From Planctomycetia bacterium (GTDB lineage Bacteria; Planctomycetota; Planctomycetia; Pirellulales; UBA1268), in assembly GCA_021414115.1 (NCBI GenBank), contig JAIOPD010000138.1, forward strand, positions 1-45,459: a stretch of DNA of 45,459 nucleotides, read 5' to 3'. The notes under the pieces were generated by a model that was not told the DNA's origin, did no database searches, and saw only the letters and a list, made by a program, of their open reading frames with translations. The position numbers were made by a program, and so were the translations under genes. This document shows positions 1 to 45,459 of this stretch, piece after piece (position 1 is the first letter of the stretch; every line of letters begins with the position of its first letter).

Positions 1-517
1 CGACGGTGTCGGGCAGAGCCTTCCACGTCGGCACGACCGCTCCCTCCACGACGAACACGAGTTCCGGACGGCGGGGATCGTCGGTGAGGATCGTGGCCTG
101 CTGGCGGAACGGGCCACCGTCGCCCTTGCCCCGCCATTGCACCTTGATTCTCGTGCTTTCACCCGGCGCCACCACCTTGCGGGCATCGGGCGAGCCTCCC
201 TCCGAAGTCTCGAAATCGCTGACCGTGCAGGTGCAACTCGTGGCGCCACGACTGAGCGTCAGTGGGGCGTCGCCGATGTTGCGCACCGTAAACTCGTGAG
301 CGCCGGTGGCGCCGACACCGACGGTGCCGAACTCATGCCGCGTCTCCAGGGTTTCGGCCCGGGGCGCAGGACCTGCCGCATCCGCGCCCGCCACACGCAG
401 GTCACCCACGCGCCAGGGCATGGCGTGCTGGAGCATGGCACCGGTTCCGCCGATAGCACTTCCCGCCACCAGCGCGGCCGCAACGACCCGCCAGGCATCA
501 AGTCCCTTCTGCGCCAT
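1..517 (-). CDS. DUF1573-domain envelope protein, C-terminus outside window
   Basis: Reverse-strand translation gives a short cytoplasmic start (MAQKGLDAWR), one hydrophobic segment (about residues 10-28), then a beta-rich domain with HEFTVRNIGDAPL and SCTCTV followed by ILTDDPRRPELVF. This is the usual DUF1573 pattern, an Ig-like fold very common in planctomycetes, often secreted or membrane anchored and of unknown function. The gene runs off the left edge, so length and C-terminus are unknown. In-frame starts also exist at 559 (GTG) and 577 (ATG). I prefer 517 because it puts Lys/Arg directly before the hydrophobic stretch and because a TAGAAT box overlaps the 577 ATG. It lies downstream of proS on the same strand, separated by a structured repeat. 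Confidence 0.8.
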   Translation of the reverse strand, partial: MAQKGLDAWRVVAAALVAGSAIGGTGAMLQHAMPWRVGDLRVAGADAAGPAPRAETLETRHEFGTVGVGATGAHEFTVRNIGDAPLTLSRGATSCTCTVSDFETSEGGSPDARKVVAPGESTRIKVQWRGKGDGGPFRQQATILTDDPRRPELVFVVEGAVVPTWKALPDTV

Positions 518-633
518 GACCGTGCCGATCCCGCTCGCGACCTCGAACCCGAGGGCCACCGTGGCCCTCGGTCGCATTCTACTCGCCCGACCTCGAGACG
601 CCGCCAGCCTGGCCGGGACTGCTTGGTGCATGT

Positions 634-653
634 CCCCGGGCTTCCGCCCGGGG
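634..653 (-). other. Short GC hairpin with GGAA loop between proS and DUF1573 gene
   Basis: CCCCGGGC at 634-641 and GCCCGGGG at 646-653 are perfect reverse complements with a 4-base loop. Read on the minus strand the loop is GGAA, a GNRA tetraloop. No T-run follows, so this is not a standard intrinsic terminator. It could stabilise or attenuate readthrough from proS. Confidence 0.4.
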
Positions 654-697
654 CTTTGTGGATCGTGGGTGGTAGCGGCGCCACACCGAGGACGCGA

Positions 698-830
698 GGG
701 GCTGCCCGTGCCCCGGGAGCCGGCGTTGCTGACCAGCGAAGGCAGGATGCCGAATCGCAGTCAGCATCGAGTGAGCGAAGGGCAGGGATGCCCTGAGCGA
801 ACGTCCGGCTCCCGGGGCACGGGCAGCCCC
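698..830. repeat. Structured hairpin repeat, copy A
   Basis: The left arm 698-723 and right arm 805-830 are perfect 26-base reverse complements (GGGGCTGCCCGTGCCCC... and its mirror). They enclose about 80 bases with smaller hairpins such as GGGCAGGGATGCCC. Related copies lie at 26220-26353 and 32978-33110, with a remnant at 6959. The arms are conserved between copies while the centre drifts but keeps AGCGAAG and GCGAACGTCCGG. It lies just behind the proS stop codon. Confidence 0.85.
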
Positions 831-914
831 GACCCAGCGCCGGCGTTTCCGCCCCTCCACCCACGTCGCCAGGACATCGAGCCCGGCCGCGCGAGATAGA
901 GGAGCCGAATGAGT

Positions 915-2420
915 TTAGTACGACCGCGCCAGCACGCTTCGCCGCGGCACCGGTTTGCCCGTCACCACGCAGGTGCCGGGCTCATCGCCACCCTCCATCG
1001 GAATGCACCGCACGGTCACCTTCAGCGGGTCGAAGGCCGCCGCCACCGCCGGGTCGTCGGCGACATGCACGTGCGCGAAGCCGCCCTTGCCGGCGGCCCC
1101 CTCCCCTGCCCCGAAGAACTCGTGCACCTCCGCCGCCGAACCGAGCTGCACCGTCCGCTCGGCGCGGAAGGCCTTCGCCTTTTCGAAGAGCCCTTGCTGG
1201 ATCTCCTCGAGCAGGGCCGGGGCCAGCGTCACAAAATCCGCCAGCGGCACGGCCGTCCGCTCCTTCGGGCCACGATCGCGCCGCGTCATGCTCCCGGCAC
1301 CTGCCGCCAGATCGCGGGGGCCGATCTCGACACGCACGGGCACGCCCTGCTTCACGTGCTGCCAGACCTTGTCGCCGCCCCGCATGTCGCGGGCGTCGAT
1401 CTTCACGCGGATCGGTTCGCCACCGAAGGTCGCCGCCGAGAGCTCGGCCTGGAGCTTGCGGCAGGCCTCCGTGACCGCCGCCTTCTCCTCGTCGGTGCGG
1501 TGGATCGGCAGGAGCACGATCTGGTGCGGGGCGATCCGCGGCGGCAGCACGAGACCGTCGTCGTCGGAATGGGTCATGATCACGGCGCCGATGAGCCGCG
1601 TCGACACGCCCCACGACGTCGTCCAGCAAAACTCCTCCGCACCGCTCGTGCCGGCAAACTTGATGTTCTGTCCGCGGGCGAAGTTCTGGCCGAGGAAGTG
1701 CGACGTGCCCGCCTGCAGGGCCTTGCCGTCCTGCATCATCGCCTCGATGGAATAGGTGTCGACCGCGCCGGGAAATCGCTCGGCTGCCGGCTTCGGCCCC
1801 TTGATCACCGGCATCGCCAGGTCACGCTCGGCGAATGTGGCGTAGACATCGAGCATGCGGAGCGTTTCCTCGACTGCCTCCTCGCTCGTGGCATGGGCCG
1901 TGTGCCCCTCCTGCCAGAGAAACTCGGCGGTCCGCAGGAAGACCCGCGGCCGCATCTCCCAGCGGACGACGTTGGCCCACTGGTTGATAAGCATCGGCAG
2001 ATCCCGCCACGACTGGATCCACTTGGCGTACATGGCGCCGATGATCGTCTCACTCGTCGGCCGCACCACGAGCGGCTCCTCGAGCTTGCCCGTCGGGATC
2101 AGCTTGCCGTCCGGCCCCAGCTCCAGCCGGTGGTGCGTGACCACGGCGCACTCCTTCGCGAAGCCCTCGACGTGCTTCGCCTCCTGCTCGAGGTACGAGA
2201 GCGGGATGAACAGGGGGAAGTAGGCGTTTTGATGGCCCGTCGCCTTGAACATCCGGTCGAGGATCGACTGCATCCGCTCCCAGATGGCATAGCCGTGGGG
2301 CTTGATCACCATGCAGCCGCGGACGGGCGACTGCTCCGCGAGGTCGGCGGCCTTGACGACCTGCTGATACCACTCGGGGTAGTCCTGGGCTCGGGTGGGG
2401 CTGATGGCGTGATCGGGCAT
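915..2420 (-). CDS. proS: Prolyl-tRNA synthetase, archaeal/eukaryal type
   Basis: A 501-residue class II aminoacyl-tRNA synthetase that charges tRNA-Pro in the cytoplasm. Visible hallmarks are the N-terminal ARAQDYPEWY-like stretch (here TRAQDYPEWY), VRPTSETIIG, and the motif 2 segment FLRTAEFLWQEGHTAHAT at about residues 160-175. The anticodon-binding region contains PHQIVLLPIH, and the protein ends in RSY with a C-terminal tyrosine, as in the short archaeal/eukaryal form that lacks the bacterial editing insertion. A longer open frame extends upstream to 2606, but it would run through the divergent promoters. The ATG at 2420 begins the conserved N-terminus. Divergent from yhaM; DUF1573 lies downstream. 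Confidence 0.95.
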   Translation of the reverse strand: MPDHAISPTRAQDYPEWYQQVVKAADLAEQSPVRGCMVIKPHGYAIWERMQSILDRMFKATGHQNAYFPLFIPLSYLEQEAKHVEGFAKECAVVTHHRLELGPDGKLIPTGKLEEPLVVRPTSETIIGAMYAKWIQSWRDLPMLINQWANVVRWEMRPRVFLRTAEFLWQEGHTAHATSEEAVEETLRMLDVYATFAERDLAMPVIKGPKPAAERFPGAVDTYSIEAMMQDGKALQAGTSHFLGQNFARGQNIKFAGTSGAEEFCWTTSWGVSTRLIGAVIMTHSDDDGLVLPPRIAPHQIVLLPIHRTDEEKAAVTEACRKLQAELSAATFGGEPIRVKIDARDMRGGDKVWQHVKQGVPVRVEIGPRDLAAGAGSMTRRDRGPKERTAVPLADFVTLAPALLEEIQQGLFEKAKAFRAERTVQLGSAAEVHEFFGAGEGAAGKGGFAHVHVADDPAVAAAFDPLKVTVRCIPMEGGDEPGTCVVTGKPVPRRSVLARSY

Positions 2421-2462
2421 GGCTCGCTCCGTTGAGTGCTCGTGCTGGTGAACGGGGCCGAG

Positions 2463-2492
2463 ATTGTAGTCGCTGCTTGTGAAGCCGGGGAA
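2463..2492 (-). promoter_or_regulatory. Candidate proS promoter
   Basis: On the minus strand, TTCCCC (2492-2487) is followed after 18 bases by TACAAT (2468-2463), about 43 bases before the proS ATG. The -10 is close to consensus, the -35 is poor. It overlaps the divergent yhaM promoter. Confidence 0.45.
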
Positions 2493-2506
2493 ACCGGCCG
2501 TAGACT
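2477..2506 (+). promoter_or_regulatory. Candidate yhaM promoter implying a leaderless mRNA
   Basis: TTGTGA (2477-2482), an 18-base spacer and TAGACT (2501-2506). A start 7-9 bases downstream falls on or just before the ATG at 2515, so the transcript would have almost no 5' leader. The alternative GTG at 2479 lies inside the -35 box. Confidence 0.45.
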
Positions 2507-2514
2507 CCGTGGCG

Positions 2515-3480
2515 ATGCCACGCCGACTGATCACCGAACTGCCGCCGCAAGCCCAGATCGACCAGCTGTTCCTCGCGACGCACAAGCAGCTGCGTCCCAA
2601 TCGCAACGGCCAGCTCTATCTTCAAGTCGAACTGGCCGACAAGAGCGGCTCGATCACCGGACGCCTCTGGAACGCCTCCGACGACGACTACGGGGCCTTC
2701 GAGGACGGCGACTATGTCCGCGTCGAGGGGCACACGCAGCTCTACTCGGGCTCGCTGCAGCTCATCATCTCGGCAATCGAACGGGCCGACCCGCGAACGG
2801 TCGACGAGTCGGAGTTTTTGGTGCTCTCCAAGAACGACGTGGTGAGGCTCGAGGCCGAACTGGCCACGATCCTCGGCACGATCCGGGCCGTGCCCCTCAA
2901 GGCGCTCGCCGACGAGATCCTCGCCGACGGTCCATTGATGGAGGCCTTCCGCCGCACCCCCGCCGGCGTGAAGCATCATCACGCCTACGCGGGCGGCCTG
3001 CTCGACCACGTGGTCAACCTGCTGCGGCTCGCCGACCGCGTCGCGCCCCTCTACCCCGCCCTCGACCGCGACCTGCTGCTCGTGGGCGTGCTCGTCCACG
3101 ACATCGGCAAGACGGTCGAACTCGAGAGCCTGCAGGGTTTCTCTTACACCGACGTCGGCCAGCTGCTCGGGCACGTGCTCCTCGGCCTCGAGATCGTCGA
3201 CGCCAAGATCCGGGCGATCGAGGCCCGCACCGGCCAGCGGTTCGATCCGGAGGCGGCCGTCCGCGTGAAGCACATGATCGCCAGCCACCACGGGCAGTAC
3301 GAGTTTGGCTCACCGAAGCTCCCCATGACGCTCGAGGCCGTGGCCCTCCACCACCTCGACCACCTCGATGCCAAGATGGCCGGCACGATCCAGCTCCTCC
3401 AGAACGAGGCCACGGCCGAGGACGGCTGGACGCAGTATCAACAGAGCCAGGGCCGCAAGTTCTTCCGCGGCCGCGGGTAG
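2515..3480 (+). CDS. yhaM: YhaM-family 3'-5' exoribonuclease, OB-fold plus HD domain
   Basis: A 321-residue cytoplasmic protein. Residues about 1-95 look like an OB-fold nucleic-acid-binding domain (GQLYLQVELADKSGSITGRLW). Residues about 150-290 are an HD phosphohydrolase domain with HHHAYAGGLLDHVV, VHDIGKT (His195-Asp196) and MIASHHGQYEFGSP supplying metal ligands. This order and length match YhaM/CBF1, which degrades RNA or single-stranded DNA from the 3' end. I chose ATG 2515 over GTG 2479 because the likely promoter sits on the GTG. A collapsed second copy lies 1.4 kb downstream. Substrate is inferred from the family. Confidence 0.88.
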   Translation: MPRRLITELPPQAQIDQLFLATHKQLRPNRNGQLYLQVELADKSGSITGRLWNASDDDYGAFEDGDYVRVEGHTQLYSGSLQLIISAIERADPRTVDESEFLVLSKNDVVRLEAELATILGTIRAVPLKALADEILADGPLMEAFRRTPAGVKHHHAYAGGLLDHVVNLLRLADRVAPLYPALDRDLLLVGVLVHDIGKTVELESLQGFSYTDVGQLLGHVLLGLEIVDAKIRAIEARTGQRFDPEAAVRVKHMIASHHGQYEFGSPKLPMTLEAVALHHLDHLDAKMAGTIQLLQNEATAEDGWTQYQQSQGRKFFRGRG

Positions 3481-3582
3481 ACCGCTACGAACTTTGGGGC
3501 ATCGCCGGATCGGGGGCGGCAAACGTTGCCGCTTCGCCCACACATCGGGCACGCGCCCCTGCTCCCTGGCGGAAAGCCGGCC

Positions 3583-3612
3583 TTGTGGGATGGCCAGTGA
3601 GGGTTCGACAAT
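3583..3612 (+). promoter_or_regulatory. Candidate promoter of the nucleotidyltransferase-like cassette
   Basis: TTGTGG (3583-3588), an 18-base spacer and GACAAT (3607-3612). The -10 ends 6 bases before the ATG at 3619, which again predicts a leaderless transcript. No Shine-Dalgarno sequence is present. Confidence 0.45.
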
Positions 3613-3618
3613 AGTTCC

Positions 3619-4569
3619 ATGAGCGATCCAATCGAATTCTATCGGTCGTTCCAGACTCTGCTCCGCGGACGGGCGATCACAGGCGTGCTCACGTCCGGCA
3701 TGGCGTGCGTCGAATACGGAATCCAGCAAAACACGAAGGACACCGACTGGATCGTCGCCCCCGGCGACATCGGCAGCCTCGTCAGCCTGTTTGGTGAACT
3801 TGAACGCGGCATCAGTGGCAGCAACTGGAGGATCTCCTATCGAGGTCTGTTCGGCGCACCGCTCGACTCGGAGTATCTCAACGGCGGATGGACGAGCCAC
3901 CTGGCGGCTTTCGACCGGCCCGAATCGGCTGAGCGACACCTCGACTTCTTCGGCCGGCCGCCGCGGGTGGGCGAAACGTGGCGAGCCGACGCCGTCGCCG
4001 GCATCGCCAGCAGGGATATTGTCGCCCGCATGAAGAAAACGGATCGGCCCAAGGATTGGCCACTCGTCAATGCGTTGGCAATTCAAGCCTATTATTCCGG
4101 CGATCTCGGAGCCGTGCTCCACCTGCGCGAGCCGGAGATCCTGCGGAATGCCTGGCAGCAGGCCACAGCGGCGACCCGCGAGGCCTCCATTCGCGAACGG
4201 CCGCTGCTTGGAGACCTCGATTCGATCGATGGCCTGCGGCTCGAACGGCTGCTCCTCGTCGAGGAGATGCTCTGGCAGTGCGTGAATCGCGAACGGTATC
4301 TCGTCTACCAAAGGGCGTGGAAGGACTTTTACAAGGCCTGGCAGCAGGATCGAGTCGGCGAGTGGCCGACGTCCGAACCATTCCTCCAGCAGCACCGCCG
4401 CATCGACGATGCCGTCCGCAGGCACGGGCTCCCGCCAGCACCGCTCGGCACGGTCGCTGCTCGGCAGGCCGTTTTTGACCGCGGACGAGAGCGAGCCGCG
4501 GTGCTCGTGGCGGCGACGTCGCAGGAGATGGAGACTGTTGCCATGCCGCTGGCTACGATTCTTCCATGA
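3619..4569 (+). CDS. Nucleotidyltransferase-like protein of unknown function
   Basis: A 316-residue soluble protein without signal or membrane segment. Near the N-terminus, GVLTSGMACVEYGIQQNTKD followed by TDWIV (about residues 21-45) resembles the substrate-binding Gly/Ser loop and Asp-x-Asp of minimal nucleotidyltransferase folds. Here the acidic pair is D-T-D. The remainder is charged and mostly helical, with no recognised domain. It overlaps the next small gene by ATGA, so the two are probably translationally coupled. The pair sits between the intact yhaM gene and a damaged copy of it, which suggests insertion or duplication. It could be an enzyme of an addiction or defence pair; that is speculation. 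Confidence 0.65.
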   Translation: MSDPIEFYRSFQTLLRGRAITGVLTSGMACVEYGIQQNTKDTDWIVAPGDIGSLVSLFGELERGISGSNWRISYRGLFGAPLDSEYLNGGWTSHLAAFDRPESAERHLDFFGRPPRVGETWRADAVAGIASRDIVARMKKTDRPKDWPLVNALAIQAYYSGDLGAVLHLREPEILRNAWQQATAATREASIRERPLLGDLDSIDGLRLERLLLVEEMLWQCVNRERYLVYQRAWKDFYKAWQQDRVGEWPTSEPFLQQHRRIDDAVRRHGLPPAPLGTVAARQAVFDRGRERAAVLVAATSQEMETVAMPLATILP

Positions 4570-4802
4570 CGCACGAGCAGACCAACCCCGCAGGCGATGC
4601 CGACCATCCGGCCGATCCTGTCTATCCGGAGCGGTACTACGAAATCCTGGCCCGCGATCTGGGCGAAGAGAAGGCCCGGTGGGCACGGCTCCCCTACGCC
4701 GAGCGGATGCGGGAACTGGCCTGGTATCACGCCCACTTTAACACGCCCGACGACCTGTCCCCGTGGCCGGCCGAACTCGACGGTGGCGTCGATCGCGGCT
4801 GA
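4566..4802 (+). CDS. Small acidic hypothetical protein coupled to the preceding gene
   Basis: A 78-residue protein whose ATG overlaps the upstream stop codon (ATGA at 4566-4569). The central part, RYYEILARDLGEEKARWARL and then RMRELAWYHAHF, is clearly helical and protein-like, flanked by Pro/Asp-rich ends. No family was recognised. The overlap implies co-translation with the nucleotidyltransferase-like protein, so a partner or inhibitor role is possible but unproven. Confidence 0.6.
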   Translation: MTHEQTNPAGDADHPADPVYPERYYEILARDLGEEKARWARLPYAERMRELAWYHAHFNTPDDLSPWPAELDGGVDRG

Positions 4803-4833
4803 AGAATCTCTGAGCGGCTCGCGGGTCAGGTGA

Positions 4834-5123
4834 GCGATGGCCACACCGACTGATCACCGAACTGCCGCCGCAGGCCAAGAACGACGTGGTGAGGCTCGAG
4901 GGCGTGCTCGTCCACGACATCGGCAAGACGGTCGAACTCGAGAGCCTGCAGGGTTTTTCTTACACCGACGTCGGCCAGCTGCTCGGGCACGTGCTCCTCG
5001 GCCTCGAGATCGTCGATGCCAAGATGGCCGGCACGATCCAGCTCCTCCAGAACGAGGCCACGGCCGAGGACGGCTGGACGCAGTATCAACAGAGCCAGGG
5101 CCGCAAGTTCTTCCGCGGCCGCG
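4834..5123 (+). pseudogene. Collapsed duplicate of yhaM with three in-frame deletions
   Basis: These bases align to 2512-3475 of the intact yhaM with only about four substitutions or indels in the retained parts. Blocks equal to 2554-2829 (276 b), 2854-3084 (231 b) and a 168-b segment around 3200-3370 are missing. Each deletion is a multiple of three and each junction sits at a short shared sequence, the third at a 13-14 base repeat (TCGAYGCCAAGAT). The copy has an extra G after its ATG, putting that ATG out of frame, and it lacks the original stop codon. The OB fold and the first HD histidines are gone, so it cannot be a working nuclease. Confidence 0.9.
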
Positions 5124-5160
5124 CTTCGCCAACGCCGGCTCCAGCCGCGACGCACGGGGA

Positions 5161-5166
5161 TATAGT
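5161..5166 (+). promoter_or_regulatory. Candidate -10 box before kefB-like gene
   Basis: TATAGT lies 26 bases before the ATG at 5193. No convincing -35 hexamer was found at the expected spacing, and no Shine-Dalgarno sequence follows. Confidence 0.3.
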
Positions 5167-5192
5167 ATGGCGGTTCCCAGACGGCTCCGCGC

Positions 5193-6896
5193 ATGCACGA
5201 CACCGACCTGATCCTGACGCTGACCGCCGGCCTGGCCGCCGCGCTCGTGCTCGGCTACCTCACGCATCGCATGCGGCTGTCACCGATCGTGGGCTACCTG
5301 CTCGCCGGGCTGGCAATCGGTCCCTATACGCCCGGCTTCGAGGCCGACTTTTCGCTGGCGCAGCAGCTCGCCGAGGTGGGCGTGATCCTGCTGATGTTCG
5401 GCGTGGGCCTCAACTTCCATATCCGAGAGCTCCTCGACGTGCGGGGCGTGGCCGTGCCCGGGGCGCTTGTGCAAAGCGGAGTGGCGACGGCCCTGGGGGC
5501 CGTCGTGGGTCATCTCCTCGGCTGGGGATGGTCCACGGGGCTCGTGTATGGCGGGGCGATTTCCGTGGCCAGCACGGTTGTGCTCGTGCGGGTGCTCTCC
5601 GACAATCGCGATCTGCACACGCGGCCCGGCCGCATAGCCGTGGGCTGGCTCGTGGTCGAGGATCTGCTCACGGTGGCGGCGCTCGTCGTGATGCCGGCCC
5701 TCTTCGGCGACCAGCGACTCGGCCTCGAGGGCGCAGCGTGGGCTCTGGGTATCGCAGCGGCCAAGATCGTGGCTCTGGTGGCGGTGGCCTTCCTCGTCGG
5801 TGGACGGGTGGTGCCGTGGCTGCTCGAACGGGTGGCATGCACGCAATCACGGGAGTTGTTCACGCTCGCGGTGCTCGTGGTGGCGCTCGGCATCGCCGTC
5901 GGCGCGACCAAGGTGTTTGGAGTGTCGATGGCGCTCGGAGCGTTTTTGGCTGGCATGATCGTGGGCCGCAGCGAGTTCAGCCTCCGGGCGGCTTCCGAGG
6001 CCCTTCCCATGCGAGACGCGTTCGCCGTCCTGTTTTTCGTGTCGGTGGGAATGATCTTCAACCCGCTCGCGATGGTGGAGGCTCCCGGGGCGCTGGTGGC
6101 GACGCTGGCGATCGTGCTCGTCGCGAAGCCGCTGGCAGCGCTGGGCATCATGGCCGTTCTCGGATACCCCCTGCGTACGGCCATGCCGGTGGCGGTGTCG
6201 CTGTCCCAAATCGGCGAGTTTTCCTTCCTGCTCGCTTCACTCGGAAAGACGCTCGGCGTGGTGTCCGACACGGTGCTCAACAGCCTCGTCGCCACCGCCA
6301 TCGTGTCGATCACGCTCAATCCCCTCATCTATCGATCCTGTGACGCGATCACCGGCTGGTTCACGAGCCGCCGGGCGGTGCCGGCCTTGCCCACTGACGA
6401 CGAGAGCGAGCCGGCCCCCGTACCGCGGCATCGCACCGTGGTCGTGGGCTACGGACCGGTGGGCCAGACCGTCACCGAGCTCCTCCTCGACAACGAGATC
6501 GAGCCGACCGTGATCGAGCTCAATCTCGACACCGTGCGGCGGCTCAAGGCGTTTGGCGTGAATGCCATCTATGGTGATGCCAGCCGCCCGGAAATCCTCG
6601 ACCAGGCGGGAATCACCACGGCCGAGAACCTGATCCTCACCTCCGGCATGAGCACGGTGGACGAGGAGATCGTCCGCTGCGCCAAGGAGATCAATCCCCG
6701 GATTCACATCCTCGCCCGCTCGCACTATGTCCGTGAACTTCCGCGGCTCCGCAAGGTGGGCGCCGAAGACGTCTTCTCAGGAGAGGGGGAGGTGGCGCTG
6801 GCGTTCACGACACGGATTCTGGAACGGTTTGGCGCCACGGGTGACCAGATCGACCGCGAGCGAGCCCGGGTCGAAAAGACCTTCCGCAACGGTTGA
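5193..6896 (+). CDS. KefB/YbaL-type cation:proton antiporter with TrkA-N domain
   Basis: A 567-residue inner-membrane CPA2 transporter. About twelve hydrophobic helices span residues 1-390, including LSPIVGYLLAGLAIGPYTPG and the core VEDLLTVAALVVMP. A cytoplasmic Rossmann RCK/TrkA-N domain starts near residue 411 (TVVVGYGPVGQTVTELL ... GDASRPEIL), which usually binds NAD(H) or nucleotides and gates K+/H+ exchange. It ends with a basic tail. Ion specificity cannot be read from sequence; K+ efflux is the family default. It lies directly downstream of the yhaM remnant, and its start is set by the first hydrophobic helix. Confidence 0.9.
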   Translation: MHDTDLILTLTAGLAAALVLGYLTHRMRLSPIVGYLLAGLAIGPYTPGFEADFSLAQQLAEVGVILLMFGVGLNFHIRELLDVRGVAVPGALVQSGVATALGAVVGHLLGWGWSTGLVYGGAISVASTVVLVRVLSDNRDLHTRPGRIAVGWLVVEDLLTVAALVVMPALFGDQRLGLEGAAWALGIAAAKIVALVAVAFLVGGRVVPWLLERVACTQSRELFTLAVLVVALGIAVGATKVFGVSMALGAFLAGMIVGRSEFSLRAASEALPMRDAFAVLFFVSVGMIFNPLAMVEAPGALVATLAIVLVAKPLAALGIMAVLGYPLRTAMPVAVSLSQIGEFSFLLASLGKTLGVVSDTVLNSLVATAIVSITLNPLIYRSCDAITGWFTSRRAVPALPTDDESEPAPVPRHRTVVVGYGPVGQTVTELLLDNEIEPTVIELNLDTVRRLKAFGVNAIYGDASRPEILDQAGITTAENLILTSGMSTVDEEIVRCAKEINPRIHILARSHYVRELPRLRKVGAEDVFSGEGEVALAFTTRILERFGATGDQIDRERARVEKTFRNG

Positions 6897-6958
6897 CCCG
6901 CTCGGATCCCTGCCATCCGGAAAGCATGCCGCAGATCCTTGTGATCGAGGTTGTGAGA

Positions 6959-6985
6959 GGGGCTGCCCGTGCCCCGACCCTCGCA
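6959..6985. repeat. Collapsed remnant of the structured hairpin repeat
   Basis: It holds the full left arm GGGGCTGCCCGTGCCCC, then runs straight into GACCC, the sequence that normally follows the right arm. This is what deletion between the two CCCCG stretches of a complete element would leave. It lies 60 bases behind the antiporter stop codon, in an otherwise empty gap (6897-7159). Confidence 0.6.
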
Positions 6986-7081
6986 AGCCAATCCGGCGCC
7001 ACCAAGAAACAACCCGTATACCCCGCGCTCGCGATTGGGGCTTCCCGATAGGGGAGCATGTCACCCCTGATGAACCACGGT

Positions 7082-7111
7082 TTGGGGGACCGCGTCGGCC
7101 GGGGGTACAAT
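7082..7111 (+). promoter_or_regulatory. Candidate rnr promoter
   Basis: TTGGGG (7082-7087), an 18-base spacer and TACAAT (7106-7111), about 48 bases before the chosen rnr start. Confidence 0.5.
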
Positions 7112-7159
7112 CGAACGTCGGTACCCACGCTCTCGAGACCGTCGCTCGCAGGATCCTTC

Positions 7160-9265
7160 ATGCCGCGGAAACGCGACGGCCACGACCGCCCTCAAACCCC
7201 ACCCCACTCGGGTCGCGGCCAGGATGACGGCGTGATCGGCGTCTTCCGTCGGGCATCCGGGGGCTATGGGTTCGTCCGGCCGCTCGGTGCTCCCGCCGGC
7301 GACCGTTCGAACGACGTGCACGTGACGGCGGCCGCGGCCCTCGATGCCGCGTCGGGTGACACCGTCCGGGTGCGGACCTCGAAGGCTCGAGATGTGCGGC
7401 GACCCGGCCCTGCCGGCGAGATCGTCGAGATCGTCAAGCGGCGGACGACGCGGTTCGTCGGCTCGTATTTCGAGGCGGCCGATCACGGATGGGTGCAGAT
7501 CGACGGCACCGGCTTCGCGCGGCCCGTGTCGGTCGGCGACCCGGGCGCGAAGGGCGTGCACCCGAACGACAAGGTCGTCCTCGACATGGTGCGCTTTCCC
7601 ACGCACCTCCGCGACGGCGAAGGCGTGATCGTCGAGGTACTCGGCAAGGCGGGCGACGTCGGCGTCGACACGCAGACCGTGATCCATGAGTTCGCGCTCC
7701 CCGGACCATTCCCCGAAGAGGTGATCGACGACGCCCGGGCGCAGGCCGAGCGGTTCGACGAGACGGTGCCCGCCGGCCGCCGCGATCTGAGCGACCGTGT
7801 GATCGTGACGATCGACCCGGTCGATGCCCGCGACTTCGACGACGCGATCTCGCTGGAGCGGGTCGAACGGGGGCACTGGCTCCTCGGCGTGCACATCGCC
7901 GACGTCTCGCACTTCGTGCGTGATGGCTCGCCGCTCGACCAGGAGGCCCGCAACCGCGGCACCAGCGTCTACCTGCCCGATCGCGTGATCCCGATGATCC
8001 CGGAGATCGTCTCCAACAATCTCGCGAGCCTTCAGCCCGGCAAGGTTCGCTACGCCCGGACCTGCTGGATCGAGTTCTCGCCGGAGGGCATTCCCGTGCA
8101 CTCGGCGGTCGAATCGACCGCGATCAAGAGCCGGCGGCGATTCACCTACGAGGAGGTCGACGTCTTCCTCGCGGACCCCGACACGCCCGCCGTGGAAATG
8201 ACGCCGGAGGTTCGCAGCCTGCTTGGACGGATGCGGGATCTCGCCCGGATCCTCCGCGCTCGCCGGATGGCCCGGGGGGCCCTGCAGCTCGAGATGCCGG
8301 AGGTGAAGATCGACCTCGACCGCGACGGCCGCGTGTCAGGCGCCCACGTCGTCCAAAACACCGAAAGCCACCAGATCATCGAGGAGTTCATGCTGGCGGC
8401 GAACGAGGCGGTGGCCTCGGCTCTGGCCGTCGCGGGGGCCGGTTTTCTCAGGCGCATCCACCCCGCTCCCGACCCGCGAAAACTCCGGCAACTCACCGAG
8501 TTCGTCTCGGAGTTGGGCTTCGAGGTCGACTCGCTGGAAAGCCGGTTCGAACTCCAGCGGCTCCTCGACATGGCCCGGGGCAAGTCCGAGGAGCATGCCG
8601 TGCACTACGCGGTGCTCAGGAGCCTCACTCGCGCGGCCTACGGTCCGCAGGAGGACGGCCACTACGCGCTCGCGAGCGACTGCTACTGCCACTTCACCTC
8701 CCCGATCCGTCGCTATCCCGACCTCACGGTGCATCGGGCGCTCGAGGCCATCGCCCACGGCCGCCGGCCTCCCTCCGACGGCCTCGTGCATCTCGGCGCC
8801 GAATGCTCCGACCTTGAACGACGGGCCGAGTCCGCGGAACGCGAGCTGGTCAAACTGAAGCTGCTCAACTTTCTGAAATCGAAGGTAGGCGAAGAGATGG
8901 ACGCGGTGGTGACGGGCGTGGAGGCGTTCGGGCTCTTCGTGCAGGGGCTGGCGCTGCCGGCGGAGGGGCTCGTGCCGCTCGACACGCTGCCCGACGATAC
9001 GTATCGCTACGACCGCGCGAGCCACACGCTCTCCGGACGCCGCCCGGGCCAGTCGTTCCGGCTGGGCGACCGCGTCCGCGTGGCGGTGGCCAAGGTCGAC
9101 CTCGACCGCCGTGAGCTCAACTTCCGGCTCGTGGGCCGGGGCAAAGCACCGAAGGCCGGCTTGCGGGACAAACGGCCCGGCCGCGGGAAGCGTCAGGCAT
9201 CGGACCGAGGCCGGCCCGCTCCGGCGAAGCGCGGGGGCCGCGGCTCCAAGCGCTCGCGTCGCTGA
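7160..9265 (+). CDS. rnr: Ribonuclease R
   Basis: A 701-residue processive 3'-5' exoribonuclease of the RNase II/R family, able to degrade structured RNA. Order: cold-shock domains (about 25-200), the RNB catalytic domain with DPVDARDFDDAIS (about 219-231, the Asp cluster binding Mg2+) and SDCYCHFTSPIRRYPDL, an S1 domain (about 580-660, DAVVTGVEAFGLFVQG), and a Lys/Arg-rich tail from about 665. The frame is open to 7058, but ATG 7160 has an AGGAT Shine-Dalgarno 5 bases upstream and lies below the promoter at 7082-7111. A second 3' exonuclease, YhaM, is encoded 4 kb away. Confidence 0.95.
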   Translation: MPRKRDGHDRPQTPPHSGRGQDDGVIGVFRRASGGYGFVRPLGAPAGDRSNDVHVTAAAALDAASGDTVRVRTSKARDVRRPGPAGEIVEIVKRRTTRFVGSYFEAADHGWVQIDGTGFARPVSVGDPGAKGVHPNDKVVLDMVRFPTHLRDGEGVIVEVLGKAGDVGVDTQTVIHEFALPGPFPEEVIDDARAQAERFDETVPAGRRDLSDRVIVTIDPVDARDFDDAISLERVERGHWLLGVHIADVSHFVRDGSPLDQEARNRGTSVYLPDRVIPMIPEIVSNNLASLQPGKVRYARTCWIEFSPEGIPVHSAVESTAIKSRRRFTYEEVDVFLADPDTPAVEMTPEVRSLLGRMRDLARILRARRMARGALQLEMPEVKIDLDRDGRVSGAHVVQNTESHQIIEEFMLAANEAVASALAVAGAGFLRRIHPAPDPRKLRQLTEFVSELGFEVDSLESRFELQRLLDMARGKSEEHAVHYAVLRSLTRAAYGPQEDGHYALASDCYCHFTSPIRRYPDLTVHRALEAIAHGRRPPSDGLVHLGAECSDLERRAESAERELVKLKLLNFLKSKVGEEMDAVVTGVEAFGLFVQGLALPAEGLVPLDTLPDDTYRYDRASHTLSGRRPGQSFRLGDRVRVAVAKVDLDRRELNFRLVGRGKAPKAGLRDKRPGRGKRQASDRGRPAPAKRGGRGSKRSRR

Positions 9266-9277
9266 TCAGTGCCGCAT

Positions 9278-9306
9278 CTGGCACCGCGACCAAGGCCTCC
9301 TACAAT
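9278..9306 (+). promoter_or_regulatory. Candidate gcvT promoter
   Basis: CTGGCA (9278-9283), a 17-base spacer and TACAAT (9301-9306). Transcription would begin near 9313, leaving a leader of about 18 bases that carries GAGGA. Confidence 0.5.
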
Positions 9307-9330
9307 GCCGCCCATCGCCCGCCCCGAGGA

Positions 9331-10509
9331 ATGGACTCCCGCAGCATGTCGTCTCCACCGCTTTCCACGCCGCTGGTGCACTGGCACGAATCCCACGGGG
9401 GCCGCATGGTCGATTTCGCCGGCTGGCGGATGCCCGTGCAGTATTCGTCGATCGTCGACGAGCACCTCGCCGCAAGGCAGGCGGCCGGTCTGTTCGACGT
9501 GTCGCACATGGGCAGACTCGCCATCGAGGGCCCCGGCTCCTGTGACTGGCTGGAGTCGCTGCTCACACGCCGCGTGTCCGACATCGAACCTGGCCGGGCC
9601 CGCTACACGCTCGTGACGAACGACGCGGGGCCGTCGGGCCTGACCATCCTCGACGACGCGCTCGTGACCCGCGAGGCCGATGCCCCCGACGGCACGCCCC
9701 GACTGGCCATGGTGGTCAACGCCAGCAACCGCGACCGGGTGGTGGAGTGGTTCGTCTCGAAACTGCCCCCGCAGGGCGTCAGCCTCCACGATCGCACGTT
9801 CGAGACCTCGATGATCGCCGTGCAGGGGCCGCTCGCGGTGGACATCGTCTGCGGACTCTGCGACTCAGCCGACGCGGCGCGGATCCGTTCGCTGGGCAAC
9901 TACCGGGCTGGACGGGCCACCGTGGCCGGCCACGACGCGGCCGTCAGCCGCACGGGGTATACGGGCGAAGACGGCGTCGAACTCGTCGTCGCCGCCGATG
10001 CGGCCACGTCGCTCTGGGAGGCGATCCACGCCGCCGGTGCTCCGCGTGGGCTGCGGCCGTGCGGCCTCGGGGCCCGAGACACGCTGCGGCTCGAGGCCGG
10101 CATGCCTCTCTATGGCCACGAACTGGTGGCCGACAGCGATCCATTCGCGATCGGCCTCGGCCTGGCGGTCAATCTCGACGATGCCTCCGGCGGGCCGCGA
10201 CGGTTTCCGGGCCGCGAGCAACTCGCCCGAATGAAGGCCGCCCCGGCACCGCGGGTCCGCGTCGGCCTCGCCTTCGACTCGAAGCGCGCCGCCCGCGAGG
10301 GCAGTCCCGTGGTCGTGGCAGGCACCACCGTGGGCGTGGTGACGAGCGGTAGCCTCGCACCGTCGCTCGGCCACGCCGTGGCCATGGCGCTGGTGGCCCG
10401 CCCTCTGGCGGAGCCGGGCACCGCCGTGGATGTGCTGATCCGCGACGCCGTGCAGCCGGCGCGGGTCGTTCCCCTGCCCTTTTACCGCCGTGCCGCCCCA
10501 CGCGGCTGA
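9331..10509 (+). CDS. gcvT: Aminomethyltransferase, glycine cleavage T protein
   Basis: A 392-residue folate-dependent enzyme that takes the aminomethyl group from lipoylated GcvH and makes 5,10-methylene-THF plus ammonia. Typical segments are TPLVHWHESHGGRMVDFAGW, SSIVDEHLAARQAAGLFDVS, SRTGYTGEDGVELVV and GARDTLRLEAGMPLYGHEL, in family order over the whole length. The start is uncertain. ATG 9331 follows GAGGA without a gap; ATG 9346 would begin MSSPPLSTP. gcvH and a lipoate ligase follow on the same strand, but gcvP is not in the window. Confidence 0.94.
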   Translation: MDSRSMSSPPLSTPLVHWHESHGGRMVDFAGWRMPVQYSSIVDEHLAARQAAGLFDVSHMGRLAIEGPGSCDWLESLLTRRVSDIEPGRARYTLVTNDAGPSGLTILDDALVTREADAPDGTPRLAMVVNASNRDRVVEWFVSKLPPQGVSLHDRTFETSMIAVQGPLAVDIVCGLCDSADAARIRSLGNYRAGRATVAGHDAAVSRTGYTGEDGVELVVAADAATSLWEAIHAAGAPRGLRPCGLGARDTLRLEAGMPLYGHELVADSDPFAIGLGLAVNLDDASGGPRRFPGREQLARMKAAPAPRVRVGLAFDSKRAAREGSPVVVAGTTVGVVTSGSLAPSLGHAVAMALVARPLAEPGTAVDVLIRDAVQPARVVPLPFYRRAAPRG

Positions 10510-10554
10510 CCGTATCCGGTATCCTGCGATCGACCACCTCTGGAGGAGATTTCC

Positions 10555-10932
10555 ATGGCAGCCGACCTGAAGTTCGCGAAAACGCACGAGTGGATTCGCC
10601 CGGAGGCCGGTGGCCTCGCCACGGTCGGCATCTCGGCGTACGCGGTCGAGGCCCTTACCGACCTCGTCTTCATGCAGCTGCCGCCGGTCGGCAAGAAGGT
10701 GAAGGCGGGTGAGTCGATCGGTGAGATCGAAAGCGTGAAGGCGGTGAGCGACATGTATGCGCCGGTGTCGGGCGAGATCGTCGAGGTCAACGCCACGCTG
10801 CCGAACCAGCTCGAGACGTTGGGCAAGGATCCCTACGGCGCGGGCTGGATTGTCCGCATCAAGCCCGACGATCCAGCCGAGCTTGCGAACCTCCTCGACC
10901 GTCCGGCCTACGAGGCGCTCGTCAAGTCGTGA
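10555..10932 (+). CDS. gcvH: Glycine cleavage H protein
   Basis: A 125-residue lipoyl carrier that shuttles the aminomethyl arm between GcvP, GcvT and the dihydrolipoyl dehydrogenase. The lipoylation site lies in GEIESVKAVSDMYAPVSG, with Lys62 as acceptor. The N-terminal KFAKTHEWIR and C-terminal LLDRPAYEALV are family-typical. A strong GGAGGAG Shine-Dalgarno precedes the ATG, unusual for this window. Its stop overlaps the start of the lipoate-ligase gene. Confidence 0.96.
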   Translation: MAADLKFAKTHEWIRPEAGGLATVGISAYAVEALTDLVFMQLPPVGKKVKAGESIGEIESVKAVSDMYAPVSGEIVEVNATLPNQLETLGKDPYGAGWIVRIKPDDPAELANLLDRPAYEALVKS

Positions 10933-11720
10933 CCGCGGCCGTTCTGCCCGTCTGGTGGGATGACGCCGCCGACGGCCCCACGAACATGGCGGCGGACGAG
11001 CTGCTCGCCGACGAAGCAGCCCGGCACGGGGGCCTCGTGATCCGCATCTATTCCTGGTCGAAGCCGTCCGTGTCGCTCGGCGCCTTTCAGCCGTTGGCGG
11101 AAGCCGACGCCTGTGCCGCGATCGCGGGTCTGCCGCTCGTCCGCCGGCCGAGTGGAGGCGGGGCCATCGTGCACGGCACCGATCTCACCTACGCCGCCGC
11201 CGTGCCGAAGACCCACCCATGGGGAGCCACGCCACAGGCCCTCTATGACGCGATGCACACGGCCATGGTGGCGGTTCTGGCCGCGAACGGCATGCCGGCC
11301 CGCCTGCACCAGGCCGCGGCGACCGATCCCCCCGCGGATGCTTTTCTGTGCTTCGCAAGGCGATCGGCCGGGGACCTGGTCGCACCGTGGGCCGGCGGGC
11401 ACGCAGCCGTCGGCGACCCGAAGATCATGGGCAGCGCGCAGCGGCGGCTCGGCACCACCGTGCTCCAGCATGGCAGCCTGCTCCTGGCGGCGAATCGTGC
11501 GGTGGGCGAGGAGGCGCGACTCCCTGGGCTGGCGGAACTCCTCGGTCGCGATGACGCCTGGGAGCCCCGCCAAATCGCGGCACCCTGGCTCGATGCGATC
11601 GCTCGGACCGTGGGGGCCGCGATCGACCACCAGCCCGGAGCGCTCTGCCGCGGCCGTGAATCCACGATCGACGCCCACGCCCGACGGTTCCGCGACCGGC
11701 AGTGGACCGCCCGTCGGTGA
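10929..11720 (+). CDS. Lipoate-protein ligase / octanoyltransferase family protein
   Basis: A 263-residue LplA/LipM-like enzyme expected to attach octanoate or lipoate to GcvH and other E2 lipoyl domains. Evidence: VRRPSGGGAIVHGTDLTYA (about residues 70-88), the Arg-x-x-Gly-Gly-Gly substrate loop, and GDPKIMGSAQRR (about 162-173), with the conserved lysine that binds the acyl-adenylate or lipoyl group. The GTG start overlaps the gcvH stop codon (GTGA), so it is probably translated together with its likely substrate. Whether it ligates free lipoate or transfers octanoyl groups cannot be settled from sequence. Confidence 0.85.
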   Translation: MTAAVLPVWWDDAADGPTNMAADELLADEAARHGGLVIRIYSWSKPSVSLGAFQPLAEADACAAIAGLPLVRRPSGGGAIVHGTDLTYAAAVPKTHPWGATPQALYDAMHTAMVAVLAANGMPARLHQAAATDPPADAFLCFARRSAGDLVAPWAGGHAAVGDPKIMGSAQRRLGTTVLQHGSLLLAANRAVGEEARLPGLAELLGRDDAWEPRQIAAPWLDAIARTVGAAIDHQPGALCRGRESTIDAHARRFRDRQWTARR

Positions 11721-11757
11721 CCAGGCGCCGGCCGTGACGGCCCGAGTCAATCGCCAC

Positions 11758-11786
11758 TTGATATCATGTCGGAAGGCTTCTACCGT
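11758..11786 (+). promoter_or_regulatory. Candidate promoter of the FHA gene
   Basis: TTGATA (11758-11763), a 17-base spacer and TACCGT (11781-11786), giving a leader of about 50 bases before the ATG at 11843. Confidence 0.4.
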
Positions 11787-11842
11787 GAATCCGATTCGGC
11801 TCTGATTCGTGGTTCGCGAAGCCGCCGTTCACCGGGCATTCC

Positions 11843-12541
11843 ATGATCGCCAAACTGATCGTCTCCTCGGGAAAAAGTGCCGGCCGCAGCATTGCCATCA
11901 AGCGCAACACACTGCTCATCGGCCGCGCCGAGCAGTGCGACGTCCGCCCTCTCAGCGAGGAGGTGAGCCGCCGGCACTGTTCCGTTACCGTCGGCCCCAC
12001 GGAGGTCTGGGTCGAGGATCTGGGCAGCCGCAACGGCACGTTCGTGAACGGCAAGAAGATCACCGAACGGACCAAGGTCGCCGACGGCGACATGATCCGT
12101 GTCGGATCGCTCGAGTTGAAGGTGTTGTGCACACTGGCCGCCCCCGCCAAGTCCGGCTCCGAAGACGACGTTTCTCGGTGGCTGATGCCAGACGAAAACG
12201 CGGCGGGCCTGTCCGACACCACGCGCTCATTGCCCCGCGGCACTCCCGACGCATCGACGGCCGACGCCGATGCGAGCAACATCCACGCGGATGCCGGCCG
12301 GCAGGCCGCGGCCGACTCGACCCTCGAGGGGTCGTTCGTCTCGGGGATCGGCTCGACTCCGGCCGTGGGCAGTGGTGGTGCCAGCGTGTCCGATCGGGCC
12401 ACGGGTTCGGTCGTGCTCGACGCCCTCAAGGCAGCCAACTCGAAGCCGGGCCTCCTGCCTCAGGGCACCAAGAAGCCGAGCGCCGACTCCTCCCGCGACG
12501 CCGCCGCCGAAGCGCTCAAGAAGTTCTTCGAGAAGAAGTAG
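11843..12541 (+). CDS. FHA-domain protein
   Basis: A 232-residue soluble protein with an N-terminal forkhead-associated domain (about 1-98): [21 protein letters not shown] followed by HCSV and [14 protein letters not shown]. These include the Gly-Arg, Ser-x-x-His and Asn-Gly-Thr positions that read phosphothreonine peptides. The rest is low-complexity and Ala/Ser/Asp-rich, probably disordered, ending in a Lys-rich helix ([10 protein letters not shown]). It is likely an adaptor in Ser/Thr kinase signalling, which planctomycetes use heavily. No kinase gene adjoins it, so its partner is unknown. Confidence 0.85.
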
Positions 12542-12782
12542 GGCTCCATCCTGCGTGGCTCGATTGTGTCCGACGCTCGGGCAGCCCCGATCGCGAGCGA
12601 CGGGGAGACGGGTGGCTCGTGCCGGTCGTAGCGGTCGTGTGGGCCTCGGGGTTTGCCCAAGCGGATTTTTTTCGCTGACCGGCACGTCCTCCGCGACCGT
12701 TGCCGGTCATGCTTCCGTCAGACCTTTGCAGCGCATCGCCGCGAACGTCAGCCGACCCCGTCGCTCCCCGGAGAATGAACCC
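12542..12782. other. Intergenic region with degenerate copy of the short GC repeat
   Basis: No gene is seen. GCGAGCGACGGGGAGACGGG at about 12592-12611 is nearly the reverse complement of CCCGTCTTCCCGTCGCTCGC in the tandem repeat at 41212-41380, and GGGCAGCCCCGA just before it echoes the arm of the hairpin repeat. A run of seven T follows at 12666 without a good stem. Confidence 0.45.
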
Positions 12783-13037
12783 ATGACCGTCGCCGCCGTG
12801 AAGTCGCCCCGCAGCAGCGCCCGCAACAAGCCTTCGGAGTCGCATGCCGCCGTGCGGCACAACCGCCGTCGGATGATCGATCCCTCCACCTGCGAACGCG
12901 ATTACCAGCCCGAAGAACTCGAGTTCATGCAGGCTCTCGACCGCTACAAGCGGACCAGCGGCCGGATGTTTCCGACGTGCAGCGAAGTCCTCGAAATCGT
13001 CCGGTCGCTCGGCTATCAGCGGGCCACCGCGGAGTGA
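12783..13037 (+). CDS. Small conserved-looking hypothetical protein
   Basis: An 84-residue basic protein with a disordered Lys/Ser/Arg-rich N-terminus (about 1-30) and a helical C-terminus: [20 protein letters not shown], then [17 protein letters not shown]. The C-terminal part resembles a short winged-helix-like or regulator fragment, but no family could be assigned. ATG 12783 is preceded by GGAGAA at good spacing. It is a candidate DNA- or RNA-binding regulator by charge only. Confidence 0.65.
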
Positions 13038-13149
13038 GGGCCGGCAAAATCGGCAATCCGGGTCGACCTTGCCCCGGGCAGCCCGCCCGCATTACGGTTC
13101 AGGCCTCGTCTCCGGCCAGTCAGCCGCCGGGGGATCGTGGAGTCTCGTC

Positions 13150-13911
13150 GTGCGGCATCCTTCCCTCATCGATTCCGGTGCGCCAAGAACCGGCCGCATC
13201 ATCGCGGCCATGGCCTGGCTCGTGGCGGCCGCGTGCGCGGGCTGCGGAGGCATGGCGAAGACTGACAATGCGGAGGGCGTGAAGCTCTACCAGCAGGGCA
13301 ACTACCTCGGCGCGGTCAACTCATTCCAGCAGGCTCTCGCCAAGCAGCCCGGTAATCCCGACTGCTTTTACAATCTCGGGGCGACCTACCACCAACAGGC
13401 AAAACTCTTCGGCCGATCCGCCGACATGCAGACGGCCGAGCAGTATTACCACCTCTGCCTGGCGCGAAACCCCAACCACGAGGCCTGCCAACGGGCGCTC
13501 GCCGTTCTCCTCGTCGAGGAGAACCGTCGCGACGATGCGGTCGCCCAGTTGAACACCTGGGCCCAAAGCCAGCCCGCCAACCCCGATCCCCACATCGAGC
13601 TTGCTCGACTGGCGGAAGAACACGGCGACGTCCGTGAAGCAGAAAACCAACTGATCGACGCGCTCGCCATCGACCCCAACAACCCACGGGCATTGGTGGC
13701 GCTCGGCAGCCTCCGGGAGACCTCGGGCGACGCCTCCCAGGCGCTGGCCAACTACGGCCGGGCACTCGCGATCGACCCGCAGCAGCCGGCCGTCGCGGCG
13801 AAGGTGGCAAGCCTCCAGGCGACGCAGGCCGGGGCCTACCGAACCGCCGCCCTCCCCCCGCCCGTGGTCGTCGCCCCAGCGCCGGCACCGCCCGCGAATG
13901 CGGCCCGTTGA
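13150..13911 (+). CDS. TPR-repeat lipoprotein
   Basis: A 253-residue envelope protein. From GTG 13150 (GGAG Shine-Dalgarno 8 bases upstream) it starts with a positively charged region, a hydrophobic stretch AAMAWLVAAAC, and Cys residues suited to lipid attachment. Tetratricopeptide units follow: GVKLYQQGNYLGAVNSFQQ, then NPDCFYNLGATYHQQAKLF, LARNPNHEACQRAL, and two more up to AIDPQQPAVAAKVASL. The C-terminus is Pro/Ala-rich. TPR lipoproteins usually scaffold envelope complexes; the partner is unknown. A start at 13210 would remove the basic region, so I prefer 13150. Confidence 0.8.
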   Translation: MRHPSLIDSGAPRTGRIIAAMAWLVAAACAGCGGMAKTDNAEGVKLYQQGNYLGAVNSFQQALAKQPGNPDCFYNLGATYHQQAKLFGRSADMQTAEQYYHLCLARNPNHEACQRALAVLLVEENRRDDAVAQLNTWAQSQPANPDPHIELARLAEEHGDVREAENQLIDALAIDPNNPRALVALGSLRETSGDASQALANYGRALAIDPQQPAVAAKVASLQATQAGAYRTAALPPPVVVAPAPAPPANAAR

Positions 13912-13936
13912 CCCTCCTCGCAGCGACTCCTATTCT
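13908..13936 (+). promoter_or_regulatory. serC-serA promoter candidate
   Basis: TTGACC (13908-13913), a 17-base spacer and TATTCT (13931-13936), a good housekeeping-type match that overlaps the stop codon of the upstream TPR gene. It predicts a start near 13943 and a leader containing AAGGA. Confidence 0.6.
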
Positions 13937-13960
13937 GCCCCGTGAATCCAAGGATTTCGG

Positions 13961-15067
13961 GTGCATGCCATGACGGATCGCGTTTTCAACTTCTCCCCGG
14001 GCCCGGCCGTTTTGCCGCTCGAGGTTCTCGAACAGGCCCGGGACGAGATGCTCTCTCTTCCCTCGGTCGGCATGTCGGTGCTGGAGATCAGCCACCGCAG
14101 CCCGGCGTTCGATCGGATTCTCGAGGAGACGCTCCAGCGACTCCGCGGGCTGCTCGGCATCGGCGACTCCCACGAGATCGTCTTCGTGCAGGGGGGCGCG
14201 AGCCTGCAGTTTTCGATGGTTCCGATGAACCTGCTCAGGGGTCAGCAGGCGGCCGCCGATTACATCATCACAGGCACATGGGGCGCGACGGGTGCCAAGG
14301 AAGCCCGCCGCGAAGGAAAGGTGCACGTGGCCTGGGACGGGGCCGCCACCAACCACGACCGGCTCCCGTCCGACCGCGAGGCCGCGCTCTCCGACACCCC
14401 GGCCTACGTTCACATCACGAGCAACGAGACGATCCAGGGCGTGCAGTGGAAGCACGATCCTGACGTCGGGCCCGCCCCGCTTGTCTGCGACTGCTCGAGC
14501 GATTTTCTGTCGCGGCCGATCGACGTGTCGCGCTACGGGCTGATCTATGCGTGCGCCCAAAAGAACGCGGGCATCGCGGGAGTCACGGCCGTGATCATCC
14601 GCAAGGACCTGCTCGAGCGTTCGCATGACGATCTGCCGACCATGCTCGACTATCGCACGTTCGTCAAGAACGGCTCCCGGCCGAACACGCCGCCCGTGTT
14701 TGCCATCTACATCCTCGGCCTCGTCTGCCGCTGGATCGAGGAGCGCATGGGAGGCCTCGCCGGCATGGCCCGCCACAATGCGACGAAGGCCAAGCTCCTC
14801 TACGACGTGCTCGACCGTTCCGGCGGCTTCTACACCGGCCACGCCCGGCCGGAATGCCGCTCCGACATGAACGTCACCTTTCGGGTGCCGGACGAGGCGG
14901 CAGAGAAGGCGTTCGTGGCAGGCGCCGCAAAGCGCGGCCTGATGGACCTCAAGGGACATCGCTCCGTGGGGGGCATCCGGGCGAGCATCTACAACGCCAT
15001 GCCCGTCGCGGGCGTCGAGGCCCTCCGCGACTTCATGATCGACTTCCAGCGGGAGCGGCAGGACTGA
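13961..15067 (+). CDS. serC: Phosphoserine aminotransferase
   Basis: A PLP enzyme of about 368 residues that converts 3-phosphohydroxypyruvate and glutamate to phosphoserine, the second step of serine synthesis (it can also serve PLP synthesis). Family signatures: VFNFSPGPAVLP, ISHRSPAFDRIL, VFVQGGASLQFSMVPMNLL, CDCSSDFLSRPIDV, and YACAQKNAGIAGVT with the PLP lysine. The C-terminus has LKGHRSVGGIRASIYNAMP. GTG 13961 has AAGGA 6 bases upstream; ATG 13970 would give the conventional MTDRVFNF start. serA follows 62 bases later. Confidence 0.95.
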   Translation: MHAMTDRVFNFSPGPAVLPLEVLEQARDEMLSLPSVGMSVLEISHRSPAFDRILEETLQRLRGLLGIGDSHEIVFVQGGASLQFSMVPMNLLRGQQAAADYIITGTWGATGAKEARREGKVHVAWDGAATNHDRLPSDREAALSDTPAYVHITSNETIQGVQWKHDPDVGPAPLVCDCSSDFLSRPIDVSRYGLIYACAQKNAGIAGVTAVIIRKDLLERSHDDLPTMLDYRTFVKNGSRPNTPPVFAIYILGLVCRWIEERMGGLAGMARHNATKAKLLYDVLDRSGGFYTGHARPECRSDMNVTFRVPDEAAEKAFVAGAAKRGLMDLKGHRSVGGIRASIYNAMPVAGVEALRDFMIDFQRERQD

Positions 15068-15129
15068 TGCCGCCCCGCGGCAGCGATTGGCCGTTGCCGC
15101 CCCATTCGCCCGACCCAGAGACACCCGAC

Positions 15130-16788
15130 ATGCCTTCGATCATCGTGCTCGACACGCTCAGTCCGGACGGCCTCTCCCTGCTCGAATCTGCGAAGCAGCA
15201 CGGCATCTCCTACGAGGTGCGGACGGGGCTCTCGGGTACGGCCCTCCGCGACGCCCTCGCGGCGCACGATGGCGCGATCTGCCGCAGCGGGGTCAAGATC
15301 ACCGCCGACTCGCTCGCCGGCAACCACCGGCTGAAGGCGATCGTGCGGGCCGGCGTCGGCACCGACAACATCGACAAGGAGGCGGCCACGCGGCAGGGCA
15401 TCGTGGTGATGAACACGCCCGCCGGCAACACCGTGAGCACGGCTGAGCATGCCTTCGCGCTGCTGCTGGCCGTCTCCCGCAACATTGCCGCCGCCGACGC
15501 GAGTCTGCGGGACCACAAGTGGGACCGCAACAAGTTCATGGGGGCCCAACTGGCGGGCAAGACGCTCGGAATCGTGGGCATGGGCCGCATCGGCCAGGCG
15601 GTGGCCGAACGGGCACGGGCCTTCGACATGCGGGTGATCGGTTTCGACCCATTCCTCTCCCCCGACCGGGCGGGCGAACTCGGCGTCGAACTCGTCGACA
15701 CCGTGCGGGGGATGCTGCCGCACGTCGACTATCTCACCGTCCACACGCCCCTCACCGACGAGACCCGGCATCTGATCGGGATGAAAGAACTCGACGTCCT
15801 CAAGCCCGGTGTGCGGCTCGTCAACTGTGCCCGCGGCGGGATCTACGACGAGCAGGCTCTGGTCGAAGGGCTCAAGCGGGGCGTGATCGGCGGCGTGGCG
15901 CTCGACGTGTTCGAGAAGGAACCCTGCACGGACAGCCCGCTGTTTGGCATGCCCGGAGTGGTCGTCACGCCGCACCTCGGCGCGAGCACCGAGGAGGCCC
16001 AGTCGCAGGTCGCCGTCGAGGGCGTGGGGCTGCTCGTCGATTTTCTGACGACCGGGGCTATCCGTCACGCCGTCAACTCCTCGGCGATCGATCCCGCCGC
16101 GCTCGAGGGTGTCAGGGGCTTCCTCGACCTCGCGTGGAGGCTCGGTATGCTCCTTGCCCAACTCGACGCCGGACAGCCGCGGTCGTGCTCCATCGCCTAT
16201 CGCGGCGAGGTCGCCGCCCGTAACACCAGGCTCGTAACCGCCGCATTTGCCGCGGGCCTGCTCGAAGGCGCCATCGAAGACGTCAACATCGTCAACGCCG
16301 AGATGCTCCTCCGTGAGCGGGGCATCGACCTCGTCGAGCAAAGCCGCACGGATCCCGGTGCGTTCAGCTCCGTGGTGGCGGTCGACCTCGTCGCGGGTGA
16401 CAGCGTGCACCGCGCGGCGGGCACACTCTTCGGCCACTCGATGCCGCGAATCGTGCAACTCGAGGGGCAGCGTCTCGAGGCCTACCTCGACGGGATCCTG
16501 CTGATCTTCACCCACCAGGACGTGCCGGGAATCATCGGCCGGGTGGGCACGGCATTCGGCCAGACGGGCATCAACATCGCCCAGATGACGGTGGGCAGGT
16601 CGACGCCTGGAGGCGATGCGATTGGCGTGCTGAATCTCGATCAGGAGCCCTCCGCCGAGGCGATCGCGGCCGTCGCCGCCTGTCCGGGTGTGCGTTCCGC
16701 CCGCGTCGTCAAGCTTCCTCCCGCCGGTCAGTTGCCGTCGTGGCTGGCTGCCGCATCGGCCTCGGCGCGGGCGGCACGCCGCGGCTGA
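15130..16788 (+). CDS. serA: D-3-phosphoglycerate dehydrogenase, long form with ACT domain
   Basis: A 552-residue NAD-dependent dehydrogenase for the first step of serine synthesis. The substrate domain has VRAGVGTDNID. The Rossmann motif GIVGMGRIGQAVAER is near residue 146. The catalytic Arg lies in NCARGGIYDE and the His in VTPHLGASTEEAQ. It is followed by the extra intervening (ASB) domain and a C-terminal ACT domain (about 455-540: DGILLIFTHQDVPGIIGRVG) that usually senses serine. The frame is open upstream into serC, but ATG 15130 matches the conserved MPSIIVLD start. Probably one operon with serC. Confidence 0.96.
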   Translation: MPSIIVLDTLSPDGLSLLESAKQHGISYEVRTGLSGTALRDALAAHDGAICRSGVKITADSLAGNHRLKAIVRAGVGTDNIDKEAATRQGIVVMNTPAGNTVSTAEHAFALLLAVSRNIAAADASLRDHKWDRNKFMGAQLAGKTLGIVGMGRIGQAVAERARAFDMRVIGFDPFLSPDRAGELGVELVDTVRGMLPHVDYLTVHTPLTDETRHLIGMKELDVLKPGVRLVNCARGGIYDEQALVEGLKRGVIGGVALDVFEKEPCTDSPLFGMPGVVVTPHLGASTEEAQSQVAVEGVGLLVDFLTTGAIRHAVNSSAIDPAALEGVRGFLDLAWRLGMLLAQLDAGQPRSCSIAYRGEVAARNTRLVTAAFAAGLLEGAIEDVNIVNAEMLLRERGIDLVEQSRTDPGAFSSVVAVDLVAGDSVHRAAGTLFGHSMPRIVQLEGQRLEAYLDGILLIFTHQDVPGIIGRVGTAFGQTGINIAQMTVGRSTPGGDAIGVLNLDQEPSAEAIAAVAACPGVRSARVVKLPPAGQLPSWLAAASASARAARRG

Positions 16789-16809
16789 GCCTGGCCACAG
16801 GGCCGTCTT

Positions 16810-16839
16810 TTCCGCACTCGGCCACCGATCGGGAATAAT
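16810..16839 (+). promoter_or_regulatory. Weak candidate promoter for the ECF sigma gene
   Basis: TTCCGC (16810-16815), an 18-base spacer and AATAAT (16834-16839). A TTCCGC-like -35 could also suggest an alternative sigma factor. Confidence is low. Confidence 0.3.
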
Positions 16840-16884
16840 GTCGCTTCGCTCGCGGGAATCCCACGATGCGGGGCGGAGTGCCTC

Positions 16885-17484
16885 GTGAGGGCGCCCCGTC
16901 GGGCCTTTGGATCGTCCCCGCACATGCCCCCTCGACCGGCGATCGGCGAACAGTTCAACCAGTGGGTGGCCGAGCATGTCACGGTCTTGTATCGAGTCGC
17001 CTACCGTTTGCTCGGCGACTCCCATGCTGCGGAAGACGTGCTCCAAGACACGTTCCGCTCGGCGTGGACGAGCCGACATCTCTATGACCGCACGCGGAGC
17101 GAGCGGGCCTGGCTGCTGGCGATTCTGCGTCGCCGCGTCGCCGACCATTGGCGAAGGCGACGGTCGCGCGAGGTCTCCTTCGCCGCAGATGCCGCCGAGC
17201 CCGCGGCCCCGAACGGGGCCGAGCCGTTCCGCGACGAACTCTCCGCTGCCATGCAGCGGGGGCTCGCCAAGCTGCCTACGGAGATCCGCGAAACCCTGCT
17301 GCTCGTCGTCGTGGGCGAACTCACCCACCAGGAAGCGGCGGATCTGCAGGGCATCCCGCTCGGTACCGTGCTTTCGCGGGTCAGCCGCGGACGAAGTCGG
17401 CTGCGGGACTTCCTCATCGAGGAGGGCCGTATTTCCGGTGACGACATGCGGGCGAAGACGGGGACACGCAACAGCCCAGACTGA
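16885..17484 (+). CDS. ECF-family RNA polymerase sigma factor
   Basis: A 199-residue sigma-70-type factor. Region 2 (about 20-85) contains VLYRVAYRLLGDSHAAEDVL and QDTFRSAW. A linker follows, then region 4 (about 120-170) with LPTEIRETLLLVVVGELTHQ and EAADLQGIPLGTVLSRVSRG, a clear helix-turn-helix. GTG 16885 is supported by GGAG 6 bases upstream; ATG 16924 is the alternative. Only 2 bases separate it from the following membrane VWA gene, the normal layout of an ECF factor and its anti-sigma regulator. Target promoters are unknown; the Exb cluster downstream is an obvious candidate. Confidence 0.92.
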   Translation: MRAPRRAFGSSPHMPPRPAIGEQFNQWVAEHVTVLYRVAYRLLGDSHAAEDVLQDTFRSAWTSRHLYDRTRSERAWLLAILRRRVADHWRRRRSREVSFAADAAEPAAPNGAEPFRDELSAAMQRGLAKLPTEIRETLLLVVVGELTHQEAADLQGIPLGTVLSRVSRGRSRLRDFLIEEGRISGDDMRAKTGTRNSPD

Positions 17485-17486
17485 CC

Positions 17487-19631
17487 ATGACTGAACAAGA
17501 CCGGCACATCGACGCGTATCTGCGAGACGTCTCCGCTCCGATGGATCTCGAGCGGAGAATGGCCGCGGACGCACTCTTCGCCGACGACACGCTCGACCGC
17601 GTGCTCGCCGAGGTCGCACTGCCGGCAGGCCTTGTGGACCGTCTCCACGCGAGGGTCGGCGGGCCGCTTCCGGCTGGTCGAAATGCGGGGTCGATCGATC
17701 TCGAAAGGATCGCGTCAGCCGCGGCCCGCGGAGGTGAGGCCGCAGACCGACATCGGCTCCGCTTCGGCCGCTGGGCGACCGCGATTGCCCGCGATGGTCT
17801 TGCGGTCGTCATGGCCCTGTCGGTTGCGTGGATCGTGTTCGCAGTCGGTGCCGAGCTGTCTCAGCGGCTCGCCTCGCTGCCTCGGGGCAAGTTCGCCGCG
17901 GCGGCCCCCCCGCGTGTCGTGACTCGAGGAGTGGCCGACGATGCTGCGGCAGCCCCGCAAGAACCGGTCGGCAAGGAACCTGCCGGGGTTGATCGGCGGC
18001 CGCGGCCCCGCCTTGCCCCCGCCAACGTGACGGGAAACAGGACTGGGGAACCAGCGGTCGCAACGCTCGCAGCCGGCCCCACGGCGGAGACTGCCGCGGA
18101 GCCGGCGTCCGCGTCACTGCCGCCGCAAGTCCGCGGCGCGGCCGTGGGCCTGACCGGCGAGCGGCCGGCCGACTCCTCCGCCATGCGGCTCTTGGAGCCT
18201 CCGCGCGAGGCGTGGCGGCTGGCTCCCCGCGTCAGGGGCTACGACCTCGCCTTCGAGATGGCGCACGGTGAGTCGCCCTTCGTCGATCCCGCCATGCCCG
18301 GGCTCTCCACCGACGTTCCTCCGCTCACGCTCCGCACTGACGCGTTTGACAGGCTCGCAGCGGGCGTCGGAAGGCCGTGGCATGCGGTCGACCGAAACCT
18401 CCGCATGGAGCACGTCCTCGCGGCGATCCCGGCAGCCACGGCACCCACGGGAATCGGGCCGTCGGGCGACGGCGACGTTCGAGTCGACATCCACTGCGTG
18501 CGGTCATTCCGCAGCGTCAGCGGCGTACCGAGCCGAATCGTGGAGGTAGCGGCGACGGCCGACCGGGACGGGAGCCCCATGGCGGCTTCGCCACTCGAGG
18601 CCACGATCGTTTTGGACCGGTCGGCGGGGGGCGATCTGGCGATCTGGCCGAGGATCTGCCGCGGTCTCGCCGCGGTCGCTGGGCAGATGAGCCCCAACGA
18701 TCGCGTCACCGTCATGGTATCAGGACCTGTTCCTCGGCTCGCCGTGAGACGGGGCGACGCGGTGACGATCGCTGCGTTGGCCGCAGAGCTCGAGCGGCTG
18801 CCGCCGATGGACGCGTCCGATATCGATGCAGCCATCCGGATGGCGTCGACCGAATCGACGACCACTGGCAGTCGGCTCGTGGTGGTGGCGCATCAAGAGA
18901 CGGCCGATCGCGGCCGAGATGTGGTCCGCGCCGCACTCGCAGGGTGGCATGAGGCGCAGGCCTCCGTCGGGGGTGAGCCGCTCGAGAACGATTCGCCCCG
19001 CCCCGGTCTGGCCCGCTTCGTCCTGGTCGATCCGACCACCTCCCCCGAGGAGCGGTCGCAGGGCCCCTCGTTCGGACGGACACCGGCCGATGCCACGGCG
19101 ATCCGTCGTGAACTCGTGCGTCAAGTCTTCGCGACCGAGACGCTCGTCGGTCGCCAGTGTCGCCTCACCGTGCGGTTTGATCCGCGGTTCGTGGCCGCCT
19201 ACCGCCTGATCGGCCATCGGCAGTCGGCGATGGAGTCGCTGGCCGTCGCCGCTCCCGCGGCGATCGATCTGCACGTCGGCGAGACGGTGCGGGCGGTCTA
19301 CGAAATCGTGCCCCGTGCCGCCACCGCCTCGGCCGGCGTGTCGGCGGAGCTCGATTGGCGTGGGACCGACGACGTGGCCCGAACGTCGCACGGCAGGCTC
19401 GCCGCCGCCGATCTCGACCATCCCGCGATGCTGCCCTCGCCGCACGGGTGCGAACTCCTACTCGCGGTGACGCTCGCTGAAACGGTGGGCGGCTCGGCAC
19501 ACGGCGATCCTCGGGCGAGAACCGCCGCGGCCGTACTCGTGCGGCGGTGGCGCGAACGCGGAGACATGCCCCCGTTCGGCGAACGGCTCGCCGCTGAACT
19601 CGAACGGTTCCCTGCCAGCCGACGGCCGTAG
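17487..19631 (+). CDS. YfbK-like VWA membrane protein, probable anti-sigma factor
   Basis: A 714-residue single-pass membrane protein. The short N-terminal cytoplasmic part (MTEQDRHIDAYLRDVSAPMD) sits where anti-sigma domains sit. A TM helix is at about 98-122 (GLAVVMALSVAWIVFAVGAEL) and a Pro/Ala-rich linker extends to about 215. Then come a YfbK N-terminal-like region (ESPFVDPAMPGLSTDVPPLT), a VWA-like domain (about 365-510) and a YfbK C-terminal-like domain (FDPRFVAAYRLIGHRQ ... VRAVYEIVPRA). The metal site appears degenerate: LDRSAGGD replaces the usual D-x-S-x-S. Partnership with the preceding sigma factor is inferred from adjacency. Confidence 0.75.
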   Translation: MTEQDRHIDAYLRDVSAPMDLERRMAADALFADDTLDRVLAEVALPAGLVDRLHARVGGPLPAGRNAGSIDLERIASAAARGGEAADRHRLRFGRWATAIARDGLAVVMALSVAWIVFAVGAELSQRLASLPRGKFAAAAPPRVVTRGVADDAAAAPQEPVGKEPAGVDRRPRPRLAPANVTGNRTGEPAVATLAAGPTAETAAEPASASLPPQVRGAAVGLTGERPADSSAMRLLEPPREAWRLAPRVRGYDLAFEMAHGESPFVDPAMPGLSTDVPPLTLRTDAFDRLAAGVGRPWHAVDRNLRMEHVLAAIPAATAPTGIGPSGDGDVRVDIHCVRSFRSVSGVPSRIVEVAATADRDGSPMAASPLEATIVLDRSAGGDLAIWPRICRGLAAVAGQMSPNDRVTVMVSGPVPRLAVRRGDAVTIAALAAELERLPPMDASDIDAAIRMASTESTTTGSRLVVVAHQETADRGRDVVRAALAGWHEAQASVGGEPLENDSPRPGLARFVLVDPTTSPEERSQGPSFGRTPADATAIRRELVRQVFATETLVGRQCRLTVRFDPRFVAAYRLIGHRQSAMESLAVAAPAAIDLHVGETVRAVYEIVPRAATASAGVSAELDWRGTDDVARTSHGRLAAADLDHPAMLPSPHGCELLLAVTLAETVGGSAHGDPRARTAAAVLVRRWRERGDMPPFGERLAAELERFPASRRP

Positions 19632-19672
19632 CGCTGACTGCCCCGGGCCGTCGGCTCCACGAGAAGGACGGT

Positions 19673-19701
19673 TTGACGGACCGTTGGCAGGGCCGCACAA
19701 T
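19673..19701 (+). promoter_or_regulatory. Strong promoter before the secreted-repeat/Exb genes
   Basis: TTGACG (19673-19678), a 17-base spacer and CACAAT (19696-19701), among the best sigma-70-like pairs in the window. Initiation near 19708 gives a pyrimidine-rich leader of about 48 bases with no Shine-Dalgarno sequence. It means the genes from 19756 can be expressed without the upstream sigma gene promoter. Confidence 0.6.
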
Positions 19702-19755
19702 GCAGGTTCCGGCAACTGTTCTTCTTCTCCTCTCCTCTTCCCTCCGGCATCCATC

Positions 19756-22700
19756 ATGCGCACGGTCACCGGGGCAGCCGCCCTTGCCTGGCTTCTGTTG
19801 TCGGCCTTTGGTGCGGCTCGGGGCGAATCGGCCGCGGAGGCGACGACCCGGACGCTGCTCGAGAGGCTCGACGATCGGCAGATGCCCGACGTCATGCTGT
19901 GGGTGATCGAGCGGGCGGCAACCGACCCCGCCATCTCCGACGCGCTCAAGGGCGAACTGCCGTTCCTTCGCGCCACGGCATTGGTGGGCACCAGCCGTAC
20001 CGAGTCGGATACGGCCAAGCGGGCGGCGCTGCTCGACGAGGCCGAGAAGTCGATCGATGCGTTCCTCGCCACGGATCCCGCGGGCGACCTTGCGATCGCT
20101 GCCTACACGCAGAAGGGCAACCTCCTCATCGAACGCGGCCGCGGCAAGCTCGATCAGGCGAAACGTCCCGGCCAGGACGCGAAGAAACTCTCCGCCGAGG
20201 GGGCGGCTTTCTTCGACTCCGCAATCAAGAGCCTGAAGGGCACGGTAAAGCCCGACCAGAAGGAGATTGCCAAGGTCAACAACGCCGAGGACGCCGTGCT
20301 CAGGGCGCTCCGCGAGGTCGATGGCAAGATCGACGCGCTCAAGGCCGGAGGCAAGACCAAGGGCGATGGCCCGGCCAAACTCACGGCGACGCAGCAGAAG
20401 GAGGTCGATCGACTCGAGGAGCTTCAGACCCAGTACCGCGCCAAACTCCTCTCGACGCGGCTCATGACCGGAGCCGCTCTGTTCGAGAAATCCAAGGCAT
20501 TTTCGCCCGGATCGAAGGAAGCAACCGCGGCGATCGACGAATCGACGGCGGTCTTCAAGTCCTTGGCCGAGAAATACGGCACGACCGCGGCGGGCATCTT
20601 CGCCCGGTATTACTGGGGCCGCAACTCCGCGGCGATCGGCAAACATGAACTGGCGGCGGAGACCCTCGCCCCGGTCGTGGTCATCGACGACAAGTCGCCG
20701 CTGGCCGTCTCGCTCCGCGCCAAGGCGATCAACACATCGCTCGAATGCTGGCTGGCCATGGCGGCCGCGGAAAAGGATGCCGCGAAGGCCACGTCCATTT
20801 TGCAACGAGTCGACGACTCCATCCGGAAGTTTGTCCTCACGCCAGCTGAAAAACTTCCGGGGCGGAAGCTCGACGCCGAGTGGCTGGGGCTCAAGTACCG
20901 TGCCGCGACGGCGCTCGATGCGTGGGCCGGCAAGCTCGACGCGAAGGACAAACAAGCCAAGGGAATCCTGCAGCGGGATGCGAAGAAACTGGCCACCGAG
21001 GTCGCCACGGCTAATAAAGACTTCGCCAAGGAGGCCCGCGAACTCGCCGCCAAGTTGGGAAAGGACCTGCCCGAGGGGAGCGAGGAGAAGGACTTCGCCA
21101 CGCTGGTGGCCGATGCCCGCGTGTCGTTCGCCGCGATGCAGGAGAAGCAGGCCGAGGCGAAGAAGTTTGTGGCCGAGGGCAAGGCAGCCGAGGCTGAGGA
21201 AACTCTCAAGCGGGCCGGGGTCGACCGCGACGCCGCCGCCAAACTCTTCGAGGAGGCGATCAAGGCGGGGGAAGCCGAGAAGCAGCCCGACGAGGCGGCG
21301 ATCAACTCGGCCCGGTCGATGCTGACGTTCCTCTACTACGACGCCAAGCGATTTGCCGACGCGGCCACGCTCGGCGCGATGCTCACCGAACGATACCCCA
21401 ACGCGCTCGGCAGCCGGCAGGCGGCGCGGGTTGCCTTGGCAAGCCTCCAGCAGCTCGGCCTGCAGCCCGACCCGGCCGTGAGCAAGGATGCGAAGGCGAA
21501 GTTGGTCGCCGTCGCGACCATCATCGGGAAGACGTGGCCCGCCGAGGCCGAAGGGGCCGATGCTTTTTCGGTGCTCTTGAACGTCGCCCTCGAGTCACGG
21601 GACGCCGCGGCGATCGCGGCGCTGCTCGAAAAGTTTCCCGCCGATTCGCCGCGGCGAGCCGAATTCGCGATGCGGGCGGGAACGGGGCTGCGGCGGGAGG
21701 TGCAGGAAGCACGCAAGCTCGATGCGTCCGTGCGTCCCGACGAGACCATCATCAACGGATGGAACGCGGCCGCGAAGGCCGCCATTGACGAGGGGCTCGC
21801 GTCGCTGGAGCAGGCGGCGACCCTGCCGGCCGGCGTGGGGGGCAGGATCGCAGCGGGCGCGGCGCTGGCCCGCGTGCAGATGGCCCTCGACGACGGCGAC
21901 CGCGAAGCCGCGGGCCGCATTCTCGAACACAAGGTCTTCGGTCCGTGGACGCTGGTGCTCGGCGGTGATCCCGCGCTCGTCCAGGGCCAGTTCGCAGAAG
22001 GCACGCTCACGGTCGCTCTCCGACATTTCATCGAGACGGAGCAACTCGACAAGGCCCAAGCGGCGATGGACGCGCTGGAAAAGGCGGCCGGCCAGGGGGA
22101 AGAGGCCTCGGCGAAGCTGACGGGCATGTATCTCTCGATGGGCCGCGACCTCCAGGCCCAGCTCGAAAACCTCGGCGGCGGCGACAAGGGGAGCTCGCCC
22201 GAGGTGCGTGAGCGGGCGGGAAAGATCCTCGCCGGCTTTGAAAAGTTTCTTGACGGCGTTGCCAAGCGTGACAAGAAGATCTCTTCGCAGATCTGGGTCG
22301 CGACCACGTATTACACGCTCGGTTCCGGCAAGGGCACCGGCGCCGTGGTGCCGAAGTCGAAGGCGGAGCAATACCTCGACCGGGCCGCGGAGGCCTATGC
22401 CCGTCTGCTGTCCGCGAAGGACGATCCAGGTGCCGCGGCGAAGGACCGCGAGGACATCGGCCGCTTCGAGCCCTCGATTCGGCTGAAGATGGCGGGCATC
22501 TTCAAGGAGCGAGGCAAGTGGGATGCGGCACAGGAGCAGATCGACTGGATCCTTGCCGACACCAAGCGGCAGAACTCGCTCGAGATCCAGCTGCAGGCGG
22601 CTGAGTTGCTCGAGTTGGCCGGTCGTGCCGCCCTTGCCGCCGGAGATTCGGCCAAGGGCGATGCTCTTCTGCGGGAGGCGGCCGCCGGCCGCAAGGCGCC

Positions 22701-23082
22701 GCCAGTTGTGATCTGGGGCTGGGGCGGCATCGCCAACAAGCTCTCCCGCCAGGCCTTTTCCGCGGCCGACGAGAAGGCCATGAAGGCCCGCGAACAGTTC
22801 TTCGAGGCGCGGCTGCACGTCGCCGATACGCTCCTCACGCGGGCCAAGCTGGGGGGCGCAGCGGCCGACCGCGAGAAGCGGCTCGACACCGCAAAGACCG
22901 CGATCGCGATGACCCGAAAGCTCTACCCCGACCTGGGTGGCGAGGCGTTCCAAAAGCGGTTTGAGAAACTCCTCCGCGAGGTCCAGAAGGAGCAGGGCGC
23001 TGCCAATCCTGGTGGTTTTTCCCAGCTCGATCAGGAGGCAGGGGCCGCGGCACAGCCGGCTCCCGCGGGGGCCGCACCGTGA
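19756..23082 (+). CDS. Very large secreted helical-repeat (TPR-like) protein
   Basis: A 1108-residue exported protein. ATG 19756 gives MRTVTGAAALAWLLLSAFG, a classic signal peptide with cleavage near AARG-ES. The mature part is Lys/Ala/Glu/Asp-rich and almost wholly helical, with TPR-like stretches (AINSARSMLTFLYYDAKRFA, then DAATLGAMLTERYPNALGSRQ) and charged coiled-coil segments. It ends in a Gly/Ala/Pro-rich tail. No enzyme motif is visible. It heads a same-strand run with a second TPR protein, ExbB and two ExbDs, so it may be the periplasmic partner of that proton-driven complex. The frame is open 72 bases upstream, but the promoter lies there. Confidence 0.8.
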   Translation: MRTVTGAAALAWLLLSAFGAARGESAAEATTRTLLERLDDRQMPDVMLWVIERAATDPAISDALKGELPFLRATALVGTSRTESDTAKRAALLDEAEKSIDAFLATDPAGDLAIAAYTQKGNLLIERGRGKLDQAKRPGQDAKKLSAEGAAFFDSAIKSLKGTVKPDQKEIAKVNNAEDAVLRALREVDGKIDALKAGGKTKGDGPAKLTATQQKEVDRLEELQTQYRAKLLSTRLMTGAALFEKSKAFSPGSKEATAAIDESTAVFKSLAEKYGTTAAGIFARYYWGRNSAAIGKHELAAETLAPVVVIDDKSPLAVSLRAKAINTSLECWLAMAAAEKDAAKATSILQRVDDSIRKFVLTPAEKLPGRKLDAEWLGLKYRAATALDAWAGKLDAKDKQAKGILQRDAKKLATEVATANKDFAKEARELAAKLGKDLPEGSEEKDFATLVADARVSFAAMQEKQAEAKKFVAEGKAAEAEETLKRAGVDRDAAAKLFEEAIKAGEAEKQPDEAAINSARSMLTFLYYDAKRFADAATLGAMLTERYPNALGSRQAARVALASLQQLGLQPDPAVSKDAKAKLVAVATIIGKTWPAEAEGADAFSVLLNVALESRDAAAIAALLEKFPADSPRRAEFAMRAGTGLRREVQEARKLDASVRPDETIINGWNAAAKAAIDEGLASLEQAATLPAGVGGRIAAGAALARVQMALDDGDREAAGRILEHKVFGPWTLVLGGDPALVQGQFAEGTLTVALRHFIETEQLDKAQAAMDALEKAAGQGEEASAKLTGMYLSMGRDLQAQLENLGGGDKGSSPEVRERAGKILAGFEKFLDGVAKRDKKISSQIWVATTYYTLGSGKGTGAVVPKSKAEQYLDRAAEAYARLLSAKDDPGAAAKDREDIGRFEPSIRLKMAGIFKERGKWDAAQEQIDWILADTKRQNSLEIQLQAAELLELAGRAALAAGDSAKGDALLREAAAGRKAPPVVIWGWGGIANKLSRQAFSAADEKAMKAREQFFEARLHVADTLLTRAKLGGAAADREKRLDTAKTAIAMTRKLYPDLGGEAFQKRFEKLLREVQKEQGAANPGGFSQLDQEAGAAAQPAPAGAAP

Positions 23083-23123
23083 TGGCCTCCACCACCGAAA
23101 CATCCAGGGAGAATCGCTGAATA

Positions 23124-24218
23124 ATGAACGCGTTGCACGCTCGCAGATTCACCCGACCGGCGTGGGCAACCGTCGCGGCCGCGATCGCCTTGGGATCGAC
23201 TATTCCGACGCTGGCCCAGTCTCTCGACCGCGTGCGGCTCGTGACCGGAGTCGAACTCCAGGGCGAGGTCAGCGAAGCGTCGCCCAACGGGATCGATCTC
23301 GAGGGCAAAAACGGCCCGCAGAAGATCTCGATCGAGAGCATTCGCGAGGTCCGGTTCGCAAACGAACCCGAGGAGTTGCGGAGCGCCCGCACGCTGCTTC
23401 TCCGGAAGGATGGAGCAGGCGCTCTCGACGAACTTGCCAAGATCAAGTCCGCCGACCTCGAGGGGATCGAGAAGGAAATCCAGACCGAACTCGCGTTTGT
23501 TCGTGCTGCCGCGACCGGCCGCAAGGCGCTTGCCTCGGGCGAGGGCCTCGCTGCGGGGCAAAAGGCCGTCGCCGATTTCCTCACGACATACCCTCGCAGT
23601 CATCACTTCTATGACATGCAGGAACTGCTCGGTGACGTCTTCGCCCGACAGGGCAAGATCGCCGAGGCGGCGGCCGCGTATGGCACGCTCGACAAGGGCC
23701 CGCCTGCGATCGAGGTGCGGGCTGCCACGCTCAAGGCCGACCTCCTCTCCGGGCAGCAGAAATATCCCGAGGCGCTCCGGGAGTACGAGGCGGCGGCGAA
23801 GGTCGCGACCAAGATCGAAGGAGACTCCGGAAAGCGGGCCCGGCTCGGGGCCGACATGGGCCGGGCACGGTGCCTGACACGTCTCGGCAAGGCTGCAGAC
23901 GCCATCGCCGCGGCGCAGGGCATGCTGAAGGATGCCGATTCCGGCGACTCCGAGAACCTGGCCCGCCTCTACGCCCTACTCGGTGAAGCCCAGCGGACCC
24001 TCGGCGACAAGGACAGGGACGCAATCGTCTCGTTTCTCACCGTTGACATGGTCCACAACTCGGTGCCCGAGGAACACGCCCAGGCGCTGTTCAATCTCGT
24101 GGAACTCTGGGAGAAGACCAACAATCCGGAGCGTGCCCGCGAGGCCCGGCAGAATCTGGAAACAAGCTACCCTGATAGCCCGTGGACGAAAAAACTTCGG
24201 GCGGCGAAGGCCTCCTGA
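23124..24218 (+). CDS. Secreted TPR-repeat protein
   Basis: A 364-residue exported protein. The signal peptide is MNALHARRFTRPAWATVAAA followed by a hydrophobic core ending near TLAQS. A small beta region follows (RVRLVTGVELQGEVSEASPN), like the start of proteins that sense or bind a polymer. Helical TPR units run from about 85 to the end: AVADFLTTYPRSHHFYDMQE, AAAYGTLDKGPPAIEVRAAT and ALFNLVELWEKTNNPERARE. It lies 41 bases behind the giant repeat protein and 97 before exbB. It is probably a periplasmic subunit of the same system; this is inferred from context. Confidence 0.8.
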   Translation: MNALHARRFTRPAWATVAAAIALGSTIPTLAQSLDRVRLVTGVELQGEVSEASPNGIDLEGKNGPQKISIESIREVRFANEPEELRSARTLLLRKDGAGALDELAKIKSADLEGIEKEIQTELAFVRAAATGRKALASGEGLAAGQKAVADFLTTYPRSHHFYDMQELLGDVFARQGKIAEAAAAYGTLDKGPPAIEVRAATLKADLLSGQQKYPEALREYEAAAKVATKIEGDSGKRARLGADMGRARCLTRLGKAADAIAAAQGMLKDADSGDSENLARLYALLGEAQRTLGDKDRDAIVSFLTVDMVHNSVPEEHAQALFNLVELWEKTNNPERAREARQNLETSYPDSPWTKKLRAAKAS

Positions 24219-24315
24219 CGCCGGGCCAATGAGCCCCTTTCAGTGTCGGGTTGGGCGAGGGTACGCTGTCGGTAGGAAAAGGCTGAACGGAACCATACCT
24301 TTTGAGGAGATGATC

Positions 24316-25146
24316 ATGCTGGCTGGCGCGTGCGACGGTGGGCGGGAAGGAATCTGGTCGTGGCAGGCCGGAATGCTTCCCGCGCGAATTGGACGCATCC
24401 TCCTCGTCGCATGCCTGACGGCATCCTGGGGCGTCGCCTCCACGTGCGTGGTCCCATCCGTCGCCTCTGCCCAGGACGAGGAAGCCGTTGATGAAGGTGG
24501 CGACGCGGAACCCGAGGGCAAGAGCTATCTCACGTTTCTCGTCGAGGCGCTCGGTGTCAAATACGTGATCATCTTTCTGCTGCTCTCCTTCGGTCTCGTG
24601 GCCCTGCTCGTGATGTGCTTCATGCAGTTCCGCAAGGTGGTGATGATGCCTCCAGCGCTGGGCCAGCAGTTCGAACAGCATCTGGAAAACAAGGAGTTTC
24701 AGCAGGCCTACGAACTGGCCAAGAACGACGACTCGTACCTCGGCAAGGTGTTGTCCGCCGGCATGAGCAAGCTGCAGTCGGGCTATCCGGCGGCCGTCGA
24801 GGCGATGCAGGCCGCGGAGAGCGAGCAGGCCATGAACCTCGAGCACAAGATCAGCTTCGTGTCACTCGTCGGAGCCCTTTCGCCGATGTTCGGCCTGCTC
24901 GGCACGGTGGACGGGATGGTGGCCGCGTTCATGAAGATCGCCCAGAGCACGACGACCCCGAAACCGAACGAGCTCGCCACCGGTATCTCCCAGGCCCTCG
25001 TGACGACGCTCATCGGACTCTGGCTCGCCATTCCCGCCATCGCCTGCTACGCGTTGCTGAAGAACTGGCTGCAGCGGTTCAACATGGAAGTGGACGACGA
25101 ATCGATGCGCCTGATGTCGCGATTCCAAAACATGGGCAAGAAGTGA
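24316..25146 (+). CDS. exbB: ExbB/TolQ/MotA-family proton channel subunit
   Basis: A 276-residue inner-membrane protein. Start 24316 is set by GAGGAG 6 bases upstream. The N-terminus carries an additional hydrophobic export-like segment (IGRILLVACLTASWGVA) and an acidic linker. The three family helices follow at about 80-102 (VKYVIIFLLLSFGLVALLVM), about 180-205 (FVSLVGALSPMFGLLGTVDG) and about 227-248 (LVTTLIGLWLAIPAIACYAL). ExbB pentamers surround ExbD dimers and couple proton flow to periplasmic work. It is followed at 35 bases by exbD. No TonB or outer-membrane receptor gene lies in the window. Confidence 0.92.
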   Translation: MLAGACDGGREGIWSWQAGMLPARIGRILLVACLTASWGVASTCVVPSVASAQDEEAVDEGGDAEPEGKSYLTFLVEALGVKYVIIFLLLSFGLVALLVMCFMQFRKVVMMPPALGQQFEQHLENKEFQQAYELAKNDDSYLGKVLSAGMSKLQSGYPAAVEAMQAAESEQAMNLEHKISFVSLVGALSPMFGLLGTVDGMVAAFMKIAQSTTTPKPNELATGISQALVTTLIGLWLAIPAIACYALLKNWLQRFNMEVDDESMRLMSRFQNMGKK

Positions 25147-25181
25147 CGCCCCGAAACCGGTGAACGCGAGAACCGCACGCC

Positions 25182-25625
25182 ATGGCACGCAAGAAGAGCA
25201 GCGGTCCTGAACAGACCGACATCGACATGACGCCGATGATCGACGTCACTTTCCAGTTGATCACGTTTTTTGTCTTCACCCTCAACTTTTCCGAGGCCGT
25301 GACGGACGACCGGATCCAACTGCCCATGAGCCAGTTGGCAAAGCCTGCCGAAGGTCCGGCGACCAACCCGATCACGCTCCAGTTGATGACGAACGGAAAG
25401 GTGATCTACGCCGGCGAGCCCGTCGCGCTTCAGGACATCGGCGGATACCTCGAGAACGAGAAGCGGGTGATGATCTCGGCGAGCAAAGAACCGAGTTCGG
25501 CCACCGTGATCGTGCGGGCCGACGGCAGGTCCAATACCGGCGACGTTCAAGACCTGATCAAGGTCTGCCAGGAGAAGGGCTTCGAGCGGTTCGTCTTGCG
25601 AGCCGAATACGACGAGAGCCGATAA
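25182..25625 (+). CDS. exbD: ExbD/TolR-family protein, first copy
   Basis: A 147-residue single-pass membrane protein. The conserved start is DIDMTPMIDVTFQLITFFVF, with the aspartate in MIDV that carries protons, followed by a short periplasmic domain with NGKVIYAGEPV and ATVIVRADGRSNTGDVQDLI. It is the normal size for ExbD. It sits between exbB and a second, divergent exbD, so the stator may contain an ExbD heterodimer. Confidence 0.93.
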   Translation: MARKKSSGPEQTDIDMTPMIDVTFQLITFFVFTLNFSEAVTDDRIQLPMSQLAKPAEGPATNPITLQLMTNGKVIYAGEPVALQDIGGYLENEKRVMISASKEPSSATVIVRADGRSNTGDVQDLIKVCQEKGFERFVLRAEYDESR

Positions 25626-25637
25626 TCGGAGGGTGCC

Positions 25638-26114
25638 ATGGCCAAACATCGTGACGAACTGCCGAGCAAGATCGCCATCGACATGACGCCGATGATCGAC
25701 GTCGTGTTTCAGTTGATCACGTTCTTCATGCTCACCCTCAAGACGGTCATCAGCGAAGGTGATTTCGACATTCGCATGCCGCTCGGTGCCAGCGCCGGAG
25801 CCGCCCCCGAGGATCCGATCCCGCCGGTCCGCGTCAAGATGACGGCCGGCCCGTCGGGTGAACGGACGAGCATGACGATGAACGGTCAGCCGGTCGGCGA
25901 CTTCGACGATCTCCGCCGGCGGGTCATCGATCTCGTGGGCACCGGCCCCGGCTCCAACGCCGACAAGACGGAGGTCGAGCTCGATTGCGACCCGGCCTTG
26001 AAGTATGAAAACGTGATCCGCGCGGTCACGGCCGTCTCAGGCATGGTGCAGCCCGATGGCACGGTCGTGGAACTGATCAAGAAGATCAAGTTCGCTCCCC
26101 CGAAGAAGCGTTAG
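25638..26114 (+). CDS. exbD: ExbD/TolR-family protein, second copy
   Basis: A 158-residue ExbD with the same membrane motif (IDMTPMIDVVFQLITFFMLT) but a different periplasmic domain (GDFDIRMPLGASAGAAPEDP; TMNGQPVGDFDDLRRRVIDL) and a basic C-terminus FAPPKKR. It starts 12 bases after the first exbD, preceded by a GGAG-type site. Two non-identical ExbDs in one operon are common in planctomycetes and suggest specialised partners. Confidence 0.92.
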   Translation: MAKHRDELPSKIAIDMTPMIDVVFQLITFFMLTLKTVISEGDFDIRMPLGASAGAAPEDPIPPVRVKMTAGPSGERTSMTMNGQPVGDFDDLRRRVIDLVGTGPGSNADKTEVELDCDPALKYENVIRAVTAVSGMVQPDGTVVELIKKIKFAPPKKR

Positions 26115-26383
26115 CCCGCATCTGACTTTCGTGGACGCCGGCTCCCCGCCATCAGCACGGTCGCGGCGCGTCTACCCGTCGCTCGCGCTTCGGGCTTTCC
26201 CAGCAACGAACACCCGCGAGGGGCTGCCCGTGCGCCGAGAGCCGGCGTAGGTGGCCAGCGAAGCCCGGAGGGCGAGAGCGCAGGCACCTCCGAGTGAGCG
26301 GAGGGCATGGATGCCCTCCGCGAACGTCCGGCTCGCGGGGCACGGGCAGCCCCGACCCACCACTCGGGCCCCCGTCGGGTGAT
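26115..26383. other. Intergenic region between convergent exbD and xerD
   Basis: No gene is seen. It contains a short GC repeat (CCGTCGCTCGCGCTTCGGGC, near 26177-26196) and then the complete structured hairpin repeat copy B. Frames open through it are GC artefacts. Confidence 0.6.
26220..26353. repeat. Structured hairpin repeat, copy B
   Basis: The arms start GGGGCTGCCCGTGC at 26220 and end CACGGGCAGCCCC at 26353, with two or three arm mismatches and an internal hairpin GAGGGCATGGATGCCCTC. Its 3' flank (CGACCCACCACTCGGG) is shared with copy C, so the repeat unit extends beyond the arms. It sits between the ends of two convergent genes. Confidence 0.85.
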
Positions 26384-27352
26384 CTACCGCCGGGGATGAA
26401 ACTTCTCGTGCACGGCCTTGAGGCGGCCGGCGTCGACGTGCGTGTAGCGCTGGGTCGTGGCGATGCTCGAATGGCCGAGCATCTCCTGGACGTGACGGAG
26501 GTCGACGCCCCCGGCCACGAGGTGCGTGGCAAAACTGTGCCGCAGCGTGTGGGGGCCGATGTCGGGCGGGATGCCCGCCTTGTCGGCGTGAAACCGCACG
26601 ATCTCCCAGATCCGCATCCGTGAGAGCCGGTTGCCCCGCGCCGAGAGGATGGCCCACGACGGGATGCCTCCTGTCCGGGCGGCGAACGTCTTGCGAGCGT
26701 CGCTCAGCCAGGCCGCCGTCGCCGCAACCGCACGACGGCCGAGCGGCACGACACGCTCCTTGTTGCCCTTGCCGCGGCAGGTGCAAAAACTCTCGGCAAG
26801 GTGCACGTCGGAGAGCCGGAGTGTCGACACTTCCGACGCCCGGCAGCCGGTCGCGTAGAGGAGTTCGAGGAGGGCCCGATCACGCTGGGCCCGCGGACCG
26901 TCGCCCTCCGGGCTGGCGAGCAGCCGGTCGACCTGGGCCGGCGAGAGCGTGCCCGGAATGGCGTCGTCTCGCCGCGCGGCCTTGATCAACTCCGCCGGGC
27001 TCTCGGCGATCACACCCTCGAGCTGGAGAAAGGCGTAAAAGGTCCGCAGCGTCGCCGCCTGACGGGCCACGCTTGCGCGGGCCAAGCCCTTCTTCGTGAG
27101 TGCCGCGAAGTAGTCGCCAAGATCCCGGACCGACATGGACGCCGCCGCTCGCCCGGCAAGCCAGCCGGCAAAGTCCCGCAGGTCGCGACGGTAGGCCGAC
27201 TGCGTGTTGTCGGCGAGCGCCCGCTCGTGCCGGACATAGTCGAGGAATCGATCGACGAGGATGCTCGTGCCGCCCGAGGCGTCGACGACACGGGGAGCAT
27301 CGAGCACGATCTTCCGCGTTCGCGGCCGACGGGGCTCAGGAGTGTCGGCCAT
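26384..27352 (-). CDS. xerD: XerC/XerD-type tyrosine recombinase
   Basis: A 322-residue site-specific recombinase, probably resolving chromosome dimers at dif with a partner. N-terminal SAM-like DNA-binding domain: FLDYVRHERALADNTQSAYR. The catalytic residues are visible in order: Arg in GCRASEVSTL (about 168), Lys in RGKGNKERVVP, His-x-x-Arg in HTLRHSFATHL (about 269), His in LGHSSI and the nucleophile Tyr in TTQRYTHV (about 300). The start at 27352 (MADTPEPRRP) lies 35 bases behind metH, so they are probably co-transcribed. No dif-like site was found next to it. The length fits a housekeeping Xer better than an integron or phage integrase. Confidence 0.9.
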   Translation of the reverse strand: MADTPEPRRPRTRKIVLDAPRVVDASGGTSILVDRFLDYVRHERALADNTQSAYRRDLRDFAGWLAGRAAASMSVRDLGDYFAALTKKGLARASVARQAATLRTFYAFLQLEGVIAESPAELIKAARRDDAIPGTLSPAQVDRLLASPEGDGPRAQRDRALLELLYATGCRASEVSTLRLSDVHLAESFCTCRGKGNKERVVPLGRRAVAATAAWLSDARKTFAARTGGIPSWAILSARGNRLSRMRIWEIVRFHADKAGIPPDIGPHTLRHSFATHLVAGGVDLRHVQEMLGHSSIATTQRYTHVDAGRLKAVHEKFHPRR

Positions 27353-27387
27353 GGCACGTTCCCGGTCGCGGACTCTGCGTGGCCCGG

Positions 27388-30300
27388 CTACACGTCGTAG
27401 CCGAGATTCGGGGCGAGCCACCGCTCGATCTCCGAGACCGGCATCCCCTTCCGAGCGGCGTAGGCCTCCACCTGCTCCCGCGTGATGCGATCCACAGCGA
27501 AATATCGGCTTTCTGGGTGGGCAAAATAGAGCCCGCTGACACTCGCCGCCGGAGTCATCGCAAAGCTCTCCGTGAGCTGCATTCCCGCGGCCTTCTCCGC
27601 CCCGAGCCAGTCAAACAGGGCTCGTTTCTCGGTATGGTCGGGACAGGCCGGATAACCCGGCGCGGGCCGGATGCCGCGATACTTCTCCTCGATGAGATCC
27701 TCGGGCGTGAAACCCTCAGCACGCCCGTAGCCCCACTCACGGCGAACCTTCGCATGCAGCCATTCGGCGAAGGCCTCGGCCAGCCGATCGGCGATCGCCT
27801 TCACCATGATCGACGAGTAGTCGTCGTGCTCGGCGTCATACTTCCGGCAGAGCTCGTCGCAGCCGTGGCCGGTCGTGACCGCGAAGGCCCCGAGGTAGTC
27901 CTTGCGGCCGCTCTCCACCGGGGCCACGAAGTCGGCCAAGGCGTGAAAGACGTCCTGTCCCTTTCGTTCCCACTGCTGCCGGAGCGTGTGCACACGGCCG
28001 ATCTCGGTGGTCCGTGACTCGTCCGTAAACAGGGCGATGTCGTCGCCGACCGAGTTGGCGGCGAAGAAGCCATACACGCCCTTTGCCACGAGGGCGTCGT
28101 CACGCACGATTTGATCGAGCAGATCGAGCGCGTCGCGGTGGAGCTTCCGGGCCTCGACGCCCACGACCGGGTCGTCGAAGATCGCCGGATGCTTTCCCCT
28201 CAGCTCCCACGACATGAAGAAGGGAGACCAATCGATGAACGGGATCAGTTCGGGCAGCGGCACCTTTTCGAGCGTCCGCACACCAAGAAACCCGGGCACG
28301 TCGATCGGCGCCGTCGCCCACTCGGTCGTCCACCGCTTCCCGCATGCCGCGGCATAGGGGACGAGTTTCGTCTGCTGCCGAAGCTTGAAGTTTTCGACAT
28401 CGCGGGCCTGCGCCGCCCGGTTGGCCCGCGTGAACTCCTCCCGGGCCGTCGGGCTGAGGAGTTTCTCCACCACGCCGGCCGCCCGGGAGGCGTCGTTCAC
28501 ATGAACGACGGCGCCGGAATACTTCGGGGCGATCTTTACGGCCGTATGCCGGGCCGAGGTCGTGGCCCCGCCGATCAGCAGCGGCATCGACAGCTTCGCA
28601 TGCTCGAACTCCTGGGCCACCTGCACCATCTCATCGAGGCTCGGCGTGATCAGTCCCGACAGGCCCACGATGTCGGCCTGGTGACGGATCGCCTCCTCGA
28701 TGATCTTGTTGCAAGGCACCATCACCCCGAGATCGACCATTTCGTAGCCGTTGCATCCCAGGACCACGCCCACGATGTTCTTGCCGATGTCATGGACGTC
28801 GCCCTTCACGGTGGCGATCAGCACCTTGCCCCGCTTGGTCTGGGCGTTTCCCGACGCGATCCGCTCGGCCTCCATGTAGGGAAGCAGGTGGTTGACGGCC
28901 CGCTTCATCACGCGGGCGCTCTTCACCACCTGCGGCAGGAACATCTTCCCCTCGCCGAACAGGTCCCCCACCGTCTGCATGCCCCGCATCAGCGGTCCCT
29001 CGATGATCTCGAGGCTCGTGGCATAATGCGCCCGGGCCGCCTCGACGTCTTCCTCGACGTGGTCGGCGATCCCCTTCACGAGAGCGTGCGTGAGCCGCTC
29101 CTCCACGCCAAGGCTCCGCCATGTGTCGGCCTTGGCGACGTCTGCCGGATCCCGTTTCTTGACCGTCTCGGCATATTCGATGAGGCGATCGGTCGCGTCG
29201 GGCCGGCGGTCGAAAAGCACGTCCTCGATCCGCTCCCGCAACTCCGGCTCGATCTCCTCGTACACGGCGAGCTGCCCGGCGTTGACGATCCCCATCTCCA
29301 TGCCGGCGCGGATGGCGTGGTAGAGGAAGCAGGAGTGCATCGCCTCACGAACCGCGTCGTTGCCACGGAACGAGAACGAAATATTGCTCACGCCACCGGA
29401 GACCTTCACCAGCGGCATGGCCTCCTTGATCCGCCGGGTAGCCTCGATGAAGTTGATCGCGTAGCGGTTGTGCTCCTCGATGCCCGTGGCGACCGTGAGA
29501 ATGTTGGGGTCGAAGATGATGTCTTCGGGGAGAAAGCCGGCCTGTTCCGTGAGCAACCGATAGGCCCGCCGGCAGATCGCGACCCGACGCTCCACGTCGG
29601 TGGCCTGCCCCTCCTCGTCGAACGCCATCACCACGACCGCCGCCCCGTGGCTGCGGACGACGAGGGCCTGTTCGAGAAACTTCTCCTCCCCTTCCTTGAG
29701 GCTGATCGAGTTGACGATCCCCTTCCCCTGCACGCACTTCAGCCCCGCCTCGAGCACCTCGAACCGCGAGGAGTCGATCATGATCGGGACCTTCGAGATC
29801 TCAGGCTCGCTCGAGAGCAACGTGAGGAACTTCGTCATCACCTTGACGCCGTCGAGCATTCCCTCGTCGACGTTGATGTCGATGATGTTGGCGCCGTTTT
29901 CGACCTGCTGGCGGGCGACGCTCAGTGCCTCCTCGTAGCGATCCTCCTTGATGAGCCGGGCGAAGGCCCGTGACCCCGTCACGTTGGTCCGCTCGCCGAC
30001 GATGGTGAAACTGCTCTCGGGACGCAGTTCCAGCATCTCGAGGCCCGAGTACCTCGACCGCCGCGGCGGATCCGCCGGCTTCCGCGGCGGGTAGTTCCGC
30101 ATCACGTCGGCGATCGCCTTGATATGGGCCGGCGTCGTGCCGCAGCAGCCGCCGACGATGTTGAGCCAACCCGACTGGGCGAACTCTTCGAGCACGCTCG
30201 CCATCATCTCGGGCGTCTCGTCGAAGCCTCCGAGGGCGTTGGGGAGGCCAGCGTTGGGATAGCAGCTCACCAGCCGCGGGGTGATCCGCGACAGGTCGGC

Positions 30301-31086
30301 CACGTGGGTCCGGAGCTTCTCCGGCCCGAGGGCGCAGTTGATGCCCGCGCTCACGAGGTCGATGTGGGAGATGCTCGTCCAGCAGGCCTCCACCGTCTGG
30401 GCGGAGAGCGTGCGGCCACCGTCGAAGATCGTGAACGAGGCCATCACCGGCAGCTTCCGGCCGAGATCCGAGAACACCTGCTCGATGGCGTGGAGGCAGC
30501 TCTTGAGCACCAGCGTGTCGAAGGCCGTCTCGGCCAGCAGGATGTCGACGCCCCCTTCGATCAGGGCTTCGATCTGCTCGCGGTAGGCCGCCACCATCTC
30601 GTCGAACGTCACGTCGCGGTGGCCCGGATCGGCCACGTTGCCGGCGATGGAGAGCTGCTTGTTGGTGGGGCCGATCGACCCGGCGACGAATCGCGGCTTG
30701 TCGGGGGTCTTGGCCGTGGCCGCATCGGCCGCCTCGCGGGCCAGCCGGGCGGCGACGAGGTTCATCTCCCGCGTGTACGACTGGAGACCGAAATCGGCCA
30801 GGGCCATGCTCGTGGCCCCGAAGGTGTTGGTCTCGACGATGTCGGACCCCGCCTCGAGGTACGCGGCGTGAATGCCCCGAATGGCGTCTCCCTGCGTGAG
30901 CGTGAGGGCGTCGATGCAGTTCTTCAGATCGCGGTGGTGCCCGGCAAAACGCTCGCCGCGAAAACCCTGCTCGTCGAGGGCGAGGGCGTGCACCATCGTG
31001 CCCATGGCGCCGTCGAGGATCGCGATCCGGCTGGCGAGGACTGAATGAAGAAGGTCGGAACGACTGGACGGGGAGGTGGTCGGCAT
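27388..31086 (-). CDS. metH: Cobalamin-dependent methionine synthase
   Basis: A 1232-residue, full-length MetH. It transfers a methyl group from methyl-THF to homocysteine through B12. Module order: the homocysteine domain (about 10-330; [12 protein letters not shown], zinc cysteines in INCALGP and GGCCGTTP), the pterin domain (about 350-620; [33 protein letters not shown]), the B12 cap and Rossmann domain with [20 protein letters not shown] (axial His near 761), and the AdoMet reactivation domain ([15 protein letters not shown] near 1142). All key residues are present. No B12 or SAM riboswitch was recognised upstream. xerD follows at 35 bases. Confidence 0.97.
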
Positions 31087-31151
31087 CGACGGTCCAAAAG
31101 GCTGGAAAAGGGCGTGAATGGCGGAAAATCGCCATGGTTCAGTTCACCCTG

Positions 31152-31157
31152 ATCATA
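31152..31157 (-). promoter_or_regulatory. Candidate -10 box of metH
   Basis: On the minus strand this reads TATGAT, 65 bases before the metH ATG. The -35 region 17 bases upstream is poor. Confidence 0.3.
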
Positions 31158-31284
31158 GGCGACTCGGACGACGGGGCATACTGCGCCGGTTCTCCGGCGC
31201 GATTGGCGGGCGCGGAGGGGCGCGGCTGGGAAGAGGGCATCCCCCTCGTGACGCACCGCTCAAGCCCGTCCGGCATCGCCGACG

Positions 31285-31599
31285 ATGGAAACAACAGGGG
31301 AGATGATGCAGGTTCTCGCACGCATTCCAGACATCGGGACGGATCAGGCCGCGCCCGGGGCCGCAGACGTCGTGCCCGCCACGGCCGTCACGTCCACCCC
31401 GATGCCGGCTCCCTCCCGCAGGCCGAGGGCCTCGCGGACCCGCTTTCCCAAGGGGTCGGTCATGGCGTTGGCAGTCGTGGCAATGGTGGCCTGGGCGCTC
31501 GCGTCTTGGAATGACGGCCGCCGCGCCGAACGCAGCCGGGTGGAACGGCTCGCCCGGATGCAGCCCGCCCCGACCGTGACGGACACCCTGCAGCGATGA
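31285..31599 (+). CDS. Small single-pass membrane protein of a three-gene operon
   Basis: A protein of up to 104 residues. The N-terminal part is Ala/Pro-rich and probably cytoplasmic and disordered. A basic patch RRPRASRTRFPK precedes one TM helix (about 60-76, SVMALAVVAMVAWALASW), then a short charged tail. It might be a very reduced chain-length-determinant or adaptor partner of the next two ATPase-like genes; no family was recognised. The start is uncertain. ATG 31306 lies 3 bases behind GGGGAG; 31285 is the first in-frame ATG. Its stop overlaps the next start (ATGA). Confidence 0.6.
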   Translation: METTGEMMQVLARIPDIGTDQAAPGAADVVPATAVTSTPMPAPSRRPRASRTRFPKGSVMALAVVAMVAWALASWNDGRRAERSRVERLARMQPAPTVTDTLQR

Positions 31600-32231
31600 C
31601 CCTCGATCTCCTCGACCACGCCTTCATCGAGCGGTGGAACGCGGTCGTGCCGTTGGCAGCCGCGAACCGGCCTGCCCCGGTGGCTCCCGCGACGCCCGTT
31701 CCCGTGCCACGGCCGGCCGCAGCGCCGACCGTCAAACGGTGCACCGATCCGGTGCGCGACGACCTCGTCGATCGGCTGCTGCAGGCGGCCGGACCGGAAT
31801 GGTCTTCCCTGGCCGACGCGATCGAGTCGGCCCGCCGCCGCGGCCGCCGCGCGATCGCGATTGCCTCCTGTGAGTCCGGGGCTGGCTGCACGACCATCGT
31901 CGCGGCGCTCGTCCGCATGCTCCACGACCGGGGGCACGAAGCGGTCGCCTGCGACTCCTCGAGCATCCACGGGACGGGCCCCACCCACGGCAAACGGATC
32001 GTGCTGGTCGATGCAGGCGTCTGGTTTCCGCCGGGCAGGATTCACCGCCAACGGCTCATGGTGGCGAGCGCCGGGTGCGACGCCGCGATCCTCGTCCGCA
32101 AAGGAAATCGCGAGCCCCCCGCCACGTGGGACGTCGCCCTCGAGTCCCTCGGCGTCGAACCGCTCGGCGAAGTGGTGTCGTTCGCAACGCCGGCCGGCAG
32201 CGGCGGTACAGTTTTCGGAGCTACGCCATGA
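31596..32231 (+). CDS. CpsD/ParA-like P-loop protein with degenerate Walker A (pseudo BY-kinase)
   Basis: A 211-residue cytoplasmic protein. The fold order matches bacterial tyrosine kinases/ParA: RAIAIASCESGAGCTTIVAA, then RIVLVDAGVWF and GCDAAILVRKGNREPP, with the tail SLGVEPLGEVVSF. The Walker A lysine is replaced by Cys98 (ESGAGCTT instead of xxGxGKST), so normal ATP hydrolysis or kinase activity is unlikely. The N-terminus is Pro/Ala-rich. It overlaps both neighbours by 4 bases (ATGA), so the three products are probably made in fixed ratio. A regulatory or structural role is inferred. Confidence 0.65.
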   Translation: MTLDLLDHAFIERWNAVVPLAAANRPAPVAPATPVPVPRPAAAPTVKRCTDPVRDDLVDRLLQAAGPEWSSLADAIESARRRGRRAIAIASCESGAGCTTIVAALVRMLHDRGHEAVACDSSSIHGTGPTHGKRIVLVDAGVWFPPGRIHRQRLMVASAGCDAAILVRKGNREPPATWDVALESLGVEPLGEVVSFATPAGSGGTVFGATP

Positions 32232-32887
32232 GCGAATCGTCCTCACCCCCCACGCTCACGCCCACACAGCAGGCCGCGCTCGCCAAGATCGCCTGCGGCA
32301 TCTCGCGTCCGGGGGGTGTCGCGCTGCTCTGCGGCCCGCAGGGCGTCGGCAAGACCACCGTGCTCGCCCATCTCGCATCCGCCCGCCAACTCCACTCATT
32401 GTCGGTGGAGGTTCGCGACTTCGCGGCCTGGGCCAGCGTGGCCGAATCCGGCCGCCGCGACCTTCCCGACGTGGTCGTCGCCGACGACGCCCATCTCGCT
32501 GCCGAGGGCGACATCGCCAAGCTCCTGACCACGTGCCGTGTCCGGCAGCCCGCGGCGAGCGTCGTGCTTGCCGGCGAGGGCCGGCTGCTCACGCTCGTCG
32601 CTCGCGACAGCCGAGTCGAACAGGCGATCCATCTCCGCGCCAGCCTCCGCCCCTGCACGGCCGCCGAATCCTTCGCCATACTCACCCCGGCGATGGCCGC
32701 GACGGCAGCGGATGAATCACTGCAGCCGGCGCTCGCGATCATCCACGAGATCGCCGCCGGCATCCCCGCAGCGATGCTCCGGCTGGCGGAACTCGCCGCC
32801 GTGCTCGCGGCGTCAAAACCGGATCGGGCCGTCACTCCGGCCGACATCGAGACGATCCACCGCCGGCTGTCCCCGCAGGCCGCCTGA
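32228..32887 (+). CDS. ExeA/GspA-like AAA ATPase
   Basis: A 219-residue ATPase with an intact Walker A (GPQGVGKTT, about residues 35-43) and Walker B (DVVVADDAHLA, about 81-91), then helical lid segments and LSPQAA at the end. It resembles the ATPase half of ExeA/GspA and the ATPases found with exopolysaccharide or exosortase loci, but it lacks a C-terminal membrane/peptidoglycan part. ATG 32228 overlaps the preceding stop. With the upstream pseudo-kinase it looks like a stripped-down version of such loci; the link is by analogy only. Confidence 0.75.
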   Translation: MSESSSPPTLTPTQQAALAKIACGISRPGGVALLCGPQGVGKTTVLAHLASARQLHSLSVEVRDFAAWASVAESGRRDLPDVVVADDAHLAAEGDIAKLLTTCRVRQPAASVVLAGEGRLLTLVARDSRVEQAIHLRASLRPCTAAESFAILTPAMAATAADESLQPALAIIHEIAAGIPAAMLRLAELAAVLAASKPDRAVTPADIETIHRRLSPQAA

Positions 32888-33188
32888 CGGAAACGATATC
32901 CGAACAGGGTCGCGCATGGCCTGATCGCGGTGCTGTCAGCGGCGCTCCGGGCTTCCCCGGTATTCGAGAACCCGCGAGGGGCTGCCCGTGCCCCGAGAGC
33001 CGGGCTATGGGAGCAAGCGAAGGCATGATGCCGAAGCGCAGCGGACATGCAGAGAGCCGAGGCCTGGAGGGCCGAGGTGAACGTCCGGCCCTCGGGGCAC
33101 GGGCAGCCCCGACCCACCACTCGGGTCCCCGTCAGGCGATAGACCAAAGTCAAATGCGCCGTAGCGGCAGCTCTTCCAGTCAGCCGCG
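32888..33188. other. Intergenic region between convergent ATPase and ThiO-like genes
   Basis: No gene is seen. It contains a fragment of the short GC repeat (GGCGCTCCGGGCTTCCCC near 32941) directly followed by hairpin repeat copy C. The last 50 bases show nothing recognisable. Confidence 0.6.
32978..33110. repeat. Structured hairpin repeat, copy C
   Basis: Left arm 32978-33003 and right arm 33085-33110 are reverse complements with one mismatch. Relative to copy A, one stem pair changes from G-C to A-T on both arms, a compensatory change that favours a folded RNA or DNA. Centre and 3' flank resemble copy B. Confidence 0.85.
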
Positions 33189-34379
33189 CTATTGCAGCTC
33201 CGCGGCGGCGCGGGCGAGCATCACGGGGACCGAGTCGTCGCCGGGCGGTCCGACCCGTCGGCTCGGACCGAACGGCGTCGGATCGATCTCTGGCGTGCGG
33301 CCTTGGATGAGATCGGAAATCATCACGGCAGTGCCCGTCGACTGGTGAAGCCCCGCGCGGAAATGCCCGGCTGCAACGAAGGCGTTGGCGAGCGCCGGCA
33401 CGCGGCCGATGAACGGCAGACCGTCGGGCGACCCGGGCCGCAGCCCGGCCCACGTTTTCTCGGGAGCCACATCGGCCACGTCGCCGAGCAGGTCGACCGC
33501 CACGCGGCGCAGCCGCAGGATCGCCGCGTCGGTCGGCACCGGCACATAGCCCGCATCTTCGAGCGTGGAGCCGACGAGAAGGTTGCCGTCCTCGCGGGGC
33601 ACGATGTAGTCGAGGCCGAGGTTCACGATCCGCGTGAGGGGCTGTCGCGGCACCCGCAGGAGCACGATCTGCCCGCGGATCGGCCGCGTGTCGAGCGTCA
33701 GCCCCAACTCCTCCGCGAGCCGTCCCGACCAGGCACCCGCCGCCACCACGTAGGTGGCCGCCTCGACCCGCTCCGACACACCCTGCACCGAGGCGACGAC
33801 TCCCATGATCCGACCGCCGTTCACCGCGATCGTCGAGACGTCGGCCCCGCGGGTGAGCACGACGCCGCGGTTCAGGCACGACTGCTCGAGCGCGCGAAGC
33901 TGACGAGGCGAGCGAAACTGGTGTTCGTCGGCGAGCAGCAGGCCGCCTCGCACGGCACCTCGCGCGACCGCCCCAGCCAAGGCCGGCTCGGCGGCGGCCA
34001 GCGCCGTGTCGTCGAGCACCTCACAGCACGCTCCCTTGGCGAGCCAACTCCCGGCCTCCGTGCGCAGCCGCTGCAGGCCAGCCTCGTCGGCCGCGAGGTG
34101 CAGTCCGCCGCAGCGCCGCAGGCCGTTGTCGATCCCGGTCTCGTCGAGAAGTTCCCGCGCCCACACACGATGGAGCCGGTCGCTCCAGGCGGTGAGGGCC
34201 GCGTTGGGCGTCATACCGGGCCCGCTCGGAGCCGGTGGAAAAATGCCGACCGCCGCCCAGGAGGCCATTTCCTCCCGCGTGTCCCGTGACAGCACGCGAA
34301 CGGACACACCGCGGCCGGCGAGTTCCCGGGCGATCGAGAGCCCGATGATGCCCCCGCCGATGATGCAGCAATCGGTCAT
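33189..34379 (-). CDS. ThiO/glycine-oxidase-like FAD oxidoreductase
   Basis: A 396-residue member of the DAO family. The N-terminal FAD loop is CCIIGGGIIGLSIARELAG (residues about 4-22). Other marks: SWAAVGIFPPA, VVAAGAWSGRLAEELGL, PIRGQIVLLR and the C-terminal WAGLRPGSPDGLPFIGRVP with AAGHFRAGLHQST. These fit glycine oxidases that make iminoglycine for thiamine thiazole, but no thiS/thiG/thiE genes adjoin it, so the substrate may be another amino acid. Start 34379 begins exactly at the FAD motif. It lies 10 bases downstream of the DUF3500 gene and is probably co-transcribed with it. Confidence 0.85.
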   Translation of the reverse strand: MTDCCIIGGGIIGLSIARELAGRGVSVRVLSRDTREEMASWAAVGIFPPAPSGPGMTPNAALTAWSDRLHRVWARELLDETGIDNGLRRCGGLHLAADEAGLQRLRTEAGSWLAKGACCEVLDDTALAAAEPALAGAVARGAVRGGLLLADEHQFRSPRQLRALEQSCLNRGVVLTRGADVSTIAVNGGRIMGVVASVQGVSERVEAATYVVAAGAWSGRLAEELGLTLDTRPIRGQIVLLRVPRQPLTRIVNLGLDYIVPREDGNLLVGSTLEDAGYVPVPTDAAILRLRRVAVDLLGDVADVAPEKTWAGLRPGSPDGLPFIGRVPALANAFVAAGHFRAGLHQSTGTAVMISDLIQGRTPEIDPTPFGPSRRVGPPGDDSVPVMLARAAAELQ

Positions 34380-34389
34380 GAGCTCTTGA

Positions 34390-35403
34390 TCAGGCGTTGG
34401 TCGGAACGTCAGGCGTGTCGGCGATGTTGACCCACACGTGCACGTGCGGCGCGCCGCGGAAGTGCCAGACGAAAGCCGGTCCCTCGAGCCGCCAGTTGTC
34501 CCACACGCCGTCGTCGCCGAGGTCGCCCTCGCGGTAGAAGGCGAGCCGGCAGCGGTCGAGCCCGCCCTGCTTCGACAGACAGCCCCGGACCTCGTCGCGA
34601 TCGACGGTGCGGTAGGGCTCGAGCAAGACACCCAGCACCCGCTCCAGTTCGGCCCGCTGATCGGCCGAGAGTTCGGAGACCGGGATCCCCGCGGGCTCCT
34701 GTCCTTTCCCGCGAAATGCAATCGCATTCTCGCGAGGCACCTTGGCGACGAGGGCCTGCTCCCGCTGTTTGCCGTCGAGCATCGTGCAGACGGCGTTGGC
34801 CGCCACGGCCTGGGGCCAGAACACGTTGCCCTCGTGGTCCTTGTCCTCGTTGAAGCCGCCGGCGTCGTGGCCGTAGAAGATCGGGCCGCCGAAGGCGACG
34901 TGATCGGCCGAGTCGCCATCGCACCGCAAAGTCATGTGGCGGCCGGTGAGCAGAAACTGAAACTTTCCGCTGCCAGGTTCGCCGATGAGGGCGACCGACT
35001 GATCGTGACCGAAGCCACCGGTATCGTCCTCGAGTTGCTTGTCGAACCGGGCGTGCCATTCGGGCTCGATCAGGTGCTCGAAGATGTCGCGGACGAGCTG
35101 CTGCTGATCCTTCGTGAAGAAGTCGCTCTTCACGGAGGGCTCGGTGGCATTCCAGTTGTTGCCGACGCGGGTCCTGAGCAGCCCGAACTTGGGATGCACG
35201 TAGTCCCACGGGAAGCAGACCTGCTTCCGCTGGACGGGAGTGAGCGAGGCGTGCAGTCGGGCGGAGAGTGATTCTGCGGTCGGGGCAGCCGGCCCCTCGG
35301 CCACGGCCAGCAACCGCGGCCCGCCGGTGGCCATCGCGCCTGCGGTCGCTGCCGCCGTGGTCAGGAGACGGCGACGGGAAATCCGGAAGTCGTGGCCACG
35401 CAT
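34390..35403 (-). CDS. Tat-exported DUF3500 protein
   Basis: A 337-residue protein with a twin-arginine signal: RISRRRLLTTAAATAGAMAT (residues about 7-26), then a mature domain matching DUF3500 in pattern (FQFLLTGRHMTLRCDGDSAD; FGGPIFYGHDAGGF; FVWHFRGAPHVHVWVNI near the end). The function of DUF3500 is unknown; the many His/Asp residues may bind metal or a cofactor, in keeping with Tat export of a folded protein. AGGAG lies 7 bases before the ATG at 35403. The frame continues upstream to 35604, but that would bury the Tat signal. Confidence 0.85.
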   Translation of the reverse strand: MRGHDFRISRRRLLTTAAATAGAMATGGPRLLAVAEGPAAPTAESLSARLHASLTPVQRKQVCFPWDYVHPKFGLLRTRVGNNWNATEPSVKSDFFTKDQQQLVRDIFEHLIEPEWHARFDKQLEDDTGGFGHDQSVALIGEPGSGKFQFLLTGRHMTLRCDGDSADHVAFGGPIFYGHDAGGFNEDKDHEGNVFWPQAVAANAVCTMLDGKQREQALVAKVPRENAIAFRGKGQEPAGIPVSELSADQRAELERVLGVLLEPYRTVDRDEVRGCLSKQGGLDRCRLAFYREGDLGDDGVWDNWRLEGPAFVWHFRGAPHVHVWVNIADTPDVPTNA

Positions 35404-35459
35404 CGGACGTCTCCTGGGGCGATCGAGTCCGGCGTGTGCCGGATTTCTCTTGACGAAGA

Positions 35460-36389
35460 TTACGTCGTCGGCCGCCGCGATGCCAAACCACGCCGCGCGG
35501 ATCCCGCCGCACCGCGGCCAGGACGCCGCTGGCACCCTGGACAGAAGAACGTCGCCCGCTGCGCCTGAACGATGCGAAGAATGGCCCCGCCGCAGGCAGT
35601 GCATGCGTCGCCCTCATGGCCGTACACCCGATGCTGCCGCTGAAACCGACCGACGCGGTTGTCGGCCGTGCGGTAGGTCTCGTCGCCGATCGACGAACCC
35701 TCGTGAGCGACCGCTTCGGCGAGCAGGGCACGGGTGACGTCGGCGATCCGCTCCCAGGCGTCGCGCGGGAGCCGGCGGCACGGCGACCGAGGATCGATGC
35801 CGCAGCGAAAGAGAATCTCGGCGGCGTAGATGTTGCCGATGCCAGCGACGGCCCGCTGATCGAGGAGCGCCACCTTCACCGCCCGACGGGATGCCCTCAG
35901 GCGGTCTGCGAGATCGGCGCCGTTCACGACGAGTCCGTCGGGACCGTGCTTGTGGGGCCCGCAGACCGCATCGAGGCCACGGTCGTCGAGAAGCCGGATC
36001 GTCCCCAGTCCGCGGCGATCCCAGAAGAGCAGCCGCTGGGGCTGGGCACCTCGGCCACCCTTCGTGAAGCCCATCACCATCCGCACGTGCTCCTCCGTCG
36101 GCGGATCGACGACGAGCATCAGGCCCGTCATCCGCGGCTCGATTGCCAGCCAGAGCCGTCCGCATCGTGCCACGGCCTCACCTCTGGCCAGTTCGATCAC
36201 GATCCGCTTGCCGCGACGCACAACGGCGGCGACCGTGTGGCCCACGATCCGGCGTGCGATCGTGGCGGCCGCGGGCTCGATCGACAGCGGCCTGACGCGA
36301 CTGCGGGGAAACTCGACCGACGCGATCCTCCGACCGACCACGCCGGCGAGGCCGCGGCGCATCGTCTCGACTTCGGGCAGTTCGGGCAT
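35460..36389 (-). CDS. mutM: Formamidopyrimidine-DNA glycosylase
   Basis: A 309-residue base-excision repair enzyme removing 8-oxoguanine. It begins MPELPEVETMRRGL; after Met removal Pro2 is the catalytic nucleophile and Glu3 the acid. The conserved Lys is in RRGKRIVIEL. The helix-two-turn-helix region has VAGIGNIYAAEILFRCGIDP, and the C-terminal zinc finger has CTACGG and CPGC. The tail after the finger (RPGRGAAGSARRG) is longer than usual. It is divergent from trpB and followed at 56 bases by the DUF3500 gene. Confidence 0.95.
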   Translation of the reverse strand: MPELPEVETMRRGLAGVVGRRIASVEFPRSRVRPLSIEPAAATIARRIVGHTVAAVVRRGKRIVIELARGEAVARCGRLWLAIEPRMTGLMLVVDPPTEEHVRMVMGFTKGGRGAQPQRLLFWDRRGLGTIRLLDDRGLDAVCGPHKHGPDGLVVNGADLADRLRASRRAVKVALLDQRAVAGIGNIYAAEILFRCGIDPRSPCRRLPRDAWERIADVTRALLAEAVAHEGSSIGDETYRTADNRVGRFQRQHRVYGHEGDACTACGGAILRIVQAQRATFFCPGCQRRPGRGAAGSARRGLASRRPTT

Positions 36390-36441
36390 CGCTCGTGGTG
36401 CTGACGGTGGCGGCCTGGATGGTGGCTCGGCCGGGGCAGGC

Positions 36442-36447
36442 TACAAT
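36442..36447 (+). promoter_or_regulatory. Candidate -10 box of trpB
   Basis: TACAAT lies 63 bases before the trpB ATG. No good -35 is seen; CTGGAT at 36415 is too far away. No Trp-rich leader peptide or attenuator hairpin was recognised between it and trpB. Confidence 0.4.
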
Positions 36448-36509
36448 CGGACTGGCCTCTGAACATACCGTCACGCCGCTGCGCCGCGATCGATCCGAGG
36501 AATATTTTC

Positions 36510-37748
<1,239 letters not shown>

Positions 37749-37770
37749 ACCAATCACGAGCAGGATGAGC

Positions 37771-38598
37771 ATGAGCACCACCACGCCCGCACGGCCGATC
37801 GATGCACTCGAGGCGATGTTCGCCGCCAACCGGGCCGCCGGCACGAAGGCGTTGGCGCCGTTCGTGACGGCCGGTGATCCCGACGTCGAGACGAGCGTGG
37901 CGGTGCTGGAGGCGATCGCCAAGGCCGGAGCATCGCTCTGCGAACTGGGCGTACCCTACAGCGATCCGATCGCCGATGGCCCCGTGATCCAGGCCTCCTA
38001 CACGCGGGCGCTCGGCAAGGGTATCTCGCTCGAAGGCGTATTCCGGATCGCCCGTGAAGCCTCGGCCCGCGTGACGATGCCGATCCTCGCGATGGCGAGC
38101 TACTCGCTCATCTTCCGCCGGGGGATCGACCGCTTCGTGGCCGACGCGGTGGCCGCGGGGCTGGCCGGCTTCGTCGTGCCAGACCTGCCGATCGAGGAGT
38201 CGGACGATCTCGACGCGGCGTGCCGGACCGCGGGCCTGGCGCTCGTGCGACTCGTCACGCCCACGACGCCGCCGGAACGAGCCGAGGCGATCGCGCGGAA
38301 GTCGACCGGCTTTCTCTACTGCGTGTCGGTGGCGGGCGTGACCGGCGCCCGGACCGAACTGCCTGCCGGACTCATCGACCGCGTGAAGTGGCTCCGCACG
38401 AAGACCGACGTGCCGATCGTGGTGGGCTTCGGCATCTCCGACCCCGACCAGGTCCGGGCGGTGGCGGCGGTGGCCGACGGCGTGATCGTCGGCTCGGCGC
38501 TCGTGCGGCGGATCGCGGAGGCGGCCGGCCAGCCTCGCGACGCGATGCTCGCCGACATCAGCCGCTACGTGGCCGACCTCGCCGCCGGCTGCCGCTGA
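37771..38598 (+). CDS. trpA: Tryptophan synthase alpha chain
   Basis: A 275-residue TIM barrel that cleaves indole-3-glycerol phosphate and channels indole to TrpB. Evidence: ALAPFVTAGDPDVETSVAVL, LCELGVPYSDPIADGPVIQA with the catalytic Glu and Asp, PDLPIEESDDL, and phosphate loops VGFGISDPDQVRAV and ADGVIVGSALV. ATG 37771 has AGGA 5 bases upstream; ATG 37765 is an alternative two codons longer. It is followed at 33 bases by a nucleotidyltransferase-like gene. Confidence 0.96.
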   Translation: MSTTTPARPIDALEAMFAANRAAGTKALAPFVTAGDPDVETSVAVLEAIAKAGASLCELGVPYSDPIADGPVIQASYTRALGKGISLEGVFRIAREASARVTMPILAMASYSLIFRRGIDRFVADAVAAGLAGFVVPDLPIEESDDLDAACRTAGLALVRLVTPTTPPERAEAIARKSTGFLYCVSVAGVTGARTELPAGLIDRVKWLRTKTDVPIVVGFGISDPDQVRAVAAVADGVIVGSALVRRIAEAAGQPRDAMLADISRYVADLAAGCR

Positions 38599-38631
38599 GA
38601 CAACTGACTGCAAACAGATCGAGGTGCAAGC

Positions 38632-39219
38632 GTGGCGGTCGAACTTCGCGATTTCTCATGGCAGAGGATGATCGAGGCCGTGCAAGCAGTTCGTGAACGT
38701 GCCCTGCGAGCCACCGCCGCCCTCGAACGGGCCGGCATTCCCTACGCCGTTGCCGGAGGCAACGCCGTAGCGGCCTGGGTGTCGCGGGTGGACCGTGCCG
38801 CCGTGCGAAACACGCAGGATGTCGACATTCTCGTCCGCCGTGCGGATTTTGACGCCGTCAAGGCGGCCCTCGAAGCGGTGGGCTTCGTGCACGCGACCGT
38901 GATGAACGTGACCTGCTTCATCGACGGCCCCGGCGGCAGCCCGCGAGACGCCGTGCACCTCCTGTTCGCCGGCGAGAAGGTCCGCGAATCCTATCCGCTG
39001 CCGACAGCCGACGTCACCGAGCGGGAGCAGGCAGACGACTACCACGTAGTGTCGCTCGAGCCCCTCGTGCGGATGAAGCTCAACACGTTTCGTGACAAGG
39101 ATCGCACGCATCTTCGCGACATGATCTCGCTCGGGCTCATCGACTCCTCGTGGCTGTCGAGGTGCATCCCCGAACACGCGGCCCGCCTCCAGCAACTGCT
39201 CGACGACCCGGACGGCTGA
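38632..39219 (+). CDS. Nucleotidyltransferase-fold protein (AbiEii/MNT-like)
   Basis: A 195-residue soluble protein with the nucleotidyltransferase loop AGIPYAVAGGNAVAAWV (about 35-51) and the acidic pair in NTQDVDILVRR (about 60-70), followed by VTCFIDGPGG, VSLEPLVRMKLNTFRDKDRT and HLRDMISLGL. The last stretch, with its conserved lysine and Asp-x-x-Asp, is typical of AbiEii-like and related uncharacterised nucleotidyltransferases. The GTG start has GAGG 7 bases upstream. It follows trpA on the same strand, yet has no obvious metabolic tie to tryptophan. Confidence 0.75.
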   Translation: MAVELRDFSWQRMIEAVQAVRERALRATAALERAGIPYAVAGGNAVAAWVSRVDRAAVRNTQDVDILVRRADFDAVKAALEAVGFVHATVMNVTCFIDGPGGSPRDAVHLLFAGEKVRESYPLPTADVTEREQADDYHVVSLEPLVRMKLNTFRDKDRTHLRDMISLGLIDSSWLSRCIPEHAARLQQLLDDPDG

Positions 39220-39224
39220 GCCCG

Positions 39225-40601
39225 TCAGCCCCGGACAAACCCGCGGGCAACGAGGATCGGCTCGTACTGGCTGCCCTTGAGCAGCCATGTCGCCAGGGGC
39301 GTGGTCATCAGCGTCGTGCCGATCGCCATCAGGACGAGCATGCAGGCGACCGGCGGCGGGATCACGCCGAGGTCGATGCCCACGTTGATGACGATCAGTT
39401 CCATCAGCGCCCGCGTGTTCATGAGCACGCCCACGCAGGAAGCCTCGCCCGGCGGCAGTCCGCCGAACCGGGCCGCGAGGCCACAGCCCCCCCATTTGCC
39501 GAGCACCGCCACCGCCATCACCGCAAGGCACCAGCCCCAGGCCTCCGGCGTGCCGAGCGAGCCGATGTTGGTCCTCAGGCCGGTGTAGGTAAAGAAGATC
39601 GGCAGAAAGAAGACGGTCACGAAGTCGGTGAGATGGCCTGTCACCGCCTCGCGAACCCGCGGCGAGCCGGAGAGCGAAGCCCCGAGGAGAAACGCCCCGA
39701 AGATCGCGAAGATGCCGATCCAACTCGTGATCCAGGCGGCCACGAGCAGGAGCGACAGGAGCAGCGACAAGAGCCCAAGGGAAAGCCGGCCGTGACTCGC
39801 GGCCTCGTCATCGCGCACCCCCCGCTCCAAAATCGGCAGCAGGAGCGGCCGCACGACGAACAGGCACAGCGCAGCGAAGGCGAGCGTCGCGGCGGCCATC
39901 TGCACGATCCGCCCGCCCTCGAAGTGGCCCGAGGCGAGCGCCGACACCGCGGCGAGCAGCGTCCATCCCACGGCGTCGTCGCAGGCGGCCGCGGCGACCA
40001 CCGTCGCCCCGAGCGGCGTGTGCTGCATGCCCATCTCGATGAGGATCCGGCCGAGGATCGGAATCGCCGTGATCGACATCGCCGTGCCCATGAAGAGGGC
40101 GAACGCGCGGACATCGACCGGGCCCGAGGCCCCGAGTGCATCGAGTCGCGGCGCCATCAGCAGGGCGAGGCCGACACCGAGTGTGAAAGGCGCCGCGATG
40201 CCGGCGACCGAGATCGCCCCGGCCAGGCGGCCCTGCCGGCGGACGTGCGAGAAGTCGAACTCGATCCCGATCAGAAAGAGCAGCAGCACGAGCCCCACCT
40301 GGCTGAAACTGGTGAGCGACGCCTCCATCACGCCCCCACCAGCCCCCCCTGACCCGCCGCGAAAGATCGCCGCGAACAGTCCGGGAGCCCACGCACCGAA
40401 TGCCGACGGGCCGAGCAGCAGCCCCGCCACGATTTCCCCGACCACGCTCGGCTGCCGGAGCCAGCGGGCGACCACCGCTCCCGCCCGGGCGGCGAGGATG
40501 ATCACGATCAGTTGGATCAGGAGCGGCCGCAACGCCTCCTCGCGGCCTGCGGCCAACAGGATCACACCGAGCGGGGCAGGTCCATCGGTCATGGGATCCA
40601 T
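39225..40601 (-). CDS. CPA2-family cation:proton antiporter
   Basis: A 458-residue membrane transporter with about 12-13 helices (QPSVVGEIVAGLLLGPSAFG; GLVLLLFLIGIEFDF; DDAVGWTLLAAVSAL with the ion-binding Asp pair; MNTRALMELIVINVGIDLGV). No TrkA-N domain follows, unlike the kefB-like gene at 5193. It is convergent with the nucleotidyltransferase gene, only 5 bases apart. MTDGPAP at 40592 is an alternative start. Na+ or K+ specificity is unknown. Confidence 0.9.
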   Translation of the reverse strand: MDPMTDGPAPLGVILLAAGREEALRPLLIQLIVIILAARAGAVVARWLRQPSVVGEIVAGLLLGPSAFGAWAPGLFAAIFRGGSGGAGGGVMEASLTSFSQVGLVLLLFLIGIEFDFSHVRRQGRLAGAISVAGIAAPFTLGVGLALLMAPRLDALGASGPVDVRAFALFMGTAMSITAIPILGRILIEMGMQHTPLGATVVAAAACDDAVGWTLLAAVSALASGHFEGGRIVQMAAATLAFAALCLFVVRPLLLPILERGVRDDEAASHGRLSLGLLSLLLSLLLVAAWITSWIGIFAIFGAFLLGASLSGSPRVREAVTGHLTDFVTVFFLPIFFTYTGLRTNIGSLGTPEAWGWCLAVMAVAVLGKWGGCGLAARFGGLPPGEASCVGVLMNTRALMELIVINVGIDLGVIPPPVACMLVLMAIGTTLMTTPLATWLLKGSQYEPILVARGFVRG

Positions 40602-40632
40602 CTGGCAAAAAGCGGGAACCGGAGCCTATAAC
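40602..40632 (+). promoter_or_regulatory. Candidate promoter of the small hypothetical gene
   Basis: CTGGCA (40602-40607), a 19-base spacer and TATAAC (40627-40632), in the gap to the divergent antiporter gene. Confidence 0.35.
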
Positions 40633-40679
40633 GATTCGTAAGAACAGTAGCTGGCGTGCCCCGCAAGTGCGAGCTTGCC

Positions 40680-41186
40680 ATGTTTTCAGCCCACGATCCA
40701 TCCGATATCGACAGGTTCTTCAGAGGCCTGACGGAATACGCGTTTCACGCCAGGCTGGGAATCGTCGACCCGCCGCTGATCGACTACGTGTCGGTGCTGC
40801 TGGTGAGGTTTCTCCGCAACGAGGTGGCACCCTCTTCTGCCGTGGCCACGGAGACGGCGGACGTGTCGCGGCTGCTCGTCGAGGCCGCGAGTCACGCTGG
40901 TCATACCGGTCCGGACGAGGCCCGCGAGGAATACCGGCACATCGGCGACGTCACGCTCTTCTGGAGCGGCCTCTATCCGGAGGCGTTGCGGCCGCTCGAG
41001 CAGCGTGGACTTCGGGATCCGCTCGACGCCTACCGCGAGACGGGCAAGCGGGCGTATTGGCTGGCCAGCAGGCTGGAGCCGGCAACCGCAGCCGACGAGC
41101 GGCGGCTCCTCGAACGGCTCTCGAGCGGCTACGACCTCTGCGTCGAGGGGCTGGCGGAAGTGCGTCGGATCTGGGGCGAGCGCTGA
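40680..41186 (+). CDS. Hypothetical helical protein
   Basis: A 168-residue soluble protein: MFSAHDPSDIDRFFRGLTEY, then AFHARLGIVDPPLIDYVSVL, RRLLERLSSGYDLCVEGLAE and VRRIWGER at the end. It is helical throughout with no signal or TM segment, and no family was recognised. GTG 40656 would add eight residues (MPRKCELA). I chose ATG 40680 because the conserved-looking part starts there; neither has a strong Shine-Dalgarno. The 128-bp tandem repeat begins right behind it. Confidence 0.7.
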   Translation: MFSAHDPSDIDRFFRGLTEYAFHARLGIVDPPLIDYVSVLLVRFLRNEVAPSSAVATETADVSRLLVEAASHAGHTGPDEAREEYRHIGDVTLFWSGLYPEALRPLEQRGLRDPLDAYRETGKRAYWLASRLEPATAADERRLLERLSSGYDLCVEGLAEVRRIWGER

Positions 41187-41195
41187 CCTGCGGCG

Positions 41196-41451
41196 CCGCC
41201 ACCGGTCGCCACCCGTCTTCCCGTCGCTCGCGCTCCGGGCTTCCTCGGAACCCCGCCTCCCGCCAGGAAGCCCCAAGCGCCAGCGCGGGGAATACGGGAC
41301 CCAACCCAAATCACTCCGCATCACCGCCACCGGTCGCCACCCGTCTTCCCGTCGCTCGCGCTCCGGGCTTCCTCGGAACCCCGCCTCCCGTCTGGAAGCC
41401 CCAAGCGCCAGCGCGGGGAATACGCGACCCACCCCAAATCGCTCCGCATCA
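41196..41451. repeat. Tandem duplication of a 128-bp GC-rich unit
   Basis: Two direct copies, offset by 128 bases (GCCACCGGTCGCCACCCG at 41198 and again at 41326), with about five differences. Each unit contains CCCGTCGCTCGCGCTCCGGG, a motif also found near 12592 (inverted) and 26177, with a partial match near 32941. The second unit ends exactly in the TGA stop codon of the ABC ATPase gene (TCA at 41449-41451). The region holds no gene. Confidence 0.9.
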
Positions 41452-42345
41452 CCGCAGGAGCTGCGCCGGCCACGGCGGATCGAATCCGGCCTGCTCCACC
41501 GCGATGCCGGCCCGTACGAGCGCCGCGACGGCGTCGGCGAGCGTTCCCTTCGCGGCGTCGAGCGTGAACGCCACCGTGTCGCCATCCACTGCCCGCGCGT
41601 CGGCCACGATCGTCACGAGCACGCGAACCGCCGCCTCCGCGGCCCCGCGGCAGACAATCGCGCACTCCCACGTCCGCCCCGCCGCGAACGAGGCCGGCTC
41701 CGCTGGCCCGCTGGCCACGAGCCGCCCTTCGTCGAGGACGGCAAGCTGCGTGAAACACGACGGCACGTCGGCAGCGTCGATCGCGGCGAGCACCGTCCGC
41801 CCCATCAGGTGGGCGTCGCCGATGAGCCGCTCTATGTCACGCCGCTCGATGGGATCGAGCCCGCCAAAGGGGTCGTCGAGGAGCAGCACCTGCGGATCGT
41901 GCAGGAGCGACCTGGCCACGAGCAGCCGCTTCGCGTGCCCCGAGGAGAGCGTATCGACGGGGGCGTGGCTATTTCCAGCGAGGCCCGCCATGCCGAGCGC
42001 CTTCGAAACAGCCGCCGTGAGCGGCTTTCCGCGGAGCCCCGCCGCGACGGCAAACGCCTCCAGAAACTCGTCGGCCCGCACTCCCGGCCACGCGGGCAGC
42101 CGGACGGGCACGTAACCAATCAACCGGCGAACCGCCTCGGCCGCACGGCGAACGGACTGGCCGCCGATGAGGATGTCGCCCGCGTGCAGTGGCGAGGCGG
42201 TCGCGGCGGCGGCGAGCAGCGAACTTTTTCCCGCACCACTCCGACCGATCAGGGCCGCGGCCTGTCCGGGCACGACCGCCAACGTCACCGCCTCGACGAC
42301 CACCCGGCCGGACCGCTCCACGGTGGCGCGTTCACAGCGAATCAT
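41449..42345 (-). CDS. ABC transporter ATP-binding protein
   Basis: A 298-residue cytoplasmic ATPase of the ABC-2 export type. Walker A is GRSGAGKSS (about 34-42), the signature is LSSGHAKRL, Walker B is VLLLDDPFGGLDP (about 153-165), with a degenerate H-loop region afterwards and a C-terminal domain of about 90 residues (TWECAIVCRGAAEAAVRVLV). The signature deviates from LSGGQ but stays within what ABC-2 ATPases show. No permease gene adjoins it, so its partner must be elsewhere. It begins 13 bases behind trpE and is probably in the same transcript. Confidence 0.88.
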   Translation of the reverse strand: MIRCERATVERSGRVVVEAVTLAVVPGQAAALIGRSGAGKSSLLAAAATASPLHAGDILIGGQSVRRAAEAVRRLIGYVPVRLPAWPGVRADEFLEAFAVAAGLRGKPLTAAVSKALGMAGLAGNSHAPVDTLSSGHAKRLLVARSLLHDPQVLLLDDPFGGLDPIERRDIERLIGDAHLMGRTVLAAIDAADVPSCFTQLAVLDEGRLVASGPAEPASFAAGRTWECAIVCRGAAEAAVRVLVTIVADARAVDGDTVAFTLDAAKGTLADAVAALVRAGIAVEQAGFDPPWPAQLLR

Positions 42346-42358
42346 CGGCTTCTCCGTC

Positions 42359-43939
42359 TCAGACCGGTGACGCCGAACCCGCCAGCCGCTCGGTCGTCAT
42401 CTCGATCGACACCAGCATGCCCCGGGCCTTGTTGATCGTTTCTTCGAACTCCTTCTCCGGGTCGCTGTCAGCCACGATCCCAGCCCCCGACTGCACGTAG
42501 GCCCGGCCCCCGGTCACCACGACCGTCCGTAGTGCGATGCAGGTGTCCATCGAGCCGTTGAAGTCGACATACCCCACGGCTCCCGCGTAGGGCCCGCGGC
42601 GAACCGGCTCCAGTTCGTCGATGATCTCCATCGCCCTGATTTTCGGGGCCCCGGAGACCGTGCCGGCGGGCAGGCAGGCCCGCAGGGCGTCGAAGGCCGA
42701 CAGTCCACCGGCCAGCCGTCCCGTGACGTTGCTCGTGATGTGCATGACATGGCTGTACCGCTCGATCACCATCACGTCGGAGAGTTCGACCGAGCCGATC
42801 TCGGCCACCCGGCCGACGTCGTTCCGGCCCAGGTCGATGAGCATCACGTGCTCGGCCCGCTCCTTCGGGTCGGCGAGCAAATCCTCGGCGAGCGCCCTGT
42901 CTTCCTCGGGCGTGGCCCCGCGGCGACGAGTGCCGGCGAGCGGTCGGACCGTGACGGTGCCGTCGATGCACCGCACCATGATCTCCGGCGAACTGCCGAC
43001 GAGCGTGCAGGACGGAGTTCGAAGGTAGAACATGAACGGGCTCGGATTGACCACGCGGAGGGTGCGGTAGAGCTCCAGCGGCGGCGCGGTGAACGGGATC
43101 TCGAGCCGGCGGCTGAGCACCACCTGGAAGACGTCGCCGGCCCGGATGTATTCGATCGATCGATCGACGGCCTCGAGAAACGCCTCGCGTCCGAACGCCG
43201 AGCGGGCGGTGCCGTCGGCAAGGCAGGCCGGTTCCCGTCGCGAACCGATGTCCGCCGGCGGCGGCCAGTCGTGCGGCGCCGAAAGCCGTTCGATCGTGGC
43301 ATCGATCCGGCGGCAGGCGGTCTCGTAGGCCCGGTCGACTCCCGCCGCGGACTCGTCGTCGATCCGCGCGAGCACCACGACGTCGATCGCCTTGGTCACG
43401 TTGTCGAAGACCACCATCCTGTCATAGAAGCCGAACGACAGATCGGGCAGACCCAGGTCGTCGGGGGGCGCATTCGGCAGACGTTCCGTGTAGCGGACGG
43501 AGTCATACGCCGCGTATCCGACGACGCCGCTGGTGAACGGTGGCAGTTCCGGCAGATGGGCGGGGCGGTGCGCGGCCATCCTCCGCTCGAGCTCGGCGAG
43601 CGGATCGGCGCACGAGAGTGTCTCTTCGCCGCCGGCCCCGATGATCCGCACCTCCGTCCCGCGGGCCTCGAGCCGCAGGAAGGGGTCGGCGCCGAGAAAA
43701 CTGTAGCGGCCCACCCGCTCGCCCCCGACCACGCTCTCGAAGAGGCAGGCCGCGTCGCCGGCGTCGATCTTGGCGAAGGCCGACAACGGGGTCAGACTGT
43801 CGGCGAACAGCCGGCGGTAGACAGGCACCAACCGCGCCCCTCCCGGCGACGGTGCCGCGAGCGTCCGGGCAAGTTCGCCAAAACGGTGCCTGTCCGGGAG
43901 GTGCGGCATGAGGGGGGAAGAGCGATGGGATCGCGGCAT
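42359..43939 (-). CDS. trpE: Anthranilate synthase component I
   Basis: A 526-residue chorismate-utilising enzyme starting tryptophan synthesis. The N-terminal regulatory region has CLFESVVGGERVGRYSFLG, the LLES-like tryptophan-binding site. The catalytic domain has RAGDVFQVVLSRRLEIPFTA, NPSPFMFYLRT, GSSPEIMVR, RPLAGTRRRGATPEEDRAL, DLGRNDVGRVAEIGSVE and GTVSGAPKIRAMEIIDELEP. These favour TrpE over PabB. The start 43939 is preceded by CGAGG; 43909 is an alternative. The glutamine amidotransferase TrpG is not in the window. Confidence 0.94.
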   Translation of the reverse strand: MPRSHRSSPLMPHLPDRHRFGELARTLAAPSPGGARLVPVYRRLFADSLTPLSAFAKIDAGDAACLFESVVGGERVGRYSFLGADPFLRLEARGTEVRIIGAGGEETLSCADPLAELERRMAAHRPAHLPELPPFTSGVVGYAAYDSVRYTERLPNAPPDDLGLPDLSFGFYDRMVVFDNVTKAIDVVVLARIDDESAAGVDRAYETACRRIDATIERLSAPHDWPPPADIGSRREPACLADGTARSAFGREAFLEAVDRSIEYIRAGDVFQVVLSRRLEIPFTAPPLELYRTLRVVNPSPFMFYLRTPSCTLVGSSPEIMVRCIDGTVTVRPLAGTRRRGATPEEDRALAEDLLADPKERAEHVMLIDLGRNDVGRVAEIGSVELSDVMVIERYSHVMHITSNVTGRLAGGLSAFDALRACLPAGTVSGAPKIRAMEIIDELEPVRRGPYAGAVGYVDFNGSMDTCIALRTVVVTGGRAYVQSGAGIVADSDPEKEFEETINKARGMLVSIEMTTERLAGSASPV

Positions 43940-44031
43940 GGCCTCGGAATCTGCCAGAGACTACCCCCGAGCCCGCAGGCCAACAACACGCTCGGCTGCG
44001 CACCGAGGGCGACCACGGCGGCTCAACCCGC

Positions 44032-44037
44032 TATGAT
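44032..44037 (+). promoter_or_regulatory. Candidate -10 box of mcsA-mcsB
   Basis: TATGAT lies 26 bases before the mcsA ATG, followed by the Shine-Dalgarno AGGAG at 44052. No clear -35 or CtsR-type direct repeat was seen upstream. Confidence 0.35.
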
Positions 44038-44062
44038 TCCAGTGGTTCGTCAGGAGCAAGTC

Positions 44063-44653
44063 ATGAAGTGCCAGCAGTGCGACAAGCAGGCGGTTTTCCA
44101 CATCACCGAACTGGAGACGGGGGAAGTCCGCGAACTGCACCTCTGCGAGGACCACGCCCGGACCTACCTCAACCAATCCGAGGCCGCCGAGGGGGGCGAC
44201 GAAGAGCAGGCGGCGGGCGGCCTCACGGGGCCGCTCACCGTGGGCCAGACGGCCGACGAACTCGCCCTGCTCGACAAGAAGGCCTGCCCCATGTGTGGCA
44301 TCACCTTCTTCGAGTTCCGTAATCAGGGCCGGCTGGGCTGCCCGCACGACTACGCTCACTTCGAGAAGGAACTCGAGCCCTTGATCGCCAACATTCACGG
44401 CAGCACCCAGCACAACGGCCGCCGGCCGGCGCGGGCCGCGGGCGAGGGAACGGCGGCCCTGCCGGAGGGCACCGAGGAACTCACCAGCGTGATCGGCATG
44501 CGGCGGAGCATGCAAGAAGCGATCGCGTGCGAAGACTACGAGAAGGCTCGCGAGGAACGCGATGCCATTCGCGGCATCGAGGACCGCTGGCTCGGCGGCA
44601 CCGGACGCGACGCATCCACCCCGAAGGCGGACACTCCGACCCATGAAACTTGA
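44063..44653 (+). CDS. mcsA: McsA-like zinc-finger/UVR activator of arginine kinase
   Basis: A 196-residue protein. The N-terminal zinc finger is MKCQQCDKQAVFHITELETG ... HLCEDHA. The second finger is CPMCGITFFEFRNQGRLGCP, in which the usual final Cys-x-x-Cys reads Cys-Pro-His, so His may be the fourth ligand. The C-terminal UVR motif (about 150-180) is MRRSMQEAIACEDYEKAREE. McsA activates McsB, and its stop overlaps the mcsB start by 11 bases. AGGAG sits 6 bases before the ATG, while an open frame extends far upstream without merit. Confidence 0.88.
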   Translation: MKCQQCDKQAVFHITELETGEVRELHLCEDHARTYLNQSEAAEGGDEEQAAGGLTGPLTVGQTADELALLDKKACPMCGITFFEFRNQGRLGCPHDYAHFEKELEPLIANIHGSTQHNGRRPARAAGEGTAALPEGTEELTSVIGMRRSMQEAIACEDYEKAREERDAIRGIEDRWLGGTGRDASTPKADTPTHET

Positions 44654-45459
44654 TTCCCTCACCGACGCCGTCGGCGAATGGCTCCGCGGCACCGGCCCGG
44701 AGTCCGACATCGTGATGAGCAGTCGCGTCCGCCTCGCGCGGAACGTGGCGCAGTATCCGTTCGTCAGCCGGACATCCGAGCAGGATCGCTCCGACGTGGA
44801 GCGATTCCTCCGCGAACGGATCGCGGCGGCCCCCGTCGGCAGTTCGCTCGAATACATCGACGTCGGGCGACTGGAGGAGATCGACCGACAGCTTCTCGTC
44901 GAACGACAGCTCATCAGCCGCGAGCACGCCGACGCGCAGGGCGCGCGGGGCGTCGCGATCGACGGGCTGGAGCAGGTCAGCCTGATGATCAACGAGGAAG
45001 ACCATCTCCGCATCCAGTGCATGCACAGCGGTCTCGACCTGCGGGGGGCGTGGGAGCAGATCAAGGTGGTCGACGACCAGATCGGCCGTGTGGTGCCTTA
45101 TGCCTTCCATCCGCGGTGGGGCTACCTCACCGCCTGCCCCACCAACGTCGGCACCGGCATGCGGGTGAGCGTGATGATTCACCTGCCGGCCTTGGTGATC
45201 ACACGGCAAATCGACAAGCTGTTTCGCTCGCTGCAAAAAATCAGCTTGGCCGTGCGGGGCTTGTATGGCGAAGGCTCGCAGGCGATGGGGGACTTCTATC
45301 AAATCAGCAATCAGATCACGCTCGGACGCAGTGAGATGGACCTGGTGAAACAGGTTGGCGACGTGGTGCCGTCGATCATCGAGTACGAGCGCAAGGCCCG
45401 TGAGTATCTCGTCCGCGAGAGCCACGAGACGCTGCACGACCGCGTGAGCCGGGCCTACG
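44643..45459 (+). CDS. mcsB: Protein-arginine kinase McsB, 3' end outside window
   Basis: At least 272 residues of an ATP:guanido phosphotransferase-type enzyme that phosphorylates arginines on proteins and marks them for ClpCP in Firmicutes. Evidence: MSSRVRLARNVAQYPF near residue 25-40, LMINEEDHLRIQCMHSGLDL, and the nucleotide-binding stretch CPTNVGTGMRVSVMIHLPAL. The ATG at 44643 lies inside the end of mcsA, an 11-base overlap that favours coupled translation. No ctsR or clpC gene is visible within the window. Confidence 0.92.
   Translation, partial: MKLDSLTDAVGEWLRGTGPESDIVMSSRVRLARNVAQYPFVSRTSEQDRSDVERFLRERIAAAPVGSSLEYIDVGRLEEIDRQLLVERQLISREHADAQGARGVAIDGLEQVSLMINEEDHLRIQCMHSGLDLRGAWEQIKVVDDQIGRVVPYAFHPRWGYLTACPTNVGTGMRVSVMIHLPALVITRQIDKLFRSLQKISLAVRGLYGEGSQAMGDFYQISNQITLGRSEMDLVKQVGDVVPSIIEYERKAREYLVRESHETLHDRVSRAY

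Follow-up and report, generated by a model that had tools for sequence, protein, structure and literature searches.

Within a 45,459-nucleotide stretch of planctomycete DNA, referred to below as the window, five consecutive genes on the + strand encode two putatively exported repeat proteins, an ExbB/TolQ-type proton channel, and two different ExbDs. This conserved motor and scaffold set, together with the pilus-type secretion-channel genes found beside it in other classes of Planctomycetota, points to an unstudied cell-envelope machine. The set is probably a proton-driven motor–scaffold complex serving a PilM–secretin envelope machine, and it is the assembly of this complex and its coupling to the secretin that we infer. 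We regard the case for a single proton-driven envelope complex formed by all five genes, with a PilM–secretin channel as its likely client, as about evenly balanced.

All five reading frames are open and follow one another in the order and on the strand described in the first-pass annotation: a large α-solenoid protein (1108 aa; positions 19756–23082), a small β-barrel/TPR protein (364 aa; 23124–24218), ExbB with a hydrophobic N-terminal extension (24316–25146), ExbD1 (25182–25625), and ExbD2 (25638–26114). The intergenic gaps, measured as 41, 97, 35, and 12 nt, likewise agree with the 12 to 97 bases given there, and GC3 is high throughout (0.79–0.84). The ExbB start was set at 24316 because of its spacing from the ribosome-binding site, a GAGGAG six bases ahead. 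ExbB matches PF01618 (E = 3.9e-26), and ExbD1 and ExbD2 both match PF02472 (E = 8.6e-20 and 1.6e-14, respectively) in Pfam searches. The membrane Asp of ExbD (Asp21 in ExbD1) is invariant across 36/36 ExbD1/ExbD2 sequences, as are Thr199, Thr232, and Thr233 of ExbB (numbered from 24310) across 27/27 sequences; the membrane Asp of ExbD and the conserved Thr residues of ExbB are what we take to be the motor residues of ExbB–ExbD/TolQ–TolR proton motors. Judged from these alignments, the motor residues are intact in ExbB and both ExbDs, and the set carries both hallmarks of such motors, namely a PF01618 channel with its PF02472 partner, and the Asp and Thr residues.

The two repeat proteins were modelled as single chains with AF2. 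The 1108-residue protein is predicted with high confidence (mean pLDDT, 90.3) to be a helical solenoid from end to end, interrupted by one β-hairpin (residues 979–986). The protein itself matched no family in Pfam or NCBIfam searches, and TPR_19 was matched at E ≤ 0.1 by 23 of the 38 aligned members of its family. The 364-residue protein, already called a TPR protein from the sequence, bears out that description with a Pfam TPR_16 match (E = 9.1e-10) and a model (pLDDT, 93.6) in which a five-stranded β-barrel (residues 35–77) is joined to a TPR solenoid. Sequence and fold searches of the PDB with the repeat proteins led to TPR and other solenoids. Both proteins begin with hydrophobic stretches compatible with signal peptides in hydropathy profiles, in keeping with the signal peptide that had been assigned to the larger one.

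Directly upstream of the set and on the same strand lie genes for an ECF-type sigma factor (16885–17484; PF04542, E = 1.9e-15) and for a 714-residue protein with a YfbK-type C-terminus (17487–19631; PF12034, E = 3.3e-6) and a single transmembrane segment near residue 104. The two occur together in 15 of 40 loci from the order. The sigma factor is a possible regulator of the set, its linkage being inconstant, and the YfbK-type protein a possible anti-sigma partner. As a TonB-like arm the latter was set aside, since neither its own helix nor 14 helices inspected by eye among 15 YfbK-type homologues contain the S..H motif. The single strong promoter proposed in front of the set did not hold up: the sole sigma-70-like match upstream (19673–19701; 9 of 12 positions) compares with 0.7 expected in shuffled sequences, which is the chance level.

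Solenoid homologues are present in 59 of 60 genomes sampled from the order and in 193 of 198 sampled from the class. Loci from the order and from other classes were picked by the solenoid alone. Of the 40 order loci (39 genomes selected from 59 with matches, excluding fragmented ones and including a second place, L018, in genome G041), 33 hold all five genes and 36 have ExbB next to the solenoid; for the 20 loci representing other classes (a selection, mostly of the strongest, from 90 genomes with matches beyond the class), the figures are 14 and 15. Within the class sample, just 8 of 20 loci hold all five genes and 12 of 20 have no ExbB near the solenoid, one of them (L067) being interrupted by a contig end. 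The co-occurrence across the phylum suggested as a check thus stands for the order and for other classes but is broken in much of the class sample. A count seeded by ExbB gave synteny in 44 of 60 named loci, with the solenoid and TPR genes required to be separate ORFs; the scripted counts exclude loci L001–L013. Outside the class, the profile recognises only parts of the solenoid. Because the repeat genes stay beside exbBD over such deep divergence, the earlier idea of an uncharacterised envelope machine combining an Exb motor with repeat proteins survives the objection of non-conservation, although the 12 class loci with no ExbB near the solenoid weaken it. By its distribution, the five-gene set is old.

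A more specific lead than cell shape, adhesion, or polymer uptake, the roles first suggested, is the PilM–secretin neighbourhood of the set outside the class, which is a new observation. There, 14 of 20 loci holding the solenoid have a secretin gene and 8 of 20 a long PilM; secretin and solenoid share a strand in 13 loci, their ORF ends lying -42 to 601 nt apart, and the PilM gene shares the solenoid's strand in 8/8. In the class of the window, neither PilM nor secretin was found near the solenoid in any of 105 loci, so that within the class the coupling rests on co-occurrence. The genome of the window has one PilM and one secretin, the latter encoded elsewhere in the genome. A phylogenetic tree unites the eight linked PilMs with the long PilMs from eight genomes of the class, that of the window among them, in one clade (SH-aLRT, 99) that stands apart from short PilMs; by this tree the PilM of the window's genome is orthologous to those linked with the set in other classes. 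The secretin tree is biased, because its profile was seeded with a linked secretin. It could also be that the PilM and secretin neighbours reflect an old cluster of different functions.

In the mechanism that we propose, ExbB would form the proton channel, with ExbD1 and ExbD2 inside it, perhaps as a heterodimer. The periplasmic ends of the ExbDs would drive, or be held by, the β-barrel/TPR protein and the 1108-residue solenoid, which together may constitute a periplasmic scaffold. The likely client would be a trans-envelope channel in which a long PilM is combined with single-pass membrane proteins and a secretin; candidate genes for it lie beside the set in other classes and, in the genome of the window, at other places. 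TonB (PF03544, TonB_C) was not detected in any of the 19 genomes searched from the genus, including that of the window, and the TonB-dependent receptor (PF00593) was not detected in the window's draft genome, while 3 of 14 control genomes were positive in each search; the absence of TonB and receptor genes noted earlier thus extends to the whole draft. It is not general, since 7 of 11 genomes from other families of the order have TonB_C. With no TonB and no vWA protein beside ExbB found in the genome, force would probably exit by way of the two ExbDs together with the TPR scaffold. A bolder version is put forward only tentatively. In it, a proton-driven ExbB–ExbD1–ExbD2 rotary motor, coupled through two TPR solenoids and lacking any arm of the TonB type, would power a secretin channel for whose assembly a dedicated long PilM is responsible, and the machine would be phylum-wide; if true, it would mean a pilus- or secretion-type channel run by proton flow.

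Other readings of the set must be weighed against this one. That nothing but history keeps the five genes side by side, with the repeat proteins doing separate jobs, would fit the several families in which solenoid and motor are unlinked, but it is extremely unlikely: the linkage persists between classes although the solenoid matches only in parts, and by simple arithmetic (3 ExbBs in 4.35 Mb) chance would place an ExbB close to it in <1% of cases. A Tol–Pal substitute that keeps the outer membrane ordered in growth and budding, and in which the TPR protein takes the place of CpoB/YbgF, would suit the near-universal, housekeeping-like presence of the solenoid in the class, and the YbgF model indeed matches 47/47 TPR-protein members at E ≤ 1 (best, 2.2e-16). 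This match is, however, unspecific because the same model matches 26 of 38 large-solenoid members; moreover, the scores for TolQ (79.1 versus 221 bits), TolR (33.6 versus 127.3 bits), and YbgF (33.9 versus 90.1 bits) lie far under the curated cut-offs, and TonB_C is missing from the genus, making this reading distinctly unlikely.

A TPR–tolQ–tolR–tolR–vWA force-transducer system, and with it the TPR–tolQ–tolR–tolR arrangement, has already been published for PVC bacteria (PMC12204202), and the present set might be that system with its vWA gene moved away. The genome of the window does contain one vWA match, a 371-residue ORF, and loci L077, L079, and L081 of family f21 carry such a vWA near a related triad. 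The 371-residue candidate was rejected as a transducer, having no ExbB match nearby and no transmembrane motif; the vWA matches in all four genomes of the window's family have no ExbB match within the flanks retrieved (up to some 4 kb on either side, one truncated where its contig stops), S..H is absent from their hydrophobic stretches (0/4), and no linked vWA with an S..H helix occurs in the 40 order loci. The vWA of L230 has a His in its hydrophobic stretch, with a Trp before it. Six of six genomes tested outside the family have a second, separate locus (L232–L237) with a vWA (S..H in its transmembrane segment), a TPR match, ExbB, and two ExbDs, the motor genes of L232 lying on the opposite strand. 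In an ExbB tree of a chosen subset (72 rows), the vWA-linked ExbBs mostly form their own clade, outside which those of L077, L079, and L081 fall; one ExbB tree left out 11 close ExbBs. We therefore consider a displaced vWA system very unlikely. Less improbable, though still unlikely, is a counterpart of the Agl–Glt core of Myxococcus, in which a motor of one TolQ and two TolRs acts on a TPR complex of the periplasm to move material at the surface, be it in gliding, polymer transport, or surface assembly. The anatomy is the same, with GltD (1191 aa, TPR, signal peptide), GltE (471 aa, TPR, signal peptide), AglR as TolQ, and AglQ and AglS as two TolRs (Table 1 of PMC3169522). That core also has the transducer GltG, and no TonB_C was found in the genome of the window; the GltJ model of NCBIfam is found in 2 of 38 solenoid members among the best 25 of 45 families, and GltE is absent from the best 25 of 62 families for the TPR protein. 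That paper describes the machinery as lacking conservation in other phyla, among which it mentions Bacteroidetes and Cyanobacteria.

Planctomycetes are described in the literature as having large periplasms, dividing mostly without FtsZ, and being thought to take up whole polymers. Because the solenoid is present in nearly all genomes of the class sample and the set recurs in other classes, the motor–scaffold set is a prime candidate for powering outer-membrane work in these bacteria, and it offers a way to ask if a secretin-type channel can be driven by a proton motor, and how two unlike ExbDs function as a pair. We recognised no description of the combined set (ExbB/ExbD/TolQ with TPR, secretin, or PilM in planctomycetes) among the papers listed in literature searches, and the main texts of essential-gene studies of Planctopirus and Verrucomicrobium contain no matches to terms for its genes. 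Counted in favour of the proposed machine is that high salt induces pilM, pilB, pilT, pilC, and genes named exbB and exbD in Rhodopirellula baltica (PMC2754498). Counted against it is that Planctopirus limnophila, a laboratory strain for which deletion tools are available, survives the loss of three genes described as pilQ-like (PMC11958385).

Among known systems, the set shares with the Agl–Glt core of Myxococcus xanthus a TolQ-type channel, two different TolR-type subunits, and a large (~1200 aa) and a smaller exported TPR protein, a likeness of anatomy only; GltG, the TonB-like transducer of that core, has no PF03544 counterpart in the genome of the window. A Campylobacter flagellar periplasmic scaffold (9hmf_K) was matched by the models of both repeat proteins, as a generic solenoid match among many, the TM-scores of the large one being low (0.16 and 0.22). 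An ExbB/ExbD-type motor is common to the set and the Tol–Pal and Ton systems, from which it differs in that the TonB transducer and receptor were not found in the window's genome and that the Tol–Pal motor and YbgF models stay below their cut-offs. With the vWA system of PVC bacteria it has in common a TPR gene, a tolQ-like gene of the same broad ExbB family, and two different tolR-like genes, although the two are separate loci in the six genomes tested outside the family. To our knowledge, an ExbB–ExbD motor is no standard part of the alignment complex of type IV pili or type II secretion (PilM, PilN, PilO, and secretin). The resemblance to these systems lies in the PilM_2 and secretin genes that cluster with the five-gene set in other classes, where the PilMs are long (ORFs of 536–904 aa) and separate in the tree from short PilMs of 349–376 aa as a clade of their own.

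The five genes lie on the forward strand of the window (contig 118 of a 4.35-Mb draft genome) in the order claimed by the first-pass annotation, i.e. an 1108-residue ORF (19756–23082), a 364-residue ORF (23124–24218), ExbB (24316–25146), ExbD1 (25182–25625), and ExbD2 (25638–26114), with intergenic gaps of 41, 97, 35, and 12 nt. Pfam membership is clear for ExbB and both ExbDs, and the closest named ExbB relatives are from MAGs assigned to Planctomycetota, Planctomycetaceae, Planctomycetia, and Pirellulales. That observation as a whole holds, except that the one strong promoter proposed upstream came down to a sole promoter-like match at chance level. AlphaFold2 models of the two repeat proteins were built on alignments from the named loci. 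The 1108-residue protein is modeled as a helical solenoid spanning residues ~26 to 1099 with one β-hairpin (mean pLDDT, 90.3; pTM, 0.57), and the 364-residue protein as a five-stranded barrel (residues 35–77) followed by a TPR solenoid (mean pLDDT, 93.6); fold searches with both returned TPR and other solenoids. Hydropathy analysis found no internal membrane helix past the N-terminal stretch of either protein, apart from a single weak hydrophobic stretch of the larger one, near residue 606, which lies inside a predicted helix of the fold.

The set is preceded by an ECF-type sigma factor and, after 2 nt, a 714-residue one-TM protein with a YfbK-type C-terminus (16885–19631), both of which are found in 15 of the 40 order loci; they may be a sigma/anti-sigma pair for the five genes, with a vWA-type sensor. 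Further upstream (5193–16788) are ordinary neighbors: a Na/H antiporter with TrkA_N, an RNB exoribonuclease, GcvT, a lipoate ligase type, a class V aminotransferase, and a phosphoglycerate dehydrogenase. Two more ExbBs are encoded in this genome. The second (L095:4257–8487, contig C94) follows a 1020-residue TPR ORF and precedes an ExbD, giving a second TPR-motor locus of a different type; the third (L094:7587–9500, contig C58), itself a 495-residue ORF with an adjoining ExbD match, sits on a long branch in the ExbB tree.

Of the 60 order-sample genomes, 59 (counting the window's own) carry the solenoid, and a profile search finds it in 193 of 198 class-sample genomes. Among 40 order loci chosen around it, ExbB adjoins the solenoid in 36 and the complete set occurs in 33. 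ExbB gave no match in four of the seven incomplete loci: L018 is a paralogous fragment, L023 lies at a contig end, and the set is split in L029 and L030. The other three count a single ExbD, two of them at contig ends and one owing to an ORF overlap. The set is likewise complete in 14 of 20 loci from other classes, and in 44 of 60 named loci, which were chosen by ExbB and are hence biased. In 20 class loci, the set is complete in 8, and ExbB gave no match in the other 12 (including L067, cut by a contig end). All six f22 loci are linked, as are two of the three further loci from the window's own order; the loci of families f21, f24, f25, and f26 are unlinked. ExbB was found elsewhere in the genome in all 20 split or unlinked genomes searched, mostly with two ExbDs in the loci fetched; in L075 (f25), a solenoid-type ORF precedes the triad. 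In the ExbB trees, class triads group together whether linked or split.

How the motor might pass on its force was considered in terms of TonB-like and vWA transducers. TonB_C was detected in none of 19 genomes of the genus but in 7 of 11 genomes from the order's other families, and no TonB receptor was found in the window's genome. A vWA transducer is described in PMC12204202, and its membrane-helix S and H are invariant in 7/7 planctomycete sequences. In all six genomes tested outside the family, it forms a separate locus with a TPR match, ExbB, and two ExbDs; the vWA match of family genomes lacks the S..H motif (4/4), with no ExbB match in the flanks fetched. The published vWA system therefore looks like a paralogue of the present set, whose motor has no known arm. 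Because two of those six vWA loci (L232:4494–9232 and L234:4618–10000, both vWA-TPR-ExbB-ExbD-ExbD) also carry a solenoid-like ORF (E = 1.9e-17 and 4.2e-5, one match being weak), paralogy between the two motor systems may extend to the entire cluster. For the window's motor, the remaining simple path would be through the ExbD pair and the TPR scaffold.

Beyond the class, the solenoid profile matches 90 genomes (of 102 matched among 199 sampled phylum-wide), and the match frequently covers no more than a portion of the solenoid. Among the 20 other-class loci, which come from these genomes, ExbB gave no match in L180 and L186, where the solenoid lies near a contig end; L181 is without a TPR gene at the expected position, and L179, L191, and L195 are without a separate solenoid match at theirs. 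A secretin gene is found in 14 of these loci and a PilM gene, always on the solenoid strand, in eight; Pfam assigned PilM_2 to 3/3 ORFs tested (E = 1.3e-32 to 3.9e-39) and a Secretin domain to ten. Some loci have a second secretin downstream of the ExbDs. Of the two-secretin clusters (L159, L161, L190, L192, and L194), four have the motor genes flanked by a secretin on either side, whereas in L190 both secretins precede them. More than two ExbD-like ORFs follow one ExbB in L182, L190, L195, and L197.

The window's genome encodes one secretin, one PilM, and five T2SSE-type ATPase matches on other contigs, and PilM or secretin adjoins the solenoid in none of 105 class-type loci (L014–L073 and L099–L152); the parts thus exist in this genome, unlinked to the motor. 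PilM and secretin are ~3 kb apart in class genome G037 and ~10 kb apart in G151. In a PilM tree of 29 rows, one clade of 18 (SH-aLRT, 99) unites the eight linked PilMs with the long PilMs found in eight class genomes (among them the window's) and with a single unlinked PilM from another class. Outside it fall three other long PilMs, a pair measuring 464 and 503 residues, and six short ones. The secretin tree agrees, although the secretin profile is biased. Altogether, conservation gives good support to the proposal that exported repeat proteins and an Exb motor constitute an envelope machine. The five products probably form one complex; their coupling to the PilM-secretin parts is a less secure claim, and the two together stand at about even chances.

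Literature searches listed no paper describing the 1108-residue family or its secretin/PilM link. An expression hint comes from R. baltica, in which pilM, pilB, pilT, pilC, exbB, and exbD are induced at high salt, according to PMC2754498. The combination of TPR, tolQ, and two tolR genes in PVC bacteria is already in print, tied to vWA in PMC12204202. The Agl-Glt core of Myxococcus is described in PMC3169522, whose authors speak of it, for gammaproteobacteria, as a complex with no known function; its motor and two TPR parts match the window's set in anatomy.
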